From contig JAPJBO010000195.1 of the NCBI GenBank assembly GCA_030068145.1, positions 1 to 64,000 on the forward strand: a stretch of DNA of 64,000 bases, read 5' to 3'. This stretch comes from Diplonema papillatum. Lineage: Eukaryota; Euglenozoa; Diplonemea; Diplonemida; Diplonemidae. The translations under genes and the position numbers were made by a program. Below the pieces are notes generated by a model. The model saw nothing but the letters and a program-made list of their open reading frames with translations, was not told the origin of the DNA and did no database searches. This document shows, in pieces, positions 1 through 64,000 of the stretch. Each line of letters begins with the position of its first letter. The first letter of the stretch is position 1.

Positions 1-890
1 GAACCGCGGAGCGGCACACCGCGCGTGTATGGGTCCGCCAACTGCTCCGCCGACGGGACCCACTGCGGACGCAGGGTAATTCGTCTACGTTCAGCAATGC
101 GCAGTATCCGGGAAAGCACACGATTTGCAACGAAAGATGAAGAACTCCCTTTCGCAACCGCGCCAACCACTTCCGCGTTGTCCACGCGGCACGTCGTCGT
201 CCCCGGCGTCCAGCACATCTGCGTCACTCCCTCCGCTAGCGCCCACATCTCCTTCAGGTTGATGTGAGCACTAGAGAGGTCGCACTGCATCGCGTACCGG
301 TGGCGCTTCACTTCGGCTATGAGTTCTTGCATCCTCGGCAGGTCCATCGGTGGCGGCCGATCCATCGCCGCATTGATGGGCCGCGCGTCAACCACGAGGC
401 GAGACGTCTTCCCGTCCTTCTTCGGCGTCGTGAAAGCCCGCATGACGAACAGCGGGGGGACCTGTGCGTCGTCCGCGACCCCGAAGGCCTTCATCGAGTT
501 CCGGTGCCGCTCCATGTCGCGCGACACCGCCTCGAACCCTGCCTCGCACCCGGCTTTCAGCCTACTTTCGAACGCCCCGACGTCCTCCAACATCGGCAAC
601 ACCTCACGGAACCTCCCGACCACGTCCATCCGACCGAGAGCCCGGAGGTCGACACGGTTTCGTGTGACATCTGCAAGGGGAAGACCGCTCGCCGCCCTAG
701 CGGCCGGCACCTTACAGCCTGGCAGCGAGGCCGTCGACGAGTACACCGACGACTCCGACGGCGCCGGCTCGTCGTCGTACCACGCCTCGACCCCACCCGC
801 CAACCACCGCCGTATCCCCGCCCTCAAGCGCGCCGCCTCACGCCTCAGCGAGACCTGGTGGCCAGCTCCGTCGACATAGGAACGACTCCC
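1..890 (-). pseudogene. DIRS-like reverse transcriptase / RNase H, partial, RT core deleted
   Basis: This reading frame is open from about 1724 leftwards to the window edge, so its end is not seen. RT finger motifs are clear (FTTPKKDGK, RLVVDARPIN), followed by motif A (QCDLSSA, catalytic Asp near 282-280). The next residues are already RNase H (HINLKEMWAL with Glu at 251-249; VDN with Asp at 182-180; then WVPSAEQLADPYTRG near 50-10). The whole YxDD palm and thumb are absent, so an internal deletion near 264-270 fused RT motif A to RNase H. In intact relatives this protein copies the element RNA and removes the template. The 5' part of the frame overlaps the end of the recombinase frame, as in DIRS elements. 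It cannot be an active RT. The family assignment rests on motifs and gene order. Confidence 0.8.
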
Positions 891-1724
891 AACGCGGCCG
901 GGAGCTCCGCAAGGGGAAGGTACCGCACCAAGTCCTTCAGAGACGCGTGGCGTGAGATCTTCAGGATCTCCAACGGCGAGAACCCACGTCGGAGCAAGTG
1001 CGTCAGCGCGCCACGTCGCACCGAGTGCGCGCTGTACGCCTCCTTTACGCGTCTCATTGCCCGAATGATCCGCCCCACCTTCACGTCTCCAAACATCGGG
1101 GATCCCACAGACGTCACCACGCGCAAGCGTTGCAGCGCTGCCTTGTAGGGCTCCGGGACCACGAGCGCCACCGCCGAGCTCGCGTGGAACGGGTCGCTTT
1201 TTGACCCAGCGAACCAGACCACAAAGTGCGTCCCGCTCGGCTCCGGCAGCACCATCTGGGGCGTCAGCGTATCGACATGCCGAGCACCACATCACGACGA
1301 GTAACAGCTGTACCTTCTCGTCCGCCTCCGCCTCCACCGCCGCCCAAAAGTCCCCTGCCGTAATCGGCACTGCTTCTCTGGTGGGCCTCCTCGCGCCCAT
1401 CTTCCCGAGGGCCCGCCGCAGGTCGACAATCAGCACGTCGCTCGCCACCTCGACGCCCACCCTGCGCAACGCCGACACCGCCGTGTTGGTGTAGTTGAGC
1501 AGAGTGGAGGGAAGGAGACCGCGATCCATCTGGGCGGCGACGTACAGCACAACCGTGGTCGCCCACGACGGCGGCTGACCGCACGCGTTGCGATACGCCG
1601 CGAGCTGCGCGTAGACGCTGCCCATGCGGTCCCAGTACCCCCCCGACAGCGCCCGCGCCAGGATGCCCCTCGCCGTCTCCACGTGCCGCACGTCCGGGTG
1701 CACAACAAACCGCGGCCTCACCAT
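845..1724 (-). pseudogene. Tyrosine recombinase of DIRS-like retroelement, one frame break
   Basis: The start ATG (1724-1722) overlaps the Gag TGA as TGATG, suggesting termination-reinitiation. The N-terminal half (MVRPRFVVHPDVRHVETARG...) reads in one frame to about 1300. The C-terminal catalytic half (1300-845) is one base out of phase. The second half has the recombinase signature: Arg in ARHVDTL, HSVRR (H-x-x-R), ISRHAS (second His), and VRYL with the nucleophilic Tyr. In DIRS-like elements this enzyme inserts a circular DNA copy. The shift near 1295-1310 has no slippery heptamer, so an indel (or sequencing error) is more likely than programmed frameshifting. Crypton elements also use tyrosine recombinases, but the adjoining RT and Gag argue for DIRS/Ngaro/PAT. 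Confidence 0.8.
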
Positions 1725-2726
1725 CAACGCCTCGATGGGCACCGCTGCATGAAGTGTCCCGGCTCTCCGCAGCGAAAGCAGCGCAGACCCCCGAGCTCCG
1801 CTCCTCGCCCTCCGTAGCTGCGCGTCCCACCACCGGCCGCCCACCGGCCGGCCGCGCTCCGGCTGCTGGCGGCTGGCACCGACGCCGCCGCCTGCATCGC
1901 CGAGCGCATGAACGCCGGCACGTCCTCCCGGTCCCCCTCCGCGCCGGTGCCCTCGCTCAGTAGCAGCGGCCCCAACATCGCGTCCGAGAACGCAGCAGCG
2001 CGCCCCCAGCCTTTCTGCACCGCGAGCTGGTGCGTCGTCAGCCGCGCCGCCACCGCCTCGGCGCACGACAGGGCGGCGGGCGTCCGCGTCTCCTTTAACA
2101 AGTCCGCCATCCTGTCTGCCAGCAGTGCGAGGAACGCCACTTCCCTCTCCTGCGCCCCGCCTCCGACGCCAGCTTCGCGCAGCAATCGTCTCCACTGCGC
2201 CTTCACCTCCCCCGGCGCGAAGCGGTGCCACGACCCGGGGTCGCGGACGTCTGCGCGAAAACCCCCCTGCGCCTCGGCCCGCACACCCGCCTCCTCACTC
2301 GGTCTCTCCCGGAAGGGCGACGGAGAACCTTCACCGGTCCTCCTGGTCCTCGTCCTCGTCAGGGTCCGCCTCCGCCTCGACCCAACATCCCTTCGCGACG
2401 AGCGCCTCCTGCGTGATGTGGTTGGGCGGCAAATGCGCAATCAGCCAGTGCAGCTGCCACGCAACGAGGGCGCTCGGCGTCACAACGCCCATCCGACGCT
2501 CCACTGCGGCGCGCGCCGTCAACAACGGGTCCCCTGCCTCCGCCAGCGTCTCTCGGACACGCCTGACAGCTCGATCGTCGCGACTGAATCCCGCCGGTTC
2601 CGTCCCGAGCCTGTGCTCCTCCGTCCACCCGGTACGCAGCAACACCTCCGTCGCCTTCCTTCGTCCACGTAGTCGGCATCCTCCTATCCCCTTTTTCGGC
2701 CTGTGAGCTGAGCAGCGGTTTGTCAC
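1724..2726 (-). pseudogene. Gag-like protein with CCHC zinc knuckle, two overlapping frames
   Basis: Two overlapping minus-strand frames make up a Gag-like region. The distal frame (2440-1724, 238 residues) ends in a clear zinc knuckle, CFRCGEPGHFMQRC, nine residues before its stop. The proximal frame (2726-2331) contains LVAWQLHWLIAHLPPNH and an acidic tail (ADPDEDEDQEDR), and ends inside the first frame. A one-base shift around 2335-2400 would join them. Gag packages the element RNA; the CCHC knuckle binds nucleic acid. It lies directly upstream of the recombinase, the expected DIRS order. Only the knuckle is diagnostic; the rest is low-complexity and Arg/Ala-rich. Confidence 0.65.
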
Positions 2727-2975
2727 GCCTTAGCAGTCCCAGGGCCCGGTCCCACCCTCCTGTCATTTTTTCGTGTTCTCGTTGTCATCGCTATCGCGCT
2801 GACTTTCCGAGAGAACACATAAAACAAGTCAAAGGGTGCGGGCCTCCACCGTCAGGTGGCAGGCTAGTTTCGGGGTGGCTCCCTGGGAGGGACAGGGCGG
2901 GGTTGTCACGCCTTAGCAGTCCCAGGGCCTCTCCCACCTATATGTGTTCTCGCTGTCATCGCTACCGCGCTGACA
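2724..2975. repeat. Pair of direct repeats beside the Gag region
   Basis: The sequence TCACGCCTTAGCAGTCCCAG followed by a pyrimidine-rich stretch and a CATCGCTAYCGCGCTGA block occurs at 2724-2800 and again at 2907-2975. A third, shorter copy is at 31949-31975, and a diverged one (TCACGCCTTCGCAGTCCCAG) lies at 35576 inside the 2.4-kb TIR element. In the 35.6-kb copy the sequence continues into text resembling 3080-3130. It could be a retroelement terminal region or coding remnant; I cannot tell which. Confidence 0.6.
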
Positions 2976-2980
2976 ATTCC

Positions 2981-2983
<3 letters not shown>

Positions 2984-3071
<88 letters not shown>
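2984..3071. repeat. (GA)n microsatellite
   Basis: An almost pure GA dinucleotide run of about 85 bases, interrupted once by AAAG near its start. It follows the second direct repeat. Long open frames across it on either strand are artefacts of the repeat. Confidence 0.97.
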
Positions 3072-3462
3072 GAGTTAGAGTGCAGGGACCATCTCTCCGG
3101 GGAGTTTCCGGTCTCCTCACTCCTCTTCGTGCTGCTACGGCGGGCGTAAGTCGCTCCGGAGGCGCGCTGCAGGTTGCGGCTCTGCTACAGTGAGTGGCGG
3201 CACCGGAGTTGGTGCTGCAGCGGGCGCTCTGGCCGGCGGGTGAGCTCGTCTCGCGGGGGATCGCCGCCTTGTAACACTGCGGGCCCTCTTCTTTCTCGCG
3301 ACTGCGCGGCCTACGGAACATCGTAGAAGAAAAGGTGAACACATCATGGCTACTGACAAGAACAAACGAAGGGGAAGCATGGCTGGATTGGCCATGCGGG
3401 CCGCTGGGACGAACTCGTGAGTAGGCGGTTCTGGGCGTTCGAGGGGAGTTTGCAAGACAACG

Positions 3463-3627
3463 CACTTGGGGTGGACAGTGTGCCCAACACCGCACTGGTC
3501 CCGTCTGCGCCGTGTTTCGGTCCTGTAAGCCACGGACGCCATCACCAGCGCAGAACCTGAGTGTCTGCTGAGTCTGGCTTTTCAGGCGGCTGTTCGTGGC
3601 TCGTCACAGCCAGGACCCACCCGTGCT
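3463..3627 (+). repeat. Dispersed repeat family C, partial copy
   Basis: Contains the shared core CAACACCGCACTGGTCCCGT ... CCGTGTTTCGGTCCT ... AAGCCACGGAC ... CCTGAGTGTCTG ... GCTGTTCGTRGCTCGTCACAG. Other copies are at 12320-12625 (longest), 16926-17037 (5' part) and 42048-42360 (inside a TIR element). No open frame is conserved across copies and no terminal structure was identified. Confidence 0.85.
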
Positions 3628-3756
3628 AAAGGAGGGGTCGAATGATAACAGTTATTCGACACGTCTGGATATCTGAAAACACTACCACTATTTGATTAGC
3701 ATTCGACCAATCGAATAATAACGCAGGGGTGTTATTATTCGACCCCCCCTCCTTTA
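3626..3756. mobile_element. Small TIR element (MITE-like), about 130 bp
   Basis: Inverted ends TAAAGGAGGGG-TCGAAT at 3627 and ATTCGACCCCCCC-TCCTTTA at about 3738-3756. The interior holds a second, palindromic TTATTCG/CGAATAA pair. A related right half, ending TTATTACTCGACCC, lies at 51075-51209. There is no coding capacity; target duplication is unclear. Confidence 0.6.
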
Positions 3757-3768
3757 ATAACACAGGTG

Positions 3769-4640
3769 CACCATAACCCCCCCAGTTGACCGTCACGTTT
3801 CTGGACCAGGAGCGGCCTTTTTCTTTTTCTTTTTCTTCTCTTCGTTTTCTCTAATCAAACGAAAAACGTTGGGGGAAATAAGAAGCTCGTCACCGCATAT
3901 CGCAGCAGTCTCGCTTGCGGCCTGGATCCAGCTCTGCACAACAACGATCAGGCACTACGTGCAACGAAAACCAATCACTCTTCCCATCATCATCAGCATT
4001 AAATTTGTATCAGCCGCGGCGGGACTCTTGTTCGTTTTTCCCCCAACACGACACCAAGTGTCAAAAAATTGCCCCGCCCAGAAGCGTATGATCCCTGCAG
4101 AGTTCCCTAAACGGAGGTTCTTTGGACTGGTCTTCTGCTTTTTCTTTTTTTTCTATTCTTTTTTTTTTTTTTTTTTTCCTGTTGACAACTTGTGTCAGAC
4201 TAGCCCACCCGGGGGTGGTTGATTCCTTCGGGCAGGGTCTCCCCCGTCCAGCGTTTGCTTGGGTCCACGGTGATGATCGCCCTTCGGCTCTTTATTTCCT
4301 ATTTCGCTCTCTTTGTCATTTTCATTTTATTGATCTGCGTCCTCCCTCACTCTTAGCGTCCTAACCGGTCCCTTCTTTTTTTTTTTTTTTTCAGAAAGCA
4401 AGTTTTCGCAGTAACAATGAATTTGTGAACTCGAAAAGAAAACGCAAGGCTGCGTTCGGGAGGAGGTAAGCCTAACGATCATGATCACTCACACCCCCGG
4501 CACGTACGAACGGACAAACGGCATCTATGCAGACTGACGTGCTCGCCTCCCTCTCTGAGGCCGAGTGGGGTCATTGTCGAACTGTCATACCGGAGGATCT
4601 CGACGAAGCCGAAGGCAAACATATAATTGATAAGATGCCA
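3769..4640. other. Intergenic, repeat fragments only
   Basis: No convincing gene. 3785-3830 is the 3' end of dispersed family B (GACCGTCACGTTTCTGGACC then GAGCGGCC and a T run). 4148-4179 is a T-rich run. 4180-4262 is a degenerate copy of dispersed family D (GTCAGACTAGCC...), better preserved at 13700, 19230 and 44940. The rest is unique low-complexity DNA. Confidence 0.6.
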
Positions 4641-4649
4641 AACCTCCCC

Positions 4650-4760
4650 CCCCAGTGCTGATGCTAAGGCCTCTGAACTCGGCATCGGTGTCAGAAATGG
4701 CGCCGTGATGGCAGAGTGAACTGCGCAACCCGGGTTCGAACCCGGCCGAGGACACTTTTC
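4650..4760 (+). repeat. End of a type-b TIR element with RNA polymerase III-like boxes
   Basis: AGTGCTGATGCTAAGGC at 4653 begins a block (to about 4695) matching the ends of TIR elements at 58129 (direct) and 32865 (inverted). It is followed by TGGCAGAGTGA (A-box-like, near 4709) and a perfect 16-bp palindrome containing GGTTCGAACCC (B-box-like, 4732-4742). The boxes are far too close for a tRNA. No opposite end was found. Confidence 0.5.
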
Positions 4761-4799
4761 CGGTCGAAAACGGTTTGCGGGGTCTAACATGCCCGAGAT

Positions 4800-5066
4800 T
4801 TGCGTTTTTCTGCAGAGTTCCTCAATACCTCGTGGTTTTCGGGTTATGCAAAGGGGAGGGAGTCGTTGTTATCGGTGCGGTTTTGAGGGAAAAGGGAGAG
4901 AGGGGGTTCTGGCATTGTATCACCGTATTCGCAACGCGCGACACACGCACAGCCCGACGGCCGGCACCTCAAAAAGGTGTGGCTCTTGCGGATACTCAGC
5001 AGCTACATCTTCTTCTATTCCGGTCATCCGGGGATACATTCATTTTTTTTTCTGTCGCCCGCGTGC

Positions 5067-5097
<31 letters not shown>

Positions 5098-6590
5098 ACT
5101 CCAGGCTGTTAGCTTCATTGTGCCTCAGTTTTCCAAATTCCGTCTCAATAGCCAATTTGCTTTTCCCGCTCTGAAACCGAGAAGCCTTTGTTTGGGCCAC
5201 CCGAACCTTCCGAAAGGGGGGGTCCGGGGGGCACCGCCCCCCGACAAACGGTACGGTACATTCAGGTGGAGAAAGAGTTCGTACTTCTCAGTACGTTTGT
5301 CGCGTTAAACATACGACCAACGTACTGGTGGCACTGTTTGCCACCTGTGTGACCCTCGCCCGCTCCCCGGGTGCACATTCCTGAAGAATGAACAACAGCC
5401 CATTTCAAATTCATCCACAACTCAGATACTGTGTGCTGGTAAATCATTGGCACGAGTAGATGCAGACCGGAGATCACACGAACAAGGCACTTGTGTCAAC
5501 TCGGAAAGAATTTGTCACGAACTCTGGGCTGCTTCTGAGCCTTGACTCTCTCACTCGGCTCAGCTCCCGCGGCAGCCCCACTTCTGCCAGCCAGCCCACC
5601 ATGCCCAGCGGCGACCCACCGATGCCCAGCCGCCCAGCCCTTGATCGCCAGCCAGCTTCCTGGCACAGCTGGCCTAACCCACGCCTCCACCGGACCCCCA
5701 CGACTTTTTTCATCGAAGGTCGTTTTTTGCACTTTTATTTTTTGAGCCGCCGGGATTTCCAAATTCCGTCAGCTGACGGAATTTGGAATGGGAAGCTAAT
5801 GCCCTGATCCACCCATTCTACTCAGGGTATTAGCGTGACCCTCAAAACCGTGTACAACCTGAAAATTATGTGAGGGACAGCCATTTTCTAGAGTGCAAGT
5901 TTCTGGTGGGGAAGCTATGTTGGGCACTTTTTGTCTCGAAGAAATGTGAAAAACGGGGGTTCGGCTAGGAGCTCTTCAGTTTGCGCGGAAGACAAGCCGC
6001 TGTTCGCTGTTGCACCGTGCCCATCCGGTGCAGTGGGTTGGACCCCGGCTGACTGCACCAGGGGCGCTTCACCGAGGACCCTCGTGTTTCAGATCGCGTC
6101 CTTCCCGTCTTGTATAAGAACGGGTTTGGCTTATTATTGATGACTCAGGCCCCGCGCAGCGGCAAATTTCTTTTGGGTATGTTTCTTGGTGACGTGTCCC
6201 CCCCCCTGATGAAGACTTTAGCTAGGCCCCACCAGCAGCTTCTGGACCCAGTTTGATCCATACACCACGGGGCTGGCCCCCAGGGTTCCTCCGAAAAAAA
6301 AACGCATATTTCTCTTGGATTTTCCATTTTCCAAGGTGGATTAGAGGATGTGACACCAGTTTTCTCCCCAGATTTCTTTTTGGTCATCAACAGCAGCCCG
6401 TGCCGGGCTCCCTTTTTTCCGTTTTTGTGTTACCGTCGATCCCTTTTTTTGATTTTTTTTTTTTTTTTTTCCAAATGTGAGGATTTGCCTCACAATTAAA
6501 ACTGACGCTAACCCTATGACTCTACTCCCTCAAAAGGTTCTCCGGTCAAGATATGAGACGATGCTGAAAGGGAGAGGTGGGGTTCCCGAT
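4800..6590. other. Intergenic DNA with T runs and one perfect palindrome
   Basis: No frame here looks like a gene. Contents: a long T run at 5069-5093; a G/C-rich hairpin (GGGGGTCC.GGGGGGCACCGCCCCCC) near 5216-5242; a perfect 32-bp palindrome at 5757-5788; a T run at 6450-6470. The open frames around 5460-5800 and 6150-6390 lack coding character. Confidence 0.5.
5757..5788. repeat. Perfect 32-bp palindrome
   Basis: TTCCAAATTCCGTCAG followed directly by its exact reverse complement, with no spacer. A half-related string, CCAAATTCCGTCTCAATAG, lies 620 bp upstream at 5133. It does not sit beside an open frame; it could be a cruciform, a binding site or a fused pair of inverted ends. Confidence 0.97.
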
Positions 6591-6866
6591 CGTACACGGT
6601 GCACTAGTCACTTGAAAAGCAGCGGGATTAATAGTCCCAGCGGAAGCGCGGACGTGACGACGAGCAAGCACGGTGGGAGCGCCCGCAGCAAGCCGAAGCC
6701 GCAGCAGCCGCCTCTGAACGAGAAGCGCACCCCAAAAGTGGACAGCCTACAAACCCAACCGAAGCGGAGCCGCAAAGACGAGCAGGCTAAGACAGGGAAC
6801 ATAGAGGAGTCGAGATCTCGGCCACGGAACCAACCTGCGCGGAAGAAAAGGAAGTGCGCCGAATAA
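6562..6866 (+). CDS. Short basic ORF, unrecognised
   Basis: An open frame starting at ATG 6562 that encodes a Lys/Arg/Ser/Pro-rich low-complexity protein ending ARKKRKCAE, which resembles a nuclear-localisation string. It has no recognisable domain. It begins beside an ACACGGTGCACTAGTCA string (6594), the end motif of the CTAGT-rich TIR elements, so it may be element-internal. It could equally be chance. Confidence 0.25.
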
Positions 6867-7330
6867 TCTGGTGATTCCTCGTCATCAAACTGCACCTCGG
6901 ACGTGAAGCGCGCTCCGGAGACAAACAGTACGCAGGGAAAGAAGCGACTGAAGCATGGCACGACGCGTGCAAAGAGGTAGTCTGTAGCGGCTTGTGCAGT
7001 CTAACGTCACAGATTGTTGCTGCACAACAAGTTCAAACTAGCCATATTACTGCTGAAAAGTGCGTACTGACTTGACGTGACTAGTCATGTTCCTACTGTA
7101 GAGTGCTTCCTTTTCAGAGTAACAATATATTATTATGACTAGTCGTTCTTACTAGTGGACAACTGCAGTTTGTGAAGGAATTCCTTTATAAGGCACACTT
7201 TTTCTTCCCACAAAAGTGGACGCATTCACTTGTAAGAATGACTACTGCAGTAGTCATTCTTACTACTGACTGTAGTCATATGACTAGTAAGATCAGTAGT
7301 AAGTGACTAGTGAATGGCATGACTAGAGCA
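6594..7330. repeat. CTAGT-rich element remnant
   Basis: ACACGGTGCACTAGT at 6594 is the same end sequence as the TIR element at 58983-61453. From 7075 to 7326 the sequence is packed with ACTAGT, ACTAC and GACTAGTAAG strings on both strands, as in the inner ends of that element. A matching inverted end (ACTAGTGCACCGTG) is not present here, so this looks like a truncated copy. Confidence 0.45.
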
Positions 7331-8340
7331 ACCCATTCAGTTTTCTCCCTTTCATCGAGCTAAGATTGTAAGCGAGTGGAGCACAAAGCATTCTCGTGTG
7401 GGCTGCAGACATTCTTCTTCTCCAATTTTGCAAGGCGCGTTTATTAATAAAACCCGCTCCTATGCTTGTGTCAGTCACTCTCGTCCACCGCTTCTGCTCT
7501 GCTTGCCGCGCGTCGTATGGTTGGAGTAAAAGGTGAAGCCAGAAAGCTGCTAATCTTGCTGCTGACCACATGAAGCGGTGCGTATATAAAAAAGAAAAGA
7601 ATACCGACGCACTGGGAAAAGACTTCCGTGGCGGTGAAAACCTTCAGCAGCGTAGACTGCAGGAGGGAGATTTCCCAGTGGGAAAAACAAGCGTACTTTC
7701 AAACTTTTAAAAAAATGTGGCGGGCGAGAGAAATGTTCGGTATTTCTTTTTTCCCGGCACCGAAGTCAAGTTTCTTTTACTACCAGACAAACGTGTTCCC
7801 CGCAGGACTTGGGTACTGCTGATTCTTGAAGGGAGCAAGGAGAATTTCTTTTCTAGGGGGTTCCCTCTTGTATCTTCACCCGACGTGTGGACGAACATTG
7901 GGGCTGCAATATTTCATCAACGATTCCACGGATTCCGAGCAAATCTGTGAGGTCAAGCACATCAAGATCATAGACCGAACTATTTCTTTTTCGAGAGCAT
8001 AACTTCGCTTTGGGAGATCCGGGGTTTTAAAGTCTCCGGGTGACCATCGTCGTAAAGGTTCCTCTAGGGTCGTTCCTTTAAGGTATCGTAGCATCCGCGG
8101 CCCCCCCACGCCCCCTTTCCGTTGACGTTTTTTTATGTTTCCTTCCTCCTTTCCAACCTGGTGGCCTTTGGTCGTTCGCCGTCTCGTGCCTCGAAACGGG
8201 CTCGTTTCCCCCCCGCCCCCTCATGTCTTCTTCAGCGTTTATTGTAATTTGTGTGCGGTCGACGAATGACGTCGTTGGTCTGGCAATTTTGCTTGTGTGT
8301 TTCCGAAGACCCCGTGCGGGCGCACGTATTGACGTCGTTC
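7330..8340. other. Intergenic, nothing recognised except one short repeat
   Basis: I see no gene. 8011-8075 is a copy of the 83-bp dispersed repeat (core GGGTTTTAAAGTCTCCGGGT). 7570-7700 holds a repeated CCCAGTGGGAAAA string. Confidence 0.5.
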
Positions 8341-8400
8341 GACCATTTTAGAATCCGGGATTTTAGAGTCTCCGGGTGACCTTCGTCGAATGGGTTATTG
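8011..8400 (+). repeat. Two copies of the 83-bp dispersed repeat
   Basis: Copies at 8011-8075 and 8350-8400 share TCCGGGRTTTTARAGTCTCC followed by GGGTGACCWTCGTCG. Further copies: 10117-10175, 12684-12766, 14178-14256, 17361-17385 (fragment), 34788-34870 (minus), 43961-44023 (minus) and weaker matches near 27450 and 53757. The copy at 34788-34870 shows the true boundaries of the unit. Confidence 0.8.
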
Positions 8401-9185
8401 TCAAGCTTTTTGTTGCACGTAGTTGAGAAGTCCGTTGGGTGCAGTGTTTGTGGTGACGATGGGGTTCCCCATTTTGTTTGTTTAATCGTATCTACAAATC
8501 AATCACCCAGACCTCCCCACCCCCCTGGCGCTACGGCAGCCCGTTCCACAGCGCCCCGGACCCTGTGGCCGGCTAGGCGGGGCCGGCGTGGGTCATTCAG
8601 CATCGGATTTATCAGGCCACAACTAGCTTCAGCGAACGGCAACTTCAAAGGCACATCCAGATCCCTTGTTTCCAACCGGGTCTACACGAGTCCGAATGGA
8701 ACGCGCTGAGGTGCCTTGTTGTTCCGAGGGTTGAAGCCTTGCGGCCGGTTCCTGCGGTTGTCTCCTGATGCAGTACTCTGCACGCGCTTTTATACTTTCT
8801 GCATCTGTTGCCGGATGTTGGATTGGAACGGACCTTTTGTACCCACCAACACCCTCCGGGTGGTAACGCGCAATCAGGGGGTTTGAAACATGATGATTAG
8901 CCACATGCGGGCGAACAGCGCTGTATGGCGAAGTTAATCCAAGTTAATTCGCGGGTATCTGCAAGAGGCCACGGGTGCCCGTCCTGGGTCACTCCCATGT
9001 GTATTCATTCAGCGCCGAGGTGCGCATTTGGAAGATCTCCCCCCTCCCGTCTTCTCTGGGCACATCCTCCCTCTGCTGCCATGTCTGGTGTTTTGCAGGC
9101 GCTTGGGTGGCTGTGTGGTGGGCCAGCAAGAGGCGGCCATCGATGCTGTTCTGTTGCCCTCGCCCTGTGGCGTCGGAGGGATGTG
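8400..9185. other. Intergenic, one unassigned minus-strand frame
   Basis: A minus-strand frame at 8904-8629 (91 residues, VSNPLIARYHPEGVGGYKRS...) has no recognisable domain and may be a relic. Otherwise I see nothing here. Confidence 0.3.
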
Positions 9186-9187
9186 CT

Positions 9188-9515
9188 CTTGTATAAGCAC
9201 CTGCTTTGTAGAAAATACTTGAGGAGGCTGTCAGCTGCAAAAGATCCAAGGAGGTAATGTATGGCTCGTCGAGAAACTACGGGACTCTCACCCTCTGTGG
9301 ATACCCCATTCCAGGAGACTTACCTCGACGCCAGTGGTGTCCCCAAGCAGCTTGCGCCACATTCCGGATATCCGTAGAACACCGGTTCAGGCTTGGGCTC
9401 TGCCCTGTTCACTCGCCGTTACTAGGAGCATTGCTGTTGCTTTCTTTTCCTGCGCTGAGTGGCGGGCGTAAACGTAGCCCTCCTTCGAAGTAAGCACAAG
9501 GCAGCCCCTCGAGTA
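9188..9515 (-). repeat. SINE-like family A, rearranged copy
   Basis: The inverse of the family-A 3' end (TATAAGCACCTGCTTTGTAG) lies at 9193, and the inverse of the 5' end (GAAGTAAGCACAAGGCAGCC...CTCGAGTATTT) at 9486-9520. The middle carries unrelated sequence plus a scrap of the GGCGGGCGTAA core. The copy is interrupted and rearranged. Confidence 0.65.
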
Positions 9516-9519
9516 TTTT

Positions 9520-10550
9520 TCTCTTTCCTGCAGCTGGTACGGTTCCCGTGGAGTGTTTTCTCGCATCCCTCGTCGCCCCCGCCTGGTTGCAGGCGCTTGG
9601 GAGGCTGTGGCCCGGGACGTGTGTTGGACATTTGCAGGAAGTTCTTGGGTTTCTTACCGATCGTTGCAGCTGTTGCACTGTGGTGGCCCCGCATCACAGG
9701 CGGTTCTCTGGGAAAAGTCTTGGTTGGGTCATACACACGCGTTTTGGACGCATCGAGGCCGCTTTGGAAGCGGTTGACTTGAGCAACTGACGGGGCTTGT
9801 GTGGCGGAGTGCTGCCTCGTGTAGTAAAGGCTTTCACCAGTGGTTTTACTAGTGAAAATGGGCTCTACGAGGGCCACGAGTAAAACTTACACTGAACAAC
9901 GACGGCGAAGAGAAATAGCCTCGACACATGCCGCAGCACGATAGAAGCAGTGGATGAAATCTGAACCTGTTGGTGAACGCAACTGGTGGGCAAGTCTGCA
10001 TGCATGCACGTTGGGCCCAGCCTCGGCAAAGAAAAGCCAACGGTGCCGTCGTCTCCAACGAAATCCGCATTTGGTTTCATGTCGACGGGTACCGTCCTTC
10101 TCTGTACGGGGAAAGGTCGCCTGAGAATCCGGGGGGTTTAAAGTCTCCGGGTGATCGTCGAAAGAGCTCTCTTTTGCGGTACAAGGAACCTTTTACTCGC
10201 GGGGGTAAGCACCCTTGCGGGGGGAGGTCTCCGTGTGCCTCCATGCGGAAGGACACTGGCCCTTTACTGGGACCTTTTAAGAAGACCGCGGAAGTCGGCT
10301 GAACCGGGACTACCGGAGAAGGTGTGTATGTGCTTGGGTGTTCCAACCTGGTTCGATTGCGGGATATTAAAACCTCGGGGACAAAAGAATGCGTGTTTTT
10401 TCGTGGCAGCGATGCATTGTAAACACGAAAGAGAACGCTGGCAGCGTGTTTGGGAGAAGATTGGCCTAACGATTCATTCACTCACTATCATTCACTAGCA
10501 GGCCAATCCTCCCCCGGCACGTACAAACAAACTCACGCCTATTATGTTTC
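9520..10550. other. Intergenic with an 83-bp repeat copy
   Basis: No gene is evident. 10117-10175 is a copy of the 83-bp repeat. The string GCAGGCGCTTGGG(T/A)GGCTGTG occurs at 9097 and again at 9589, so 8960-9190 and 9440-9680 may be a diverged duplication. Confidence 0.4.
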
Positions 10551-10554
10551 CCGT

Positions 10555-10742
10555 GGGAGCGTGTCAGTTAGACTTTGGCGGACACTTGCCGGCATAGCGG
10601 AGAACCCCCCCCTTCCCCACATTTATAGTTTTTGACGGACAGATGACGGCATGGCAAACCATGGCTTTGTCCTATAGGCTTCTGCGGCCGCCCCCCCTCC
10701 CATGCTGGACGTTGTCCGCCAAAGTCTAACTGACACGTTCCC
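10555..10742. mobile_element. MITE-like TIR element 1 (188 bp), 3-bp target duplication
   Basis: The ends GTGTCAGTTAGACTTTGGCG (10561) and CGCCAAAGTCTAACTGACAC (10717-10736) are perfect inverted copies (23 bp perfect, about 29 bp with the outer GGGARC). CGT flanks both sides (10552-10554 and 10743-10745). A second copy with the same ends lies at 42008-42501, flanked by TTG. Two independent 3-bp duplications set the boundaries. There is no coding capacity. A 3-bp duplication fits PIF/Harbinger or CACTA superfamilies, but the terminal bases match neither canonical form. Confidence 0.88.
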
Positions 10743-10964
10743 CGTTCAAGCAAAATCAGTACATTTTGCGTCCTCCCCTTCCTCCGGCCCCCCGCCCTCC
10801 CCCCCGCGAACTGTCCCATTATTGGAGAAATTAAACGGGTGCAAGTGTCTCGCGAAGGGGGGGTAACCCCCCTATTAGGGCAGTGACCGCGGAAAACGCT
10901 TGGTAAACGCGTTAACCCCCCCCCCCCCAATGGGTATGCGGAACCATTTATAACCATAGATGGA

Positions 10965-11430
10965 CGCCTACCGTAGGCACGTGGTAGGCGGTAGGCGCGT
11001 TTCACTTTTTCGAAACCAGGGATGTGTGCTAGGCGCATGGTAAGCGGTAAGCGCATGGTAGGCGCTTTTCCCAATGGTATTTGTTAGCGCGGTAGGCACT
11101 TAAGAGGCGCATGGTAGGCGCATGGCAGGCACTCGGTAGGCGCATGGTAGGCGGTAAGCGCATGGTAGGCGGTAAGCGCATAGGCGTTTGTTAGCGCGGT
11201 AGGCACTTGGTAGGCGCATGGTAGGCGCATGGCAGGCACTTGGTAGGCGCATGGTAGGCGGTAAGCGCATGGTAGGCGGTAAGCGCATAGGCGTTTGTTA
11301 GCGCGGTAGGCACTTGGTAGGCGCATGGTAGGCACTTGGTGGGCACTTGGTAGGCGCATGGTAGGCACTTGGTAGGCGCCTTTTGGGCCTTCGCAGGCTC
11401 TAAAAAGCGTGGTAGGCGCTTGGTAGGCGC
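10965..11430. repeat. Minisatellite, GGTAGGCGCAT-type units
   Basis: Tandem 9-11-bp variants of GGTAGGCGCAT and GGTAAGCGCAT, arranged in a higher-order block of about 120 bp that recurs (compare 11100-11215 with 11215-11320). Open frames on the minus strand (LPSAYRANKRLCAYRLPCAY...) reflect the repeat, not a gene. Confidence 0.93.
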
Positions 11431-11880
11431 TTCGACAGCGAGTTTTCAAATGGATACTTTCTTCGGACCAGAGGAGGATCGCCTTGAATCGGCAGCGCTC
11501 ATAAATGCGAGCCACCACAGTTCTTAAGCGATAACTCCTGCCCCCACGGTAATCGTCTACCTAGTCTAACTCCCCGTTTTTGTCGAGGGTTTTTGTTGGG
11601 TTCTGCTTTGCCTTCGCAGCACCCTGCGCTCTGCAGCTTCTGAACGAAAGCCCCAAGTGCACCTTTTCAGTATCGGTACACATATGGGGTACAGCCACGG
11701 AGGGCCCTAGGCAAGTGCCTCAACCGGTGAACAAGCCAGGCTGGAAGCCTAGCAAGGCTGTGCTGAGAGCCGTATTGGCGCGCCCCACTAACATTTACTA
11801 CACCATCTACTATAAAATGAGTGAACTGTGGTGTGATCCGGTGGCCTTACTTGTGTACTCGGTGAGTACTAAAAGATACT

Positions 11881-12097
11881 AAATACTCGAGGGACTGCCT
11901 TGTGCTCATTTCGAAGGAGGCTCTAGAGGGGGAGAAAAAACAATACAACTACAAAGTGGGTCTTTTCTTGGACGCTTACGCCCGCCACTAAACCCAGATT
12001 CACCTGTGTTTCGTGTGGGCTACAGCACATTTACCGCCTTTGATCTATCGCAACTGGCAGTCTCCTCCAGCATTTCCTACAAAGCGGGTGCTTAGAC
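11881..12097 (+). repeat. SINE-like family A copy
   Basis: The unit of about 215 bp begins AAATACTCGAGGGACTGCCT and ends AAAGCAGGTGCTTATACA, with inner blocks CAATACAACTACAAAGTGGG, GCTTACGCCCGCCACTAAAC and CAACTGGCAGTCTCCTC. Other copies: 14098-14177 plus 16747-16845 (split), 21894-21963 plus 24365-24500 (split), 26166-26367, 26547-26758, 37140-37505 (interrupted), 37554-37738, and inverse 9188-9515. It has no inverted ends; an A run often follows the 3' end, which suggests retroposition. Confidence 0.85.
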
Positions 12098-12319
12098 AAC
12101 AATCGCCAAAAATCGCCACTTCACCCTATTGGGGTGTACATGGGGTGGTGTACTTGGGAAATACTTGGAAAGTTTTTAGTAAGTTCATGGGTTTTAAGTT
12201 TTTAACTGTGGAACACACCAAAACGTGAACGTTGACAAACGGTGAACGTTTTACCGTTTACCACATTCACTGCCTTAGGGGGGGGGGTTGCAAGGAGGGG
12301 GTTGCAAGGAGGGGGATTG

Positions 12320-12625
12320 CAAGAACGTGCTTGGAATGGGTATGTGCTCAACACCGCACTGGTCCCGTCTGCGCCGTGTTTCGGTCCTATAAGCCACGGA
12401 CACATAACGCGGTACATCATCAGCGCGGAACCTGAGTGTCTGCAGACAGGACAGCGGTCGGCTGTTCGTTGCTCGTCACAGCCAGCCGTGCTACCAGAGC
12501 TACCACCCGTGCTACCAGAGCGCAGGCGAATCCGTCACGGGGAGAAAGCCCCTACAACCGTGTCTGAGCAATCAGTTAAAAAACTCAGGGCACTCGCCCT
12601 GATTGTGACTGCGACTTGCTAGGCA
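12320..12625 (+). repeat. Dispersed repeat family C, longest copy
   Basis: Matches 42048-42360 over almost the whole length, including the 3' block AATCAGTTAAAAAACTCAGG GCACTCGCCCTGATTGTGACTGCGACTTG. The CTCAGGGC...GCCCTGA part can form a small hairpin. The copy is preceded by three short tandem GGGGTTGCAAGGAGG units at 12285-12320. Confidence 0.85.
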
Positions 12626-12683
12626 GCACTGACTTGTCTCCTTTTTACGGTGGCAATGCAGGAGGGGAGGGGGGGGGTATTTT

Positions 12684-12766
12684 AGAGTTAAAGTTCGCTT
12701 GAAATACCGGGGTTTTAGGGTCTCCGTGTGACCGTTCATGAATGGGTTCTCTTAGAGCAAGAAAGG
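12684..12766 (+). repeat. 83-bp dispersed repeat, full-length copy
   Basis: Runs from AGAGTTAAAGTTCGCTTGAA to CTCTTAGAGCAAGAAAGG. It is nearly identical to the inserted copy at 34788-34870, which is flanked by a 15-bp direct repeat. A TTAGAG/CTCTTA pair near each end is partly inverted. Confidence 0.85.
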
Positions 12767-13195
12767 GCTTTGTGGTTTCGGATTGTATATTTAGTGCATG
12801 CTTTCGTTATGGGTTATGGCTAGCCATGTCCGGGACTGTTTGTGACCGACACCAAGTACATTCCTTCGTGGAGTGTAATCTTGGGCCCCCCACGTTCTAC
12901 AAGTTGAGCAGGGGTTGCCTTGTAGCCCGTACCGGTCTGTTGTCCGCCATTTTGTTTGATGATCACGAACAATACCGATGTTACTTACTACATCGGATGT
13001 ATAATAAAAGAAAAAGGGCGAGTGCCCCTACTGACAGGTTAAAGCTTGTTGCGAAACAGGATTTTGCGTGATTGGGCCAGTGAAGGAGAGGGGGCGTTAA
13101 GCAGCGCCTCTCGAATACTGGCATTGCGCTTTTCATTTTTTTTTTTTACCGGGTTCTGTCCAGGCGGGATGGGATGCTTTCAGAGTATGGTCGTA

Positions 13196-13410
13196 TCCCG
13201 GCGGTACTGCAGAGCCACGGGCCTACGGGTCAAGTGGCTACGATTTCCCTAACTAAAGCATGAAGGCGTGGCGCACCTTGGGGCTTGGCGCTCGCGCTGA
13301 ACACAAGCTCGTCGAGACGGTCAGCCACAGGGCAGAGCGGACGGGGTTGTGGCACTGTGCTGCCGTCACGTTCCTGGACCGGGAGCGGCCTTTTTCTTTT
13401 TTTTTCTTCT
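13196..13410 (+). repeat. Dispersed family B copy
   Basis: A unit of up to 280 bp: GGTACTGCAGAGCCACGGGC, AAGTGGCTAC, CACCTTGGGGCTTGGCGCT, AACACAAGCTCGTCGAGACG, GGTTGACCGTCACGTTCCTGG, GAGCGGCC and a T run. The best copy is 21406-21685. Others: 18300-18545 (blocks reordered), 36703-36970, 44774-44915 and a 3' scrap at 3785-3830. An open frame (NTSSSRRSATGQ) persists in several copies but carries stops in others. Confidence 0.85.
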
Positions 13411-13687
13411 TCGGGTTCTGTCCAGGGCATTAGTTTAGAGATTTCTGGGGTTTTCAGATTTAGACCGGTTATAGGGGATGGTTTTGGGGGTGTGTTTTTG
13501 TCGTTTACGTGTCGTTTCGGTGTCAGTCCAGTGTTCAGACGCTTCTTCTGGCTTCAGCAGCACTCCGGCACATGGCACAAGCTGGGCATCAGCAGCGAAG
13601 GCTTAGCAGCCTTCCAGCGCCTTCGGCACACTGTTGTAAACACCACCCCCTCCCTATATTTGCTTCGAACACCGTTTTTTGAACTTT

Positions 13688-13780
13688 TTTTCCCGACTGG
13701 TGTCAGACTAGCCTACCCGAAGGCAGTTCATTTCTTCAGGCAAGTTTTCTCTACCGACGGAAGTTGTTTGGGATAGTGAT
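13688..13780 (+). repeat. Dispersed family D copy
   Basis: TTCCCGACKRYAACTRGTGTC, AGACTAGCCTACCCGAAGGC, AGTT...TTCTTTAGGCA and CTCTACCGGCGGAAGTTGTTT are shared with 19225-19312 and 44935-45032 and, more weakly, 4180-4262. It often follows the T run of family B (44.8-45.0 kb), so B and D may be parts of one longer element. Confidence 0.8.
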
Positions 13781-14177
13781 TTTTTTCTTCCCGCGGCCGA
13801 GTCCGGATTTGCAGATGTAGACCGACGGTCCAAATCTCTCTGCGACGTAAACTAATCCCCTGAACTTCTGTCTCTTCTTGTTCTTTTTTTGCTTGAATTG
13901 TGTCGCATTGCCCCGAGCTAAGGAGCCCGGGGGGAAACCGCAAGGCATAGAAGGCAAGATCCTCTACGCGGGACGAACCAATCAGAAAAGACCGGAAGGT
14001 GGCGCAAGGCCAGGGGCCAGCGCTTCAGGGCTTCGCGCGTCCAATCGCCGAAACCGGGTAAATCCTGGGGAACCCCACATGGTGCACTAGTCATTGGAAA
14101 TACTCGAGGGGCTGCCTTGTGCTTGCTTCGAAGGCTAGAGGGAGAGAAACAATACAACTACAAAGTGGGTCTTTTTT

Positions 14178-14256
14178 AGAGTTATAGTTCGCTTGAGAAT
14201 CCGGGATTTTAGAGTCTCCGGGTGACCTTCGTCGAATGGGTTCTTTTAAAGCTAAT
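14178..14256 (+). repeat. 83-bp dispersed repeat inside split SINE-A
   Basis: AGAGTTATAGTTCGCTTGAG through TCGTCGAATGGGTTCTTTTA. It begins exactly where the T run of the SINE-A copy stops. Confidence 0.8.
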
Positions 14257-14573
14257 ACGTACTGGGTGGGTTTGGGGGGGGCATGCATGGCTTCTTTCGT
14301 GTACACTTTATTTGCTCGCTTAGACGAGTCAGGTTCGAAACAATTTGTGACCGACACCAAGTTCTCGCCAGGATAGGTGAGTGCTCTTGGGCTCCCAAGT
14401 TGTGAGCAGGAGTTGCCCTGTAAACCGTACCCGTCCATTGTTCGCACCATGGCTCTACGTAGAGAAGAGTGTAGAATAGCTCAGAGCGGTTTGCGGGTAG
14501 AAACGAACGTTGCTCTTTTCGAAGTGCGTGACGTCGTCGCTCTCGGTAGTGAAAAATTTTTTTTTTGAAGATA

Positions 14574-16261
14574 CCGTCTTCGGAAAAATATTGGATAGGA
14601 AAATATTCGGATAGGAAAAATATTTGGATAGGAAATGTTTTGGATAAAACGGCCTTCCGCGGAACATTTGGATAATTTTCCGGAAATTTTGTTTTTGAAT
14701 TTATGTCTCCTCTGAGTGCCCGCACAGCAGTAGCTGCTTTACCCGGACGGGATTTTCTGTTCGGCTCTCTTGATGTACACCCCGGACTCCCACTCCGGAT
14801 TGCGGGGTAGTAGTTTTGCGGTCATTTGTGCGGTCGGCCTCACTCCCTCGATGCGGGAGTGGGACCTTCTCAATGCGGGTTTGGCCACTCCCGCACTTTT
14901 TCACTCCCGCATTGATTTAGTATATGGCTGCTGAAGTCCGGGGTGTAAGAAATGGTCAAATAAGAAGGCTACGCATCAGTGCCATGCAGCACAAAACGAA
15001 CCAGGGATATCAATCAGATATACCGCACGAGCAACACCGCAGAACGCACCGCAGAAAAGCGCGGGAGTACAGCTCGTGGGAGGAAAGAGACCTTGAAATA
15101 GGTGAGCTTGTTGCCGTCTAGGACTCACGGGAGAGATGCAGAAGTGGAACAGCATGCCAGGCAAAAAGAAGGTTTCGCGTGCAACGACCACTCGCGCTCG
15201 TACGCTGTACGGGAAAAACTAACTCCATTGCGCACGCTCTAGGCGGAAGTCGGAGTGAACCGATCGACGTTGACGAACAAGAGGCCAAGAGAGGCCGTCT
15301 ATCGTCATTAAGAAAAAAGGAGACCGCGATCCTTTTAGAACTGATCGAGCGAAAAACGAACGAACGGGGTCGCTATCACTTACTCGCTCGTGAGCGTGCT
15401 TGCGCGCGCGACCGTCACCCGAACTACTGGGTTGCCAGTCATGTAATCTCAGAACTTAGCACAGAATGGGCTCGGAAGTGGTGTCGGAAGCACAACTACG
15501 TACAGACGACTAAGACAAGTAGAGTACTGGATGAAACCCAGACGGAACAAAAGAAAGAAGAGATGCGGCCAGCTGTTCATGCTTTAATGGAGTAACGATG
15601 TCCGACAAAGCTGCGTCTTGAACTGCGACCATGCTGCGGCGCATTTCATGCCATGCGACACTCGCCCCGAAAGGTACTCGTGATGTGCACATTGACTATG
15701 GGCGACAAGCAAAGCGTTACTGTTGTGACTGGTGGGGCTGCGGACGGGACCCCCAACCCCGTAGTACCAAGTGATCTTTGCGGGGAAAACGAGCCGGATC
15801 ATTCCCCAGGTCGCAGACACGAAGGGGTTCCACTTGACCTAGACCCCGAATAAATGGGCCAACACCGCGACAACAAAGCAGTACATCGACGGGTGGGCGA
15901 AGATGGTGAGGGCGCAAGAAACGGTTCCATCAGCAAGCGCTTTTCCTTCTGCGAATCGAACCATCAGCGTCCCCGTTGCTTCCTAGTACCGGCCGCGAAC
16001 CGAGACCCAGACCCGCTGGGTCGGAGCGTCCAAAGCGCTCTCAGCCTAGGATTCCGTGGCTCATGAGGCGCGGGGGGAAACCAGAGTTAGGGGGCGGGGG
16101 AATACGTTCTGGACTTAACAACCGGAAAATCGTCTTGAACTTTGATCGGACCGGAAAAATATTTGGATAGGAAAAATGTTTGGATAGGAAATATTTTGGA
16201 TAAAATGGCCGTCCCAGAAAATTTTGGATATTTTTCCCATCCAATATTTTTCCGAAGACGG
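14574..16261 (+). mobile_element. pogo/Tc1-like DNA transposon with TA target duplications
   Basis: Terminal inverted repeats CCGTCTTCGGAAAAATATTG (14574) and CAATATTTTTCCGAAGACGG (ending 16261) match over at least 23 bp. TA flanks both sides (14572-14573, 16262-16263), as expected for Tc1/mariner/pogo. Inside each end the motif ATTTGGATAGGAAAAAT or its inverse is repeated three to four times (14585-14640; 16150-16250), probably transposase binding sites. The interior holds a broken transposase gene on the plus strand. Confidence 0.88.
15179..16060 (+). pseudogene. pogo/CENP-B-like transposase, broken
   Basis: The first frame (15179-15595) reads KKETAILLELIERKTNERGR and then LSTEWARKWCRKHNYVQTTK. 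The W-x-x-x-[WF]-x-x-[RK]-H-N pattern is the end of the CENP-B/pogo DNA-binding region. After a stop at 15593, other frames give APKGT...VHID (around 15660-15700), SVTVVTGGAADGTP (15716-15755) and TPNKWANTATTKQYIDGW (15845-15900). These resemble the DDE_1 catalytic domain. At least two frame breaks separate the pieces and the acidic triad cannot be assembled from one frame. The gene is dead. The family assignment is supported by the TA target duplication of the surrounding element. Confidence 0.65.
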
Positions 16262-16293
16262 TAAGTAGTTGCACTGTTCGTTGCTCGCCACAG

Positions 16294-16745
16294 TTAGGGC
16301 ACTCTGGGCACACTGGGTACCCGTGGTGTATCTAGTTTTTCGTCCGTCGGTTTCTTAGAGGTAGCGCGTCGCTTTGCTTTGTGTTTCTTTTTGCACCAGG
16401 GCTCATGATGGCGTAGACTTGTGAAAAGTGGTTTCCCCACTGTTCGTCCGTCGCTGTTGCAATATGGGCATCTGTCTCGTTTCTTCGCGGGACGCAGTAT
16501 GTATTCTAGTTGAACCGTTGGTGGTCTTTCTTTGCAGAACCGTTGGTGCACGCGCAGTCCCTGCTTTCCTTTAAAAAGGTGTCCGGCTGCCGTTGTTCGT
16601 GCGTGGCAGTAGGGGCATTGCAAGTCGTCGTCGCTGCTAGATTCTGGTTCCGTGGTAGAGGTGGTGCTTTGCGGGGTATTTATACTTGTAGGTGTGGTGG
16701 CTCTGCTGTTTTCGGCGGCGGTGTGCTCGTCGAGCTGCGTTCCGT
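16294..16745 (-). pseudogene. Fragment of USP-associated zinc-finger protein
   Basis: On the minus strand a frame gives a Ser/Thr/Glu/Asp-rich linker (TTSTTEPESSSDDD), then CPYCHARTTAAGHLFKGKQG and LRVHQRFC, then CPYCNSDGRTVGKPLF, TSLRHHEPWCKKKH and a basic tail. The same pair of C-x2-C...H...C fingers, with the same GKxLFxSLRHH spacing, ends the intact USP-like protein at 51373-53139 (CPACKAS..., CPYCNNDGRTAGK...). No ATG is needed upstream; the protease domain is absent and the frame is lost in SINE sequence at about 16750. It is therefore a second, truncated copy of that gene. Confidence 0.7.
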
Positions 16746-16925
16746 TTTTGTCGAAACGCTTCCCCCCGCCACTGAACCCAGATTCACCTGTGTTTCGTGT
16801 GGGCTAGCACATACATACAGCGGGTGCTTACACAAAAAAAAACAGTGTTCTGACTAGTAAATGGCATGACTAGTGCACCGTGCATGCAATGCAGGACCAT
16901 TTTTTTTTTGGGGGGGGGGGGGGGG

Positions 16926-17037
16926 AATGCAAGAACGTGCTTGGAATGGAACGTTGGTATGCGCTCAACACCGCACTGGTCCCGTCTGCGCCGTGTTTCA
17001 ATCCTCCAAGCCACGGACACAGAAGGCGGACCATCAT
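16926..17037 (+). repeat. Dispersed repeat family C, 5' fragment
   Basis: TGCAAGAACGTGCTTGGAAT to ACAGAAGGCGGACCATCATC, matching 42058-42160. It follows a run of 16 G at 16911-16926. Confidence 0.85.
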
Positions 17038-17059
17038 CATTTTCTTTTTGGGGGGGGGG

Positions 17060-17350
17060 GTCAGGGAGTATTCTAATCCCCGAAATTCGGAGAATTCATG
17101 GTTAAAAAGTCTGTAGCATGGCCCGAAAGCTTTTTTTTTCCACGTTGAGCGAGCTTTTTTGAATGGCCTGAAAGCCTGGTATGCGACCTTCGTGGGCGTG
17201 TTGCTGCTTCGCCACTTTGTTGTAGACCCCGCGTGTGGGTCTTGCGGGTCCTGTAGCCTCCGTGACACTGGCCTTGCAGGCACACAAAAGTTTTCTCCAG
17301 AAACTCCTGTGGTTAAAAAATCTGTTTTAACCGCCCTGTTCTGAGAACAC
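17060..17350 (+). repeat. Dispersed repeat family E copy 1
   Basis: TATTCTAATCCCCGAAATTC, TTAAAAAGTCTGTAGC, CACGTTGAGCGAG, GCCTGGTATGCGACCTTCGT, GTTGCTGCTTCGCCACTTTG, CCTCCGTGACACTGGCCTTG. Copy 2 is at 20757-20962; a 5' part is at 19370-19460. A fragment of the 83-bp repeat follows at 17361-17385. Confidence 0.82.
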
Positions 17351-17385
17351 TTTTTTTTTAAGAGTTATAGTTCGCTTGAGAAACC

Positions 17386-17860
17386 TTTTTGTGAAACCTT
17401 TTTTTAACCATGCAGGATAATCCCTGGGGGGGGTGTCCCAGGTTTTACTCGGTTCAACATCAATCCTTTACGGACGGGACACACACACACACACATATGT
17501 ACACGTCGAAAAACGGATCTGGCGCTTCCTTTGTTTGTGCGCACTTCCCTACCTCCCATCCGTCCGTAAGGGGTTAAACCATTTACGGCACGCTGACAAC
17601 ATTGTGGCATAACATGTGACACGTGTCTTTTTAGAGCTAGTACGACACGTGATCGCATAGCCCTGTTTTTCCGGAAAAAAAAGGGCCCCCAGCAGCCCAA
17701 AACTAGAAACCTACATCTCGGTTGGTCCTAAAATGCTCGGAAAATTCAAAATAACTGGTCGGATGCTCGTGTAGGCTGAAAGAATGGCTGCAGAAAAAAA
17801 AAAAAAAGACAGAATCACCTCAGTTTAGTGCTGAGCCCACATTTCGTGGAGGTGCATCGA
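17386..17860. other. Intergenic, nothing recognised
   Basis: Contains a short (CA)n at 17480-17496 and an A run at 17794-17807. I see no gene or repeat boundary here. Confidence 0.5.
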
Positions 17861-17864
17861 ACTG

Positions 17865-18006
17865 CCTTCACAGTCTATCATCAGTCTATCACAGGCTATC
17901 AGGCTATCGTAGGCGATACACGCAATTATAGTCAATCAGCAGTCTATCACAGGCTATCAGGCTATCGTAGGCGATACACGCAATTTTAGTGAATCAGCAG
18001 TCTATC
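17865..18006 (+). repeat. Two tandem 61-bp units plus partial
   Basis: CAGTCTATCACAGGCTATCA followed by GGCTATCGTAGGCGATACAC and GCAATT is repeated at 17882 and 17940. A third unit is only partial. ATCGTAGGCGAT inside the unit is partly palindromic. Confidence 0.88.
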
Positions 18007-18299
18007 AACCGGGAATGGAGCAGCTCAATTACTATGCCTCTTCACAGGTTATTTTTCGCGTGTGAACCCCTTTCACAAATTAGTCGCGTAGCACTGGTAA
18101 GGGAGAGAGAGAGAGAGAGAGGGAAATATTCGTGCAATGCCTTTCGTGCATGGTTGGTGCTAGCATCAAGTCTTCTTGTGAGAAGACTGAAGTAAAAAAG
18201 GGGGGGAAAAGGGGAAGGGAGTGCTTCATCTGTTGGGACGAAACCATGGAGAGCTGACCTTCTGTTTTTTCCTTTTTTTACCGCGGTGCTGTCAAACAA

Positions 18300-18545
18300 A
18301 CGCATCAAGACGTGGCGCACCTTGGGGCTTGGCGCTTGCGCTGAGCACAAGCTCGTAGCCACAGCGCGATGCCTTCGACTCACGCTTTGCAAGCTATGGT
18401 TGACCGTCACGTTCCTGGGTACGGCGCGGCCTTCTTATTTATTTAGTTTCCGCGCGCACGGGTACCAGGGCCTGCTACACGGGAGCCAAGCTTCACGTGT
18501 TCGGCGGTACTGCAGAGCCACGGGCCGACGGGTCAAGCGGCTACT
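18300..18545 (+). repeat. Dispersed family B, blocks in swapped order
   Basis: The 3' block of family B (CACCTTGGGGCTTGGCGCT ... GTCACGTTCCTGGG, 18310-18425) precedes the 5' block (CAGGGCCTGCTACACGGGAG ... GGTCAAGCGGCTAC, 18470-18543). The other copies have the opposite order. This suggests tandem copies with an internal deletion. Confidence 0.75.
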
Positions 18546-18606
18546 TTTTTCTACTAGTGCCTGTTTTCGTGGGTGTACTGGGAAGCTTCACTTCCCAACA
18601 CGATCC

Positions 18607-19060
18607 TTTGTGCTCTGAGTGTTCTTCAGAGCTTTCGCTTTCGGGCGACGCACCAGCCGCGCCTGGAAGTGACCTTGTCCAGACAAGCTTATTTCCGTAA
18701 GTCCCCTGGACGAGTACTTTCATCTTGCCCCTACGCAATGTAAGTGATAGGTTTACCCTGGATGGTTTGATTCCTCTTCGTGCTTTCTTGCAGTCATTTC
18801 ACCAAGAAGTATCCCGCAGACTTTACGTCAGCGAACACAAAAGGCGCAGACAGACCAGGAAGCAGAATTCCTTTGTGCTCTGAGTGTTCTTCAGAGCTTT
18901 CGCTTTCGGGCGACGCAGCCCGGCACCAGCCGCGGCTGGAAAGTGACCTTGTCCAGACAAGCTTATTTCCGTAAGTCCCCTGGACGGGTACTTTCATCTT
19001 GCCCCTACGCAATGTAAGTGATGGATGGTTTGATTCCTCTTCGTTCTTTCTTGCGGTCAT
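18607..19060 (+). other. Duplicated exon-intron unit (protein-coding exon with GT-AG intron)
   Basis: The coding segment ending DLVQTSLF-P is followed by GTAAGT at 18697 and a 97-nt intron ending TTCTTTCTTGCAG at 18793. The next exon (HFTKKYPADFTSANTKGADR...) runs, in the same frame, straight into a second copy of the first exon (LCSECSSELSLSGD..., about 18875-18970), which is again followed by GTAAGT at 18971. The second intron ends CTTGCGG at 19056, so its acceptor AG is lost. Splicing intron 1 keeps one frame open across the duplication. I do not recognise the protein. The first copy's frame begins before 18590, inside family B sequence. Confidence 0.7.
18697..18793 (+). other. Spliceosomal intron, 97 nt
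   Basis: The donor is ATTTCC|GTAAGT; the acceptor TTTCTTGCAG follows a pyrimidine tract. The duplicated intron at 18971-19056 keeps the donor but its acceptor reads GCGG. In-frame joining across the exons supports the call. Confidence 0.7.
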
Positions 19061-19224
19061 TTCACCGACGGCAACACAGCCAGCCAAGCCTGTGCTGCAT
19101 TTGATTGATTGTTTCCAACACGTTCTGGTACCAGCCAGGCGGGAACTTCTTTTGTTTGAATTCGACCCGTAGGTAACCATCAGGGGAAACCCCTGCTCCT
19201 GGCGTGGAAAATCTTTTTTTTTTT

Positions 19225-19350
19225 TTCCCGACGACAACTAGTGTCAGACTAGCCTACCCGAAGGCAGTTGATTCCTTTAGGCAAGATTTCTCTACCGGCG
19301 GAAGTTGTTTGGGTTAACGTCTTTTTTTTTTTTTTTTTTTTTTTTTCGCT
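19225..19350 (+). repeat. Dispersed family D copy with T run
   Basis: Same blocks as 13688-13780 and 44935-45032, followed by a 26-base T run at 19321-19346 and a 5' fragment of family E (19370-19460). Confidence 0.8.
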
Positions 19351-19459
19351 TCTCTTCTGAGAATTTCAGGGATTATTCTAGTCCCTGAAATTCGGGAAAA
19401 TCATGATTAAAAAGTCTGTAGCGTGGCCAGAATTTTTTTTTTTTTCCACGTTGAGCAGG

Positions 19460-20135
19460 GGTCTTTAAAAGTTTGGGGGTTGGAGCGGAAAACCCGGTGT
19501 CAGCCCAAAAACCCGGTGTGAGGTCAAACTTTTTTTTTCCAACACTTGGGCAGCAGGGATGCCTTGGAACGAAAATCTACGCTCTAAACCGGGGTTTTGG
19601 TGAATCACACGGCATTCAGCGGTGACCCTACTGTAGCCCCGACCCGCACAGTAGGCTGTGTTGACGCTTCGGGTGGGGGGAGACGTGCCCGCGCAGCGAT
19701 ATATTTTGTGGTAGTGAGTCACCTTTTGGCTTCTGCGTGCGTGTGCCGCCTCTGGTGCACGATTGAACCAGCGTTAAACTCCGGAACACCGATCCAGCAA
19801 CTCTTCTTGTGGCGGGTTTGTGTTTCTTAAGGAGCCCTGCGCCGCAGGCGCGGAAACTTTTAAACGGTCGCACTTACGGATCAAAGCAGATGGGCACTAG
19901 GGTGGCTCGTCACAACTACTAGGTTGGCTGACATGTCAATTAAACCTGCGCCGCAGGCGCGGAAATTTTGACGGTCGCACTTACAGTTAAACAGATGGAC
20001 GGAAACACGTTGGTTTGTCACCGGCTGCAGCAGGTTTTTGTCCTGCACAACGCCCCTGCCACGGTGGAACACTGTGAACAGAATGAGCAAATAATGCGGT
20101 AGCCCCATGACGGAAAAGATACTCAGCCAAAACAC
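19460..20135. other. Intergenic with a 45-bp direct repeat
   Basis: The palindromic GCGCCGCAGGCGCGGAAA followed by CGGTCGCACTTAC and an AGCAGATGG-like block occurs at 19838 and 19949. I see no gene otherwise. Confidence 0.6.
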
Positions 20136-20139
20136 CTGC

Positions 20140-20640
20140 GCCCGGTGGTTTCTGCTATGAGAAGATTTTTTCCATCAGGTTTCTGCCACGAGAAATTTCC
20201 ACCAATGGGTTCCGTTAGAAAACATTTCCACCAACAATTTCTGTTAGAAAAGTTTTCCGCCAAGCTTCCCGTGAAACAAATTTCCGCCGGTGGTTTCTGC
20301 CATGCAAAAATTTCCATCAGTTTTCTGTCGTGAGAAAATTTCCACCAACAGTATTCCACAAAGAAATTTCCGCCAGTAGTTTCCAAGAACATTTCCACCA
20401 GGTTTCCACCACGAGAGAAATTTCCACCACCAGTTTCCCACGAAAGAAATTTCCGACAGTCGTTTCCACGAGAACATTTCCATCAGGTTTCCGCCACGAG
20501 AAATTTTCACCAGATTTCCGCCACGAGAAAATTCCCATCATTTTTCTGTCGTGAGAGAAAATTTCCACCAACAGTATTCCACGAAGAAATTTCCGCCAGT
20601 AGTTTTCCATGAGAAATTTCCAGCCTACACAGTGACAATA
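20140..20640 (-). repeat. Degenerate minisatellite, about 33-bp units
   Basis: About 15 units of the type TTTCYGCCACGAGAAAATTT-CCACCA. Because the period is a multiple of three, the minus strand stays open and reads as an 11-residue repeat (GGNFxxxKxxxEI). It is not recognisable as a protein family. A larger block recurs (20330-20400 against 20545-20610), showing higher-order duplication. Confidence 0.9.
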
Positions 20641-20756
20641 CAGAAATCTGGAAATTTTTTTTTCCCAGAAACTTTCTGACTTTTTTTTTTCCTCTTTTTT
20701 TGACACACCGGGTTTTCCCGGTGTCTGACACCGGGACACCGGATTTTTAAAGTCCC

Positions 20757-20962
20757 CTGACGTTGAGCGAGGTTTTTTTGATGACCTGCAAGCCTGGTAT
20801 GCGACCTTCGTGGGGCGTGTTGCTGCTTCGCCACTTTGTTGTAGACCCTTGTGGGTCTTGCGGGTCCTCTAGCCTCCGTGACACTGGCCTTGCAAGCACA
20901 ACAAGTTTTCCCCAGAAACTCTCGTGGTTAAACAACCTTCTTTAACCGGCCTGTTTTGAGAA
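20757..20962 (+). repeat. Dispersed repeat family E copy 2
   Basis: CGTTGAGCGAGG, GCCTGGTATGCGACCTTCGT, CGTGTTGCTGCTTCGCCACT and CCTCCGTGACACTGGCCTTG, then AACAACCTTCTTTAACCGGC. It is roughly 90% like 17140-17345 by eye. Confidence 0.82.
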
Positions 20963-21405
20963 TATATTTCGTTTTTTTGGTATAATACATCCTCCTCCTA
21001 CTGCGTATACTGGCTCCGTCTGCTGCTTCGTCTTCACCGTCGCGGGTGATGCATAAATCGAAAGTAGAAAGGTCAGGCAGTGATTCGGTGTGTTTGTCAC
21101 AATCGAAGAAATGGTAATCGTGATAAACTTTCTTTTTGTTCCTTTTACGGCTATTCTCTCCTTTTATGCGTCTTTTGCTCTCTATTGCTGGGAATACCGG
21201 TATTCCTGGACTTTTGGTGCTGAAGGAAGGGATGAATCCGTTCACTTCACCCCCCACGTGGCGCTCGTTTAGCAGGGGCTGCCGAGTCGCACCGTGGCAC
21301 CGTCCTTCTGTGAAGTAAACATAGTAATAAATACTGTTGTCTTCATTACCCTCGTAGAAATAATTTTCTAACCGTGCAGGATAATCCCTGCTTCTTTTCT
21401 CATAG
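20963..21405. other. Intergenic, nothing recognised
   Basis: No gene or repeat recognised. A minus-strand frame (21257-20928) is uninterrupted for 109 codons but has no coding signature. Confidence 0.4.
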
Positions 21406-21685
21406 GTGCCAGGGAAGGCCTGCTACACGGGAGCCAAGCTTCACGTGTTCGACGGTACTGCAGAGCCACGGGCCTACGGGTCAAGTGGCTACCGATTACA
21501 TGACCAAACTAAAGCATCAAGGCTTGGCTCACCTTGGGGCTTGGCGCTCGCGCTGAACACAAGCTCGTCGAGACGGTCAGCCACAGGGCAGAGCGGACGG
21601 GGTTGTGGCACTGAGCTGCCTCCGACTCAAGCTTTGCAAGCTGTGGTTGACCGTCACGTTCCTGGACCAGGAGCGGCCTTTTTTC
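21406..21685 (+). repeat. Dispersed family B, best copy
   Basis: GTGCCAGGGAAGGCCTGCTA through GACCAGGAGCGGCCTTTTTT. It is preceded by a pyrimidine tract ending CATAG at 21405. A C/T-rich run follows. It carries the inner palindrome CAAGCTTTGCAAGC. Confidence 0.88.
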
Positions 21686-22580
21686 TTTTTTCTTTTTTCC
21701 TTTTTCTTCTTCTCTTCTTCTTCCTTCTTTTCTCAGCCGCATGCCATGTGCGAGGAAACTGAGCCACTCCGAGTGGGACCCTCTGATCAGGGTCAATCGC
21801 CAAAGCGGGTCCTTCGGAAGCAGATTTTCGGTTTTCGGTCGGGGGTGCAAGCTTTTGTCCAAAGATTTGTAGTTCATCCTTTCTTTGTTGAAAGAATACT
21901 CGAGGGACTGCCTTGTGCTCATTTCGAAGGAGGCTAGAGGGGAGAAAACAATACAACTACAAATTGGTGTGGTCGGTATAGCCAAGGGGAACTACGGGGG
22001 AACTACGGGGAACTGACCTTGGGGTGTCTTTTTTTTTTTTTTGTAGTGGATTTTTTCAAACGCCACGCACCGGCGCCAAACCGGGAGCTTTGGAGTGAGC
22101 AACCCGGTTCCTCTTGCTTGGGCTTTCCACAGAAGGGCCAAGCCTTTTGAAAAATGGAGCCTTCGGGGTGTCGGAGGTGGTGCTTTCGTGACGCCGGGGC
22201 ATGAAGGATTCGTTGGATTGGAAAGTAGACTCGAACGCTATCGCAGGACTCGCAGAAGTCGGTTGGCTCACGCTTGCAGGACCTAAGTAAATCTCGCTAC
22301 CGGGCCCCCTTCAACGTTCCCCAAGAGGACTGTAGGAAAAGCACAGTTGCCACCATTGCGTGCTTGTACTGGTCCTTGAAAATAATTGCGTTATCGTGAC
22401 GGATGGCAGAGGCCTGACCGATCGAGATCTGCAGAATATCTTGGACATCCCACAGATAAAATTGGCTGCACGCAATCAAGAGTCCGGTGATAGACGAAGA
22501 TATGTGCTTGAGTCCAACTTGTCTGCATGGAAGGGAAGCTGATAAGAAACTGTCTGCATGGAAGGGAAGCTGAGAAGAAG

Positions 22581-23120
22581 TTACTTCTTCATAAACTGCA
22601 TGCCCTCACCCGAAGCATGCCATTCAAGGCTAATGTTGTTGTCGGCAAACTGCTCTACGATCTCTGGAATAGAAGGATGCAGAGCCCGAAGAACCCAAGG
22701 CTTTGCCGTGTCCGAAGTCTCCCAGCGAAAAGAAGCAAACAAGCCGGAGCCTCTCCTTGCGCGCCATTCCGACACTCCAATCCCTCTTGGGTTTGGGCAA
22801 GAAGGTGATCTGCATTCACGTTCAGAAGCCCAGGTGGCGTTTGCATCAGCTCCTCTACTCTGGGAGAAACCGGAAGCTCTCCGGAGATGGTACCTGCATT
22901 CCAACTCGTCCTCTTGGGAAAGGCCAGTCGACGGCTGTATGCAAGTGGGCGGAGGTCCTAGGACTGCGAAGGCGTGACTACCCCACAAGAAGGACTCGCT
23001 GTCTCTCTGTTCTGCCCCTGCCGCCATAGCCATCTTATCCTCGGCCAAGCACCAGTTTCTCCTCCTGCAACGCAACCTTGCCTTCAGCATGGCCATTATG
23101 ACTGTAATTCTGGTTATCAA
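22581..23120 (-). pseudogene. Coding-like fragment in 2.4-kb TIR element, unrecognised
   Basis: A minus-strand frame of 179 residues whose C-terminal part (ALHPSIPEIVEQFADNNISL-EWHASGEGMQF) is preserved at the protein level in copy 2 (ALHPSVPEIVEQFAHNNINL, plus strand 35568-35972). A second frame over the same DNA (GELPVSPRVEELMQTPPGLL in copy 2) looks equally protein-like, so the true frame changes between them. No known domain. Probably a captured or retroelement-derived fragment. Confidence 0.35.
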
Positions 23121-23176
23121 CCTTGCTCCTCGCTCGGGTTGCCGTCTTCGACCGCGACCGCCTCTGATAGTTTGGG

Positions 23177-23386
23177 TTAGAATGCAAATAATCTGTGGCG
23201 ATTTGCGGTGTCGCGGTTATCTCTTCGTACGTGATGTGTCATTCTTCGCCTCTTTAGCTCGACTTGATCGTCGCGCTCAGGCGCGCGTTTGGTGCGTCGC
23301 TTCTTCTTCGATTGCTCGTCCAGGTTCATCGGTTGCTGCACCGGCGCTTTCACACGCCGCACTTCACTTTCTGGTGCTCGTGGCAC
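23177..23386 (-). pseudogene. Basic region shared by three element copies
   Basis: QQPMNLDEQSKKKRRTKRAP followed by ERDDQVELKRR. The same string occurs in copy 2 (plus strand, 35210-35310), and its DNA recurs at 25519-25690 in a third partial copy. It resembles a nuclear-localisation or nucleic-acid-binding segment. I cannot assign a protein. Confidence 0.35.
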
Positions 23387-23489
23387 ACCCGCTCACTCCA
23401 CTTCGTGTTCCGTAGCGTTGAACACCGCCCATCTCGCCGCACGCTCTGCCCTTCCACCTCCACGCGTAGGGAAAAGATCCATCCGGCCG

Positions 23490-23750
23490 GGTTTCGAAGC
23501 GATCGCGGGACCGCAGACCGGTTCCAGGCGCTGCAGTATTGGCTGGATGGGATGTGCTGGTCGGTGGTGGGTGACGTCGCGATGGCAGAGCTCACCGTCG
23601 ACTTTGAAGTGTGCACCAAACTAGATCTTCCGGGTAGTGTCGTAGCGACGACGGACGGGACACCGTTGAGCATGCGTGCGAGGGTACTCGCAAGACTTTT
23701 AAAAACCGTCAGGGTTCAGCGACGAGGCGTGGGGGCGCGGGGCCTCTGGT
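23490..23750 (+). pseudogene. Fragment of LINE-type protein (region preceding RNase H)
   Basis: Reads QYWLDGMCWSVVGDVAMAEL-TVDFEVCTKLDLPG and then TTDGTPLSMRARVLARLLKT. The pattern W-L ... (A/I)EL-x-VDFE-x-(C/Y)T ... LP matches residues 40-76 of the RNase H protein at 41748-40249 (DWLQQTKW..., FIELAVDFELYTGRRLP). Copy 2 (34600-34780) keeps the same reading frame. A retroelement gene fragment has evidently been taken into the TIR element. Confidence 0.55.
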
Positions 23751-24508
23751 AGAACATTTCCTGCTCTCCTTACTGCAGCTGATCCTGTCACTACCTGTCA
23801 AACCGTGACTCGCAGTCTGTCCTTCCTTCTCATCCTATTCCTTCCTCTTCGGGGCACGCAGGCGTGCATGGCGGCGTGGTGTTCCACCTCCCCCCGGGTG
23901 GCGACCACCGCCCCGCAGCTCGGGTAGACATCGCCCGCGAAACCCAGTTCCGTGAGCGCGAGCGGCTCGGACTCGCGCATGGCTGCCCACCGGATGGCGG
24001 CCCTCAGTTCCTCCTCCTTATGGCCGCTCTGCGCAAGTTGGGGCCGTAATACTGCTCTTCCGCCCAGGGCCGACTGCAGAAAGTGGTCGCCACAAAGGAA
24101 TTACCCCCCGAAATTCACCGATTTTGGCCTGGACCAGGTGGCTTGTCTCCTGGGGTCTTTGATCTTGATACGCTCGGATTACCCGAAATTGTCCTTATTT
24201 TGTGACGAAAAAGTGCAAAGTAGCTTGGAAATGCGCTCCAGGACCCAAGGCTGCATACCTGAAGCACTCAGCAAAAAAAACAAGAAACAAAAAAAAAAAA
24301 GACACCCCCCCCCCATGTTGAACTACGGGGGAACTACGGGGAACTGGCCCACCGACCACACCAACAAAGTGGGTCTTTTTTGTTGAACGCTTACGCCCGC
24401 CACTGAACCCAGATTTACCTGTGTTTCGTGTGGGCTACAGCACATTTACCTCCTTTGATACAGCTGGCAGCCTCCTCAAGCATTTCTTACAAAGCAGGTC
24501 CTTGTACA

Positions 24509-24795
24509 AAAATACTCGACGTAGCTGCTTTGACTCCGAATGGAAGGGAGGAAATATAGAGGGGCAAATACAATACAAACACAATCTGATTTGTTCTTCG
24601 CTTACACCACCGTGTGTTGTTTTCGCACTCACAGGACTTTGACCTGTTGTGTTTGTGTGACTTGATCGTGTAGGGATAGACCCGCATGACCTCACGTACG
24701 TGGTTCGGTAGGTACAGCACTTGGGAATCCCTTCGGTTCTTTGTCTGGCAGCATCGTCGAGCATTTCCTTCCAAGCTGGCGCTTATGTATAGAAA
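24509..24795 (+). repeat. SINE-like family F copy
   Basis: AAATACTCGACGTAGCTGCT, GACTCCGAATGGAAGGGAGG, TTCGCTTACACCACCGTGTG, TTGTTTTCGCACTCACAGGA, GACCCGCATGACCTCACGT, CTTCGGTTCTTTGTCTGGCA and ending CATTTCCTTCCAAGCTGGCG-CTTATG. Other copies: 42772-42883 (5' part) and 43163-43425. Start and end resemble family A (AAATACTCGA ... GCTTATRCA), so A and F are probably related families. Confidence 0.82.
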
Positions 24796-24799
24796 AAAG

Positions 24800-26160
24800 G
24801 GGAAGTACGGTTTAAGTGGTGGCTAACCAACCAGCCACCGGGCACTACATTCACAAAGGTGAAAGCGTTTATGCTTTCTCGGGGGAGCCATGTGATGCAA
24901 AATATACTGGCACACCTTTCCCACGAGACCAGTGACGCGCGTTGATCGTTGTAGCGCACGCAGTCGTTCTATTCTTTTCCTGAGGGGGGGGGAAAATCTT
25001 AGTTTAATGTTTAGGCAGAGCACTGCCTCTCATGCATGGTTGATGCTAGCATCAAGTCTTCTTCGAGGAAGATGTCGTCTAGGAAAGGGATGCAAAATAG
25101 AAAATAGAAAGTTGAAATATTTTTCCAAATACCCCAAATACCACACTTTGGAAAATTTTTGTGGGCCCACTTTTGGCAGGGAATTTTGACCATTTCACCT
25201 TCTAGAATGTGACAGCAATGCCTGACTGCAATGCCCAACACTGAGGATAGCTGATAGAGATTCCTTGCACCACGCAGGTCGTTCGACGGGAATATTTCAC
25301 CGCCGTCGGGTCCCTGCTTTCCTGGTCAGGCGAAGGACACGACATCGTAATTATTTTTCAATATTCCAACGGTTGGCAAGAAGAAACTGCCCACCTACCT
25401 GTGTTCTTCGTGCGCGCACTTCCGCACCTCCTCTGTGTACACACATTCCCTCAGGTGAAGAAATCCTGCAAGCATCCCGGCGCTCGGAAGCATTTGCCGC
25501 GGTAGTTGGCACGAGTTTAGGTTAGAAAGCAAAGAATCTGTGGCGATAATCTGCATCGCCGACGTCGCGGTTGTCTCTTCGCACGTGATGTGCCATGCTT
25601 TCGCCTTTTTTAACTCGTCTCGATCGTCGCGCTCCGCGCGCTTGGTGCCTCGCTTCTCCTTCGATTGCTCGTCGAAGGAGAAGCTCGTCGGGTTTGCGGG
25701 TTTGCGGTTGCGCGTCGGTTCCTGCTTATTTACTGGGCGATGGCCGTGTTGCCTGCACTACGTCCTGAGAACCACCTGGAGCACCTGCTGGCCATTCCTG
25801 ATACCTATTGGAGGCCAATGGTGCTCTGCCAACCAGTTAAAGGAAGTGAAATCAGTTGGCAGGAATCCCTCTTTGGGAGAATGGAGTCTGTCATAAAACA
25901 TAGGTTAAATTGACATGAGCCTCTTCAAAGAAGAATGTAACGTGCCATTAGACTTCTCTATTAGATTGAGTAACTTCGTCCGGCGTTCGAGTCCACCAGT
26001 TGCCTTTGAATCCGGAGCTGATCGGCATTCGCGCTGCGTCCAAAAAATTAGGGCTGGCTCTTTCTTCTTTACAGCGGAACTCGCATGCTTTGGCAAGTTT
26101 CACGTAGCATGCTGCCAACTCACTCAATTCATAGTGCTTGTGTTCCCAATGCATTGTCAA
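24800..26160. other. Intergenic with a third partial copy of the 2.4-kb element
   Basis: 25519-25690 matches 23176-23330 (GGTTAGAAAGCAAAGAATCTG, CGTGATGTG, TCGATCGTCGCGCTC, CTTCGATTGCTCGTC), a fragment of the 2.4-kb TIR element. 24990-25070 and 18130-18185 share GCATGGTTGRTGCTAGCATC and AAGTCTTCTT. I see no gene. Confidence 0.55.
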
Positions 26161-26165
26161 CACAA

Positions 26166-26367
26166 AAAATACTCGAGGGACTGCCTTGTGCTAATTTCGA
26201 AGGAGGCTACAGGGGGAGAACACAATACAACCACAAAGTGGGTCTTTTTTGGTGAACGCTTACGCCCGCCACTAAACCCAGATTTACCTGTGTTTCGTGT
26301 GGGCTCTCCTGATCTATCGCAACTGGCAGTCTCCTCAAGCATTTCCTACAAAGCAGGTGCTTATACA
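26166..26367 (+). repeat. SINE-like family A copy with A tail
   Basis: AAATACTCGAGGGACTGCCT to GCAGGTGCTTATACA, followed by ten A at 26367-26376. The ACAGCACATTTACCTCCTTT block is deleted. Confidence 0.88.
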
Positions 26368-26546
26368 AAAAAAAAAGACAGGCGCTTCGTTTTGTTTGTG
26401 CGTGCCGGTTGATCGTTTTCCCACTTGTATTTACCCTGTGTGTATTCAGGTAAGGAATTTATTCTGATCAACCACCAAAACACGCTGCCTACGTCTTTTT
26501 AGCCTGCACAATACATTGAAGGGCAACCCACAAGATTGTTAGTACT

Positions 26547-26758
26547 AAAATACTCGAGGGACTGCCTTGTGCTCATTTCGAAGGAGGCTAGAGGGGGAGA
26601 AAACAATACAACTACAAAGTGGGTCTTTTTTTGTTGAACGCTTACGCCCGCCACTAAACCGAGCTTTACCTGTGTTTCGTGAGCACGTTTACCTCCTTTG
26701 ATCTATCGCAACTGGGGCAGTCTCCTCAAGCATTTCTTACAAAGCAGGTGCTTATACA
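26547..26758 (+). repeat. SINE-like family A copy
   Basis: All inner blocks are present. It lies 180 bp after the previous copy in the same orientation. It is preceded by AGTACTA, which also precedes the copy at 11881. Confidence 0.88.
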
Positions 26759-28240
26759 GAACATTTCCGGAGTTGGGGCTTGCACTGATAAACGAAGCAA
26801 CGGACGATCAGCATCAACTGACCAAAGGTGATGGAAATGATAAGGCAAAAGTTTCTTGTTCTTCGCGTGTACAGGGTATAAACCTCTCTGGTTTTCCTGT
26901 ATTAGCACTTTTTTCGTTGGCTTCGTTTTCTCTTTCATGTGCAACCGTTGTTCCGGAAATGTTCCCGTCAGTACAGATGTTTGTTTGTGCGCACTTCCTT
27001 CAAACCTGTTTTGTTCATCTAACGGGAGTGAGGATAGTACGCTGCCATCGATCTGTTTTTGTTCTTGACAAATTGCATTTGTTAGACACAAAAAAAAATC
27101 AGCACAAAGAAAAGACGGCTTGCCAGTCAAGAACTGGGCTGTTGCGGGGCGTTGCGCGGTCTATTAATGCCCGCGGCCGCACGGCGCAGCATGGCTAACT
27201 GTGACCGAACCCCCCGAGACGGTATAGGTGTGTCAGGAAAGGCAGAAGCACACCGGTGCGCTCCTGCAACTAGTTGCAGTCGCGGGGAAAGCACCTGTGT
27301 CCCCATGGATACTTAAAAACGCCCTGTCCGGGAGACGAAGCCGGGATGACCTGATTTGAAGGCATCTATACTCCTTCAGGGTTGTTTGCACCACAACATC
27401 GGGGTCGGCTGACCCGATTAAATGACCAAGATTCACCCTGTGTAGGAAACTTGAAGCTCCAGGGTTATAATGATTCCGGGTGACGCATTTGTTTGATCTT
27501 GTTTTTGTGTGCTATCGACATTCCGATGGGACGTCTAGCTGAGGGTCTTGCGACCCAAGCTAGCGATCCGAGTCTGAGTCTGAATATTCGCTTTGTGTTT
27601 ACGACGATCCCGTATGGGTTATTCTTCACTACCCAAGGAAACAGATTGTTGAGTGTTGCTTGCAACACCTGGGCCATCGTGTCTCCAGGACCTTTTGCGG
27701 TTGCTCCTTGTTGTTCGCATTCCTAACACTGGGGGGGTTCTTCTTCTTCTTCTTTTTTTTGAAAAAGTGGGAGTCAATTTTGCTGCGTGACCGACGATAC
27801 TGAGCTGCGGCGTCCAGTTTAGCGTCTTGCGAACCGTTCTTGCCAGCTTTTTGTAGAATGACATTTGCTTGACGACGGGGGTTTCAAGTCTCCCGGGTGT
27901 TGGGTTGCGATGTTCAAGGCGTGCGGCGTCTCTGTCTTAGTTCACGCTGTACGCGCACGGGGAATATCTCGTAAATACCACCACATGGTGGGTCGTCCAC
28001 CATCCACGGACTGTACGTAGGGCCTGGGATCATCATTTTTTGTTGCGTTGCCTCCGAGGCCGTACCAGCCTGGTGTTCGTCCTACTACTACCCTGTTGCT
28101 TGCTGCTTTAGCTAGTGTGTCGACTCTCTCCTCCCTTCTTGTTGTTGCTTGACCCAGTTGATCATCTGGAAACCGTTGTTTCTTCACGATTCACGAGGAA
28201 TGTGCCTCCCTTAGGAGTTGTGGAAATTGTGCTAAGCTTA
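26759..28240. other. Intergenic, no gene recognised
   Basis: A plus-strand frame to 27198 (ATVVPEMFPSVQMFVCAHFL...) has no recognisable domain. 27440-27490 and 27865-27905 carry weak matches to the 83-bp repeat (GGGTTATAATGATTCCGGGT; TTTCAAGTCTCCCGGGT). Confidence 0.4.
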
Positions 28241-28284
28241 TAGACGCTCGGGTGCGACACGGCCAGTTGCACGTTTCTACTGAT

Positions 28285-28850
28285 ACGCTCGAATAAGCCG
28301 AGACACTCTGTAGTACTGCGGCGTGAGGCATTGTCACTGCAGCATTGCACTGCACCTGTTCCGGCACGTTTGCAAAGTGTTGGGTATGCTTGCATTGATA
28401 TCGAAGGCGTCCTGTGGCACCTTCTCATGTGACTACACCACCAGGGGTGGCTTGAGCAAGCCGAGACACTGCGGCGTGAAACATTGTCACTACAGCATTG
28501 TACTGCACCTGTTCCGGCGCGTTTGCAAAGTGTTGGGCATGCTTGCATTGATATCGCAAGCGTCCTGTGGCACCTTCTCAAGTGACTACACCACCAGGGG
28601 TGGCTTGAGCAAGCCGAGACACTCTGTAGTACTGCGGCGTGAGGCATTGTCACTGCAGCATTGTACTGCACCAAAGTGTTGGGGATGCTTGCATTGATAT
28701 CGAAGGCGTCCTGTGGCACCTTCTCATGTGACTACACCACCAGGGGTGGCTTGAGCAAGCCGAGACACCGCGGCGTGAAACATTGTCACTACAGCATTGT
28801 ACTGCGCCTGTTCCGGCGCGTTTGCAAAGTGTTGGGCAATCCGCAAGATT
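28285..28850. repeat. Satellite, four units of about 150-155 bp
   Basis: Unit: AAGCCGAGACACTSTGTAGT, GCGGCGTGARRCATTGTCAC, TTGTACTGCACCTGTTCCGG, AAGTGTTGGGYATGCTTGCA, GCGTCCTGTGGCACCTTCTC and CTACACCACCAGGGGTGGCT. Units start near 28293, 28453, 28605 and 28757; the third lacks the TTCCGGCGCGTTTGC block. It ends about 50 bp before the stop of gene A on the opposite strand. Confidence 0.92.
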
Positions 28851-28901
28851 TTGTGCGTTGGTACCGAAGAAGTCTGCGATTCAGTCCTCAAGGGCGACCG
28901 A

Positions 28902-30953
28902 CTACACAAGGGGAGGGAGTCGTCGGTTCAACGGGTTGCCTCCTCTGCTGTTGCTGCCGCCGATGTTGGCGCCCGCGTGCGGCGTGTTGGGTGTGGAGTG
29001 CGTGGACGAGCTGTTCCCGGAGAAGGGGCTGACAGGCGGCAGCAGCGCCGAGTGATTGGCCGCCGACACGCCGAGGCTGTTCGTCGGCGACCGCACGAAG
29101 CGCGCCGGCGGCGAAAACGGGTCGGTCTCGCCACGCGCGAGCGACGACGACGCGACGCTGATCGACCGCGGCCGGTGGCTCCGCACCAGCGTCTGCTTCC
29201 TCGACACTGGCAGCCGCGGCCGCGTGAACGAAAGGTTCCTCGGCAGCTCCTGCGGAGGATACCCGTCAGCGGTGACCAGGGACCCGGACCTGCCGGCAGC
29301 GTACGTGCCGCCAAAAAAAGCAGGTGATTCTGTCCGCATGGGCGACCGAAACAGCGGGGACAGGATCGGAGTAACGGTGAAGTCGGCCTCCGGCGCGAAG
29401 TGAGACCGGGCCGCGGCGCTGTCGCCGTAGTTCAGCGGCTTGACCAGCGACTGCGTGCTCTCATTCCCCGCTCTGCTGGCGACCTCCCCACTGCTTACCA
29501 TCCGGTGCGCCAGCATCGGCTTGCTGATAGTCGCTTCGCACTCGTCGGGCACACCGTCCGCCACCTGATCCGCCAGCCTTTCCCGCCGTTTCGTGGACAT
29601 CACGTACAGCAGCGCGCCGACGTCGAGTACAGTCCGGATGATCAATAGAAACCCGGCGAAGGAAAAGCAGACGGATGCAACATCGAACCCCCAATCGGCC
29701 GGGTCGTCTCGGTAGTGGCCAATGGCAGTGCCGAGGAGGCCTGAGGACAGGACGACGGAAAAGAGCGTTTCGGCGACGTTGCTGTGGAAGCATTGGCACG
29801 GCTGGTAGTGGAGGTAGAGCCCGGCGTGGAGGACAGCGGCGAGAGCCATGGCGACCTGCTTGTGCCCGCAGGCAACGGGGTCCTCGACGGCGATCGCGGA
29901 GAGGGACGCCATGATGAGCAGCGCGACACACTCGACGGAGGTGAACTTCGCGTTTTTTGGCGTGAACCTCACGAAAACGGCTCCGAACCGGTACACATCG
30001 TCGCTGGCCTGACCTCCAGGAACCCACTCATACTTCCCAATCAGCCACCCCATGTGTGGCGACGTTTCCGCGTCCCACGCGTACACCGCCAACCCTTGGT
30101 CCACTGCGTACGACACGGCGCCGTGTAGCGCGAAGGGGAACGTCACCGACAGAAAGAGGCTCACGGTCCCGACGAACACGTACACAGCCGACGGGCCGCG
30201 GAGGATCAACGCCGCGCCGCACGACACGAAGCCTTGGTACAGGACCAAAAACGTGAAGATCGCGTACGCAGGGGGCAGGGGCACCCCGGCGAGGCGGAGC
30301 TTCGCGGATTTTTTGTTCCAAAAAAAGAACGCCGCGTGCAGCGCAGCGACCACGGCGACGACGCATCCGTTGCCTATGACGCAGCCCGCGACGCCGCCTA
30401 AGGACCCCGGGAGCGTGAGCCGTGTGGGGTGCAGGATGGACCCGGGATCGAACACCGGTTCGTAGCAGTGGCTGCTGCCTACCAGAGACAGGCGACCGGC
30501 GCCGAGGGCCCCGCCGCTGCCCATGAAGGCCAGGGCCACCACCGCTACCGTGTCCGCGAGCCCGAGAGTCGTCTTCGTCACCACTACAGGGTCCACCCTC
30601 TTGGTTTCGTTCGCAGGCGCTTCGGCCGGCCCGAACCAGGTCGCGAGCGAGTCGCTGCCGCAGGCTTCCCCGCAGCACACCTTCAGCTCGTCGTACGCGC
30701 ACACCCGGGCTCCCACGTCGTTGCAGGCGGCTTGCGCCGCCGCGAACGTAAGGTTATCGCCGTTGCCGGGGCAGGGGGCCGGCGCCGCCGGCGCCGCGCA
30801 GCCTCCCTCCAAACTGCAGCACCGCACGGCGGCCTGCGTGCTGTCCTCAACCAGCCCGGGGCCCGGCCCGCAGACCTTGGCGGCTTGGTGGACGGCCGCC
30901 CACGTCGGCGACGCAGCCGCAACCCATAGTACGCACAGAGTTTGGTATTTCAT
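28902..30953 (-). CDS. Gene A: secreted-entry, Cys-rich, multi-pass membrane protein
   Basis: An intact 683-residue frame. Residues 1-20 (MKYQTLCVLWVAAASPTWAA) are a signal peptide. Residues 25-108 form one Cys-rich module (RCC ... AAAQAACNDVGARVC-x4-EL-x3-CCG-x2-CG ... WF). About seven or eight hydrophobic segments follow (near 132-150, 185-211, 228-278, 338-385, 393-412 and 424-452). The tail (455-683) is Ser/Pro-rich, presumably cytoplasmic, and ends NPLNRRLPPLV. Gene B at 50856-46892 has the same architecture and the same first and last residues. The upstream flanks also match (AATAAACGC, A run, AGGATGT, ATG). I know of no function for the membrane domain; a surface protein is the inference. 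No introns are evident. Confidence 0.85.
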   Translation of the reverse strand: MKYQTLCVLWVAAASPTWAAVHQAAKVCGPGPGLVEDSTQAAVRCCSLEGGCAAPAAPAPCPGNGDNLTFAAAQAACNDVGARVCAYDELKVCCGEACGSDSLATWFGPAEAPANETKRVDPVVVTKTTLGLADTVAVVALAFMGSGGALGAGRLSLVGSSHCYEPVFDPGSILHPTRLTLPGSLGGVAGCVIGNGCVVAVVAALHAAFFFWNKKSAKLRLAGVPLPPAYAIFTFLVLYQGFVSCGAALILRGPSAVYVFVGTVSLFLSVTFPFALHGAVSYAVDQGLAVYAWDAETSPHMGWLIGKYEWVPGGQASDDVYRFGAVFVRFTPKNAKFTSVECVALLIMASLSAIAVEDPVACGHKQVAMALAAVLHAGLYLHYQPCQCFHSNVAETLFSVVLSSGLLGTAIGHYRDDPADWGFDVASVCFSFAGFLLIIRTVLDVGALLYVMSTKRRERLADQVADGVPDECEATISKPMLAHRMVSSGEVASRAGNESTQSLVKPLNYGDSAAARSHFAPEADFTVTPILSPLFRSPMRTESPAFFGGTYAAGRSGSLVTADGYPPQELPRNLSFTRPRLPVSRKQTLVRSHRPRSISVASSSLARGETDPFSPPARFVRSPTNSLGVSAANHSALLPPVSPFSGNSSSTHSTPNTPHAGANIGGSNSRGGNPLNRRLPPLV

Positions 30954-31029
30954 ACATCCTTTTTTTTTTTTTGGCGTTTATTGTGGTTTAGAGGTTCGAT
31001 ATTTTGAAGTTTTTTGTTTCAGGTTATTG

Positions 31030-31245
31030 TGTTCGTGGTAAAGGGGGGGGGTCGCAAGATCTTTAAGTGTGCACATGCGGAGTCCCTCACCTACGCACGC
31101 TGCCCCGTAGAAGTCGATCGCTGCGCTGAAACAGCCCGAAACATTGCCATTCACGCACGTTCCCGCACCGAAGGCGGCTTGCGCCGCCGCGAACGAAAGG
31201 TTGGTGCCAGGGCCTGCATCGCTGCAGATATTCTGCATTCTAACC
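31030..31245 (-). pseudogene. Orphan Cys-rich module related to genes A and B
   Basis: The minus-strand frame contains NLSFAAAQAAFGAGTCVNGN and VSGCFSAAIDFYGAACVGEG-LRMCTLKDL. This matches module 2 of gene B (AGTCTDKNLTGCFGAMTDFYG...EGLRMCTLEEL) and the NLTFAAAQAAC start of module 1 of gene A. The CCG-x2-CG half is missing. It sits directly upstream of the gene A start and is probably a relic of a longer ancestral gene A or a third paralogue. Confidence 0.7.
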
Positions 31246-31259
31246 TCAACTAACCTCAA

Positions 31260-32020
31260 CTATCGCGGGCTAACGCCTATCAGCAGGCAGTGGCACAGTG
31301 GTCCCCCGAGACGAGCAGTGTGCCACCTGGGCGTTACCAGACGACCTACGTTGTCCACGTGGGTCGAACGCTGTGCCCGCATTGGTCCGCGGCGCAACAA
31401 GAATAGGCATGTGTGGGGAGGACTAGCCTGCTGGTGGATGATCGTGAGTGAACCTGATTATGCATACACATAGTTGCTGCTGCTACGTGCACCGTGTACT
31501 ACATACCATACGGTAGAGGATAGCAGTCTTACTGCATGGTGGTGTGTGCATGCATACACATACGTTGCTGCTGCTACGTACACCGTGTAGAGGATACGTA
31601 TGCTTACGCTGCTACTGCTACGTGCTGCTGCTACGTGTGCTGCTACACACACTGCTACGTGTGACGCACCGCTGCACGCTGTACTTTAGGCGAATCTTCT
31701 CCCAAACACTCGTATAAAGCAGCGTTACTACGAAAACCCCCTGTTCTCCGCTGCAATTCTTCTTGGGAGCTGGCCGGCTGATGGTGGAAGGAATGAGGGA
31801 AAACCAGAAACGCATCGCGACGTTGCCGGACAAATCTTCGCTTTGTGCTCAAGCAGAACGCCCTGTCGCGCATGTTTTATGCCAGCATGCAATATTTTCC
31901 GGCGAGACGGAGATTCTCTCAGAGAGAGAGAGAGAGAGGGAGAGAGAGAGTCACGCCTTAGCAGTCCCAGGGCCTCTCCCCTCCCACCTCACTTGACCCG
32001 TAGGCCCGTGGCGCTGCTTC
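31260..32020. other. Intergenic with GCTGCTACGT-rich stretch
   Basis: 31465-31670 is enriched in TTGCTGCTGCTACGTRCACC, GTGTA and CATGCATACACAT units (degenerate tandem). 31918-31950 is a short (GA)n. 31949-31975 is a copy of the TCACGCCTTAGCAGTCCCAG repeat. I see no gene. Confidence 0.6.
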
Positions 32021-32021
32021 T

Positions 32022-32250
32022 ATAATGTTGTAACGGTCATACCGTTATATAACGTTCTATAACGTTATAACGGTCATACCGTTATATAACGTTATATAAC
32101 GTTATATAACGTTCTATAACGTTATAACGGTCATACCGTTATATAACGTTGACCGCAAGGTATGCGGTCAATGACCGCATAACTTTCTCAGATGACCGGT
32201 CAAAAACTGACCGGTCAAACATGCGGTCATGACCATGACCGTAGGGGGGG
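32022..32250. repeat. TATAACGTT / GACCGGTCA palindrome-rich element end
   Basis: About eight overlapping TATAACGTTATAACGG, CCGTTATATAACGTT and TTCTATAACG units (32022-32150), then GACCGCAAGGTATGCGGTC, GACCGGTCA pairs and ATGCGGTCATGACC (32150-32240), stopping at a G run. These short iterated palindromes resemble the inner ends of the other TIR elements. No matching opposite end was found. Confidence 0.6.
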
Positions 32251-32254
32251 GGGG

Positions 32255-32565
32255 CAGTGCTGATACTAAGCCTGAGACCCACCTGCAGGGCCTGTGTGCA
32301 GCAGGGTGGTGACCGCTCGAAGGTGGTTTCCTCAGCAGCGACCAAGAAAAAAAAATTTTTTTTTGGCCCAAATCCTCCCAAAAAAGCACTCGAAAAAAAA
32401 GATTTTTGACCCACTTTTTCCACCATTTCACCTTCGAGAATTTAGCTAAGGTGGGTCCCACAGTAGGTCCACAGTGGGTTGCACCAGGAGGGGGGGGGGG
32501 GGGGTACCCACCCCCACCCAGGGTTAGCAACTTCGTTTTGGGTCGCAGGCTTAGTATCAGCACTA
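32255..32565. mobile_element. Type-a TIR element, about 310 bp
   Basis: Ends AGTGCTGATACTAAGCCTGA (32256) and CGCAGGCTTAGTATCAGCACT (ending 32565), with G/C runs outside. The interior is unit X: GGGCCTGTGTGCAGCAGGGT ... GCACTCGAAAAAAAA ... GGTCCACAGTGGGTTGCACC ... GGTACCCACCCCCACCCAGG. Unit X also occurs inverted at 32580-32785 and direct at 58230-58436. Confidence 0.7.
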
Positions 32566-32579
32566 CCCCCCCCCCCCCC

Positions 32580-32866
32580 TGGTGCAACGGACTGTGGACC
32601 TACTGTGGGACCCACCTTAGCTAAATTCTCTAAGGTGAAATGTGGAAAAAGTGGGTCAAAACTTTTTTTTTCGAGTGCTTTTTTGGGAGGATTTGGGCCA
32701 AAAAAAATTTTTTTTTTCTTGGTCGCTGCTGAGGAAACCACCTTGGAGCGGTCACCACCCTGCTGCACACAGGCCCTGCAGGAGGGGGGGGGGACCCACC
32801 CACCCTCGTTGCCGTCCGGCTGACAACGATGCCGAGTTTAGGGGCCTTAGCATCAGCACTGGGGGG
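32580..32866 (-). mobile_element. Inverted unit X ending in a type-b TIR
   Basis: The inverse of unit X (GGTGCAACGGACTGTGGACC ... CCCTGCTGCACACAGGCCCT), followed by CCGGCTGACAACGATGCCGA and GCCTTAGCATCAGCACT, the type-b end also seen at 58129 and 4653. With 32264-32490 it forms a hairpin with arms of about 200 bp. Confidence 0.7.
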
Positions 32867-32886
32867 GGGGGGGGGGGGGGGGGGTC

Positions 32887-33245
32887 TCCCCCCCGGACAC
32901 TGGCGCCGAACTTGCCAGCACAGGCTAAACTGGCTACCACACGCCGAACTCATCACCAGAACCCGAACTTAGCTTCGCCCGAACTTTGCTTTGCTTCACC
33001 AGAACTTAGCTTCGCCCGAACTCAGCTGCGCCCGAACTTTGGTTCACTGGAACTAGCTTCGCCCGAACTTTGCTTCGCCCGAACTCAGCTGCGCCCGAGC
33101 TTTGGCATACCAGAACTTAGCTTCACCCGAACTTTGCTTCGCCCGAACTTTGGTTCACCAGAAATTTGCATCACCCAAACTTAGCATCGCCCGAACTTTG
33201 CCGCGCCCGAACTTTACTGTTTCCCGAACTCTAGCAGCTGCCTCC
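32887..33245 (+). repeat. Minisatellite of about 17-bp GCCCGAACTTTGCTTC units
   Basis: Roughly 20 degenerate units: CGAACTTTGCTTCGCC, CGAACTCAGCTGCGCC and AGAACTTAGCTTCACC variants. A frame stays open through part of it (ASPELCFARTQLRPNFG) but reflects the repeat. Confidence 0.9.
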
Positions 33246-33529
33246 AGTCTCGCCCCGCGCCGGACTTTAGCCGAGCGCACGTACTTAGTACCTGGGTGGG
33301 AGTCCCAACTATAACAAACCAACAACAGTGATTGGTCGACGTTACGCCACGTTCCATACACGCGGAAACACCTGCGGAAAACACGTGCGGAATTCTGCAC
33401 GTACGGAAAATCACAATGGAATCGCGTGCGGAATCCGTACGTTCCGCGGAACGCAAAGGCCTGTATCATACAATTGCCTTCCGGGTCGCTGTAACGCCGC
33501 GAACGGTGGCATACAAGGGTGGTGGTTAC

Positions 33530-33725
33530 AGGTAAGTATATCGGTGTGTACCGTCGTTGGTCGGTGGGTTCGGCCATTATCCACATGCCTTCCATATTTC
33601 GGTGTGTACCGTTGGTATTGGTCGGTGGGTTCGGCCATTATCCACATGCCTTCCATATACCATATATCGGTGTGTACCGTTGGTATTGGTCAGTGGGTTC
33701 GGCCGTTATCCACATGCCTACATAC
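33530..33725 (+). repeat. Three tandem units of 65-78 bp
   Basis: TATCGGTGTGTACCGT-(C/T)G-TTGG...TCGGTGGGTTCGGCCATTATCC-ACATGCCTTCCATA repeats at 33539, 33598 and 33665. Confidence 0.92.
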
Positions 33726-34037
33726 GGTAGGCCCTCCTCTATGTATGGTGCTGTAACAGGTGACTGCCTGCCTTCTTGGTACCGCATGACCGTCTCTTTT
33801 CGTGTACCTGTGGTGCTGCTTTTAGTTTGTGCAAGTAGCGATAGCAAGCTTGCGGAGTTGTTTTGTATGTTTAAACGGTAGGCACTTGAGTTGATTGGTA
33901 GGACACTTCGCACGGCACGCATCCCCACTTGACTTTTTTGCGGTGAAAGGAAGGAGTTCGTTGTTCTGTCACAAGAAGAATGATCGGGAAGCATCACGAA
34001 TAGTTGGATTGCAGCTCTGACAAAACAGATAGGAACA
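33726..34037. other. Intergenic, nothing recognised
   Basis: No gene or repeat seen; it ends at the target-site copy of the TIR element at 34038. Confidence 0.5.
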
Positions 34038-34599
34038 ATGGTGTGGTCGGTGGGCCAGTTCCCCGTAGTTCCCCCGTGGTTCAACATGGGGGGGGGGGTG
34101 TCTTTTTTTTTCGTTTCTTGTTTTTTTGCTGAGTGCTTCAGGGATGCAGCCTTGGGTCCTGGAGAGCGTTTCTAAGCTACTTCGCACTTTTTCGCCACAA
34201 AATATGGACAGTTTCGGGTTATTCGAGCGTATCAAGATCAAAGACCCCAGGAGACAAGCCACCCGGTCCAGGCCAAAATCGGTGAATTTCGGGGGGTAAT
34301 TCCTTTGTGGCGACCACTTTCTGCAGTCGGCCCTGGCGAAGGTGGCGCGGAAGAGCTACAAAGGTGCAGTATTACGGCCCCAACTTGCGCAGAGCGCCAT
34401 GTGCTATGCGTGCCCCGAAGAGGAAGGAATAGGATGAGAAGGAAGGACAGACTGGGAGTCACGGTTTGACAGGTAGTGACAGGATCAGCTGCGGTAAGGA
34501 GAGCGGGAAATGTTCTATCAGAGGCCCCGCACCGGCCGGGTTTCGAAGCGATCGCGGGACCGGAGACCTTCGCGGCGGTCGGAGGAGAGAGGTGGTTCC

Positions 34600-34995
34600 G
34601 GGCGCTGCTATTGGCTGGATGGGATGTGCTGGTCGGTGGCGGGTGACGTCTCGATGGTGGAGCTCGCCGTCGACTTTGAAGTGTGCACCAAAGTGGCCCT
34701 TCCGGGCAGTGTCGTAGCGACGACGGACGGGACACCGTTGAGCATGTGTGCGAGGGTACTCGCAAAACTTTTAAAAACCGTCGGGGACCTTTCTTGCTCT
34801 AAGAGAACCCATTCATGAACGGTCACACGGAGACCCTAAAACCCCGGAATTTCAAGCGAACTTTAACTCTAAAAACCGTCGGGGATGCGCTGGAGCGAAA
34901 CGGCGACGGACCGCTTCTGCCAGACAGGAAACTGGAGAAGATAGGGTCGCTGAGCACGGGGGAGCCCCGCCGTGCCTCACGGGGTACGAGATGAG
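34600..34995 (+). pseudogene. LINE-type protein fragment in copy 2
   Basis: YWLDGMCWSVAGDVSMVELA-VDFEVCTK ... LAKLLKT continues, after the inserted 83-bp repeat, into DALERNGDGPLLPDRKLEKI-GSLSTG. A one-base shift then gives GAPPCLTGYEMRPIFRG. The order (VDFE-x2-T ... L-x3-P-x-R-x4-SL-x3-G-x-P ... G-x3-RP-x-F) is a pattern I associate with the C-terminal part of LINE proteins with RNase H; this is recalled rather than checked. Confidence 0.45.
34788..34870 (-). mobile_element. 83-bp element with 15-bp target duplication
   Basis: On the minus strand it runs AGAGTTAAAGTTCGCTTGAA to TTAGAGCAAGAAAGG. AAAAACCGTCGGGGA occurs immediately before (34773-34787) and after (34871-34885). Copy 1 of the host element has the corresponding AAAAACCGTCAGGG only once (23700-23714) and no insert. 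This defines the unit length and shows it is mobile. The 15-bp duplication suggests target-primed insertion (SINE-like), though no tail or Pol III boxes are clear. Confidence 0.88.
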
Positions 34996-36542
34996 GCCGA
35001 TCTTCCGTGGTGGTACGGAGACGATGGAAGTGCTCGACGACGGCACGAGTTCAGCGGCGAGGCGTGGGGGGATGGATCTTTTCCCTACGTACGGAGGTGG
35101 AAGGGCGGGGCGTGCGGCGAGATGGGCGGTGTTCAAGCTACGGAACACGAAAAGTGGAGTGAGCGGGTGTGCCACGAGTACCAGAAAGTGAAGTGCGGCG
35201 TATGAAAGCGCCGGTGCAGCAACCGATAAACCTGGACGAGCAATCGAAGAAGAAGCGAGGCGCCAAACGCGCGCCTGAGCGCGACGATCAAGTCGAGCTA
35301 AAGAGGCGAAAGCATACACATCACGTACGAAGAGATAACCGCGGCACCGCAAACGCCACAGAATATTTGCATTCTAACCCAAAAATATCAGAGGCGTCGC
35401 GGTCGAAGACGGCAACCCGAGCGAGGAGTAAGGTTGATAACCAGAATGACAGTCATAATGGCCATGCTGAAGGCAAGGTTGCGTTGCAGGAGGAGAAACT
35501 GGTGCTTGGCCGAGGATAAGACGGCTATGGCGGCAGGGGCAGAACAGAGAGACAGCGAGTCCTTCTTGTGGGTAGTCACGCCTTCGCAGTCCCAGGACCT
35601 CCGCCCGCTTGCATACAGCCGTCGACTGGCCTTTCCGACGAGTTGGAATGCAGGTACCATCTCCGGAGAGCTTCCGGTTTCTCCCAGAGTAGAGGAGCTG
35701 ATGCAAACGCCACCTGGGCTTCTGAACGTGATTGCGGATCACCTTCTTGCCCAAACCCAAGAGGGATTGGAGTGTCGGAATGGCGCGCAAGGAGAGGCTC
35801 TGGCTTGTTTGCTTCTTTCGCTGGCGAGAGGGAGACTTCGGACACGGCAAAGCCTTGGGTTCTTCGGGCTCTGCATCCTTCTGTTCCAGAGATCGTAGAG
35901 CAGTTTGCCCACAACAACATTAACCTTGAATGGCATGCTTCGGGTGAGGGCATGCAGTTTATCAAGAAGTAAGCTTTCCTTCCATGCAGACACAAGTTGG
36001 ACTCAAGCACATCCTTTCGTCTATCACCGGACTCTTGATTGCGTGGTGCCAATTCTATCTGTGGGCTGTCCAAGATATCCTGCAGATCTCGATCAGGCCT
36101 CTGCCACCCGTCACGATAACGCGATTATTTTCAAGGACCAGTACAAGCACGCAATGGTAGCAACTGAGCTTTTCCTTTAGTCCTGTGGGGAACGTTGAAG
36201 GGGGCCCGGTAGCGAGCTTTACTTAGGTTCCTGCAAGCGTGAGCCAACCGACTTCTGCGAGTCCTACGATAGCGTTCGAGTCTACTTTCCAACGAATCCT
36301 TCATGCCACGGCGCCACGAAAGCACCACCCCCGACACCCCGAAGGCTCCATTTTTCAAAAGGCTTGGCCCTTCTGTGGAAAACCCAAGGAAAGAGGAACC
36401 GTTTTGCTCACTCCAAAGCTCCCGGATTGGCGCCAGTGCGTGGCGTTTGAAGTATCCACTACAAAAAAAATAAAGACTCCCCAAGGTCAGTTCCCGTAGT
36501 TCCCCCGTAGTTCCCCCTGGCTATACCGACCACACCAAACAA

Positions 36543-36702
36543 GGTGCTTTTATTCTTCGTTTTTTTTTTATCGCGAAAGGAGGTCCTGCTTTAGGTTTTG
36601 CTAGGTTCTCTGACTCCCGAAATCGTGGTTAGCACAAACTCAAGAGGTCTCGTCAATTTTCCCCTGCAGCATTAGTATAGTTTCATGGTGTGATCCACAG
36701 TA
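36543..36702. other. Short spacer, nothing recognised
   Basis: Unique sequence with a T run, between the 2.4-kb TIR element and a family B copy. Confidence 0.5.
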
Positions 36703-36970
36703 GGTTCCCAGGGAATGCCTGCCACACGTGAACCAAGCTTCGCGTGTTCGGCGGTACTGCAGGCCGCGGGTCACGGGTCAAGTGGCTACCGACTTCCCAA
36801 ACTAAAGCATCAAGACGTGGGGCACCTTGGGGCTTGGCGCTGAACACAAGCTCGTCGAGACGGTCAGCCACAGGGCAGCGAGCGGACGAAGTTGTAGCAC
36901 TGTGCTGCCTTCGACTCAAGCTTCCCAAGCTGTGGTTGACCCCGTTCCTGGACCCGGAGCGGCCTTTTTT
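36703..36970 (+). repeat. Dispersed family B copy
   Basis: GTTCCCAGGGAATGCCTGCC through CGTTCCTGGACCCGGAGCGG, with small internal deletions. It is followed by a T/C-rich run. Confidence 0.85.
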
Positions 36971-37139
36971 TCCTTCCTTTTCTTCCTTCTTCATAGTGTA
37001 ATCCACAGTAGAAAACTTAACTTGCCATGAACGTACTAAGAACTTCCCAAGTACTTCCCGAGTACACCCCTTTTGTAAGGTCACCGGATCACACCAAATT
37101 CAATAGAAACAAGAGCTCGTCACTCGCACAACCGCGGCT

Positions 37140-37505
37140 TGTGTGAGCTTTGTTGAGCGCTTGCGCCGGCCACTAAGCCTAGGGGCACCTGTGCTTCGTG
37201 TGGGCTACAGCACGTTTACCTCTTTTTGATTGGAATATTGTTGCGATAGTGGGGGAGGCATCGGCATGCCGATGAGCACCACGCTATGCCTGCCTTTCGC
37301 TACGTGACACGGGATGGGCCACTCTTGGCGCGCTTCCGTCGTGGTTGCAACCCGCGTCGGCTGCAACTGCTGCTGGTAGCTTGTGCCAAGTTTCGTAGCC
37401 AGATCCGGAATCGGAGTCCTCATTCTCCCCCTTCCGGCGAGCGGCAAGTTTCGAGATTTCGCCACGGGCACAAGTATTTCCTACAAAGCAGGCTGCTTAT
37501 ACGAA
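37140..37505 (+). repeat. SINE-A copy interrupted by about 230 bp
   Basis: GCGCTTGCGCCGGCCACTAA ... CTACAGCACGTTTACCTCTT (to 37225) and then TATTTCCTACAAAGCAGGCT-GCTTATACG (37478-37505). The insert (37226-37477) has no clear ends. It contains GGCATCGGCATGCCGATG, a near-perfect palindrome. Confidence 0.65.
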
Positions 37506-37553
37506 AAAGAGAGCTTCTTTGAAAATAGGGAAAAATTGGCCAAATAAACTGCC

Positions 37554-37738
37554 AAATATACTCGAGGGGCTGCCTTGTGCTTACTTCGAAGGAGGCTAGA
37601 GGGGGAGAAACAATACAGCTACCAAGTGGGTCTTTTTTGTTGAGGCCTGTGTTCCGTGTGGGCTACAGCACATTTACCTCCTTTGGTCTTTTGCAGCTGG
37701 CAGCCTCCTCAAGCATTTCCTACAAAGCAGGTGCTTAG
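37554..37738 (+). repeat. SINE-like family A copy
   Basis: AATATACTCGAGGGGCTGCC to AAAGCAGGTGCTTAGGG. The GCTTACGCCCGCCACTAAAC block is deleted (GTTGAGGCCTGTGTTCC). Confidence 0.85.
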
Positions 37739-37885
37739 GGTGCTCTGACTTTTTTTTGTGTTTCTGGTCCCGCGTGCGTACAGATTTCTGAGAACCGTCG
37801 GAAAAAAAGATAATCCAAGAAAAAGATAATTTGCACAAGAAGTGACCACTACGTTACAAACTGGTCGGTTCGCCTGTGTCTCGTC

Positions 37886-38799
37886 GTGCTGTGGAAGGGT
37901 TCACGCGCTCTCAGTGTGTCCAGAACAGCACCAGGCCACAGCTACAGAGAACGCTGTGAACGCTGTATGAACGCTCTGGAGGCTATCAAAGCCCGTCTTG
38001 GGACCGCTCAATACAGCAGACAACCCGTGGTTGTATTAAATGAGGATACCGCAGCCGAGCAGGCATCTCTTCTTGCGTACGTCCGGGAGAAGTATGGAAC
38101 TCTGGAAGGCCCATGGTGGAGCAAATTCATCCCCGCACCTTGTCAACCTGCGGAGCTGCGAGGATACAAGATGTCCTCTCATTGTCGACAAAACCGACCT
38201 CCTCGAGTGCCCAACACTTTTAGCCCAAATAGGAGAGAATTGCTGAGGAAGATTTGAGGGGGTGTTTGACAAAGTTGACATCGGTCACGAGGACACCTTC
38301 AGACCGTCGCCCGCTGCCCCGAGGCGCACCAATCGGCCTTCATCAAGATACAGAATCTGCACCAGCCTATTCAGTGCCCAATGTGTAACACATTTCGCGG
38401 AATCTTCCGGGCAAGTGTATCCCAAGCCAAGCTTCACCAGGGTGCTTTGTCTCAACTCATCGAGGAAACACATTGCACATTGACATTTCCTAAGGAGCTG
38501 CTGCTACGAGTACAGTGGGCAAGGGAGACAATGCTAGTGAGATCGAGCTGTCATCCGTGTTTGCCACCAAGGGAGGGATGTCCTGTACTGCCCATGTCGA
38601 GTGGAGCTTGAACCTGATGACAACTTCACAACAACGGAATTCAAAGATCGGTGATCTGTGTCGACAACGTGGACTGCACCCTGCGAAAATGTTGATCAAC
38701 GAGTCTGTGCCGCCACATCGCAGTCTCAGAGTCAACCACGACAGATGTGACGCCTTAATGAAGCAGAGGCTCAGAGAAAAACGCCTTTATATGCCCTAG
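37886..38799 (+). pseudogene. Coding-like region in several frames, unrecognised
   Basis: Protein-like text runs through different plus-strand frames: NALEAIKARLGTAQYSRQPV and YGTLEGPWWSKFIPAP (37965-38160); CEDTRCPLIVDKTDLLECPT (38155-38220); IQCPMCNTFRGIFRA and then SQLIEETHCTLTFPKELLLR (38370-38510); VGKGDNASEIELSSVFATKG and SLRVNHDRCDALMKQRLREK to a stop at 38799. C-x2-C (CPMC) suggests a zinc-binding segment. It behaves like one decayed gene with three or more frame breaks, or a gene with short introns I cannot place. No family recognised. Confidence 0.4.
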
Positions 38800-39000
38800 T
38801 TTTTTTGGGCTATTTATTTTTTTTTGCGTGCGTGCGTACAGATTTTTTGGGGGGCCGGGGACCAGAAACAAAAAAAAAAGTCAGAGCACCCTTATACAGG
38901 GATTTTCCCCTTTAGTGAAAAAAAAAAAAAATTCACTAAAAAAAAAAAATTCCCAAAATGGGCTTGGTGAAAAAACTTTTTTCACTAAAGGGATTTTGCG
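38800..39000. repeat. Poly-A rich stretch with TTCACTAAA inverted copies
   Basis: CCCTTTAGTGAAAA at 38908 and TTTTCACTAAAGGG at 38979 are inverted copies around A runs; TTCACTAAAA recurs between them. It may be a small inverted-end element or a tail. Confidence 0.5.
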
Positions 39001-39225
39001 TTGCTGGGTGTAGGTGGTCAGGGCGCGGGTTGTGGTGGACAGTGTGGGTGGGCGTGGGTGGTGGGCGCTGGTGGTGGAGTGGGTGCGTGTTGTGTGTGGT
39101 CGGGGCGTGGGTTGTGGGTGGTAAGGGCGCGGGTTGTGGTGGACAGTGTGGGTGGGCGTGGGTGGTGGGCTGGTGGTGAAGTGGGTGCGTGTTGTGTGTG
39201 GTCAGGGTGTGGTTTAAGCGGCCCA
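39001..39225 (+). repeat. GT-rich tandem, two units of about 115 bp
   Basis: GGGCGCGGGTTGTGGTGGAC, AGTGTGGGTGGGCGTGGGTG and GAAGTGGGTGCGTGTTGTGTGTGGTC recur at 39019 and 39125. The plus strand is strongly G-rich and the minus strand C/A-rich. Long Pro/His/Thr frames on the minus strand are artefacts. Confidence 0.88.
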
Positions 39226-39229
39226 ACAA

Positions 39230-40248
39230 CAGGTCTGTATGATGCGGACCGTATCCAAGGCGGAAATCGAGTCAACCAGTGTCCGGATTTGACGACCGGG
39301 CGACGTGACGACCCTGCGGACCATGTACCTTGCTGGCGATCTCGACAACGCCCCGGAAGGAGCTAAGCGCAAGAGGCGCAAAATTGGCCTTTCAGCATGA
39401 AACCTTTGTGATTTCTACTTACATCTTCTACTTACATCGTTCACGGCATCATGTGTAGCTGTTCTGCATGTTCTCTGAATCCGTTTCCTGCTTGATCTGA
39501 AGAGGAGCAAGAGGGTAGGGAGTGAGCTAGCACCCCAAACTTGAGTGGGGTGAAGGGCCAGAGGGACCCCCGCTTATGGGGCTACGAGGTCAACGACGCG
39601 TACCACACACAGACAGACACAGGCACGTGTCGACTGGCACCCACACCACACCACACCGGCAGAAAAACTTTTCTGCCGGAGTAAAATTTTTTTTCACCAC
39701 GGGTTTGGCCCGAAACTGGTGAGTGGAAAAACCCCTGCCCTTATACAAAAAAAAAAAAAAAATAAAAAAATCGTCATTTCCTGTCTGAAATGAGTTCTGC
39801 GTCTCCGCCTGGGTCTGTTGGTTTCTCCTTGTTTTGAGCTTGGGGCGGATTATCCACAATCTCGGAACAAAGCCCGAGGAAAAAGACGCCGCGGTGTGTT
39901 CTGTTGTGTGTCCCCTGGCTGAAAAGCACTGGCGCTGCGCCTTGTAACAGACCGTGTCAACTAAAGTCCACCGGAGACGTTACGATACCAGAACTTTCTC
40001 TCTAGAAAGAACACGGTTTGCAACAATGCACGCTGAGTGTCCCGCCCATCTCAACTGACAAGCTGGTTCCAAAACTCCTGGTACAGTTTTGAGTCTTGTT
40101 GCTCGCACGGGGAAGTGGCGCAAATCACGTGTCGCCAAAGCATTCTGCAATACTGACGAATGCCCCCCTTTTGTGTGTGTGTGTGTGTTGCGGACCCGTT
40201 TTAACGTGGTGCCTCCCTTTACGAAAGTACGACCACGCTCGTTTATGG
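39230..40248. other. 3' flank of the LINE-type gene, little recognisable
   Basis: This lies downstream of the minus-strand RNase H gene. I see no gene. 39744-39765 is an A run, followed by T-rich DNA. GCAGAAAAACTTTTCTGC at 39660 is a perfect 18-bp palindrome. A (GT)n of 16 bases is at 40172. Confidence 0.5.
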
Positions 40249-41748
40249 CTAGGTAACGGCCGATGCACCCTCGGGCTGGGAGTGGGGGTCTCTGTTCGCT
40301 CTTCTGTTTGCATGGTGCTTCGGGCAGCAGCTGGCTAATGCTTCGTTTGCTACTACGCAGTCGCCGCAGCGTCCTAGTCTGTGTGCTGTGCAACAGTGCA
40401 TCCGCGGCCTTAGACCATCCGATCCGTGATGATGCTGCTTGAGGCGACAGCAGGTCTCCGCCGGTAGGCGCTTTTTGACGCACTCCCTGCATCGCGGCTT
40501 CCTGTGATGCGAGCAAACCACTCCGGGGCGGGAGGTATTCACCGCGCCTTCTGGGGCCTCGAACGGGGGGGCTCCTTCGCACGGTTCCGTGCTTGAGCTT
40601 CTTCCTGCCGCTTCAGCCTTCGTCTTCCAATCCGGCTTTCCCTGCGTCCACCCTGCCGGATAGGCCTCCTCTGGCAAAAAAGTTGCGGCCCATCCCAGGT
40701 GCGGAGGGAACGGGCTGTTTTCTTGTTGGTCTGGCCGATTTTCTCGTGTGTGTTCGCGTATCTTCATGATCACATCCTCGGTCGCGGTCAATAACTGTGC
40801 ACGCCTCGAAACACCCCGCACAACCGTTCCTCCCACAGATGTCAAAACGGTGGTGGAGTATTCATGGCCGCAGAACCACGGCTGTGCAACCACCTTCCCA
40901 TACGCCTTCCCCATTTCGATGAGGCTGAGCGCTTTTCCTAGACCGGACCGACGGAAGTTTGCCAGCATGGTCTCTTGTTGCTGCCGGGTGGGCCTTTGGC
41001 GTTGCACCAGGTCCATGGCGGCGTTGCTGAGCGCGTCCGCGTCTGTGTTCTGCTCCCGCGCAACGTGCTCAATGTGCAGTGTCAGCCGTCTCTGCAGGGA
41101 CGACACCTTCAAGGCCGCGCGCGTCAGATACGGCTTCAGTTCCTCTGAACATGCCATGCGTCGTGCGAGGTGCCCGACAACCAGCGCCGAGTCGCCTCGC
41201 ACCGTGCATTCCTCTCCTTCCGCTTCGCCTGCATCCCCCAGCAGGTGCAGGCCCGCTAGCAGTCCTTCGTACTCTGCTACGTTGTTGCTGCGCACGGTCG
41301 GCAGTGGCAGGACCACTTCTGCCACTTTCACTCCATCGCGGTACACGACTGCCCCCGCCCCGGCAACGGCGAAGGCGGTCCCATTCGCTCTCGCCCCGCC
41401 ATCGAAATAAACCAGGAGCCTGCTGTCTCCCATTTCCCGGGCCGGTAACGTAGCGCGGGCTGCCGTTGCCTTGCCTGTTGGTGCTTGTGGAGGAGCTGAG
41501 TAGAACCTACTCTTCAGGTCAGGGAGTCGCCGTCCTGTGTACAGCTCGAAATCCACTGCCAGTTCGATGAAACTGGTTCCCAGCTCATCGTGCCCTGGGG
41601 GGGCCCACTTTGTCTGCTGCAGCCAGTCGGTAAATGCCATCCACATCTCTTGGCCATATTTCCACTTCGTTCCGACGGCGGAAGGTGCAATGGCAGGGAC
41701 CGTGAGTCTGTGTGGTTCTGATGGCTTCCACCCACGCGGGTAGTCCAC
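40249..41748 (-). CDS. C-terminal part of LINE-type retroelement protein: RNase H plus Cys/His fingers
   Basis: A 499-residue frame. Residues 35-77 hold FTDWLQQTKW ... FIELAVDFELYTGRRLP, also found in the 2.4-kb TIR elements. Residues 110-250 are an RNase H fold with all acidic residues visible: Asp116 (VYFDGGARAN), Glu161 (AEYEGLLAGL), Asp186 (RGDSALVVG) and Asp236/238 (NTDADALSNAA). Two Cys/His-rich fingers follow: CSHHRKPRCRECVKK ... CC (412-434) and CCTAHRLGRCGDC ... CCPKHH (452-479). No RT or endonuclease precedes it; coding sense is lost within 100 bp upstream, at the GT microsatellite. It is best read as a 5'-truncated LINE-type insertion whose last ORF segment is intact. An RNase H gene of another retroelement is possible. 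Confidence 0.65.
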   Translation of the reverse strand: MDYPRGWKPSEPHRLTVPAIAPSAVGTKWKYGQEMWMAFTDWLQQTKWAPPGHDELGTSFIELAVDFELYTGRRLPDLKSRFYSAPPQAPTGKATAARATLPAREMGDSRLLVYFDGGARANGTAFAVAGAGAVVYRDGVKVAEVVLPLPTVRSNNVAEYEGLLAGLHLLGDAGEAEGEECTVRGDSALVVGHLARRMACSEELKPYLTRAALKVSSLQRRLTLHIEHVAREQNTDADALSNAAMDLVQRQRPTRQQQETMLANFRRSGLGKALSLIEMGKAYGKVVAQPWFCGHEYSTTVLTSVGGTVVRGVSRRAQLLTATEDVIMKIREHTRENRPDQQENSPFPPHLGWAATFLPEEAYPAGWTQGKPDWKTKAEAAGRSSSTEPCEGAPPFEAPEGAVNTSRPGVVCSHHRKPRCRECVKKRLPAETCCRLKQHHHGSDGLRPRMHCCTAHRLGRCGDCVVANEALASCCPKHHANRRANRDPHSQPEGASAVT

Positions 41749-41835
41749 GGTCCTGTGATGCCTGGCGGACCTGTCAAGCAGGCCGTCTGCTTCCTGACGT
41801 CGAGTTAGGACCTCGACGAAGAAAAGGTGTAGCCG

Positions 41836-41955
<120 letters not shown>

Positions 41956-42007
41956 GTTTTCACTATCCCGTGGAAAGAAGACTTTAAACTAAGTTTTTGT
42001 TTGCTTG

Positions 42008-42501
42008 GGGAACGTGTCAGTTAGACTTTGGCGGACAAAGTCCGGCATGGGGTGATTGCAAGAACGTGCTTGGACTGGGTATGTGCTCAACACCGCACTG
42101 GTCCCGTCTGCGCCGTGTTTCGGTCCTTTAAGCCACGGACACATAAGGCGGACCATCATCAGCACGGAACCTGAGTGTCTGCAGACAGGACAGCGGTGTG
42201 AGTCTGGTTTGTCAGGCGGCTGTTCGTAGCTCGTCACAGCAGGACCTCCCGTGCCACGAGAGCACAGGTGTATCCGTCACAGGGAGAAGGCCCCTACACA
42301 GTGTCTGAGCAATCAGTTAAAAACTCAGGGCACTCGCCCTGATTGTGACTGCGACTTGCATGGGGTGGGGGGGGTCTCGGGCCTTATTTCTTATGGTTTG
42401 CCATGCCGCCATATGCCCGCCACCGAGATAAAAAGGTGGGGGAGGGGGGGGTTCTCTGCTGTGCCGGCAAGTGTCCGCCAAAGTCTAACTGACACGTTCC
42501 C
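42008..42501. mobile_element. TIR element 1 family, larger copy with family C inside
   Basis: The ends GGGAACGTGTCAGTTAGACT (42008) and AGTCTAACTGACACGTTCCC (ending 42501) are inverted copies of about 29 bp. TTG flanks both sides (42005-42007, 42502-42504). The interior is largely a family C repeat (42048-42360) plus a G/T-rich part also present in the small copy at 10555-10742 (CGGCAWRGTG...GGGGGTTCTC; GGCATGGCAAACCAT inverse). Confidence 0.87.
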
Positions 42502-42771
42502 TTGTTCATTTTGTTTGTTTGTGATGTACGACGCTTTCGGTGTGACAGTGAACTCGCCGGGGTTTGAAGAAAGGATGCGTTTGTTTTCTTCCAACGGCGG
42601 CACGTGTCAAACCAGCTCATCCGGAGGCGGTGGATGCATTGCTTTGGAAGACAATGCCAGGTTGCAGCTTGGCTCAATCGGCCCAACACAAATTTGCTTG
42701 TGCGATTTGACCTGTACGCGTTCAGGGTCAACCCGCTGCCAACGTTCCTTTAAGGAGGTGATTACTGGTTA
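42501..42771 (+). other. Duplicated 271-bp coding-like unit, copy 1
   Basis: An open frame gives FGVTVNSPGFEERMRLFSSN, GGTCQT...GGGGCIALEDNARL and QLGSIGPTQICLCDLTCTRS, ending FKEVITG-stop. Copy 2 (42884-43154) is the same length with ten base differences. Five of the eight altered codons are silent, and the three replacements include two in the SSSGGGG stretch. This is suggestive, not proof, of past protein-level constraint. The pyrimidine-rich start (CTTGTTCATTTTGTTTG) could be the 3' end of an intron. Cys-rich; family unknown. Confidence 0.5.
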
Positions 42772-42883
42772 GCTGCTTTGACTCCGAATGGAAGGGAGGA
42801 AATATAGAGGTAGAGGGGCGAATACAATACGCAATCTGACTTGTTCTTTGCTTACACCACCGTGTGTTGTTTTCTCACTCAGT
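42772..42883 (+). repeat. SINE-like family F, 5' part
   Basis: GCTGCTTTGACTCCGAATGG to TTGTTTTCTCACTCAG, cut at the point where copy 2 of the 271-bp unit begins. Confidence 0.85.
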
Positions 42884-43154
42884 CTTGTTCATTTTGTTTG
42901 TTTGTGATATATGACGCTTTCGGTGTGACAGTGAACTCTCCGGGGTTTGAAGAAAGGATGCGTTTGTTTTCTTCCAACGGCGGCACGTGTCAAACCAGCC
43001 TATCCGTGGGCGGTGGATGCATTGCTTTGGAAGACAATGCCAGGCTGCAGCTTGGTTCAATCGGCCCAACACAAATTTGCTTGTGCGATTTGACCTGTAC
43101 GCGTTCAGGGTCAACCCGCTGTCAACGTTCCTTTAAGGAGGTGATTACTGGTTA
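42884..43154 (+). other. Duplicated 271-bp coding-like unit, copy 2
   Basis: Same frame as copy 1, continuing past the end of the unit into GYRKKYST-stop because the following SINE differs. The frame is intact throughout. Confidence 0.5.
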
Positions 43155-43162
43155 TCGCAAAA

Positions 43163-43425
43163 AATACTCGACGTAGCTGCTTTGACTCCGAATGGAAGGG
43201 AGGAAATATAGAGGTAGAGGGGCGAATACAATACAAACGCAATCTGACTTGTTCTTCGCTTACACCACCGTGTGTTGTTTTCTCACTCAGGACTTGCCCT
43301 GTTGTGTTTGTGTGATTTGATCGTGTGGGGGTAGACCCGCATGACCTCACGTCCGTTCAACACGTGGTTCGGTAGTTACAACACTTGGGATCCCTTCGGT
43401 TCTTTGTCTGGCAGCATCGTCGAGC
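43163..43425 (+). repeat. SINE-like family F copy
   Basis: AAATACTCGACGTAGCTGCT through TTCGGTTCTTTGTCTGGCAG, CATCGTCGAGC. The extreme 3' end (CTTCCAAGCTGGCGCTTATG) is missing. Confidence 0.85.
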
Positions 43426-44770
43426 CTTTAGGACTTAAAGAGCTACACGTGCGCACGGTTGCAGTGCAACGTTGCATGCGTGCCATCCCGCGGTTGCGGT
43501 TGGCGGTTCACTCCAGGAGCCACGAACGAGACCGAGGGGAGACGCCGAGAATTCTACTTCGGCACCTTGCACTTGTCACTTTGAACCAACAACGGTAGAA
43601 AGAGGAGCAGTGGCATTATTAGCGATGGGGTAAACCCCGCAGAGGCCTTAGAGAGTGTGTAAGAGAAGATGGATGGCGGGTGGGCCTTACCCTGGCACTC
43701 GTTGCAAGCAACGGACTACTTGGTGCAAGCTAGATAAGTAAGCAAGACACGAAAGCGAAAGGGGCAACACATAATTAAGCTCCGAAAACAGACAGTCACC
43801 TACTGCGGCACCATACTGAGGAGGGCCTACCGTGAGTGGGGTATGTGGACAATGGCTGAAACCACCCATGACCAACAACTAAGGTACCCACCGATCCTCT
43901 TACCTCGTGTAACCACCACTCTTACGACACTCAGAGCACAAAAGGATATCTTCCCATAACGACGAAGGTCACCCGGAGACTTTAAAACCCTGGGCCTGGA
44001 GTTTCAAGCGAACTTTCACTCTAAAACCATGTTAATCAAGGGTGGGCGGGTGGGAAAGCAACTTGATTTGCCCAAACAACCCAAGTACCCTGTACGTTTA
44101 GGTGCCTCAAGGATTCCCTCGCTGAATCGGGAAAGACGCAAGATTCGCTCGGAGTGCGTGCCTGCTTGAAGAAAAGTGAAAGCCGGTTATGCCCAGAGGC
44201 TTTTTTCGTGTCATTCTGCAGAATGCTGAAACAACTGAAAAAAGTCTCGACCAACAACACTTAAAAAAATAATACTCTCCTCCTCGCCCGTCTCGCTGCT
44301 CCGTACTCGCTGCTCTCGTCCTTGCTGCTGCGTGATTTCAGATTGATGGTGCGTAACAAACGTAGAAAGGTCATGCAGAGATTCTCGTGTGTATGCCACG
44401 AACTTCTTCGCGACGCCTCAGGACACTGGACTTGAAGATAAAAATGGGCAAGGGTGGGTGGGCAAGCGAGGGGTAAAATTACGGTGTTCTTCTCGGGAGC
44501 GACGGGGTGATAACCTTTGTACAAGTGTTAGTTCTCGTCGGAATAGTATTAATCTTCTAAGATCTTCGATCTTATGGTAAGTTATACGACAAAAAAAAAA
44601 AACACTCTCCTCCTCGCTACCCGTTCGCTGCTGCGCGGTGCGCAATTACTGATGCAACCCAAAAAGTAGAACCCTCAAGCAATGATTCTCATGTGAGAGA
44701 GTGGTTTTTTTTTGTGTTTCCGACGATCCCGAATTTTTTTTCGGGAAGCAAGCGCCGTGGCTTGGATACC
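43426..44770. other. Intergenic with an 83-bp repeat copy
   Basis: 43961-44023 is an inverse 83-bp repeat (GACGAAGGTCACCCGGAGAC TTTAAAACCC... ACTCTAAAAC). 44270-44340 and 44595-44650 share CTCTCCTCCTCGC...GTTCGCTGCT-like text. I see no gene. Confidence 0.5.
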
Positions 44771-44773
44771 CTG

Positions 44774-45032
44774 GAAAGCCCGCTGAACACAAGCTCGTCG
44801 AGAAGCTCAGCCACAGGGCAGTGCGGACGGGGTTGTCGCACGCATGTGCTGCCCCCGATCCAAGCTTTGCAAGCTGTGGTTGACCGTCACGTTCCTGGAC
44901 CCGGAGCGGCCTTTTTCTTTTTTCTTTCTTTCTTTCCCGACGATAACGAGCGTCAGACTAGCCTACCCGAAGGCAGTTGAGTTCTTTAGGCAGGTTTACT
45001 CTACCGGCGAAAGTTGTTTGGGTTAGCGTTTA
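44774..45032 (+). repeat. Family B copy followed by family D
   Basis: Family B blocks (AACACAAGCTCGTCGAGAAG ... GACCGTCACGTTCCTGGACC) to 44915, then a T/C run and family D (CGACGATAACGAGCGTCAGA ... CTCTACCGGCGAAAGTTGTTT). The same B-then-D order suggests one composite repeat. Confidence 0.85.
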
Positions 45033-45860
45033 TTGTTTTGTAGGCAAGCGCCGTGGCTTGGGCACCGTGACACCAGGCCTGAGCGCTATAACTCTTTTTG
45101 CGTGTCGCCGTCACATCCCGAGGGACGGGCAGTTGGTGTCTTGCGATCTTGGTTGGTATGTGTCACTGTATGACCTCTTGAGACCGGGAGACCAGGTGTC
45201 AAATTAACCCTGACCGACAGTGCTTCAGCCAAAGCCGAACGGTCGGTTCCTGTATTAAAAACGGCAGCAATACCAGCTAGAGATTTCCGCGGGTCTGGCC
45301 AGATTCGTCACTGCACACGCGGGTACGTATTCACCGATTCCTCCTCTTTTCAGCTGGTGATTCGTAGCGAAGCCATCCATCGCTCTGAATAGACCATGGT
45401 GTACTGTGATGCAGAACATCAATAGCCATGGCCTGCATTGACCACCTCTTTATATAGTACCGTGTCGTGCTTCAGGCGTTTGCACTCTTCGCGCGGTCGC
45501 TTTGACTGTTATAATCAGCTCGCAACTTCCGATGAAGCTCCTGGGAATACGGATGGACCTGATAGACCAAGGTGTACCGTAGACAGCGGCAGGCAACGCG
45601 CTGCGGTTCCAGAGGATAGGGGCAGACCGGCTTAGTAGCGTAGCACGATCCACGGAGAATAAGGAGTTAAAAAGGTTCACTGCTGCCGTCTCGAGAATCG
45701 TGCTTCGTCCATCTGTAAACGGTCGATATGCTTTTGATTCGTCCCTATACCTGTTGAGTTTGATTCGTCACCACGCTGAGTTCGACTGCCACAGAACAGG
45801 GTCAGACGAGAGTCAAACTCTTCGTGGACCTTGACTGAAGATGGTCCCCTGACTGAACAG
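45033..45860. other. Intergenic, nothing recognised
   Basis: No gene or repeat boundary seen. GTTTGATTCGTCACCACGCTGAGTTC-like text at 45760 is a diverged copy of the segment repeated at 46145 and 46675, so the duplicated array may start here. Confidence 0.45.
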
Positions 45861-46770
45861 TAGCCACAAGCACACCTTTTGCGAATAACTACGTACCTTC
45901 GTTGCCTGCGGCTACCCAATCAGCATCGCACTGCTGTTGTAGGCTTGCCAAGTGTTGGTTTTGCTGCACCCATATCCCTCGGCGTTCTGGTCGAGCGAGG
46001 CGGCGAGATGGGGTCGGCTTCCATGCGCGCGAGCGACGCGGATGAAGCAGGGCCGGTGGCTCCTCGACAGCGTGTGCTGCAGTTGACCAGCGGCCTCAGC
46101 GGGGGGGGTTCGCTGCCCTGGTTCGCCATCTCATTGCACTGTACACATGCTGAGTTTGACTGCCGCAGCACAGGGTCAGACGTGAGTCAAACCCAACACT
46201 CTTCGTGGACGGACTGAAGACGGTCCCCTAGTGGCCGTGACTACACATTTTGCGAATAACTACGTGCCTTTCGTTGCCTTCGGCTACGTTGGTTTAGCTG
46301 CACTCATAGACACCCTCCCTCGTACCTCACACAAGGGGAGGAAGCCTCCGGTGCAACGGGTTTCCTTTGCTGGGAGCATCGTGCGGCGTGTTGGGGGCGG
46401 AGAGCGACGACGAGCTGCGCCCGGAGAAGGGGCTGGGCGGCGGCAGCAGGGTGGAGGAGTAGCTGACGTCGAGGCCGGGGTTTTCGCGGTGGTCCCTCGG
46501 CGTTCTGGTCGAGCGGGTAGGCGGCGAGATGGGGTCGGCTTCCATGCGCGCGAGCGACGCGACGCGGATGAAGCTGGGCCGGTGGCTCCTCGACAGCGTG
46601 TGCTGCAGTTGACCAGCGGCCTCAGCGGGGGGGGTTCGCTGCCCTGGTTCGCCATCTCATTGCACTGTACACATGCTGAGTTTGACTGCCGCAGCACAGG
46701 GTCAGACGTGAGTCAAACTCAACACTCTTCGTGGACGGACTGAAGACGGTCCCCTAGTGGCCGTGACTAC
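45861..46770 (-). pseudogene. Two partial tandem copies of the gene B 3' end
   Basis: On the minus strand, 46545-46327 encodes MEADPISPPTRSTRTPRDHR to SKGNPLHRRLPPLV-stop, the last 70 residues of gene B with a few changes. A shorter copy at 46050-45940 keeps ARMEADPISPP-RSTRTPRD before losing the frame. Both carry the same flanking text (TTTTGCGAATAACTACGT, ACTGAAGACGGTCCCCT, AGTTTGACTGCCGCAGCACA). Upstream of each, the sequence jumps to a segment like residues around NSESPLNPLV of gene B, so the copies are internally deleted. Confidence 0.82.
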
Positions 46771-46891
46771 CCATTTTGCGAATAACTACGTGCCTTTCGT
46801 TGCCTTCGGCTACCCAGTCAGCATCGCACTGCTCAGCCCAGGCTTGCCAAGTGTTGGTTTTGCTGCACTCATAGACACCCTCCCTCGTGCC

Positions 46892-49800
46892 TCACACAAG
46901 GGGAGGAAGCCTCCGGTGCAACGGGTTTCTGCTTCTTCCTTTGCTGGGAGCATCGTGCGGCGTGTTGGGGGCGGAGAGCGACGACGAGCTGCGCCCGGAG
47001 AAGGGGCTGGGCGGCGGCAGCAGGGTGGAGCGGTAGCTGACGTCGAGGCCGGGGTTTTCGCGGTGGTCCCTCGGCGTTCTGGTCGAGCGTGTCGGCGGCG
47101 AAATGGGGTCGGCTTCCATGCGCGCGAGCGACGCGACGCGGATGAAGCTGGGCCGGTGGCTCCTCGACAGCGTGTGCTGCCTCGACGCGGGCAGACGCGG
47201 GCGGCCGAAGGACGTGTTCCGCAGCGGTTCGGTGGGCGTCCCGCCGTTCGCGACCGAGAAGGACCCGGAGCCGGCTGGCACGAACGTGCTGCCGAACAAG
47301 GGCGACTCGTCTATGGTCGATCGGGAGAACGGAGACTGCACCGGGGTGGAATTCGCCTGCGTCGTAGAGTCAGCACGGTAGCAGCTTACCAGCGGATTCA
47401 GCGGGGATTCGCTGTTCTGGCCAGCCATCTCGGCATTGTCCACCTCCTTGGGGTGGGGGACGGGGTCCTCCAGTATCGGCTTGCTGCCTGTCGATTCGCT
47501 GTCGTCCGGAGCACCATCCGCAACCCGGTCAGCCAACCGTCCGGACCTCTTCGTGGCGACCACGTACAGCAGCGCGCCCACGTCTAGGAGCGTGCGGACC
47601 ATCAGCGTCACGCCGGCCACAAAAAAGCAGACGGACCCGAATTCGAACCCCCAGGCGCCCGGGTCGTTGCGGTAGTGCCCGGCGGCGCCGCCGCCGAGAC
47701 CGGCCGCGATCGCCGCCGAAAACAGCGCTTCGGTTGCGTTGCTGTGCACGCAACGGCACGGCTGGTAGAAGAGGTAGAGCCCGGCGTGCAGCGCGGCGGC
47801 GGCGGCCATCGCGGCGTGCTTGTGCCCGCAGGCGGTGTGGTCCTCCACGGTGATCGGCGACAGCGACGCCATGATCAGCAGGGCCATGCACTCGACCGCG
47901 AGGAAGCTCGCGTTCCCCTCGGTGAACCGCACGAACAAGCAGCCGAATCGGTACAAATCCCTGCTCCCCTTCCCCGGAACCCACTCGGACCTTCCGATAA
48001 ACCACGCAGCGCGCGGTGACGTTTCCGCGTCGTTCGCGTAAACCACCAACCCCTCGCTCGCCAAGTAGAACACGACCCTGTGTACCGCGAAGGGAAACGC
48101 CAGCGACAGCACCAGACTCGCGATACCGAAGAGCACGTACATAACAGAAGGCCCGCGGAGGATCAACGCCGCGCCGCACGACGCGAAACCTTGGTACAGA
48201 ATGAGAAACGCGAAGACGGCGTACGACGGGGGCAGGGGAATGCGGCTGGTGCGCAGCAGCGCGCTGCTGCGTTGGACGCAAACATCGAACACCGCGTGGA
48301 TGGACGCAAGCGCGAGGATCACGCAGATGTTGCCGACGATGCAGCCCGCGACGCCTCCGAAGGCGCTCGGCAGGTACAGGCGCGTGGGGTGCAGGATGAC
48401 CCCGGGATCGAACCCGACGTCGTAGCAGTGGCTGCTGCCCACCAAGGACAGCCTCCCCGCGCCGAGTCCGCCGGAGGTGCCCATGAACGCCGCCGCTACC
48501 GCCGCGACCGTGTCTGTTTGGCCTAACGTCGCCTGTGTCACAACCTCGGGGTCCACCCGTGACGTCTCGTTCGCAGGGGGTTCCATCGGCGGTGCGTCAG
48601 TTGTTCCGGTTTTCAACGGGGGGACCTGTGTTGTCGTTGATGGTGCATCGGTGGCTGGTGCATTGGTGGCTGGCGCATCGGTGGCTGGTGCATTGGTGGC
48701 TGGTGCATCGGTGGCTGGCGCATCGGTGGCTGGTGCATTGGTAGCTGGTGCATCGGTGGCTGGCGCATTGGTAGCTGGCGCATTGATGGCTGGCGCATTG
48801 GTGGCTGGCGCATTGGTGGCTGGCGCATCGGTGGCTGGCGCATTGGTAGCTGGCGCATCGGTGGCTGGCGCATCGGTAGCTGGGGCATCGGTGGCTGGTG
48901 CATCGGTGGTGGCGCAGCTGGCGCATCGGTGGCTGGCGCATTGGTAGCTGGCGCATCGGTGGCTGGCGCATCGGTAGCTGGTGCATTGGTAGCTGGTGCA
49001 TCGGTGGCTGGCGCATTGGTAGCTGGCGCATCGGTGGCTGGCGCATTGGTAGCTGGCGCATCGGTGGCTGGTGCATTGGTAGCTGGCGCATCGGTGGCTG
49101 GCGCATTGGTAGCTGGCGCATCGGTGGCTGGCGCATCGGTAGCTGGTGCATCGGTGGCTGGCGCATCGGTGGCTGGTGCATTGGTAGCTGGTGCATCGGT
49201 GGCTGGCGCATCGGTGGCTGGTGCATTGGTAGCTGGCACATCGGTGGATGGTGCACCGGTAGCTGGCGCATCGGTGGCTGGCGCATCGGTGGCTGGTGCA
49301 TTGGTAGCTGGCGCATCGGTGGCTGGTGCATTGGTAGCTGGCGCATCGGTGGCTGGTGCATTGGTAGCTGGTGCATCGGTAGCTGGCGCATCGGTGGCTG
49401 GTGCATTGGTAGCTGGTGCATCGGTGGCTGGCGCATTGGTGGCTGGCGCATCGGTGGCTGGCGCATCGGTGGCTGGTGCATTGGTAGCTGGCGCATCGGT
49501 GGCTGGTGCATTGGTAGCTGGTGCATCGGTGGCTGGCGCATTGGTGGCTGGCGCATCGGTGGCTGGTGCATCGGTGGCTGGTGCATTGGTAGCTGGTGCA
49601 TCGGTGGCTGGCGCATCGGTGGCTGGTGCATTGGTAGCTGGCGCATCGGTGGATGGTGCACCGGTAGCTGGCGCATCGGTGGCTGGTGCATTGGTAGCTG
49701 GCGCATCGGTGGCTGGTGCACCGGTAGCTGGCGCATCGGTGGCTGGTGCATCGGTAGCTGGCGCATCGGTAGCTGGCGCATCGGTTGTTGGCGCATCGGT

Positions 49801-50856
49801 GGCTGGTGCATCGGTGGTGCTCCCGTTAACATCGCAACGATCACCCACCCACCCAGGCTGACAGCCAATACAGTTGTAGGCCGTCCCATTCCAGCTACAG
49901 ACGCCGTGAACACACTCCTTCCCACAGTTGTCAAACCAAGCGGGCGCGTCATTGAAGTTGCAACCCGTCCCGCAACACAGACCACTCGATATCTCGTCGT
50001 GCGAGCACAGCCTTTTACTGATCGCCTTGCAGATCTCCGCAGCTTCGATGATCGTCGTGTTGTCGGCACAAGTCGGTGTGTTACTGAAACACGTCGTGTC
50101 GTCGCAGCAGCGTACATTCGAGATTAGAGCCTCAACCGTAGGGAACGAATACGTCGTCCCGCTGCAGCCGTCCATCGATCCGCGGCCTAATTTGTCGCAG
50201 TTCACACCCTGCCACTTACCCCAGCACTCGCACTCATAACCAACACCGTCAGTACTGCAGTCTCCGTTTGCACAGGGCCCTGGCGCGCACTGATCGTACC
50301 AAACGGGAACGGCATCAAACCCGCAACTGCCGCCGCAGCAATTCGACGTAAGCTCTTCGAGTGTGCACATGCGGAGCCCTTCAGCTTCGCAGGCGCGCTG
50401 CCCTCCGTAGAAATCGGTCATCGCGCCAAAACACCCCGTAAGGTTCTTATCCGTGCACGTTCCCGCGTCGCCGCAGCATCGGAGAGCCGCGTTGCCTACA
50501 GAAACGCCACTGGTCGACGAGGGGCAAACATCAGCCGCATAGTGCGGCTCGAACCAGTTGGCCCAAGAGTCGTAACCGCAGCCTTTTCCGCAGCAGAGCG
50601 ACAACTCGTCGTGGACGCACACCCGGGCTCCAACGTCGTGGCAGGCGGTTTGCGCCACTTCAAACGAAATGGTACTCCCGGGACAGATCGCGGGTTGCAT
50701 GCAACCTCCTTCCAAATTGCAGCACCGCACGGAAGCCTGCGTGCTGTCCATAGGAGGCCCCGTACTTTGTCCGCAGACATCGGCGGCTTGGCGGGTAGCC
50801 GCCCACGTCGGCGACGCAGCCACAACCCATACTACGCACAGGGTTTTGTATTTCAT
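46892..50856 (-). CDS. Gene B: modular surface-type membrane protein with pentapeptide stalk, one frame break
   Basis: Reading leftwards from ATG 50856: signal peptide (MKYKTLCVVWVVAASPTWAA); three Cys-rich modules (about residues 25-103, 108-187 and 229-310), each with G-x-R-(V/M/L)-C-x4-E-(L/I) ... CCG-x2-C(G/N); two EGF-like modules (about 188-221 CAPGPCANGDC...CECWGKW; 310-342 CGKECVHGVC...GCQPGWVGDRC); a long ATDAP/ATNAP repeat stalk; then the multi-pass domain and Ser/Pro tail shared with gene A, ending NPLHRRLPPLV. A one-base loss at about 48907 inside the repeat separates the two halves; the downstream half remains open and in the TDAP frame (STTTQVPPLKTGTTDAP...). It may be a true mutation or an assembly error in a repeat. 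The product would be about 1,300 residues. A surface receptor or adhesin is a guess. Confidence 0.78.
48640..49830 (-). repeat. 15-bp coding minisatellite: ATDAP / ATNAP pentapeptides
   Basis: About 78 units of GC(C/T)-ACC-(GAT/AAT)-GC(G/A)-CCA on the coding strand. Units alternate irregularly in blocks such as TDAP-TDAP-TNAP that themselves recur, so the array grew by block duplication. Because the period is 15, other frames on both strands also stay open (MHQPPMRQ..., VAGASVAGA...); these are shadows. Thr/Pro richness suggests an extended O-glycosylated stalk. Confidence 0.95.
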
Positions 50857-51074
50857 ACATCCTTTTGTGTATCGAGGGTTTTTTTTTTAGCGTTTATTTT
50901 TCATAATACCGCATTTAGAACAATGTTGAACTGTACTAACCGACCGAGGCTGCTGCGACCGGCAGCTTAGACGAACTCGTCTCCGGAAGCTCGGCGTCCG
51001 CCACTGGACACGGCGGATCACGTGTGGTGGAAGTGCCCCGCCTACAACAAACCGCCGGACTAGTAGTAATTTGA
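50857..51074 (-). promoter_or_regulatory. Conserved upstream flank shared with gene A
   Basis: Reading on the minus strand, AATAAACGCYAAAAAAAAA then AGGATGT directly precedes ATGAAATAC in both genes (50890-50857 here, 30990-30954 at gene A). It may be a 5' UTR element or simply shared ancestry. The function is unknown. Confidence 0.45.
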
Positions 51075-51209
51075 CACACGTCTGGCTGTCCAAAAAGACT
51101 TCCACTATTTGATCCTGCTACTGTTCGGCTACCCGGAACCTTTTTTATTATTCGATAAATCGAATAAGAACACAGGGGTGCATGTTATTACTCGACCCCC
51201 CCCCCCCCC
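51075..51209. mobile_element. Right half of a small TIR element
   Basis: ACACGTCTGG ... ACTATTTGATCCTGC ... CGATAAATCGAATAAGAACA, CAGGGGTG, TTATTACTCGACC and 15 C. It is homologous to 3640-3745. The C run ends exactly at the first CTAG junction of the chain. Confidence 0.55.
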
Positions 51210-51372
51210 CTAGGGCTAAGTTGGATGGAAACGCCGTTTCTTTTAGTTTTTTCGAAATATGGAAACGGAAACGGAAACGTTTCCGTTTCTTTTAAAAGAA
51301 ACGCCAGAAGGCTCCTCGTGCTGAGGGGTCCTATAGGATACCACTTCGCGGGTCCTTCTGTGTGTCCGTCGG

Positions 51373-53139
51373 GTGTCCGTTTCCAGCCAAATTTTGGCTT
51401 TCCTTTCAGAGGGCGGGATCACCTTCTTCCTATTTGCTCGTCTCAGATCGCCGACGAAAGAAAGCGGTGAGCATCAGCGACTGCTCTGCACAAACGAGAC
51501 CGCGACGACACACAAGAAGGGGCCGAGCCAAGTCGAAGAACAGCCCAGAAGAGGGAGCAGCGTATATTCCATGATCGACAGAGGCCACAACCCACGGATA
51601 CTATACGCACCCTGGAACGCATGGCTCACTGAAGAATTCTGCAACCTGCCACGACTCCACAGCCAACTCAAACCGTTCCTTGGTTTCTGCATCGCCCGAC
51701 ACAGAGCACAGAAACCACGCATCAACGAACCGGAGTACGTCGGCAAACACAGACCGACTAATTTCTTCCCAGCCCACTTACCGAGCGAATCACCATCCTC
51801 CGATGACAGCCTCGTTGCTGTCATCACCATCGCCGCAGCAGTAGCAGCCAAAACGAAGCGGAAACACCCACAGCAACTTCGCAAATACACGACAAGGAAC
51901 TCTTGCTTCCTGCAAGCGTCGCTAAACCTCATAGCAGCGACACACTTGTCAAACCAAGTACGCAAGTACACCGACTGTCCTGAACACCAAACAGGACCAT
52001 GCACCCAAGACGTGAACGAATGGATAAGCGGCAGGAAACCCCAGAACGTCGTCCAAAGACTCTTCGAGCACATGGACACGCACCTCGGCGACGGAGAACA
52101 ACACGACCTAGAAGAAGCCTTGCTTCAACTACTCGCTACGATAGCGAACGAAAACGAAGAACACCGCACGTGCCAACCAAACTGCAGCGACGCCTTCAAC
52201 GAATTGCTACACCTACAGACGACAACAATCCATTGCAACAACTGCGGTTACGTCAAAACAGAAGATCAACCCTACAGCATAACAATCCTCGCAATACAGG
52301 CCAACACCGCTCAAGGATGTCTGGACAGTTTCTGCAAGAAAAGCACCCCCAAAGATTACAGATGTGACAAGTGCAAAAAGACAAAGACGGCAGAAACGCA
52401 AACCAGTATCCGAGCAGCACAAGACACATTACTACTGTGTCTTAGACGGAACGAGTTCGCAAACGAAAATCGAACCCCAGTGGCAGCTGATCCCACCCTC
52501 AACATCCCGGACTACGAACACAAATACGAACTCCAAGCTGTAGTAACACACACTGGAAGAGAGAACGCTGGCCACTACACCATCCACAAACGTAACCGCA
52601 CCCCTTTCACAGATCAAAACTGGACGCATTGCAACAACGAAAGTACTTCACACTCCCGGGAACCTACGTACACAGACAACACCACATACATGTTCCTGTA
52701 CACGAAAGAAGTCCTCACCGACACGGACCCGACACAAACACTCGAACTGCTCGAAGAACTGCGAGGGGACACCCCTACCTCAGACGACGAGACCTCATCC
52801 GAAGAAACAACACAACATGAAAGAACGCTTATTTGGACATGCCCAGCCTGCAAAGCAAGTACCACGGACGCAGGCAACAAGTTCAAAGGCGCCAAAGGCC
52901 TCCGTACACACATGCTACACTGCAAAGAGATGACTCTAGCAACAAGCCCAGTACGGAAGGCGGCGCAGAAAGCCCTCGGAAAACGCAAATGCCCATACTG
53001 CAACAACGACGGACGGACCGCAGGGAAAGCGCGCTTCAAAAGTCTACGCCACCATATCTCAAAATGTAAGAGAAACCCAGCGGTATCGCACACGCTCAAG
53101 GCTACGAAAAAGAATAAGGAAAGTAAGCGAGGAACCTAA
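51373..53139 (+). CDS. Ubiquitin-specific-protease-like protein with C-terminal zinc fingers
   Basis: An open frame of 588 codons; the first ATG is at 51571, an upstream GTG at 51373. Numbering from 51373, the Cys box is NSCFLQASLNLI (Cys178 as nucleophile), a zinc ribbon is CNNC ... CDKC (288/291 and 331/334) and the His box is ENAGHYTIH (His401) with a downstream Asn421 region (NWTHCNNES), ending in YMFLYT. These are peptidase C19 hallmarks. An acidic Ser/Thr linker (SDDETSSEETT) precedes two fingers: CPACKAS...GLRTHMLHC and CPYCNNDGRTAGK...SLRHHISKC, then a Lys-rich tail. The finger pair recurs at 16745-16294. The gene lies wholly inside a TIR element and is A-rich on the coding strand, unlike its surroundings. 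It probably removes ubiquitin or a relative from an unknown target; the start is uncertain. Confidence 0.78.
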   Translation: MSVSSQILAFLSEGGITFFLFARLRSPTKESGEHQRLLCTNETATTHKKGPSQVEEQPRRGSSVYSMIDRGHNPRILYAPWNAWLTEEFCNLPRLHSQLKPFLGFCIARHRAQKPRINEPEYVGKHRPTNFFPAHLPSESPSSDDSLVAVITIAAAVAAKTKRKHPQQLRKYTTRNSCFLQASLNLIAATHLSNQVRKYTDCPEHQTGPCTQDVNEWISGRKPQNVVQRLFEHMDTHLGDGEQHDLEEALLQLLATIANENEEHRTCQPNCSDAFNELLHLQTTTIHCNNCGYVKTEDQPYSITILAIQANTAQGCLDSFCKKSTPKDYRCDKCKKTKTAETQTSIRAAQDTLLLCLRRNEFANENRTPVAADPTLNIPDYEHKYELQAVVTHTGRENAGHYTIHKRNRTPFTDQNWTHCNNESTSHSREPTYTDNTTYMFLYTKEVLTDTDPTQTLELLEELRGDTPTSDDETSSEETTQHERTLIWTCPACKASTTDAGNKFKGAKGLRTHMLHCKEMTLATSPVRKAAQKALGKRKCPYCNNDGRTAGKARFKSLRHHISKCKRNPAVSHTLKATKKNKESKRGT

Positions 53140-53149
53140 CTTCACCATC

Positions 53150-54370
53150 CACGGCTGCCTCGTGCAGCTAGAGAACCCCGACTGTGGAGGACAACAAACA
53201 GTCAAACAAGGAACTTTCTAAAAAAAAAAAATTTCTCATCTTACGTCTGTAAGAGTAACACCGAACAATAGCCTACGCTACTTCCACTTCTTCGAGCCAA
53301 CGAGCCTCCATGCGAACAGCGCAAGCATAACCTCTGTCGCCCAACCCCTCCAACCACCCCCCCGTACCCCGAGGACAACCCTCAAAACCCCAACTCCCCT
53401 CCCCCCCTTTTTTCCTTATTTTTTTCTCCCCCAGTTTTTTCCTTTTTTCCTCCCCTACTCCGTACCTCGTAACACACAGCCACCGAGCAACACGAAACCA
53501 CCCAGAAGAAAAGCCAGGCACCGGGATCTTCCTGACGAGCACGCGACCCGGTGAACATAATCAAGAGTCGAAGATTAGCGTCGAAACTTCCTGGCTTTTC
53601 ACGCCGCAGCAGAACGACCACACCCTACCCAAACCCAAGCACCCTCTAAACGCGTTAGGGGACTTCACAAGGTTTCACAACGGAGTGACACAACACCCGA
53701 AACGAGTCGCACTCTTTTACTTTTCTCAACCCCCCGCCATACCCAAGCCTCTACGGTCAACCGGAGACTTTAAAATACCGACCTTCTAATCCACAAATAA
53801 CGCTAGGAAACCACAAGCTAATGATGCAGAATGTCGTTACATGCGGATGCTGAGGTTTTCTGGCACCAGATTCCACTCTTCTGTGCCTACCACTTCGTCC
53901 TCTGCTGCTTCCAACCCACGTTCTCATGTTTACTTGTATCGGCGGCCGTGCCGCGTGGGGCTTTTTGAATCTGCAGTCCTCTTCTGCATTGTCGGTGGTT
54001 CTTCCTGCCGTCGCTGTCTATGCTCCGACAACACCGCCCGATGGTGCCCCTTCCGGTGACGGTTGCCACCCGTCGTTGTATGCAAGGTGCACTGTGGCAA
54101 TCGATGTTTAACACACACGTTACTGCGTGGCCATCGCTTTTCTGGCGGGTTCAACATTGCCCCGGCATACGTGTGCCCTTCTCACCTCTTGATGCTGCTT
54201 GCACTCCCTCTTTGTCTTACACCGCTGAAAACCCCGGTCTTGTAGCCTGTGGTGCGGCGGAGCTCCCGCTGTCCTTCTTTCCTCCCTCTTTTTCGGAGCC
54301 TCCTTGTCCATGGTTTCCCACTGGATTGCGGGGTCCGCCGTTCGGAACACATTTCCGGTCGGACCTTCAG
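53150..54370. other. Interior of chain element 1 downstream of the USP-like gene
   Basis: C-rich and T-rich low-complexity DNA (53380-53460). A weak match to the 83-bp repeat lies at 53757-53790 (inverse). Short plus-strand frames at 53841-54406 show no domain. Confidence 0.5.
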
Positions 54371-54696
54371 CCAGTATACCAGTGGCATACCAGCCGTTTC
54401 TTTTGAAAAGAAACGGCGTTTCCATCCACCGCCAAAAAGAAGGAAACGGAAACGGAAACGGAAACGTTTCCAACGTTTCCATCCTACATAGCCCTAGGGC
54501 AGTGTTCCAGGTAAACGGTAAACGTTTACCGTTTATAAACGTTTACGTTACTCATTTTGGAGTAAACGTTGAGTAAACGTTGTGTAAACGTTGTGTAAGC
54601 GTTTACTGTATCAAGGGCGGCATCCACTGGAAACGCAATATATCAAGGAAGAGGGGCAACTAAGTAAAATATCCAGACGGACCTTTCGTCACAAAT

Positions 54697-54897
54697 GGCG
54701 AACAAGCGCAAAGGAGACGCCGGGAGGGGGTGACATTCACGGAAGCACCCGGATCGAAGATGCGCAAGGTAACCTGCAAGTTCTGCGATAAGGCCTTCTC
54801 CACCGCCTCTGCTGAGCACCTGCTCGGCCAAGGCAGCAGCATTGGCGGCTGCGCCCGCACAGGACTGAAGCCACGGTCAGGAACGAACGACCAGTAG
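54697..54897 (+). pseudogene. BED-type zinc finger fragment
   Basis: MANKRKGDAGR, then after a one-base shift GVTFTEAPGSKMRKVTCKFC and DKAFSTASAEHLLGQGSSIG-GC. C-x2-C ... HLL ... C fits a BED finger, the DNA-binding start of hAT-type transposases. Confidence 0.55.
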
Positions 54898-54904
54898 CCT
54901 TGTT

Positions 54905-55180
54905 AAACCCGATGGCTTCTTCGTAGAAGAAGTCCCTGATGGCTTCGTGGGCGTCCACTGCAGTGGTCGCTCGAGTGAGGAATGGCACCATATTCAGCTG
55001 CTTCGTCTTGGCTTTCTCGTTTTTCTTGCTGCCTTCAGCTTGACGACGAAGGCGGGTGTGTGCTACCACCATGGGATCTCTATCACCCCCAACGCCCGAA
55101 GAACTCGGTGGGGTGATGCTTGGCACCGCCATAAAAGAGATGGACAGCCTGATGGAACGTGGATTGTGCCAGGAGGCCAA
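54905..55180 (-). pseudogene. DUF659/hAT-like transposase fragment
   Basis: The minus strand reads EGSKKNEKAKTKQLNMVPFL and AHEAIRDFFYEEAIGFNKAT-GRSFL. The pattern A-x2-A-I-x-(R/D)-F-F-Y-x4-I-x-F-N-x2 ... S-F is the start of the DUF659 region that follows the BED finger in hAT-type proteins. Here it lies in the opposite orientation to the BED fragment, so an inversion has occurred inside the element. Confidence 0.5.
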
Positions 55181-55436
55181 GTATGGTCTAACCGTGCTCT
55201 GTAGGCGAGTAAACGTTTACCGCGAGTAAACGTAAACGTTTACCGTTTATAAACGTTTACGTTTACTCATTTTGGAGTAAACGCGTTTACTCAACGTTTA
55301 CCAGCTTCACTGCCCTAGGCATAGTGGTCAAACGATTCGCATGCGATAATAATTATCGCATTATCGCACAAGATTATCGCACATAATCGGCATGCGATAA
55401 TATGCGATAATCCATTATACTCTATTTGTACAGAGG

Positions 55437-55772
55437 ATGTACCCGGGGTTCCGGGAAAGCTTTGTGGGTTTCTCTGGGGTTTGTAGCAAGAGTGCTATGA
55501 GAACCTGTCCTTTCTGGCAACCACATCCAGATTCCGTTGCCGCCCCATCGATCGTGCCAGCTGGTACTACGACAGCTGAAGTTGTCCAGATGCTCCCCAG
55601 ACGCAAGAAGCACACTGGGGGTCTCCAGAGGACAGTGTCATTCTGGAACTTGACAAACCGCCGAAACAAGACCTACGAGGGAAGACCATGTTCGGCGAGC
55701 CCAGTGAAACAGCCGGAACCAACAAAAGCCCGGCGTGAGAGATGTCCACGCACCGGCACCAAAACGACTTAA
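55437..55772 (+). pseudogene. Coding-like frame in chain element 3, unrecognised
   Basis: 111 codons, containing RKKHTGGLQRTVSFWNLTNR and SASPVKQPEPTKARRERCPR. Basic; no domain recognised. It may be a captured fragment. Confidence 0.3.
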
Positions 55773-55794
55773 GCGTTGGTGACACGGGAGCCTC

Positions 55795-56530
55795 AGCCTT
55801 CCCCGGGAAGTGGCGTCAAGGTTTATGCTCTTTACGCTGCCTGGATACGCCACAAGGAGGACGAAACTGCTGTTAAACGGCATAGAAGCAGCTTGCCTCC
55901 AAGGACCGCTGGAACGAAGCCAAACCCGTGTGTCCGCAGGACGTACCCTTCGCTCAATGGAAATCTCATCAAGGCGTTACGTAGACCGTTGGCCGTGCAG
56001 TCACAAAGAAGAAGAGAGCCCACAGCACTACAATGCGCGATCCCCGCGAGGCGAGCTCACCCGCCAGCCAGAGATTGACATTGCAAGAGGCATCTGTCTG
56101 TCGTCGGGTTGCTGACGATGGTCTCGGCCATGAGTAGGGTACGGAAGTGGGTGCGAAGTCATGATATGGCAGGCGGCGCCCTACCAGTGCAAAGGTTGTT
56201 TCGTTGGACGACTTCCGGATGAAGCAGGAGAAAATACAAGGAACTGTGAGCTTGATAGACACCCACAACGTCACGGCACGGCCTACGGCGGCGGCTAAAC
56301 GCCTTGATGGGAAACTTCAGTTTCCATTGGGCGAAGGGTACGTCCTGCGGATACACGGGTTTGGCGTCGTTCCAGCGGTCCGAGCAAGCTGTTTCTATGC
56401 CGTTTAACATCACTTCTGTCCTCCTTCCAGCTGCAAAACGTGGGTGGTGTGTGAATCTCGGCATTGTACACCTTGTCGCCACTTCCCGGGGAAGGCTGAG
56501 GCTCCCGTGAGGCTCCCGTGTCGGCAAAGC
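55795..56530. repeat. Inverted pair of coding-like segments in chain element 3
   Basis: 55795-56000 (plus) and 56520-56290 (minus) are diverged copies: both read through GGGAGCCTCAGCCTTCCCCG GGAAGTGGCG..., TTAAACGGCATAGAA and GCAGGACGTACCCTTCGC. In the best frame both give DRWN(E/D)AKPV(C/Y)PQDVPFAQWK. Each has stops or shifts. The protein is unknown. Confidence 0.7.
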
Positions 56531-56960
56531 TTAAGTCGTTGATGAAGACAATGAAAGAGAGCTTGCACGTTTGTTGACCAAGAAGGGATCGAGCCATGCA
56601 GTTGTCAAGTTAGGTGATACTGGTAGTGGTCGGATGTCAGTTGTCGAAGCGTCACGGTAGCATGGCGCGAGTGAGAAGGGCTCACGACGAGCTCCGACGA
56701 GCTCCGCGGACTCGTTTTCTCACTTTCTGCGCCTGTCAAGCCATCCTGCCTCGCTCCGGGTGCCCCAAAGGATTCTGCGATAATGTGCGATAATCGTGCG
56801 ATAATCATTATCGCACATGCGATAATGTGCGATAATATGCGATAATACACGATAATATGCGATAATCGTGCGTTAATGCGAATGAAAATGCGATAATCGG
56901 CGCCAAAATCCCAAATGCGATAATATGCGATAATGCGAATCGTTTGACCACTATGCCTAG

Positions 56961-58112
56961 GGGGGGTCAATCTACTGTTTAAAAGTGTCCCAATGGACCA
57001 TTTTTCAACCTTCAAATATAACGACAAAGCCGGCTCCGAAAACTGGATTTTCGGGTGCAAAACACCAATTCTGCACGAAATACCGCTGGATGTGCACCCA
57101 ACGGGCGTTGAATGGTTGCTCAACAAGGGTGTCAAAAATGCTGTCCAAAGTCGTGCCACCCTTTTACCCCAGGCTACTTCAACCGCCAAAATTCACTTTA
57201 AATTCATACTGGGAGACCAGGAGGCCCTCATCTGCGGTGGAAAACACCAGCAAAAACGCTAGTTTGCTACGCCAGGCTAGGGGAGACTGAGTTTTACGAT
57301 CAAAGAGAGCATCACCGAGCTGCAGCCGTAAGTCAACGCTGATGCCTTTGTACGGCAAGGCAGTTGCAGCCCTGTCGCAGGATTAACCAGCTCCGTGCGT
57401 TGCATTTTCAAAAGAAGCCCCTCAGGTAGACGAAAGGTCCAGTTTGTGCCAGAAGGGGTGAATGCTGCTTCTGAATCGTTGCAAAAACATTCCTGTCGTC
57501 CTCATAGGCGGCACGCAGTACCGGAGAAGAGCTGCTCAGACCAATGTTCGTGCAGTTCTGGGACACGCTTTGTGGAAAGTGAGGAAGAAAAACGGTTCGA
57601 CATTTTTGCATGACGACAAGCACAGACGGTAGCCCCGCTGTCCCCGCTTTCCCTCGATCCGAGCCTGTCCTTCCCTCCTACACGTAGGAGCATCGTGTCC
57701 TTCAGCACTGCTGAAAGAAAATTCGAACCTACAGAGCACAATCTCACTCTAGCTGTTCTGCCATTATATGGGCGTCTCCGCGACCAATGAACCCCCTTTC
57801 TTCTTGTATTGGTGAGGCATGGTGCGCGAGACAAGCGTTTTTTTTCTACTTTTTTGCTGCCTGTGTGGTGGCCTTGAGCTGCATTACCACCCACCTTTTG
57901 CAATTCTGCGGTGGGGTAAAAGGGTGGCACGACTTTGGACAGCAATTTTGAATTCGCGTTTTATACTCGTTTTAGGGCTCTACACTCGATTTTAGGCTCG
58001 AAAACCCTGTGGAAATGACGGTGTGGGGTGCTCTACAGGGGGCCAGGTCCCCAGGAGGCCCTAGTATGATGAACTTTGAAAAATGCCCAATTGGGACACA
58101 GATTGACCCCCC
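56961..58112. mobile_element. Chain element 4 (1.15 kb)
   Basis: Between CTAG at 56957 and CTAG at 58113. Ends GGGGGGTCAATCT in inverted copies, continuing with GTGTCCCAAT...CATTTTTCAA and, further in, CTGTCCAAAGTCGTGCCACC CTTTTACCCC (57139 and its inverse near 57945-57905). The inverted ends are therefore about 200 bp with indels. The centre (57300-57890) has short frames only. Confidence 0.8.
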
Positions 58113-58440
58113 CTAGGCCCCCCCCCAAGTGCTGATGCTAAGGCCCCTAAACTCGGCATCGTTGTCAGCCGGACGGCAACGAGTGTGGGTGGGTACCCCC
58201 CCCCTAACCACCCCCCCCCTCCTCCTGCAGGGCCTATGTGCAGCAGGGTGGTGACCGCTCTAAGGTGGTTTCCTCAGCAGCGACCAAAGAAAAAAAAAAC
58301 TTTTTTTTTGGCCCAAATCCTCCCAAAAAAGCACTCGAAAAAAAAGTTTTTGACCCACTTTTTCCACCATTTCACCTTAGAGAATTTAGCTAAGGTGGGT
58401 CCCACAGTAGGTCCACAGTGGGTTGCACCAGGAGGGGGGA

Positions 58441-58967
58441 AAATGTTTCTTGGGTTTGAAGAGCGCGTGGTGCTTGCACCACTGAGGCCAGGTTATTTAA
58501 CCGCGGATTTAGTGAAGGATTGTTCAGGAAACGGTCGCGAGCGAAACCCGACCAGGTAACGACCATTTCACTGTCTTCTTTGTTTTGTGATGCGAACATC
58601 ACGAGGTGCTGTCCCAAGACACCGCCCACGTGAGCACTGTTAAGCAGCGGTTGCCAGATACTCCCGTAGCACCTATTCACGGGTTTGCAGGGGTAAAAAG
58701 GAAGCCCGGGTTGGGGAGGGTGGTGGGTTTGGTGCGTAGTATTCTTCTTTTTCTGTTCTTTCTCGGTTCTGGTGGTGCTGCTCCTTCCTTCTCGTCCTGT
58801 GTTGGGTTACGACTTTTTTTGTTCTTTATCGGTTCTGAGCGTTTCCATATGCCTTTTCCTGCTTTGACATGCAGTCCCTTCCAAACTGTACCTCTCTTGG
58901 TGTTCGGGGGTTGGGCCGTATGGTAACGTCTCGGGAAACGAAGTTTGTTGGGGGGGGGGGGGGGGGG
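58441..58967. other. Interior of chain element 5, no gene recognised
   Basis: Short frames only. It ends in a run of 20 or more G at 58949-58968. Confidence 0.4.
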
Positions 58968-59149
58968 GGTACCCACCCCCATCACGGTGCACTAGTAAAA
59001 GTGAAAAAGGTGTTTTGACTAGTCATTTTACTAGTGAAAAAGCATGACTAGTGCACTAGTAAAAATGACTAGTGCACTAGTCAAAATGACTAGTGTCCTA
59101 GTAGAAATCCACCTGTTCAGAACCGAAATCTGGGCTGGTTTGTAAATTT

Positions 59150-60110
59150 CAGAGGGTCCCACCGCACAACTGTACCCTACCGTTGCGCTTGCTACCGTGT
59201 TCGGAATAATGTTGGACCGGGAAAAAGTCGAAATACTTTTCAAAACCCCAAAACTTGGGCCAAAAGTCCAAAAAGGTTCCGGTCCAAGTATTTTACAGTA
59301 GGGTTCACGCCCATAAGGAAGTTTAGAATCCGGGAATACGATAGGATATGATACATGTGGTGTCTACAGTCAAGGGCGCGCCCAAGTCCGTCAACAGCGC
59401 CCTACAACTTGGAGAAGGTGCTACTTTAGCCAGACTCAAGGTGGCGAGTCGCTGAGCGTAGTCGGCACGCGGCATCGCCGGGCCTTACGGAGCAGGGCCA
59501 GCGGCATGCGCGGAAGGACTCGACCTCGGCGAGCTCGCAGTGAAGCGAGCGTCGCTGAGTGAAGGCGACGTCCTGGCCGCCGAGTGGCGGACACGCGCGT
59601 TTTTGACGCGGTGGATGCCGACGACAGCGGGCTGCTGACGTTCAAGGAGTTGATCAAGTATAGCCGGTCCCGGACGTCGTGTTCCGGCATGCTCACCCGA
59701 GCTGCTTGTCTACGCGACCCAGGCTATGCCCATAGTCATGATCTGGCACCACGGGTTTTAAGAACAAACAGAAACCGACCGCGTACTACAAGAAACAGTC
59801 TAGAAACTAAAGGTAACCTGAACCAATTTGGACGCGTTTCGGCCCGGAATTCGGGAAGCTTTGAAATGTTCGTACATTCTGCCGGTCCCATCATTTGTGT
59901 AACGGAAACACGAAACGAGTGCAAAAGCTGCTTGGGTCAGACTTCAAAATACCGCCAAAAAGTGAAAATCCCAGGGAAAAGTCCAAAACTTTCAGAACCT
60001 GCAAAAAGTCCAAAAAGAAATTCTGGTCCAAAGAAATTCCGGTCCAATGATTTTCCGAACGCAGTTCCCAACGCGATTCCATACTGTGCGATAGACGAAA
60101 GCTGGGGGTC
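59150..60110. mobile_element. Possible element nested in element 7
   Basis: GTTCGGAATAATGTTGGACC (59198) and its approximate inverse GGTCCAATGATTTTCCGAAC (60042-60061) face each other. Outside them are CGCACAACTGTACC and GGTACAG-like partners, and inside them are CAAAAAGTCCAAAA-type iterations. GTTGGACC(G)/(C)GGTCCAAC strings recur at 63810-63890. Confidence 0.4.
59460..59700 (+). pseudogene. EF-hand protein fragment
   Basis: DADDSGLLTFKE (59611-59646) is a canonical EF-hand loop (D-x-D-x-S-G-x-L-x3-E), preceded by TRVFDAV and followed by LIKYSR. An upstream frame (EGLDLGELAVKRASLSEGDV LAAE) joins it after a one-base shift at about 59583. It presumably comes from a host calcium-binding protein captured by the element. 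No full domain pair is present. Confidence 0.6.
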
Positions 60111-61320
60111 AGTTGTCTGCCACGAGCGTCATTCAACAAAGCCAGGAATAAGTCACGATTACTGGTTTGTGTTTTGCGGCTGAACATGCAGACTGTGGTC
60201 CCTTTTTTGGTGGGCCGCCCACCCCCACTCTTCCCCCACAGGAATCGGGCTGAGTATTGAGTGCAAGTGCCATGAAGGCAGGCGAGCACCACGGCTGAGT
60301 ACGGGGAGTTTCTGGGAATTTGTTGCCTACTAGGAGTGTTATACAGCTTGCCTGCCTCATGCTCTTCCGCACATACTACTAGTCGCTCCCAATGCCCGAT
60401 AGACAGTGCGTTGTGAGTTCAAGCTACTCCGAGGCGGTGATTTATATCGTCGTATGTGAACAACCGAAGATGCGAAAGAAGCTGTTTCCACAAAAAGTAC
60501 ACCGGCTACGCGATTCACCGTGCGGTAGACCCGACGAGTAGAAACCAGAACCTGCTGGTGTCCCACCCGACGAAAGCTTAATGGTCGTCTGCACGTCCCG
60601 AAAAGACAAAGAAACGTGACTTCCAGGCATTCGAAATGCCCGGACAAAGCACCACGACGTGTTGACTGGCACACAACGCGCGCGCCACAGGCTACAAGAA
60701 TGGTTTTCCGCGGCGGCGTGAAAGAGGAAGTCTCCAAGCACGCAATGAGAGAGTGCCTCCAACACTAGAAAGCGGAGCACATAGCAGTGAGCAACTATTT
60801 GTGGAATGTGCACAACACAAAGCCTTGCATGCAAACAGTTCGCAGGCGGACAAAGCCAGCACCTGTTGCACATTCATGTTGGGAAGCTCGGCAAGAAGAC
60901 CTGCCGACCATCTCTCGTTTCTTCGTGGGTTTTAGGGAACCCACGAACTACTGTAAATGCACTGTGTCCGGTGCGATGCCAAGGCGATAGGAGCGCCATG
61001 AGCGACAAGCCGAATCTACGGACGAGAGTTTGAATGTGGTCGGAAGCCCGCATTATCCAGTGTCTGAGACCTGTCACGACATGTCTCTGACCTCACCGTA
61101 GGGATAGCACTGTCGTTTGCACTATGTTTGCTAAGCCATACAAGCTCAGGAACTTTCCAAGAAACCAACTAAAAAACCTCGCAACTCTGCCTGTCTCTCG
61201 CGAAAACTGGGGTTGCCCAGGTGGTTTGTGGTGTCTGGGCACCGGTGATCACGGTAGTGCCGTAAAACCCCTCGAAAACTCTCGAAACACCCAGGATTTG
61301 GGTCCAGGTTAGGTGGATTT
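60110..61320. other. Interior of element 7, no gene recognised
   Basis: Several frames of 60-140 codons occur on both strands around 60360-60990, but none has a recognisable domain. 61124-61200 reads KPYKLRNFPRNQLKNLATLP without further support. Confidence 0.35.
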
Positions 61321-61534
61321 TGTCTAAATCACTAGTCATTTTTACTAGTGCACTTGTCATTTTTACTAGTGGCACTAGTCATTTTACTAGTCAAAATTTT
61401 GACTAGTAAAACCACTAGTCAAAGTCAAAAAAGTCCTTGACTAGTGCACCGTGCACCCAGGGTTAGCAACTTCGTTTTGGGTCTCAGGCTTAGTATCAGC
61501 ACTGCCCCCCCGCCCCCCTTTACGAATACACGGT

Positions 61535-61690
61535 GCAGTAGTAAACTTGTAAAATGACCCTTGTACTAGTAAATTTACTAGTAAGAAATTTTACTAGTAA
61601 AATTTGCACTTGTACTAGTAAGATTTACAAGTGCACTAGTAAATTTTACTAGTGCACTTGTAAATTTTACTAGTGCACTAGTAAAAATTT
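61535..61690. repeat. CTAGT-rich element end, second copy
   Basis: ACACGGTGCAGTAGTAAACT (61535), then ACTAGTAAATTTACTAGTAA and TGCACTAGTAAATTTTACTA iterations. It resembles the left end of element 7. No inverse end is seen before the window edge. Confidence 0.6.
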
Positions 61691-61950
61691 CAAGTGAATT
61701 CAGGTGTTTTTCAGTCCAAAACAGTGTATTGTAGGGGGTTTTGCGTGAAAAATTGCGAGATTGAAAACTGGGGAGGTTTGGTCGATGTGCACTACCCCTC
61801 GGACTGCGTTGGGCAGGGTTGTTGGGAGCCTTGATGGGAATCATCTCCCCTGATATACAGCCGCGCCGTTGAAAAAGGATGAGAGGAGCAGCGCGCACCC
61901 AACTGGAACTGTGCGCACTGTCCAGCCCCTTTACCCTGAGACTTTTGTTG

Positions 61951-62250
61951 AGCTAGTTGACAGCTGCCGAGGAAAAGCGTCTACAAAATGAGAAGAAACG
62001 GAGGCAAGAGACGCACTGTGAGTGGTGTCGTGCCAAATTCACAACAGTGAAACACACTCTACAATGGCGACGTGAGCGGGGAGCGGGGAACCCTGGGCAG
62101 AAGCGGCCACCTGACTGTTGCAAATACTTCCAGTCGGTCCGAGCATGCCTGCCACTTCCTGACACGCTTCGGCACGGAGGCTTTGCCCAAGCAGGGATCT
62201 TGATTGTTGTTGCCGCAGTAAGGAGTTCCACACAGCCCATCATGTAGCAC
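61951..62250 (+). pseudogene. Zinc-finger-like coding fragment
   Basis: LTAAEEKRLQNEKKRRQETH and CEWCRAKFTTVKHTLQWRRE. C-x2-C-x3-F-T-T with the charged helix before it looks like a genuine protein segment, possibly half of a zinc finger. The frame runs to 62247. Confidence 0.4.
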
Positions 62251-62411
62251 TCGGGCTCGACCATAATAGTCAGAAATTTGTGAGGTTTCGTAAACATGAA
62301 AAAGCGGACGAGGCAGCAGGAAGAGTGCTGAACGGACGAAGCGTCTTTGATGTGGATCGGTCTACCATGATGCAGGCCTCCAATATGTATGCGCCCAAGA
62401 TGCCGCCGGCC

Positions 62412-63048
62412 TACTGGGGGGGGTCAAATACTGTAGGTAGTCAAATACAATATTATTGGCAAATACAATAGGTACGCTGAAAAGGGGGTTTGGTGAGCAT
62501 AGTCTTGGAATACAATATTATTTGTCCTCCAAGCCTGGGGGTTTGCAGGGGCTTCCACGGGCTTCCCCACTCGAGAGCAGCTTCTTTTTCGAGAGAAGTT
62601 CAATGTGGAACACTCCTGAAGCCGGGAGTCCAATCTTACTGCTTGATTTTGTTGTCGATGGCATTTTCCTCGGATTCGGGTTCAACAATTTCTGAGAACC
62701 ACCCGAGCCCAAAAATAAATGGCCCTCTTTTTTTAGCACGTGGTCCAGCGGTTCCCACACCCACATGTGGTGCTGAGGGTGCTGGTTCGATTCCTGGCGG
62801 AGTGGTTTTTCCAAAGTCTGAAGTGTCATCTGGGGGCCAGATTTTAGGCTATATCGAGTGTAGAAAAGGTGCCGATACATGCCAGGGAGCTCTTTCCGTC
62901 CCGCAACGTTTTTGCCAAATTTCATCCATTGTTGACCCCCAAGTGCCTGTACACCAGACTTTCAGCACCCAGACTTTTGAAAACCCGGTTTTCTTTAGCC
63001 TCCCCCAGCAAATACAATAGTATACCTATTGTATTTGACCCCCCAGTA
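62412..63048. mobile_element. Element 6 (0.63 kb TIR element, TA flanks)
   Basis: Ends CTGGGGGGGGTCAAATAC (62414) and GTATTTGACCCCCCAG (ending 63045), flanked by TA on both sides. CAAATACAATAKTATT iterations lie inside both ends. Removing it with one TA leaves CTAG, the hexamer core seen at the chain junctions. The interior has a minus-strand frame of 135 codons without a recognised domain. Confidence 0.72.
62737..62807 (+). other. tRNA-like RNA polymerase III boxes in element 6
   Basis: GTGGTCCAGCGGTT (A-box-like, 62743) and GGTTCGATTCC (perfect B box, 62787-62797) are about 40 bp apart, the spacing of a tRNA, with CCACA/TGTGG able to form an anticodon stem. Acceptor and T stems do not pair, so it is not a functional tRNA. 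It is a decayed tRNA or SINE head at best. Confidence 0.35.
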
Positions 63049-63198
63049 GTGCTGATGGAAGAGATCGGCAGGTTTGCACGGGGGACCCTCGAGCATCAGA
63101 GGAACCGCAGACTCCGAGAGCGACTAAACGCGCCACAGAGCAGCATCAACGGCAAGACGCTGCACCAACTCCGGAGGTCCAGCGGAGCAGTGCGCTAG

Positions 63199-64000
63199 TG
63201 AGGCAATCGATTCTACAAAACGGCACAACGGAGATATGTGGCTTAGGGTGCAACGAAAAGGCCACCTCTCAACACATTCTGACAGCGGGCGACACAGCGC
63301 ACCTTAGATGGTTTCAGCCGGAGGCGGACCAAAGGCCGGTGTTCGGGCACCCACCCGAATGCAGGCCCTGGACGCCTATGCGAAGGGAACCACGCGGTAA
63401 TCCGGAGTGTGGCTCATTTATTGGCGGCTCATACTTTTTCCTTCACGGTCAGCCAACCTCGAGTAACCTTGTTTGCACTCTGCATTTTTGCGTTTGCACT
63501 CTACCAAAGCAATGGGACAGACGGTGGACGCATTTTGGTCCACCCCTCGGCACTGACCAACCGTAACCGGTCGCGATCAAACATCCTTCCACGCAAGGAA
63601 GATCTTGTGATTCCACCACAGGGCCACGGCGACCAATGGCTGGACCATGGCCAGGGTGCTTCGTTGCAAGTTGCTGGAGGGAACTCAGCGGGTTACGCAG
63701 CGCCGCGCAGTGTTCGGGAGCTCCTGGCGGCGGACCCATGCGCGATTACGGAGGGGAGCGAGTGCTGGCCAGCCGCAAAACTGCACGAAGTACACAGAAC
63801 CCCCCGAAAAAAGTTGGCCGGACAAAAGTTGGACCACCAGAGCCCAAAATAGGTGAGTTGGACCTTTTTGTCCGGTCCAACTTATTTCCGTTTACGGTAT
63901 TTGCCTTTCAAAATTGACCGCACTGTTGCCCACGACTCAGTCCAAAAAAAGGATGCCAAGCCTGTCCGGCATAAGACGCACGCAGGCAGAGATATTCGTA
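63199..64000. other. Right edge, no gene recognised
   Basis: Frames at 63409-63917 overlap on three registers without a domain. GTTGGACC / GGTCCAAC palindromic strings at 63812-63890 resemble the inner-end motif at 59200 and 60050 and may start another element that leaves the window. Confidence 0.4.

Follow-up and report, generated by a model that had tools for sequence, protein, structure and literature searches.

Four TIR elements (E1 to E4) abut one another at positions 51210-58116 of the window, which is the whole 64,000-nucleotide stretch of DNA that was analysed, with a single CCTAGG at each junction. The array sits within a C tract, of which C15 (51196-51210) lies on the left and GG-C9 (58116-58126) on the right. 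Between successive CCTAGG sites lie the TIR pairs GGCTAAGTTGGATGG/GGCTATGTAGGATGG (E1), GGCAGTG (E2), GCATAGTGGTCAAACGATTCGCAT (E3, 24/24) and GGGGGGTCAATCT (E4, 13/13), which bears out the end-to-end chain described in the first-pass annotation. The window holds no excess of CCTAGG (9 sites vs 10.8 expected); therefore, the evidence for an array is the pairing of the TIRs and their recurrence elsewhere. The features are as follows.

51209, 54493, 55314, 56956 and 58112: CCTAGG sites
51210, 54494, 55315, 56957 and 58113: CTAG cores
51196-51210, no strand: poly-C tract C15, the left outer target, with TA directly after it
51208-51215, no strand: CCCTAGGG, the left 8-bp target duplication of E1, by the 8-bp rule from non-chain E1 copies
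51216-54491, plus strand: E1, a non-autonomous 3.28-kb copy of a hAT family, with TIR CTAAGTTGGATGG/CTATGTAGGATGG and GGAAACG subterminal repeats
51373-53139, plus strand: 588-aa ORF inside E1, a ubiquitin-specific protease (UCH, PF00443) with a Cys/His-rich tail
54492-54499, no strand: CCCTAGGG common to E1 (right) and E2 (left)
54500-55312, plus strand: E2, a 0.8-kb MITE with TIR CAGTG... and GTAAACG subterminal repeats
55314-55319, no strand: CCTAGG, the left 6-bp duplication of E3, within the would-be right CCCTAGGG of E2, by the 6-bp rule and the junction letters
55320-56955, plus strand: E3, a 1.6-kb MITE with TIR CATAGTGGTCAAACGATTCGCAT and TGCGATAAT subterminal repeats
56956-56961, no strand: CCTAGG, the right 6-bp duplication of E3, overlapping the left end of E4
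56958-58115, plus strand: E4, a C-tract-resident MITE of the pioneer class (family D) with TIR TAGGGGGGGTCAATC, its class behaviour taken from family C
58116-58126, no strand: GG-C9, the right outer homopolymer
58127-58180, plus strand: start of the so-called Element 5, where an R-type MITE borders the same C tract with its AAGTGCTGATGCTAAGG end

The family end sequences read TAGGGGG..., CTAAGTTGG..., CAGTG... and CATAGTGG.... Previously, a fifth TIR element had been thought to start at 58113, but a search of 20 kb within the window revealed no TIR partner for that site. Instead, the site at 58113 is followed by GG-C9 and then by a AAGTGCTGATGCTAAGG repeat resembling the MITE at 32.2-32.9 kb of the window, and Element 5 appears to be a MITE that lies in this C tract, outside the chain. 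The GG of GG-C9 may be an old excision scar. What the first-pass annotation missed is the homopolymer start of the array and its two classes, the palindrome-making pioneers and the palindrome-using followers.

The pioneers, E4 among them, carry the TIR TAGGGGGGGTC and reside in poly-C/poly-G tracts. In the 271-Mb genome, the right-end pattern of the E4-like family C matched 170 times; its counts rest on the 100 matches listed, of which 13 are not element ends, and the last letter of the pattern drops those C ends that adjoin E1. TA is missing before the C run in 13/87 family C ends, and such ends may arise by slippage. One pioneer was read at a C-poor site, where its flanks are unlike. For the superfamily of the E4 pioneer, hAT is a candidate. 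A 904-aa hAT family was considered as the autonomous pioneer and rejected, as the two copies part at 240 bp, far short of the CCCCCTA found in one of them.

Whether the TA forms the first bases of the pioneer TIR or lay in the C tract beforehand deserves consideration. If pioneers required a pre-existing TA, this TA would be their duplication. In keeping with this, C tracts are interrupted by TA more often than by any other two letters (50 of the 100 listed, of 198), and a C-TA-C tract is built into some R-type MITEs. Yet 20 sampled C8-TA-C8 sites comprised 11 R-type MITEs, 7 element junctions (2 known, 5 likely) and 2 that were neither; therefore, empty TA targets are scarce outside the R type. 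Furthermore, 5620 uninterrupted C/G tracts of at least 18 exist. The requirement for a pre-existing TA thus appears doubtful to us, and we favor TA as the pioneer's own end. As a separate matter, lone TAs in C tracts were considered as a big pool of empty targets, or else as scars of precise excision; this idea was dropped, as 18 of the 20 sampled (from the 50 TA cases listed) are R-type MITEs or known or likely junctions.

E1 belongs to the hAT superfamily, as seen from its dimerisation/transposase domains and its 8-bp duplication. An autonomous copy of 3.7 kb (G000:C13:537124-540830) contains a 650-aa transposase ORF that matches the Pfam families DUF659 (E=6.7e-11, 42.5 bits, cut-off 34.7) and Dimer_Tnp_hAT (E=9.7e-7, 28.9 bits, cut-off 21.4), with zf-BED at 17.7 bits, under its cut-off of 20.6. 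The ORF also contains the string CLLH, which could be the CxxH motif of the hAT catalytic core, and a PDB sequence search with this transposase gave no match up to E 1. The 588-aa ORF of the window copy (UCH, E=4.6e-15) overlaps ordinary E1 sequence over codons 1-61, and its codons 62-588 have no match to other E1 copies among the loci read; it is apparently cargo of E1. When 20 ORFs near chains were scanned, one gave the hAT lead, three belonged to other families (BPL_N, zeta-toxin/AAA and UCH) and 16 had no match at E 0.05.

The right-end pattern of E1 matched 506 times genome-wide, and its flank counts rest on the 100 matches listed. With end patterns of 12 or 13 letters, such as those of the E1 and family C right ends, some matches may be chance ones; controls with reversed patterns matched 4 and 8 times. 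In 11 of the 20 non-standard copies retrieved, no left end could be located. Three of the nine copies with both ends readable carry an exact 8-bp duplication at a non-chain site (chance ~4e-13), five have none and one is off by one base. These repeats include CCCCAAGC and GCCTGGGG, neither of which contains TA. Therefore, the E1 junction in chains is a shared CCCTAGGG. This word directly follows 71/100 E1 right ends (among the matches listed, of 506) and is absent after the other 29, in line with the strong junction targeting suggested earlier. Beyond it lie pioneers C/D in 28 cases, poly-G of at least 9 in 29, G4-8 and then other sequence in 13, and something else in 1. In two-ended copies, CCCTAGGG flanks both sides in 30/33; most of these were retrieved by searching with the left CCCCCTAGG included, which leaves the right flanks alone unbiased. 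Across the genome, CCCTAGGG shows no over-representation (3120 vs 7904 for the reversed word). It is clustered: 23/49 first sites have another within 2 kb vs 4.5% expected, the count using 49 of the 50 sites listed and leaving out the single site on C6.

E3 is a different transposition system. Its end pattern matched 420 times, and flanking letters cover 80 of the 100 matches listed. Twelve pairs were picked by eye as minus-then-plus matches within 2.1 kb. Five of them show an exact 6-bp duplication, CCTATG and ACTAGG among them, and the other seven differ over 6 bp, three by one base. An additional 6-bp duplication, CCTAGA, was seen at locus L067. Thus, the duplication of E3 is 6 bp and not the 8 bp of hAT type. 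Consequently, the CTAG that had been described as shared stands as to its positions and fails as to the size of the unit, which is the 8-bp CCCTAGGG for E1 and the 6-bp CCTAGG for E3. Together with the hAT identity of E1, the same two lengths speak against closely related transposases for all members.

These duplications also bear on how the elements came to be joined. Excised elements, as circles or concatemers, could have been linked by recombination or end-joining rather than by insertion into a neighbor's duplication. Homopolymer and palindromic ends could favor recombination, and closed circles with homologous recombination are discussed by the authors who described SaTar arrays (PMC5907723). 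But ordinary duplications occur at solitary E1 and E3 sites, 8 bp is a very short homology, and the junction letters fit duplications, including the 6 bp of E3 inside an 8-bp E2 copy. We therefore consider such joining improbable. Much weaker still is the earlier proposal of Tc1/mariner-type elements duplicating TA (or CTAG). TA stands at the center of the five junctions in the window, and a start with GG is a possible reading of the TIRs, but all 8 bp are repeated at non-chain E1 copies, TA-free ones included, E1 has a hAT transposase and E3 a 6-bp repeat; on this evidence, which covers E1 and E3, the proposal is hardly credible. A single large composite moving as a unit can be dismissed, for although the elements at 51-58 kb are contiguous and spacer-free, copies of E1 and E3 read elsewhere have the same ends and varied neighbors, and the four-element order was seen once among the loci read, which were not chosen by that order.

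The orientation of the ends is polar. E1 right ends face poly-G in 29 cases and TA-poly-C in none (100 matches listed of 506), and the right ends of pioneer C face TA-poly-C in 61 and TA-poly-G in 3 (100 matches listed of 170). The polarity is also seen in chains read at length, namely G26-TA-D-TA-E1-TA-G11, C13-TA-E1-TA-C-TA-C19 and C18-TA-E1-TA-C-TA-C15.

We propose that the array probably arose as one element after another inserted, by cut-and-paste, into a single docking site that renews itself. A pioneer, here E4 (TIR TAGGGGGGGTC...GACCCCCCCTA), would first land in a poly-C tract; pioneers do occupy such tracts, from which we infer insertion. Its outer TA would most likely be its own end, with its duplication hidden by the homopolymer. 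Because the tract is one-directional and the TIRs are inverted, such an arrival would yield the palindrome C..CCCTAGGG..G at one junction and a non-palindromic sequence at the other. Followers, which show the corresponding preference, would then insert at the palindromic side, E1 with the 8-bp CCCTAGGG and E3 with the 6-bp CCTAGG. The followers E1, E2 and E3 sit at the palindromic end of the pioneer. Every follower would leave a palindrome at both sides, making the next insertion possible at either edge. With the palindrome rebuilt each time, growth would therefore proceed by accretion, with members unbroken and one shared site per junction. The earlier suggestion that each newcomer inserted into the target copy flanking its neighbor agrees with the junction letters. 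Several results count against this docking-site model: no pioneer transposase was found, the pioneer duplication is unreadable within the homopolymer, and the pioneer at the C-poor site has unlike flanks. Further points against it are the E1 right ends that lack CCCTAGGG, the E1 copies and E3 pairs without an exact duplication, the genome-wide count of CCCTAGGG and the family C ends that lack TA.

At this one locus, the letters fit an order in which E4 came first. Provided that the duplication of E2 is likewise 8 bp, E2 would have preceded E3, because E3 splits the right copy of E2. For the arrival of E1 relative to E2, the window letters are compatible with either order. More broadly, we lean, with some reserve, toward a two-tier target relay. 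Homopolymer-seeking pioneers would turn poly-C/poly-G into a palindromic dock, on which at least two unrelated followers (the 8-bp hAT and the 6-bp family) would have converged, each insertion renewing the dock. Such docks would form safe havens able to extend themselves, in which transposons build up while leaving genes and one another intact.

In plants, non-nested arrays of unrelated transposons have been reported, and no mechanism for them is agreed upon. The junction letters here would supply one, namely insertion into the neighbor's own target copy. Moreover, E1 is a hAT element with strong palindromic target use. One element would here build the target of another, and the system may offer a natural model of safe-harbour insertion. 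Its polarity rule leads to quantitative predictions that can be checked by strain comparison.

In the MITE multimers of grasses (Tourist/Stowaway), elements land within or next to other elements. According to PMC5907723, they insert into existing elements more often than alongside them, and the available excerpt of that paper does not describe a homopolymer pioneer or polarity, unlike the array here. KolobokP multimers (PMC9587614) are likewise DNA transposons in tandem arrays; according to the part of that report considered, their members come from one family and have a long terminal direct repeat in common, whereas unrelated families share a target site here.

E1 resembles the hAT superfamily (Ac, Buster and Tip groups; PMC3942097, in excerpt) in its dimerisation domain, 8-bp duplication, short TIRs, subterminal repeats and 3.7-kb autonomous copy. 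It differs from other hATs in its strong palindromic target CCCTAGGG at array junctions. Hermes prefers nTnnnnAn (PMC10368747), and hATx-6 has, in the excerpt available, little target preference (PMC8721813); hAT excision leaves hairpins on flanking DNA in Hermes and Kat1 (PMC4763223). The hAT H691 family ends at G/C runs. No paper on hAT chains at CCCTAGGG was found among the matches listed in the open-licence PMC literature.

Within the part of that literature considered, the closest precedent is the SaTar arrays of guayule and rice (Valdes Franco et al. 2018, PMC5907723). They are likewise linear arrays without interruption, in which unrelated TIR elements, most of them non-autonomous, lie at simple-sequence DNA; the members also occur singly with ordinary duplications. 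SaTar elements are MULEs with about 10-bp duplications and microsatellite linkers, often without clear duplications, whereas 8- and 6-bp duplications, a hAT gene and linker-free window junctions are found here. Unlike SaTar as described in the available text, a hAT element (8 bp) and a 6-bp family here abut on one shared palindromic site, in an array seeded by poly-C/poly-G.

The four inverted-end elements bounded by CCTAGG that the first-pass annotation had described were borne out, with five CCTAGG sites at 51209-58117. E1, E2, E3 and E4 measure 3.28 kb, 0.8 kb, 1.6 kb and 1.16 kb, respectively, and the subterminal repeat motif differs by element (GGAAACG in E1, GTAAACG in E2, and TGCGATAAT in E3). 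On its outside, the chain is bordered by C15 to the left and by GG-C9 to the right. A fifth chain member, the so-called Element 5, could not be upheld: AAGTGCTGATGCTAAGG past the chain forms one terminus of an R-type MITE that adjoins the same C tract. The interior of E3 (55763-56540) is a long imperfect inverted repeat with arms 88-95% complementary, i.e., a foldback MITE.

The phenomenon extends beyond the window locus. In the genome (271 Mb, 2910 contigs), pattern matches numbered 506 for the E1 right end, 420 for the E3 end, and 170 for the right end of family C, which together with family D (that of E4) makes up the "pioneers". Chains read out at length include G26-TA-D-TA-E1-TA-G11 and C13-TA-E1-TA-C-TA-C19. 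The expectation that elements abut CTAG genome-wide stood, with few exceptions, for the E1 copies read, where poly-G or another family's end comes outward of CTAG; it held less regularly for the E3 copies read, about one-third of whose flanks differ. Mean pairwise identities of 97.4% for E1 MITEs (32 copies) and 97.3% for family C (10 distinct copies) were placed under recent activity.

CCCTAGGG flanks both ends in 30 of 33 two-ended E1 copies, most of these loci coming from a query that had required CCCCCTAGG as left flank. Since a palindrome cannot discriminate duplications of 2, 4, 6, or 8 bp, and given this query bias, E1 right ends were relisted without flank constraint (100 listed of 506); 20 of the 29 lacking CCCTAGGG were taken and their expected left-end regions fetched. 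The left end was not located in 11 of the 20. Among the nine copies with both ends readable, three carried exact 8-bp repeats (CCCCAAGC, GCCTGGGG, and TCTTAAGG), one showed a single-base difference (CCCTAGGG/CCCTGGGG), and five had no flank match. The chance of three exact 8-mers in nine copies is ~4e-13, a guide only, as the listed copies are partly non-independent. Thus, E1 starts with CTAAGTTGG, finishes with CCTACATAG, and makes an 8-bp duplication. For E3, twelve end pairs at most 2.1 kb apart gave an exact 6-bp repeat in five, a single mismatch in three, and a poorer match in four, with no repeat longer than 6 bp among the twelve; the copy at locus L067 has CCTAGA. E3 is thus no hAT of the standard 8-bp kind. 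At the window locus, CCCTAGGG reappears when the right copy of E2 is read through E3, an outcome that would favor insertion of E2 before E3 if the E2 duplication is 8 bp.

A full-length E1 (G000:C13:537124-540830), with CCCTAGGG at both flanks, carries an open frame of 650 aa in which DUF659 and the hAT dimerisation domain score above their Pfam cut-offs and a BED finger match falls below threshold. The dimerisation domain is abundant, with 150 matches scored of 851 candidates in this genome and none in 14 control genomes. Membership of E1 in the hAT superfamily is well supported. From the two ends of the autonomous element, the window E1 retains ~112 bp and ~140 bp; it carries a different ORF instead:

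51373-53139, + strand: ORF for a ubiquitin-specific protease whose tail is Cys/His-rich

A hAT may thus have captured a gene. A related fragment is present at 16393-16662 (-) (45% identity), and another UCH match lies close outside the autonomous E1 (L036:3-773).

C/G tracts of 18 or more number 5620 genome-wide (271 Mb), where fewer than one would be expected, by estimate, in random sequence of the same composition. C/G tracts are where the pioneers (TIR TAGGGGG...) reside. Among 87 true family-C right ends in the matches listed, by a pattern that leaves out ends adjoining E1, TA (or TAA) and then six or more C followed in 61, C without TA in 13, a variant in 2, TA then poly-G in 3, and other elements or other sequence in 8. 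In contrast, the 100 listed E1 right ends (of 506) met poly-G in 29 and TA plus poly-C in none (Fisher's test, p ~5e-21, a guide only, the listed copies being partly non-independent). A one-way homopolymer plus pioneer makes one junction palindromic (C..CTAG..G) and the other not, and the palindromic junction is the side occupied by the followers E1, E2, and E3. By inference, the pioneers are hAT-like.

Compared with the 5620 C/G tracts, those built as C8-two other letters-C8 number 198, and the interruption is TA in 50 of 100 listed. Since 18 of 20 sampled TA-interrupted tracts were R-type MITEs or likely element junctions, we infer that the TA is the pioneer's own first bases, its duplication being concealed within the tract. 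The right end of H691, a separate autonomous hAT family, directly abuts a G or C run in all four copies read (C11, G11, at least C9, and a short G4). This supports the idea that hATs in this genome target homopolymers. R-type MITEs at 32244-32885 are nested within one another's C tracts, with a TIR (CAGTGCTGATACTAAG) like that of H691 (CAGTGATGATAAAATT); a lone TA occurs in the internal C tract in 5 of 20 close relatives fetched. A neighbor within 2 kb was found for 23 of 49 listed CCCTAGGG sites versus 4.5% expected. As genome-wide over-representation of CCCTAGGG was not seen, and E1 seldom occupies CCCTAGGG without pioneer or poly-G context (at most 14 of 100 right ends listed), the broader C/G surroundings seem to play a part.

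Putative excision scars read CC-G(1-4) then mostly C at 10 of 100 listed E1 right ends, and CGG then mostly C at a few listed E3 ends; the left end of such E1 copies, where read (L123, L129, L130, L019, and L074), was CCCTAGGG or near it. The fit to loss of an adjoining pioneer with small inverted additions is suggestive only. Such additions would be expected if flanking ends were hairpinned, as described for hAT enzymes in PMC4763223.

Elsewhere, CACTAGTNAAAATGACTAGTG-like palindromic repeat arrays facing one another at 59019-61700 are probably another MITE of follower design with its own motif. The ORF at 40252-41988 (-) matches RVT_3 (E=4.8e-9), an RNase H-like domain associated with reverse transcriptases, and is likely a retroelement remnant. 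Two related secreted/membrane-like genes, 28902-30953 (-) and 46892-50856 (-), the latter with a long APATDAPATNAP repeat, had no Pfam match at E 0.01 in the parts scanned. The ORF L073:5557-6510 (+), situated between two chains, has a Pfam match of zeta-toxin/AAA kinase-like type at E=9.4e-11 and is likely an ordinary kinase-like gene of the host.

The SaTar arrays of guayule and rice (PMC5907723), whose authors leave the mechanism undecided, have the same architecture as the present chains. Unlike these chains, however, SaTar arrays are MULEs with 10-bp duplications and are microsatellite-linked.
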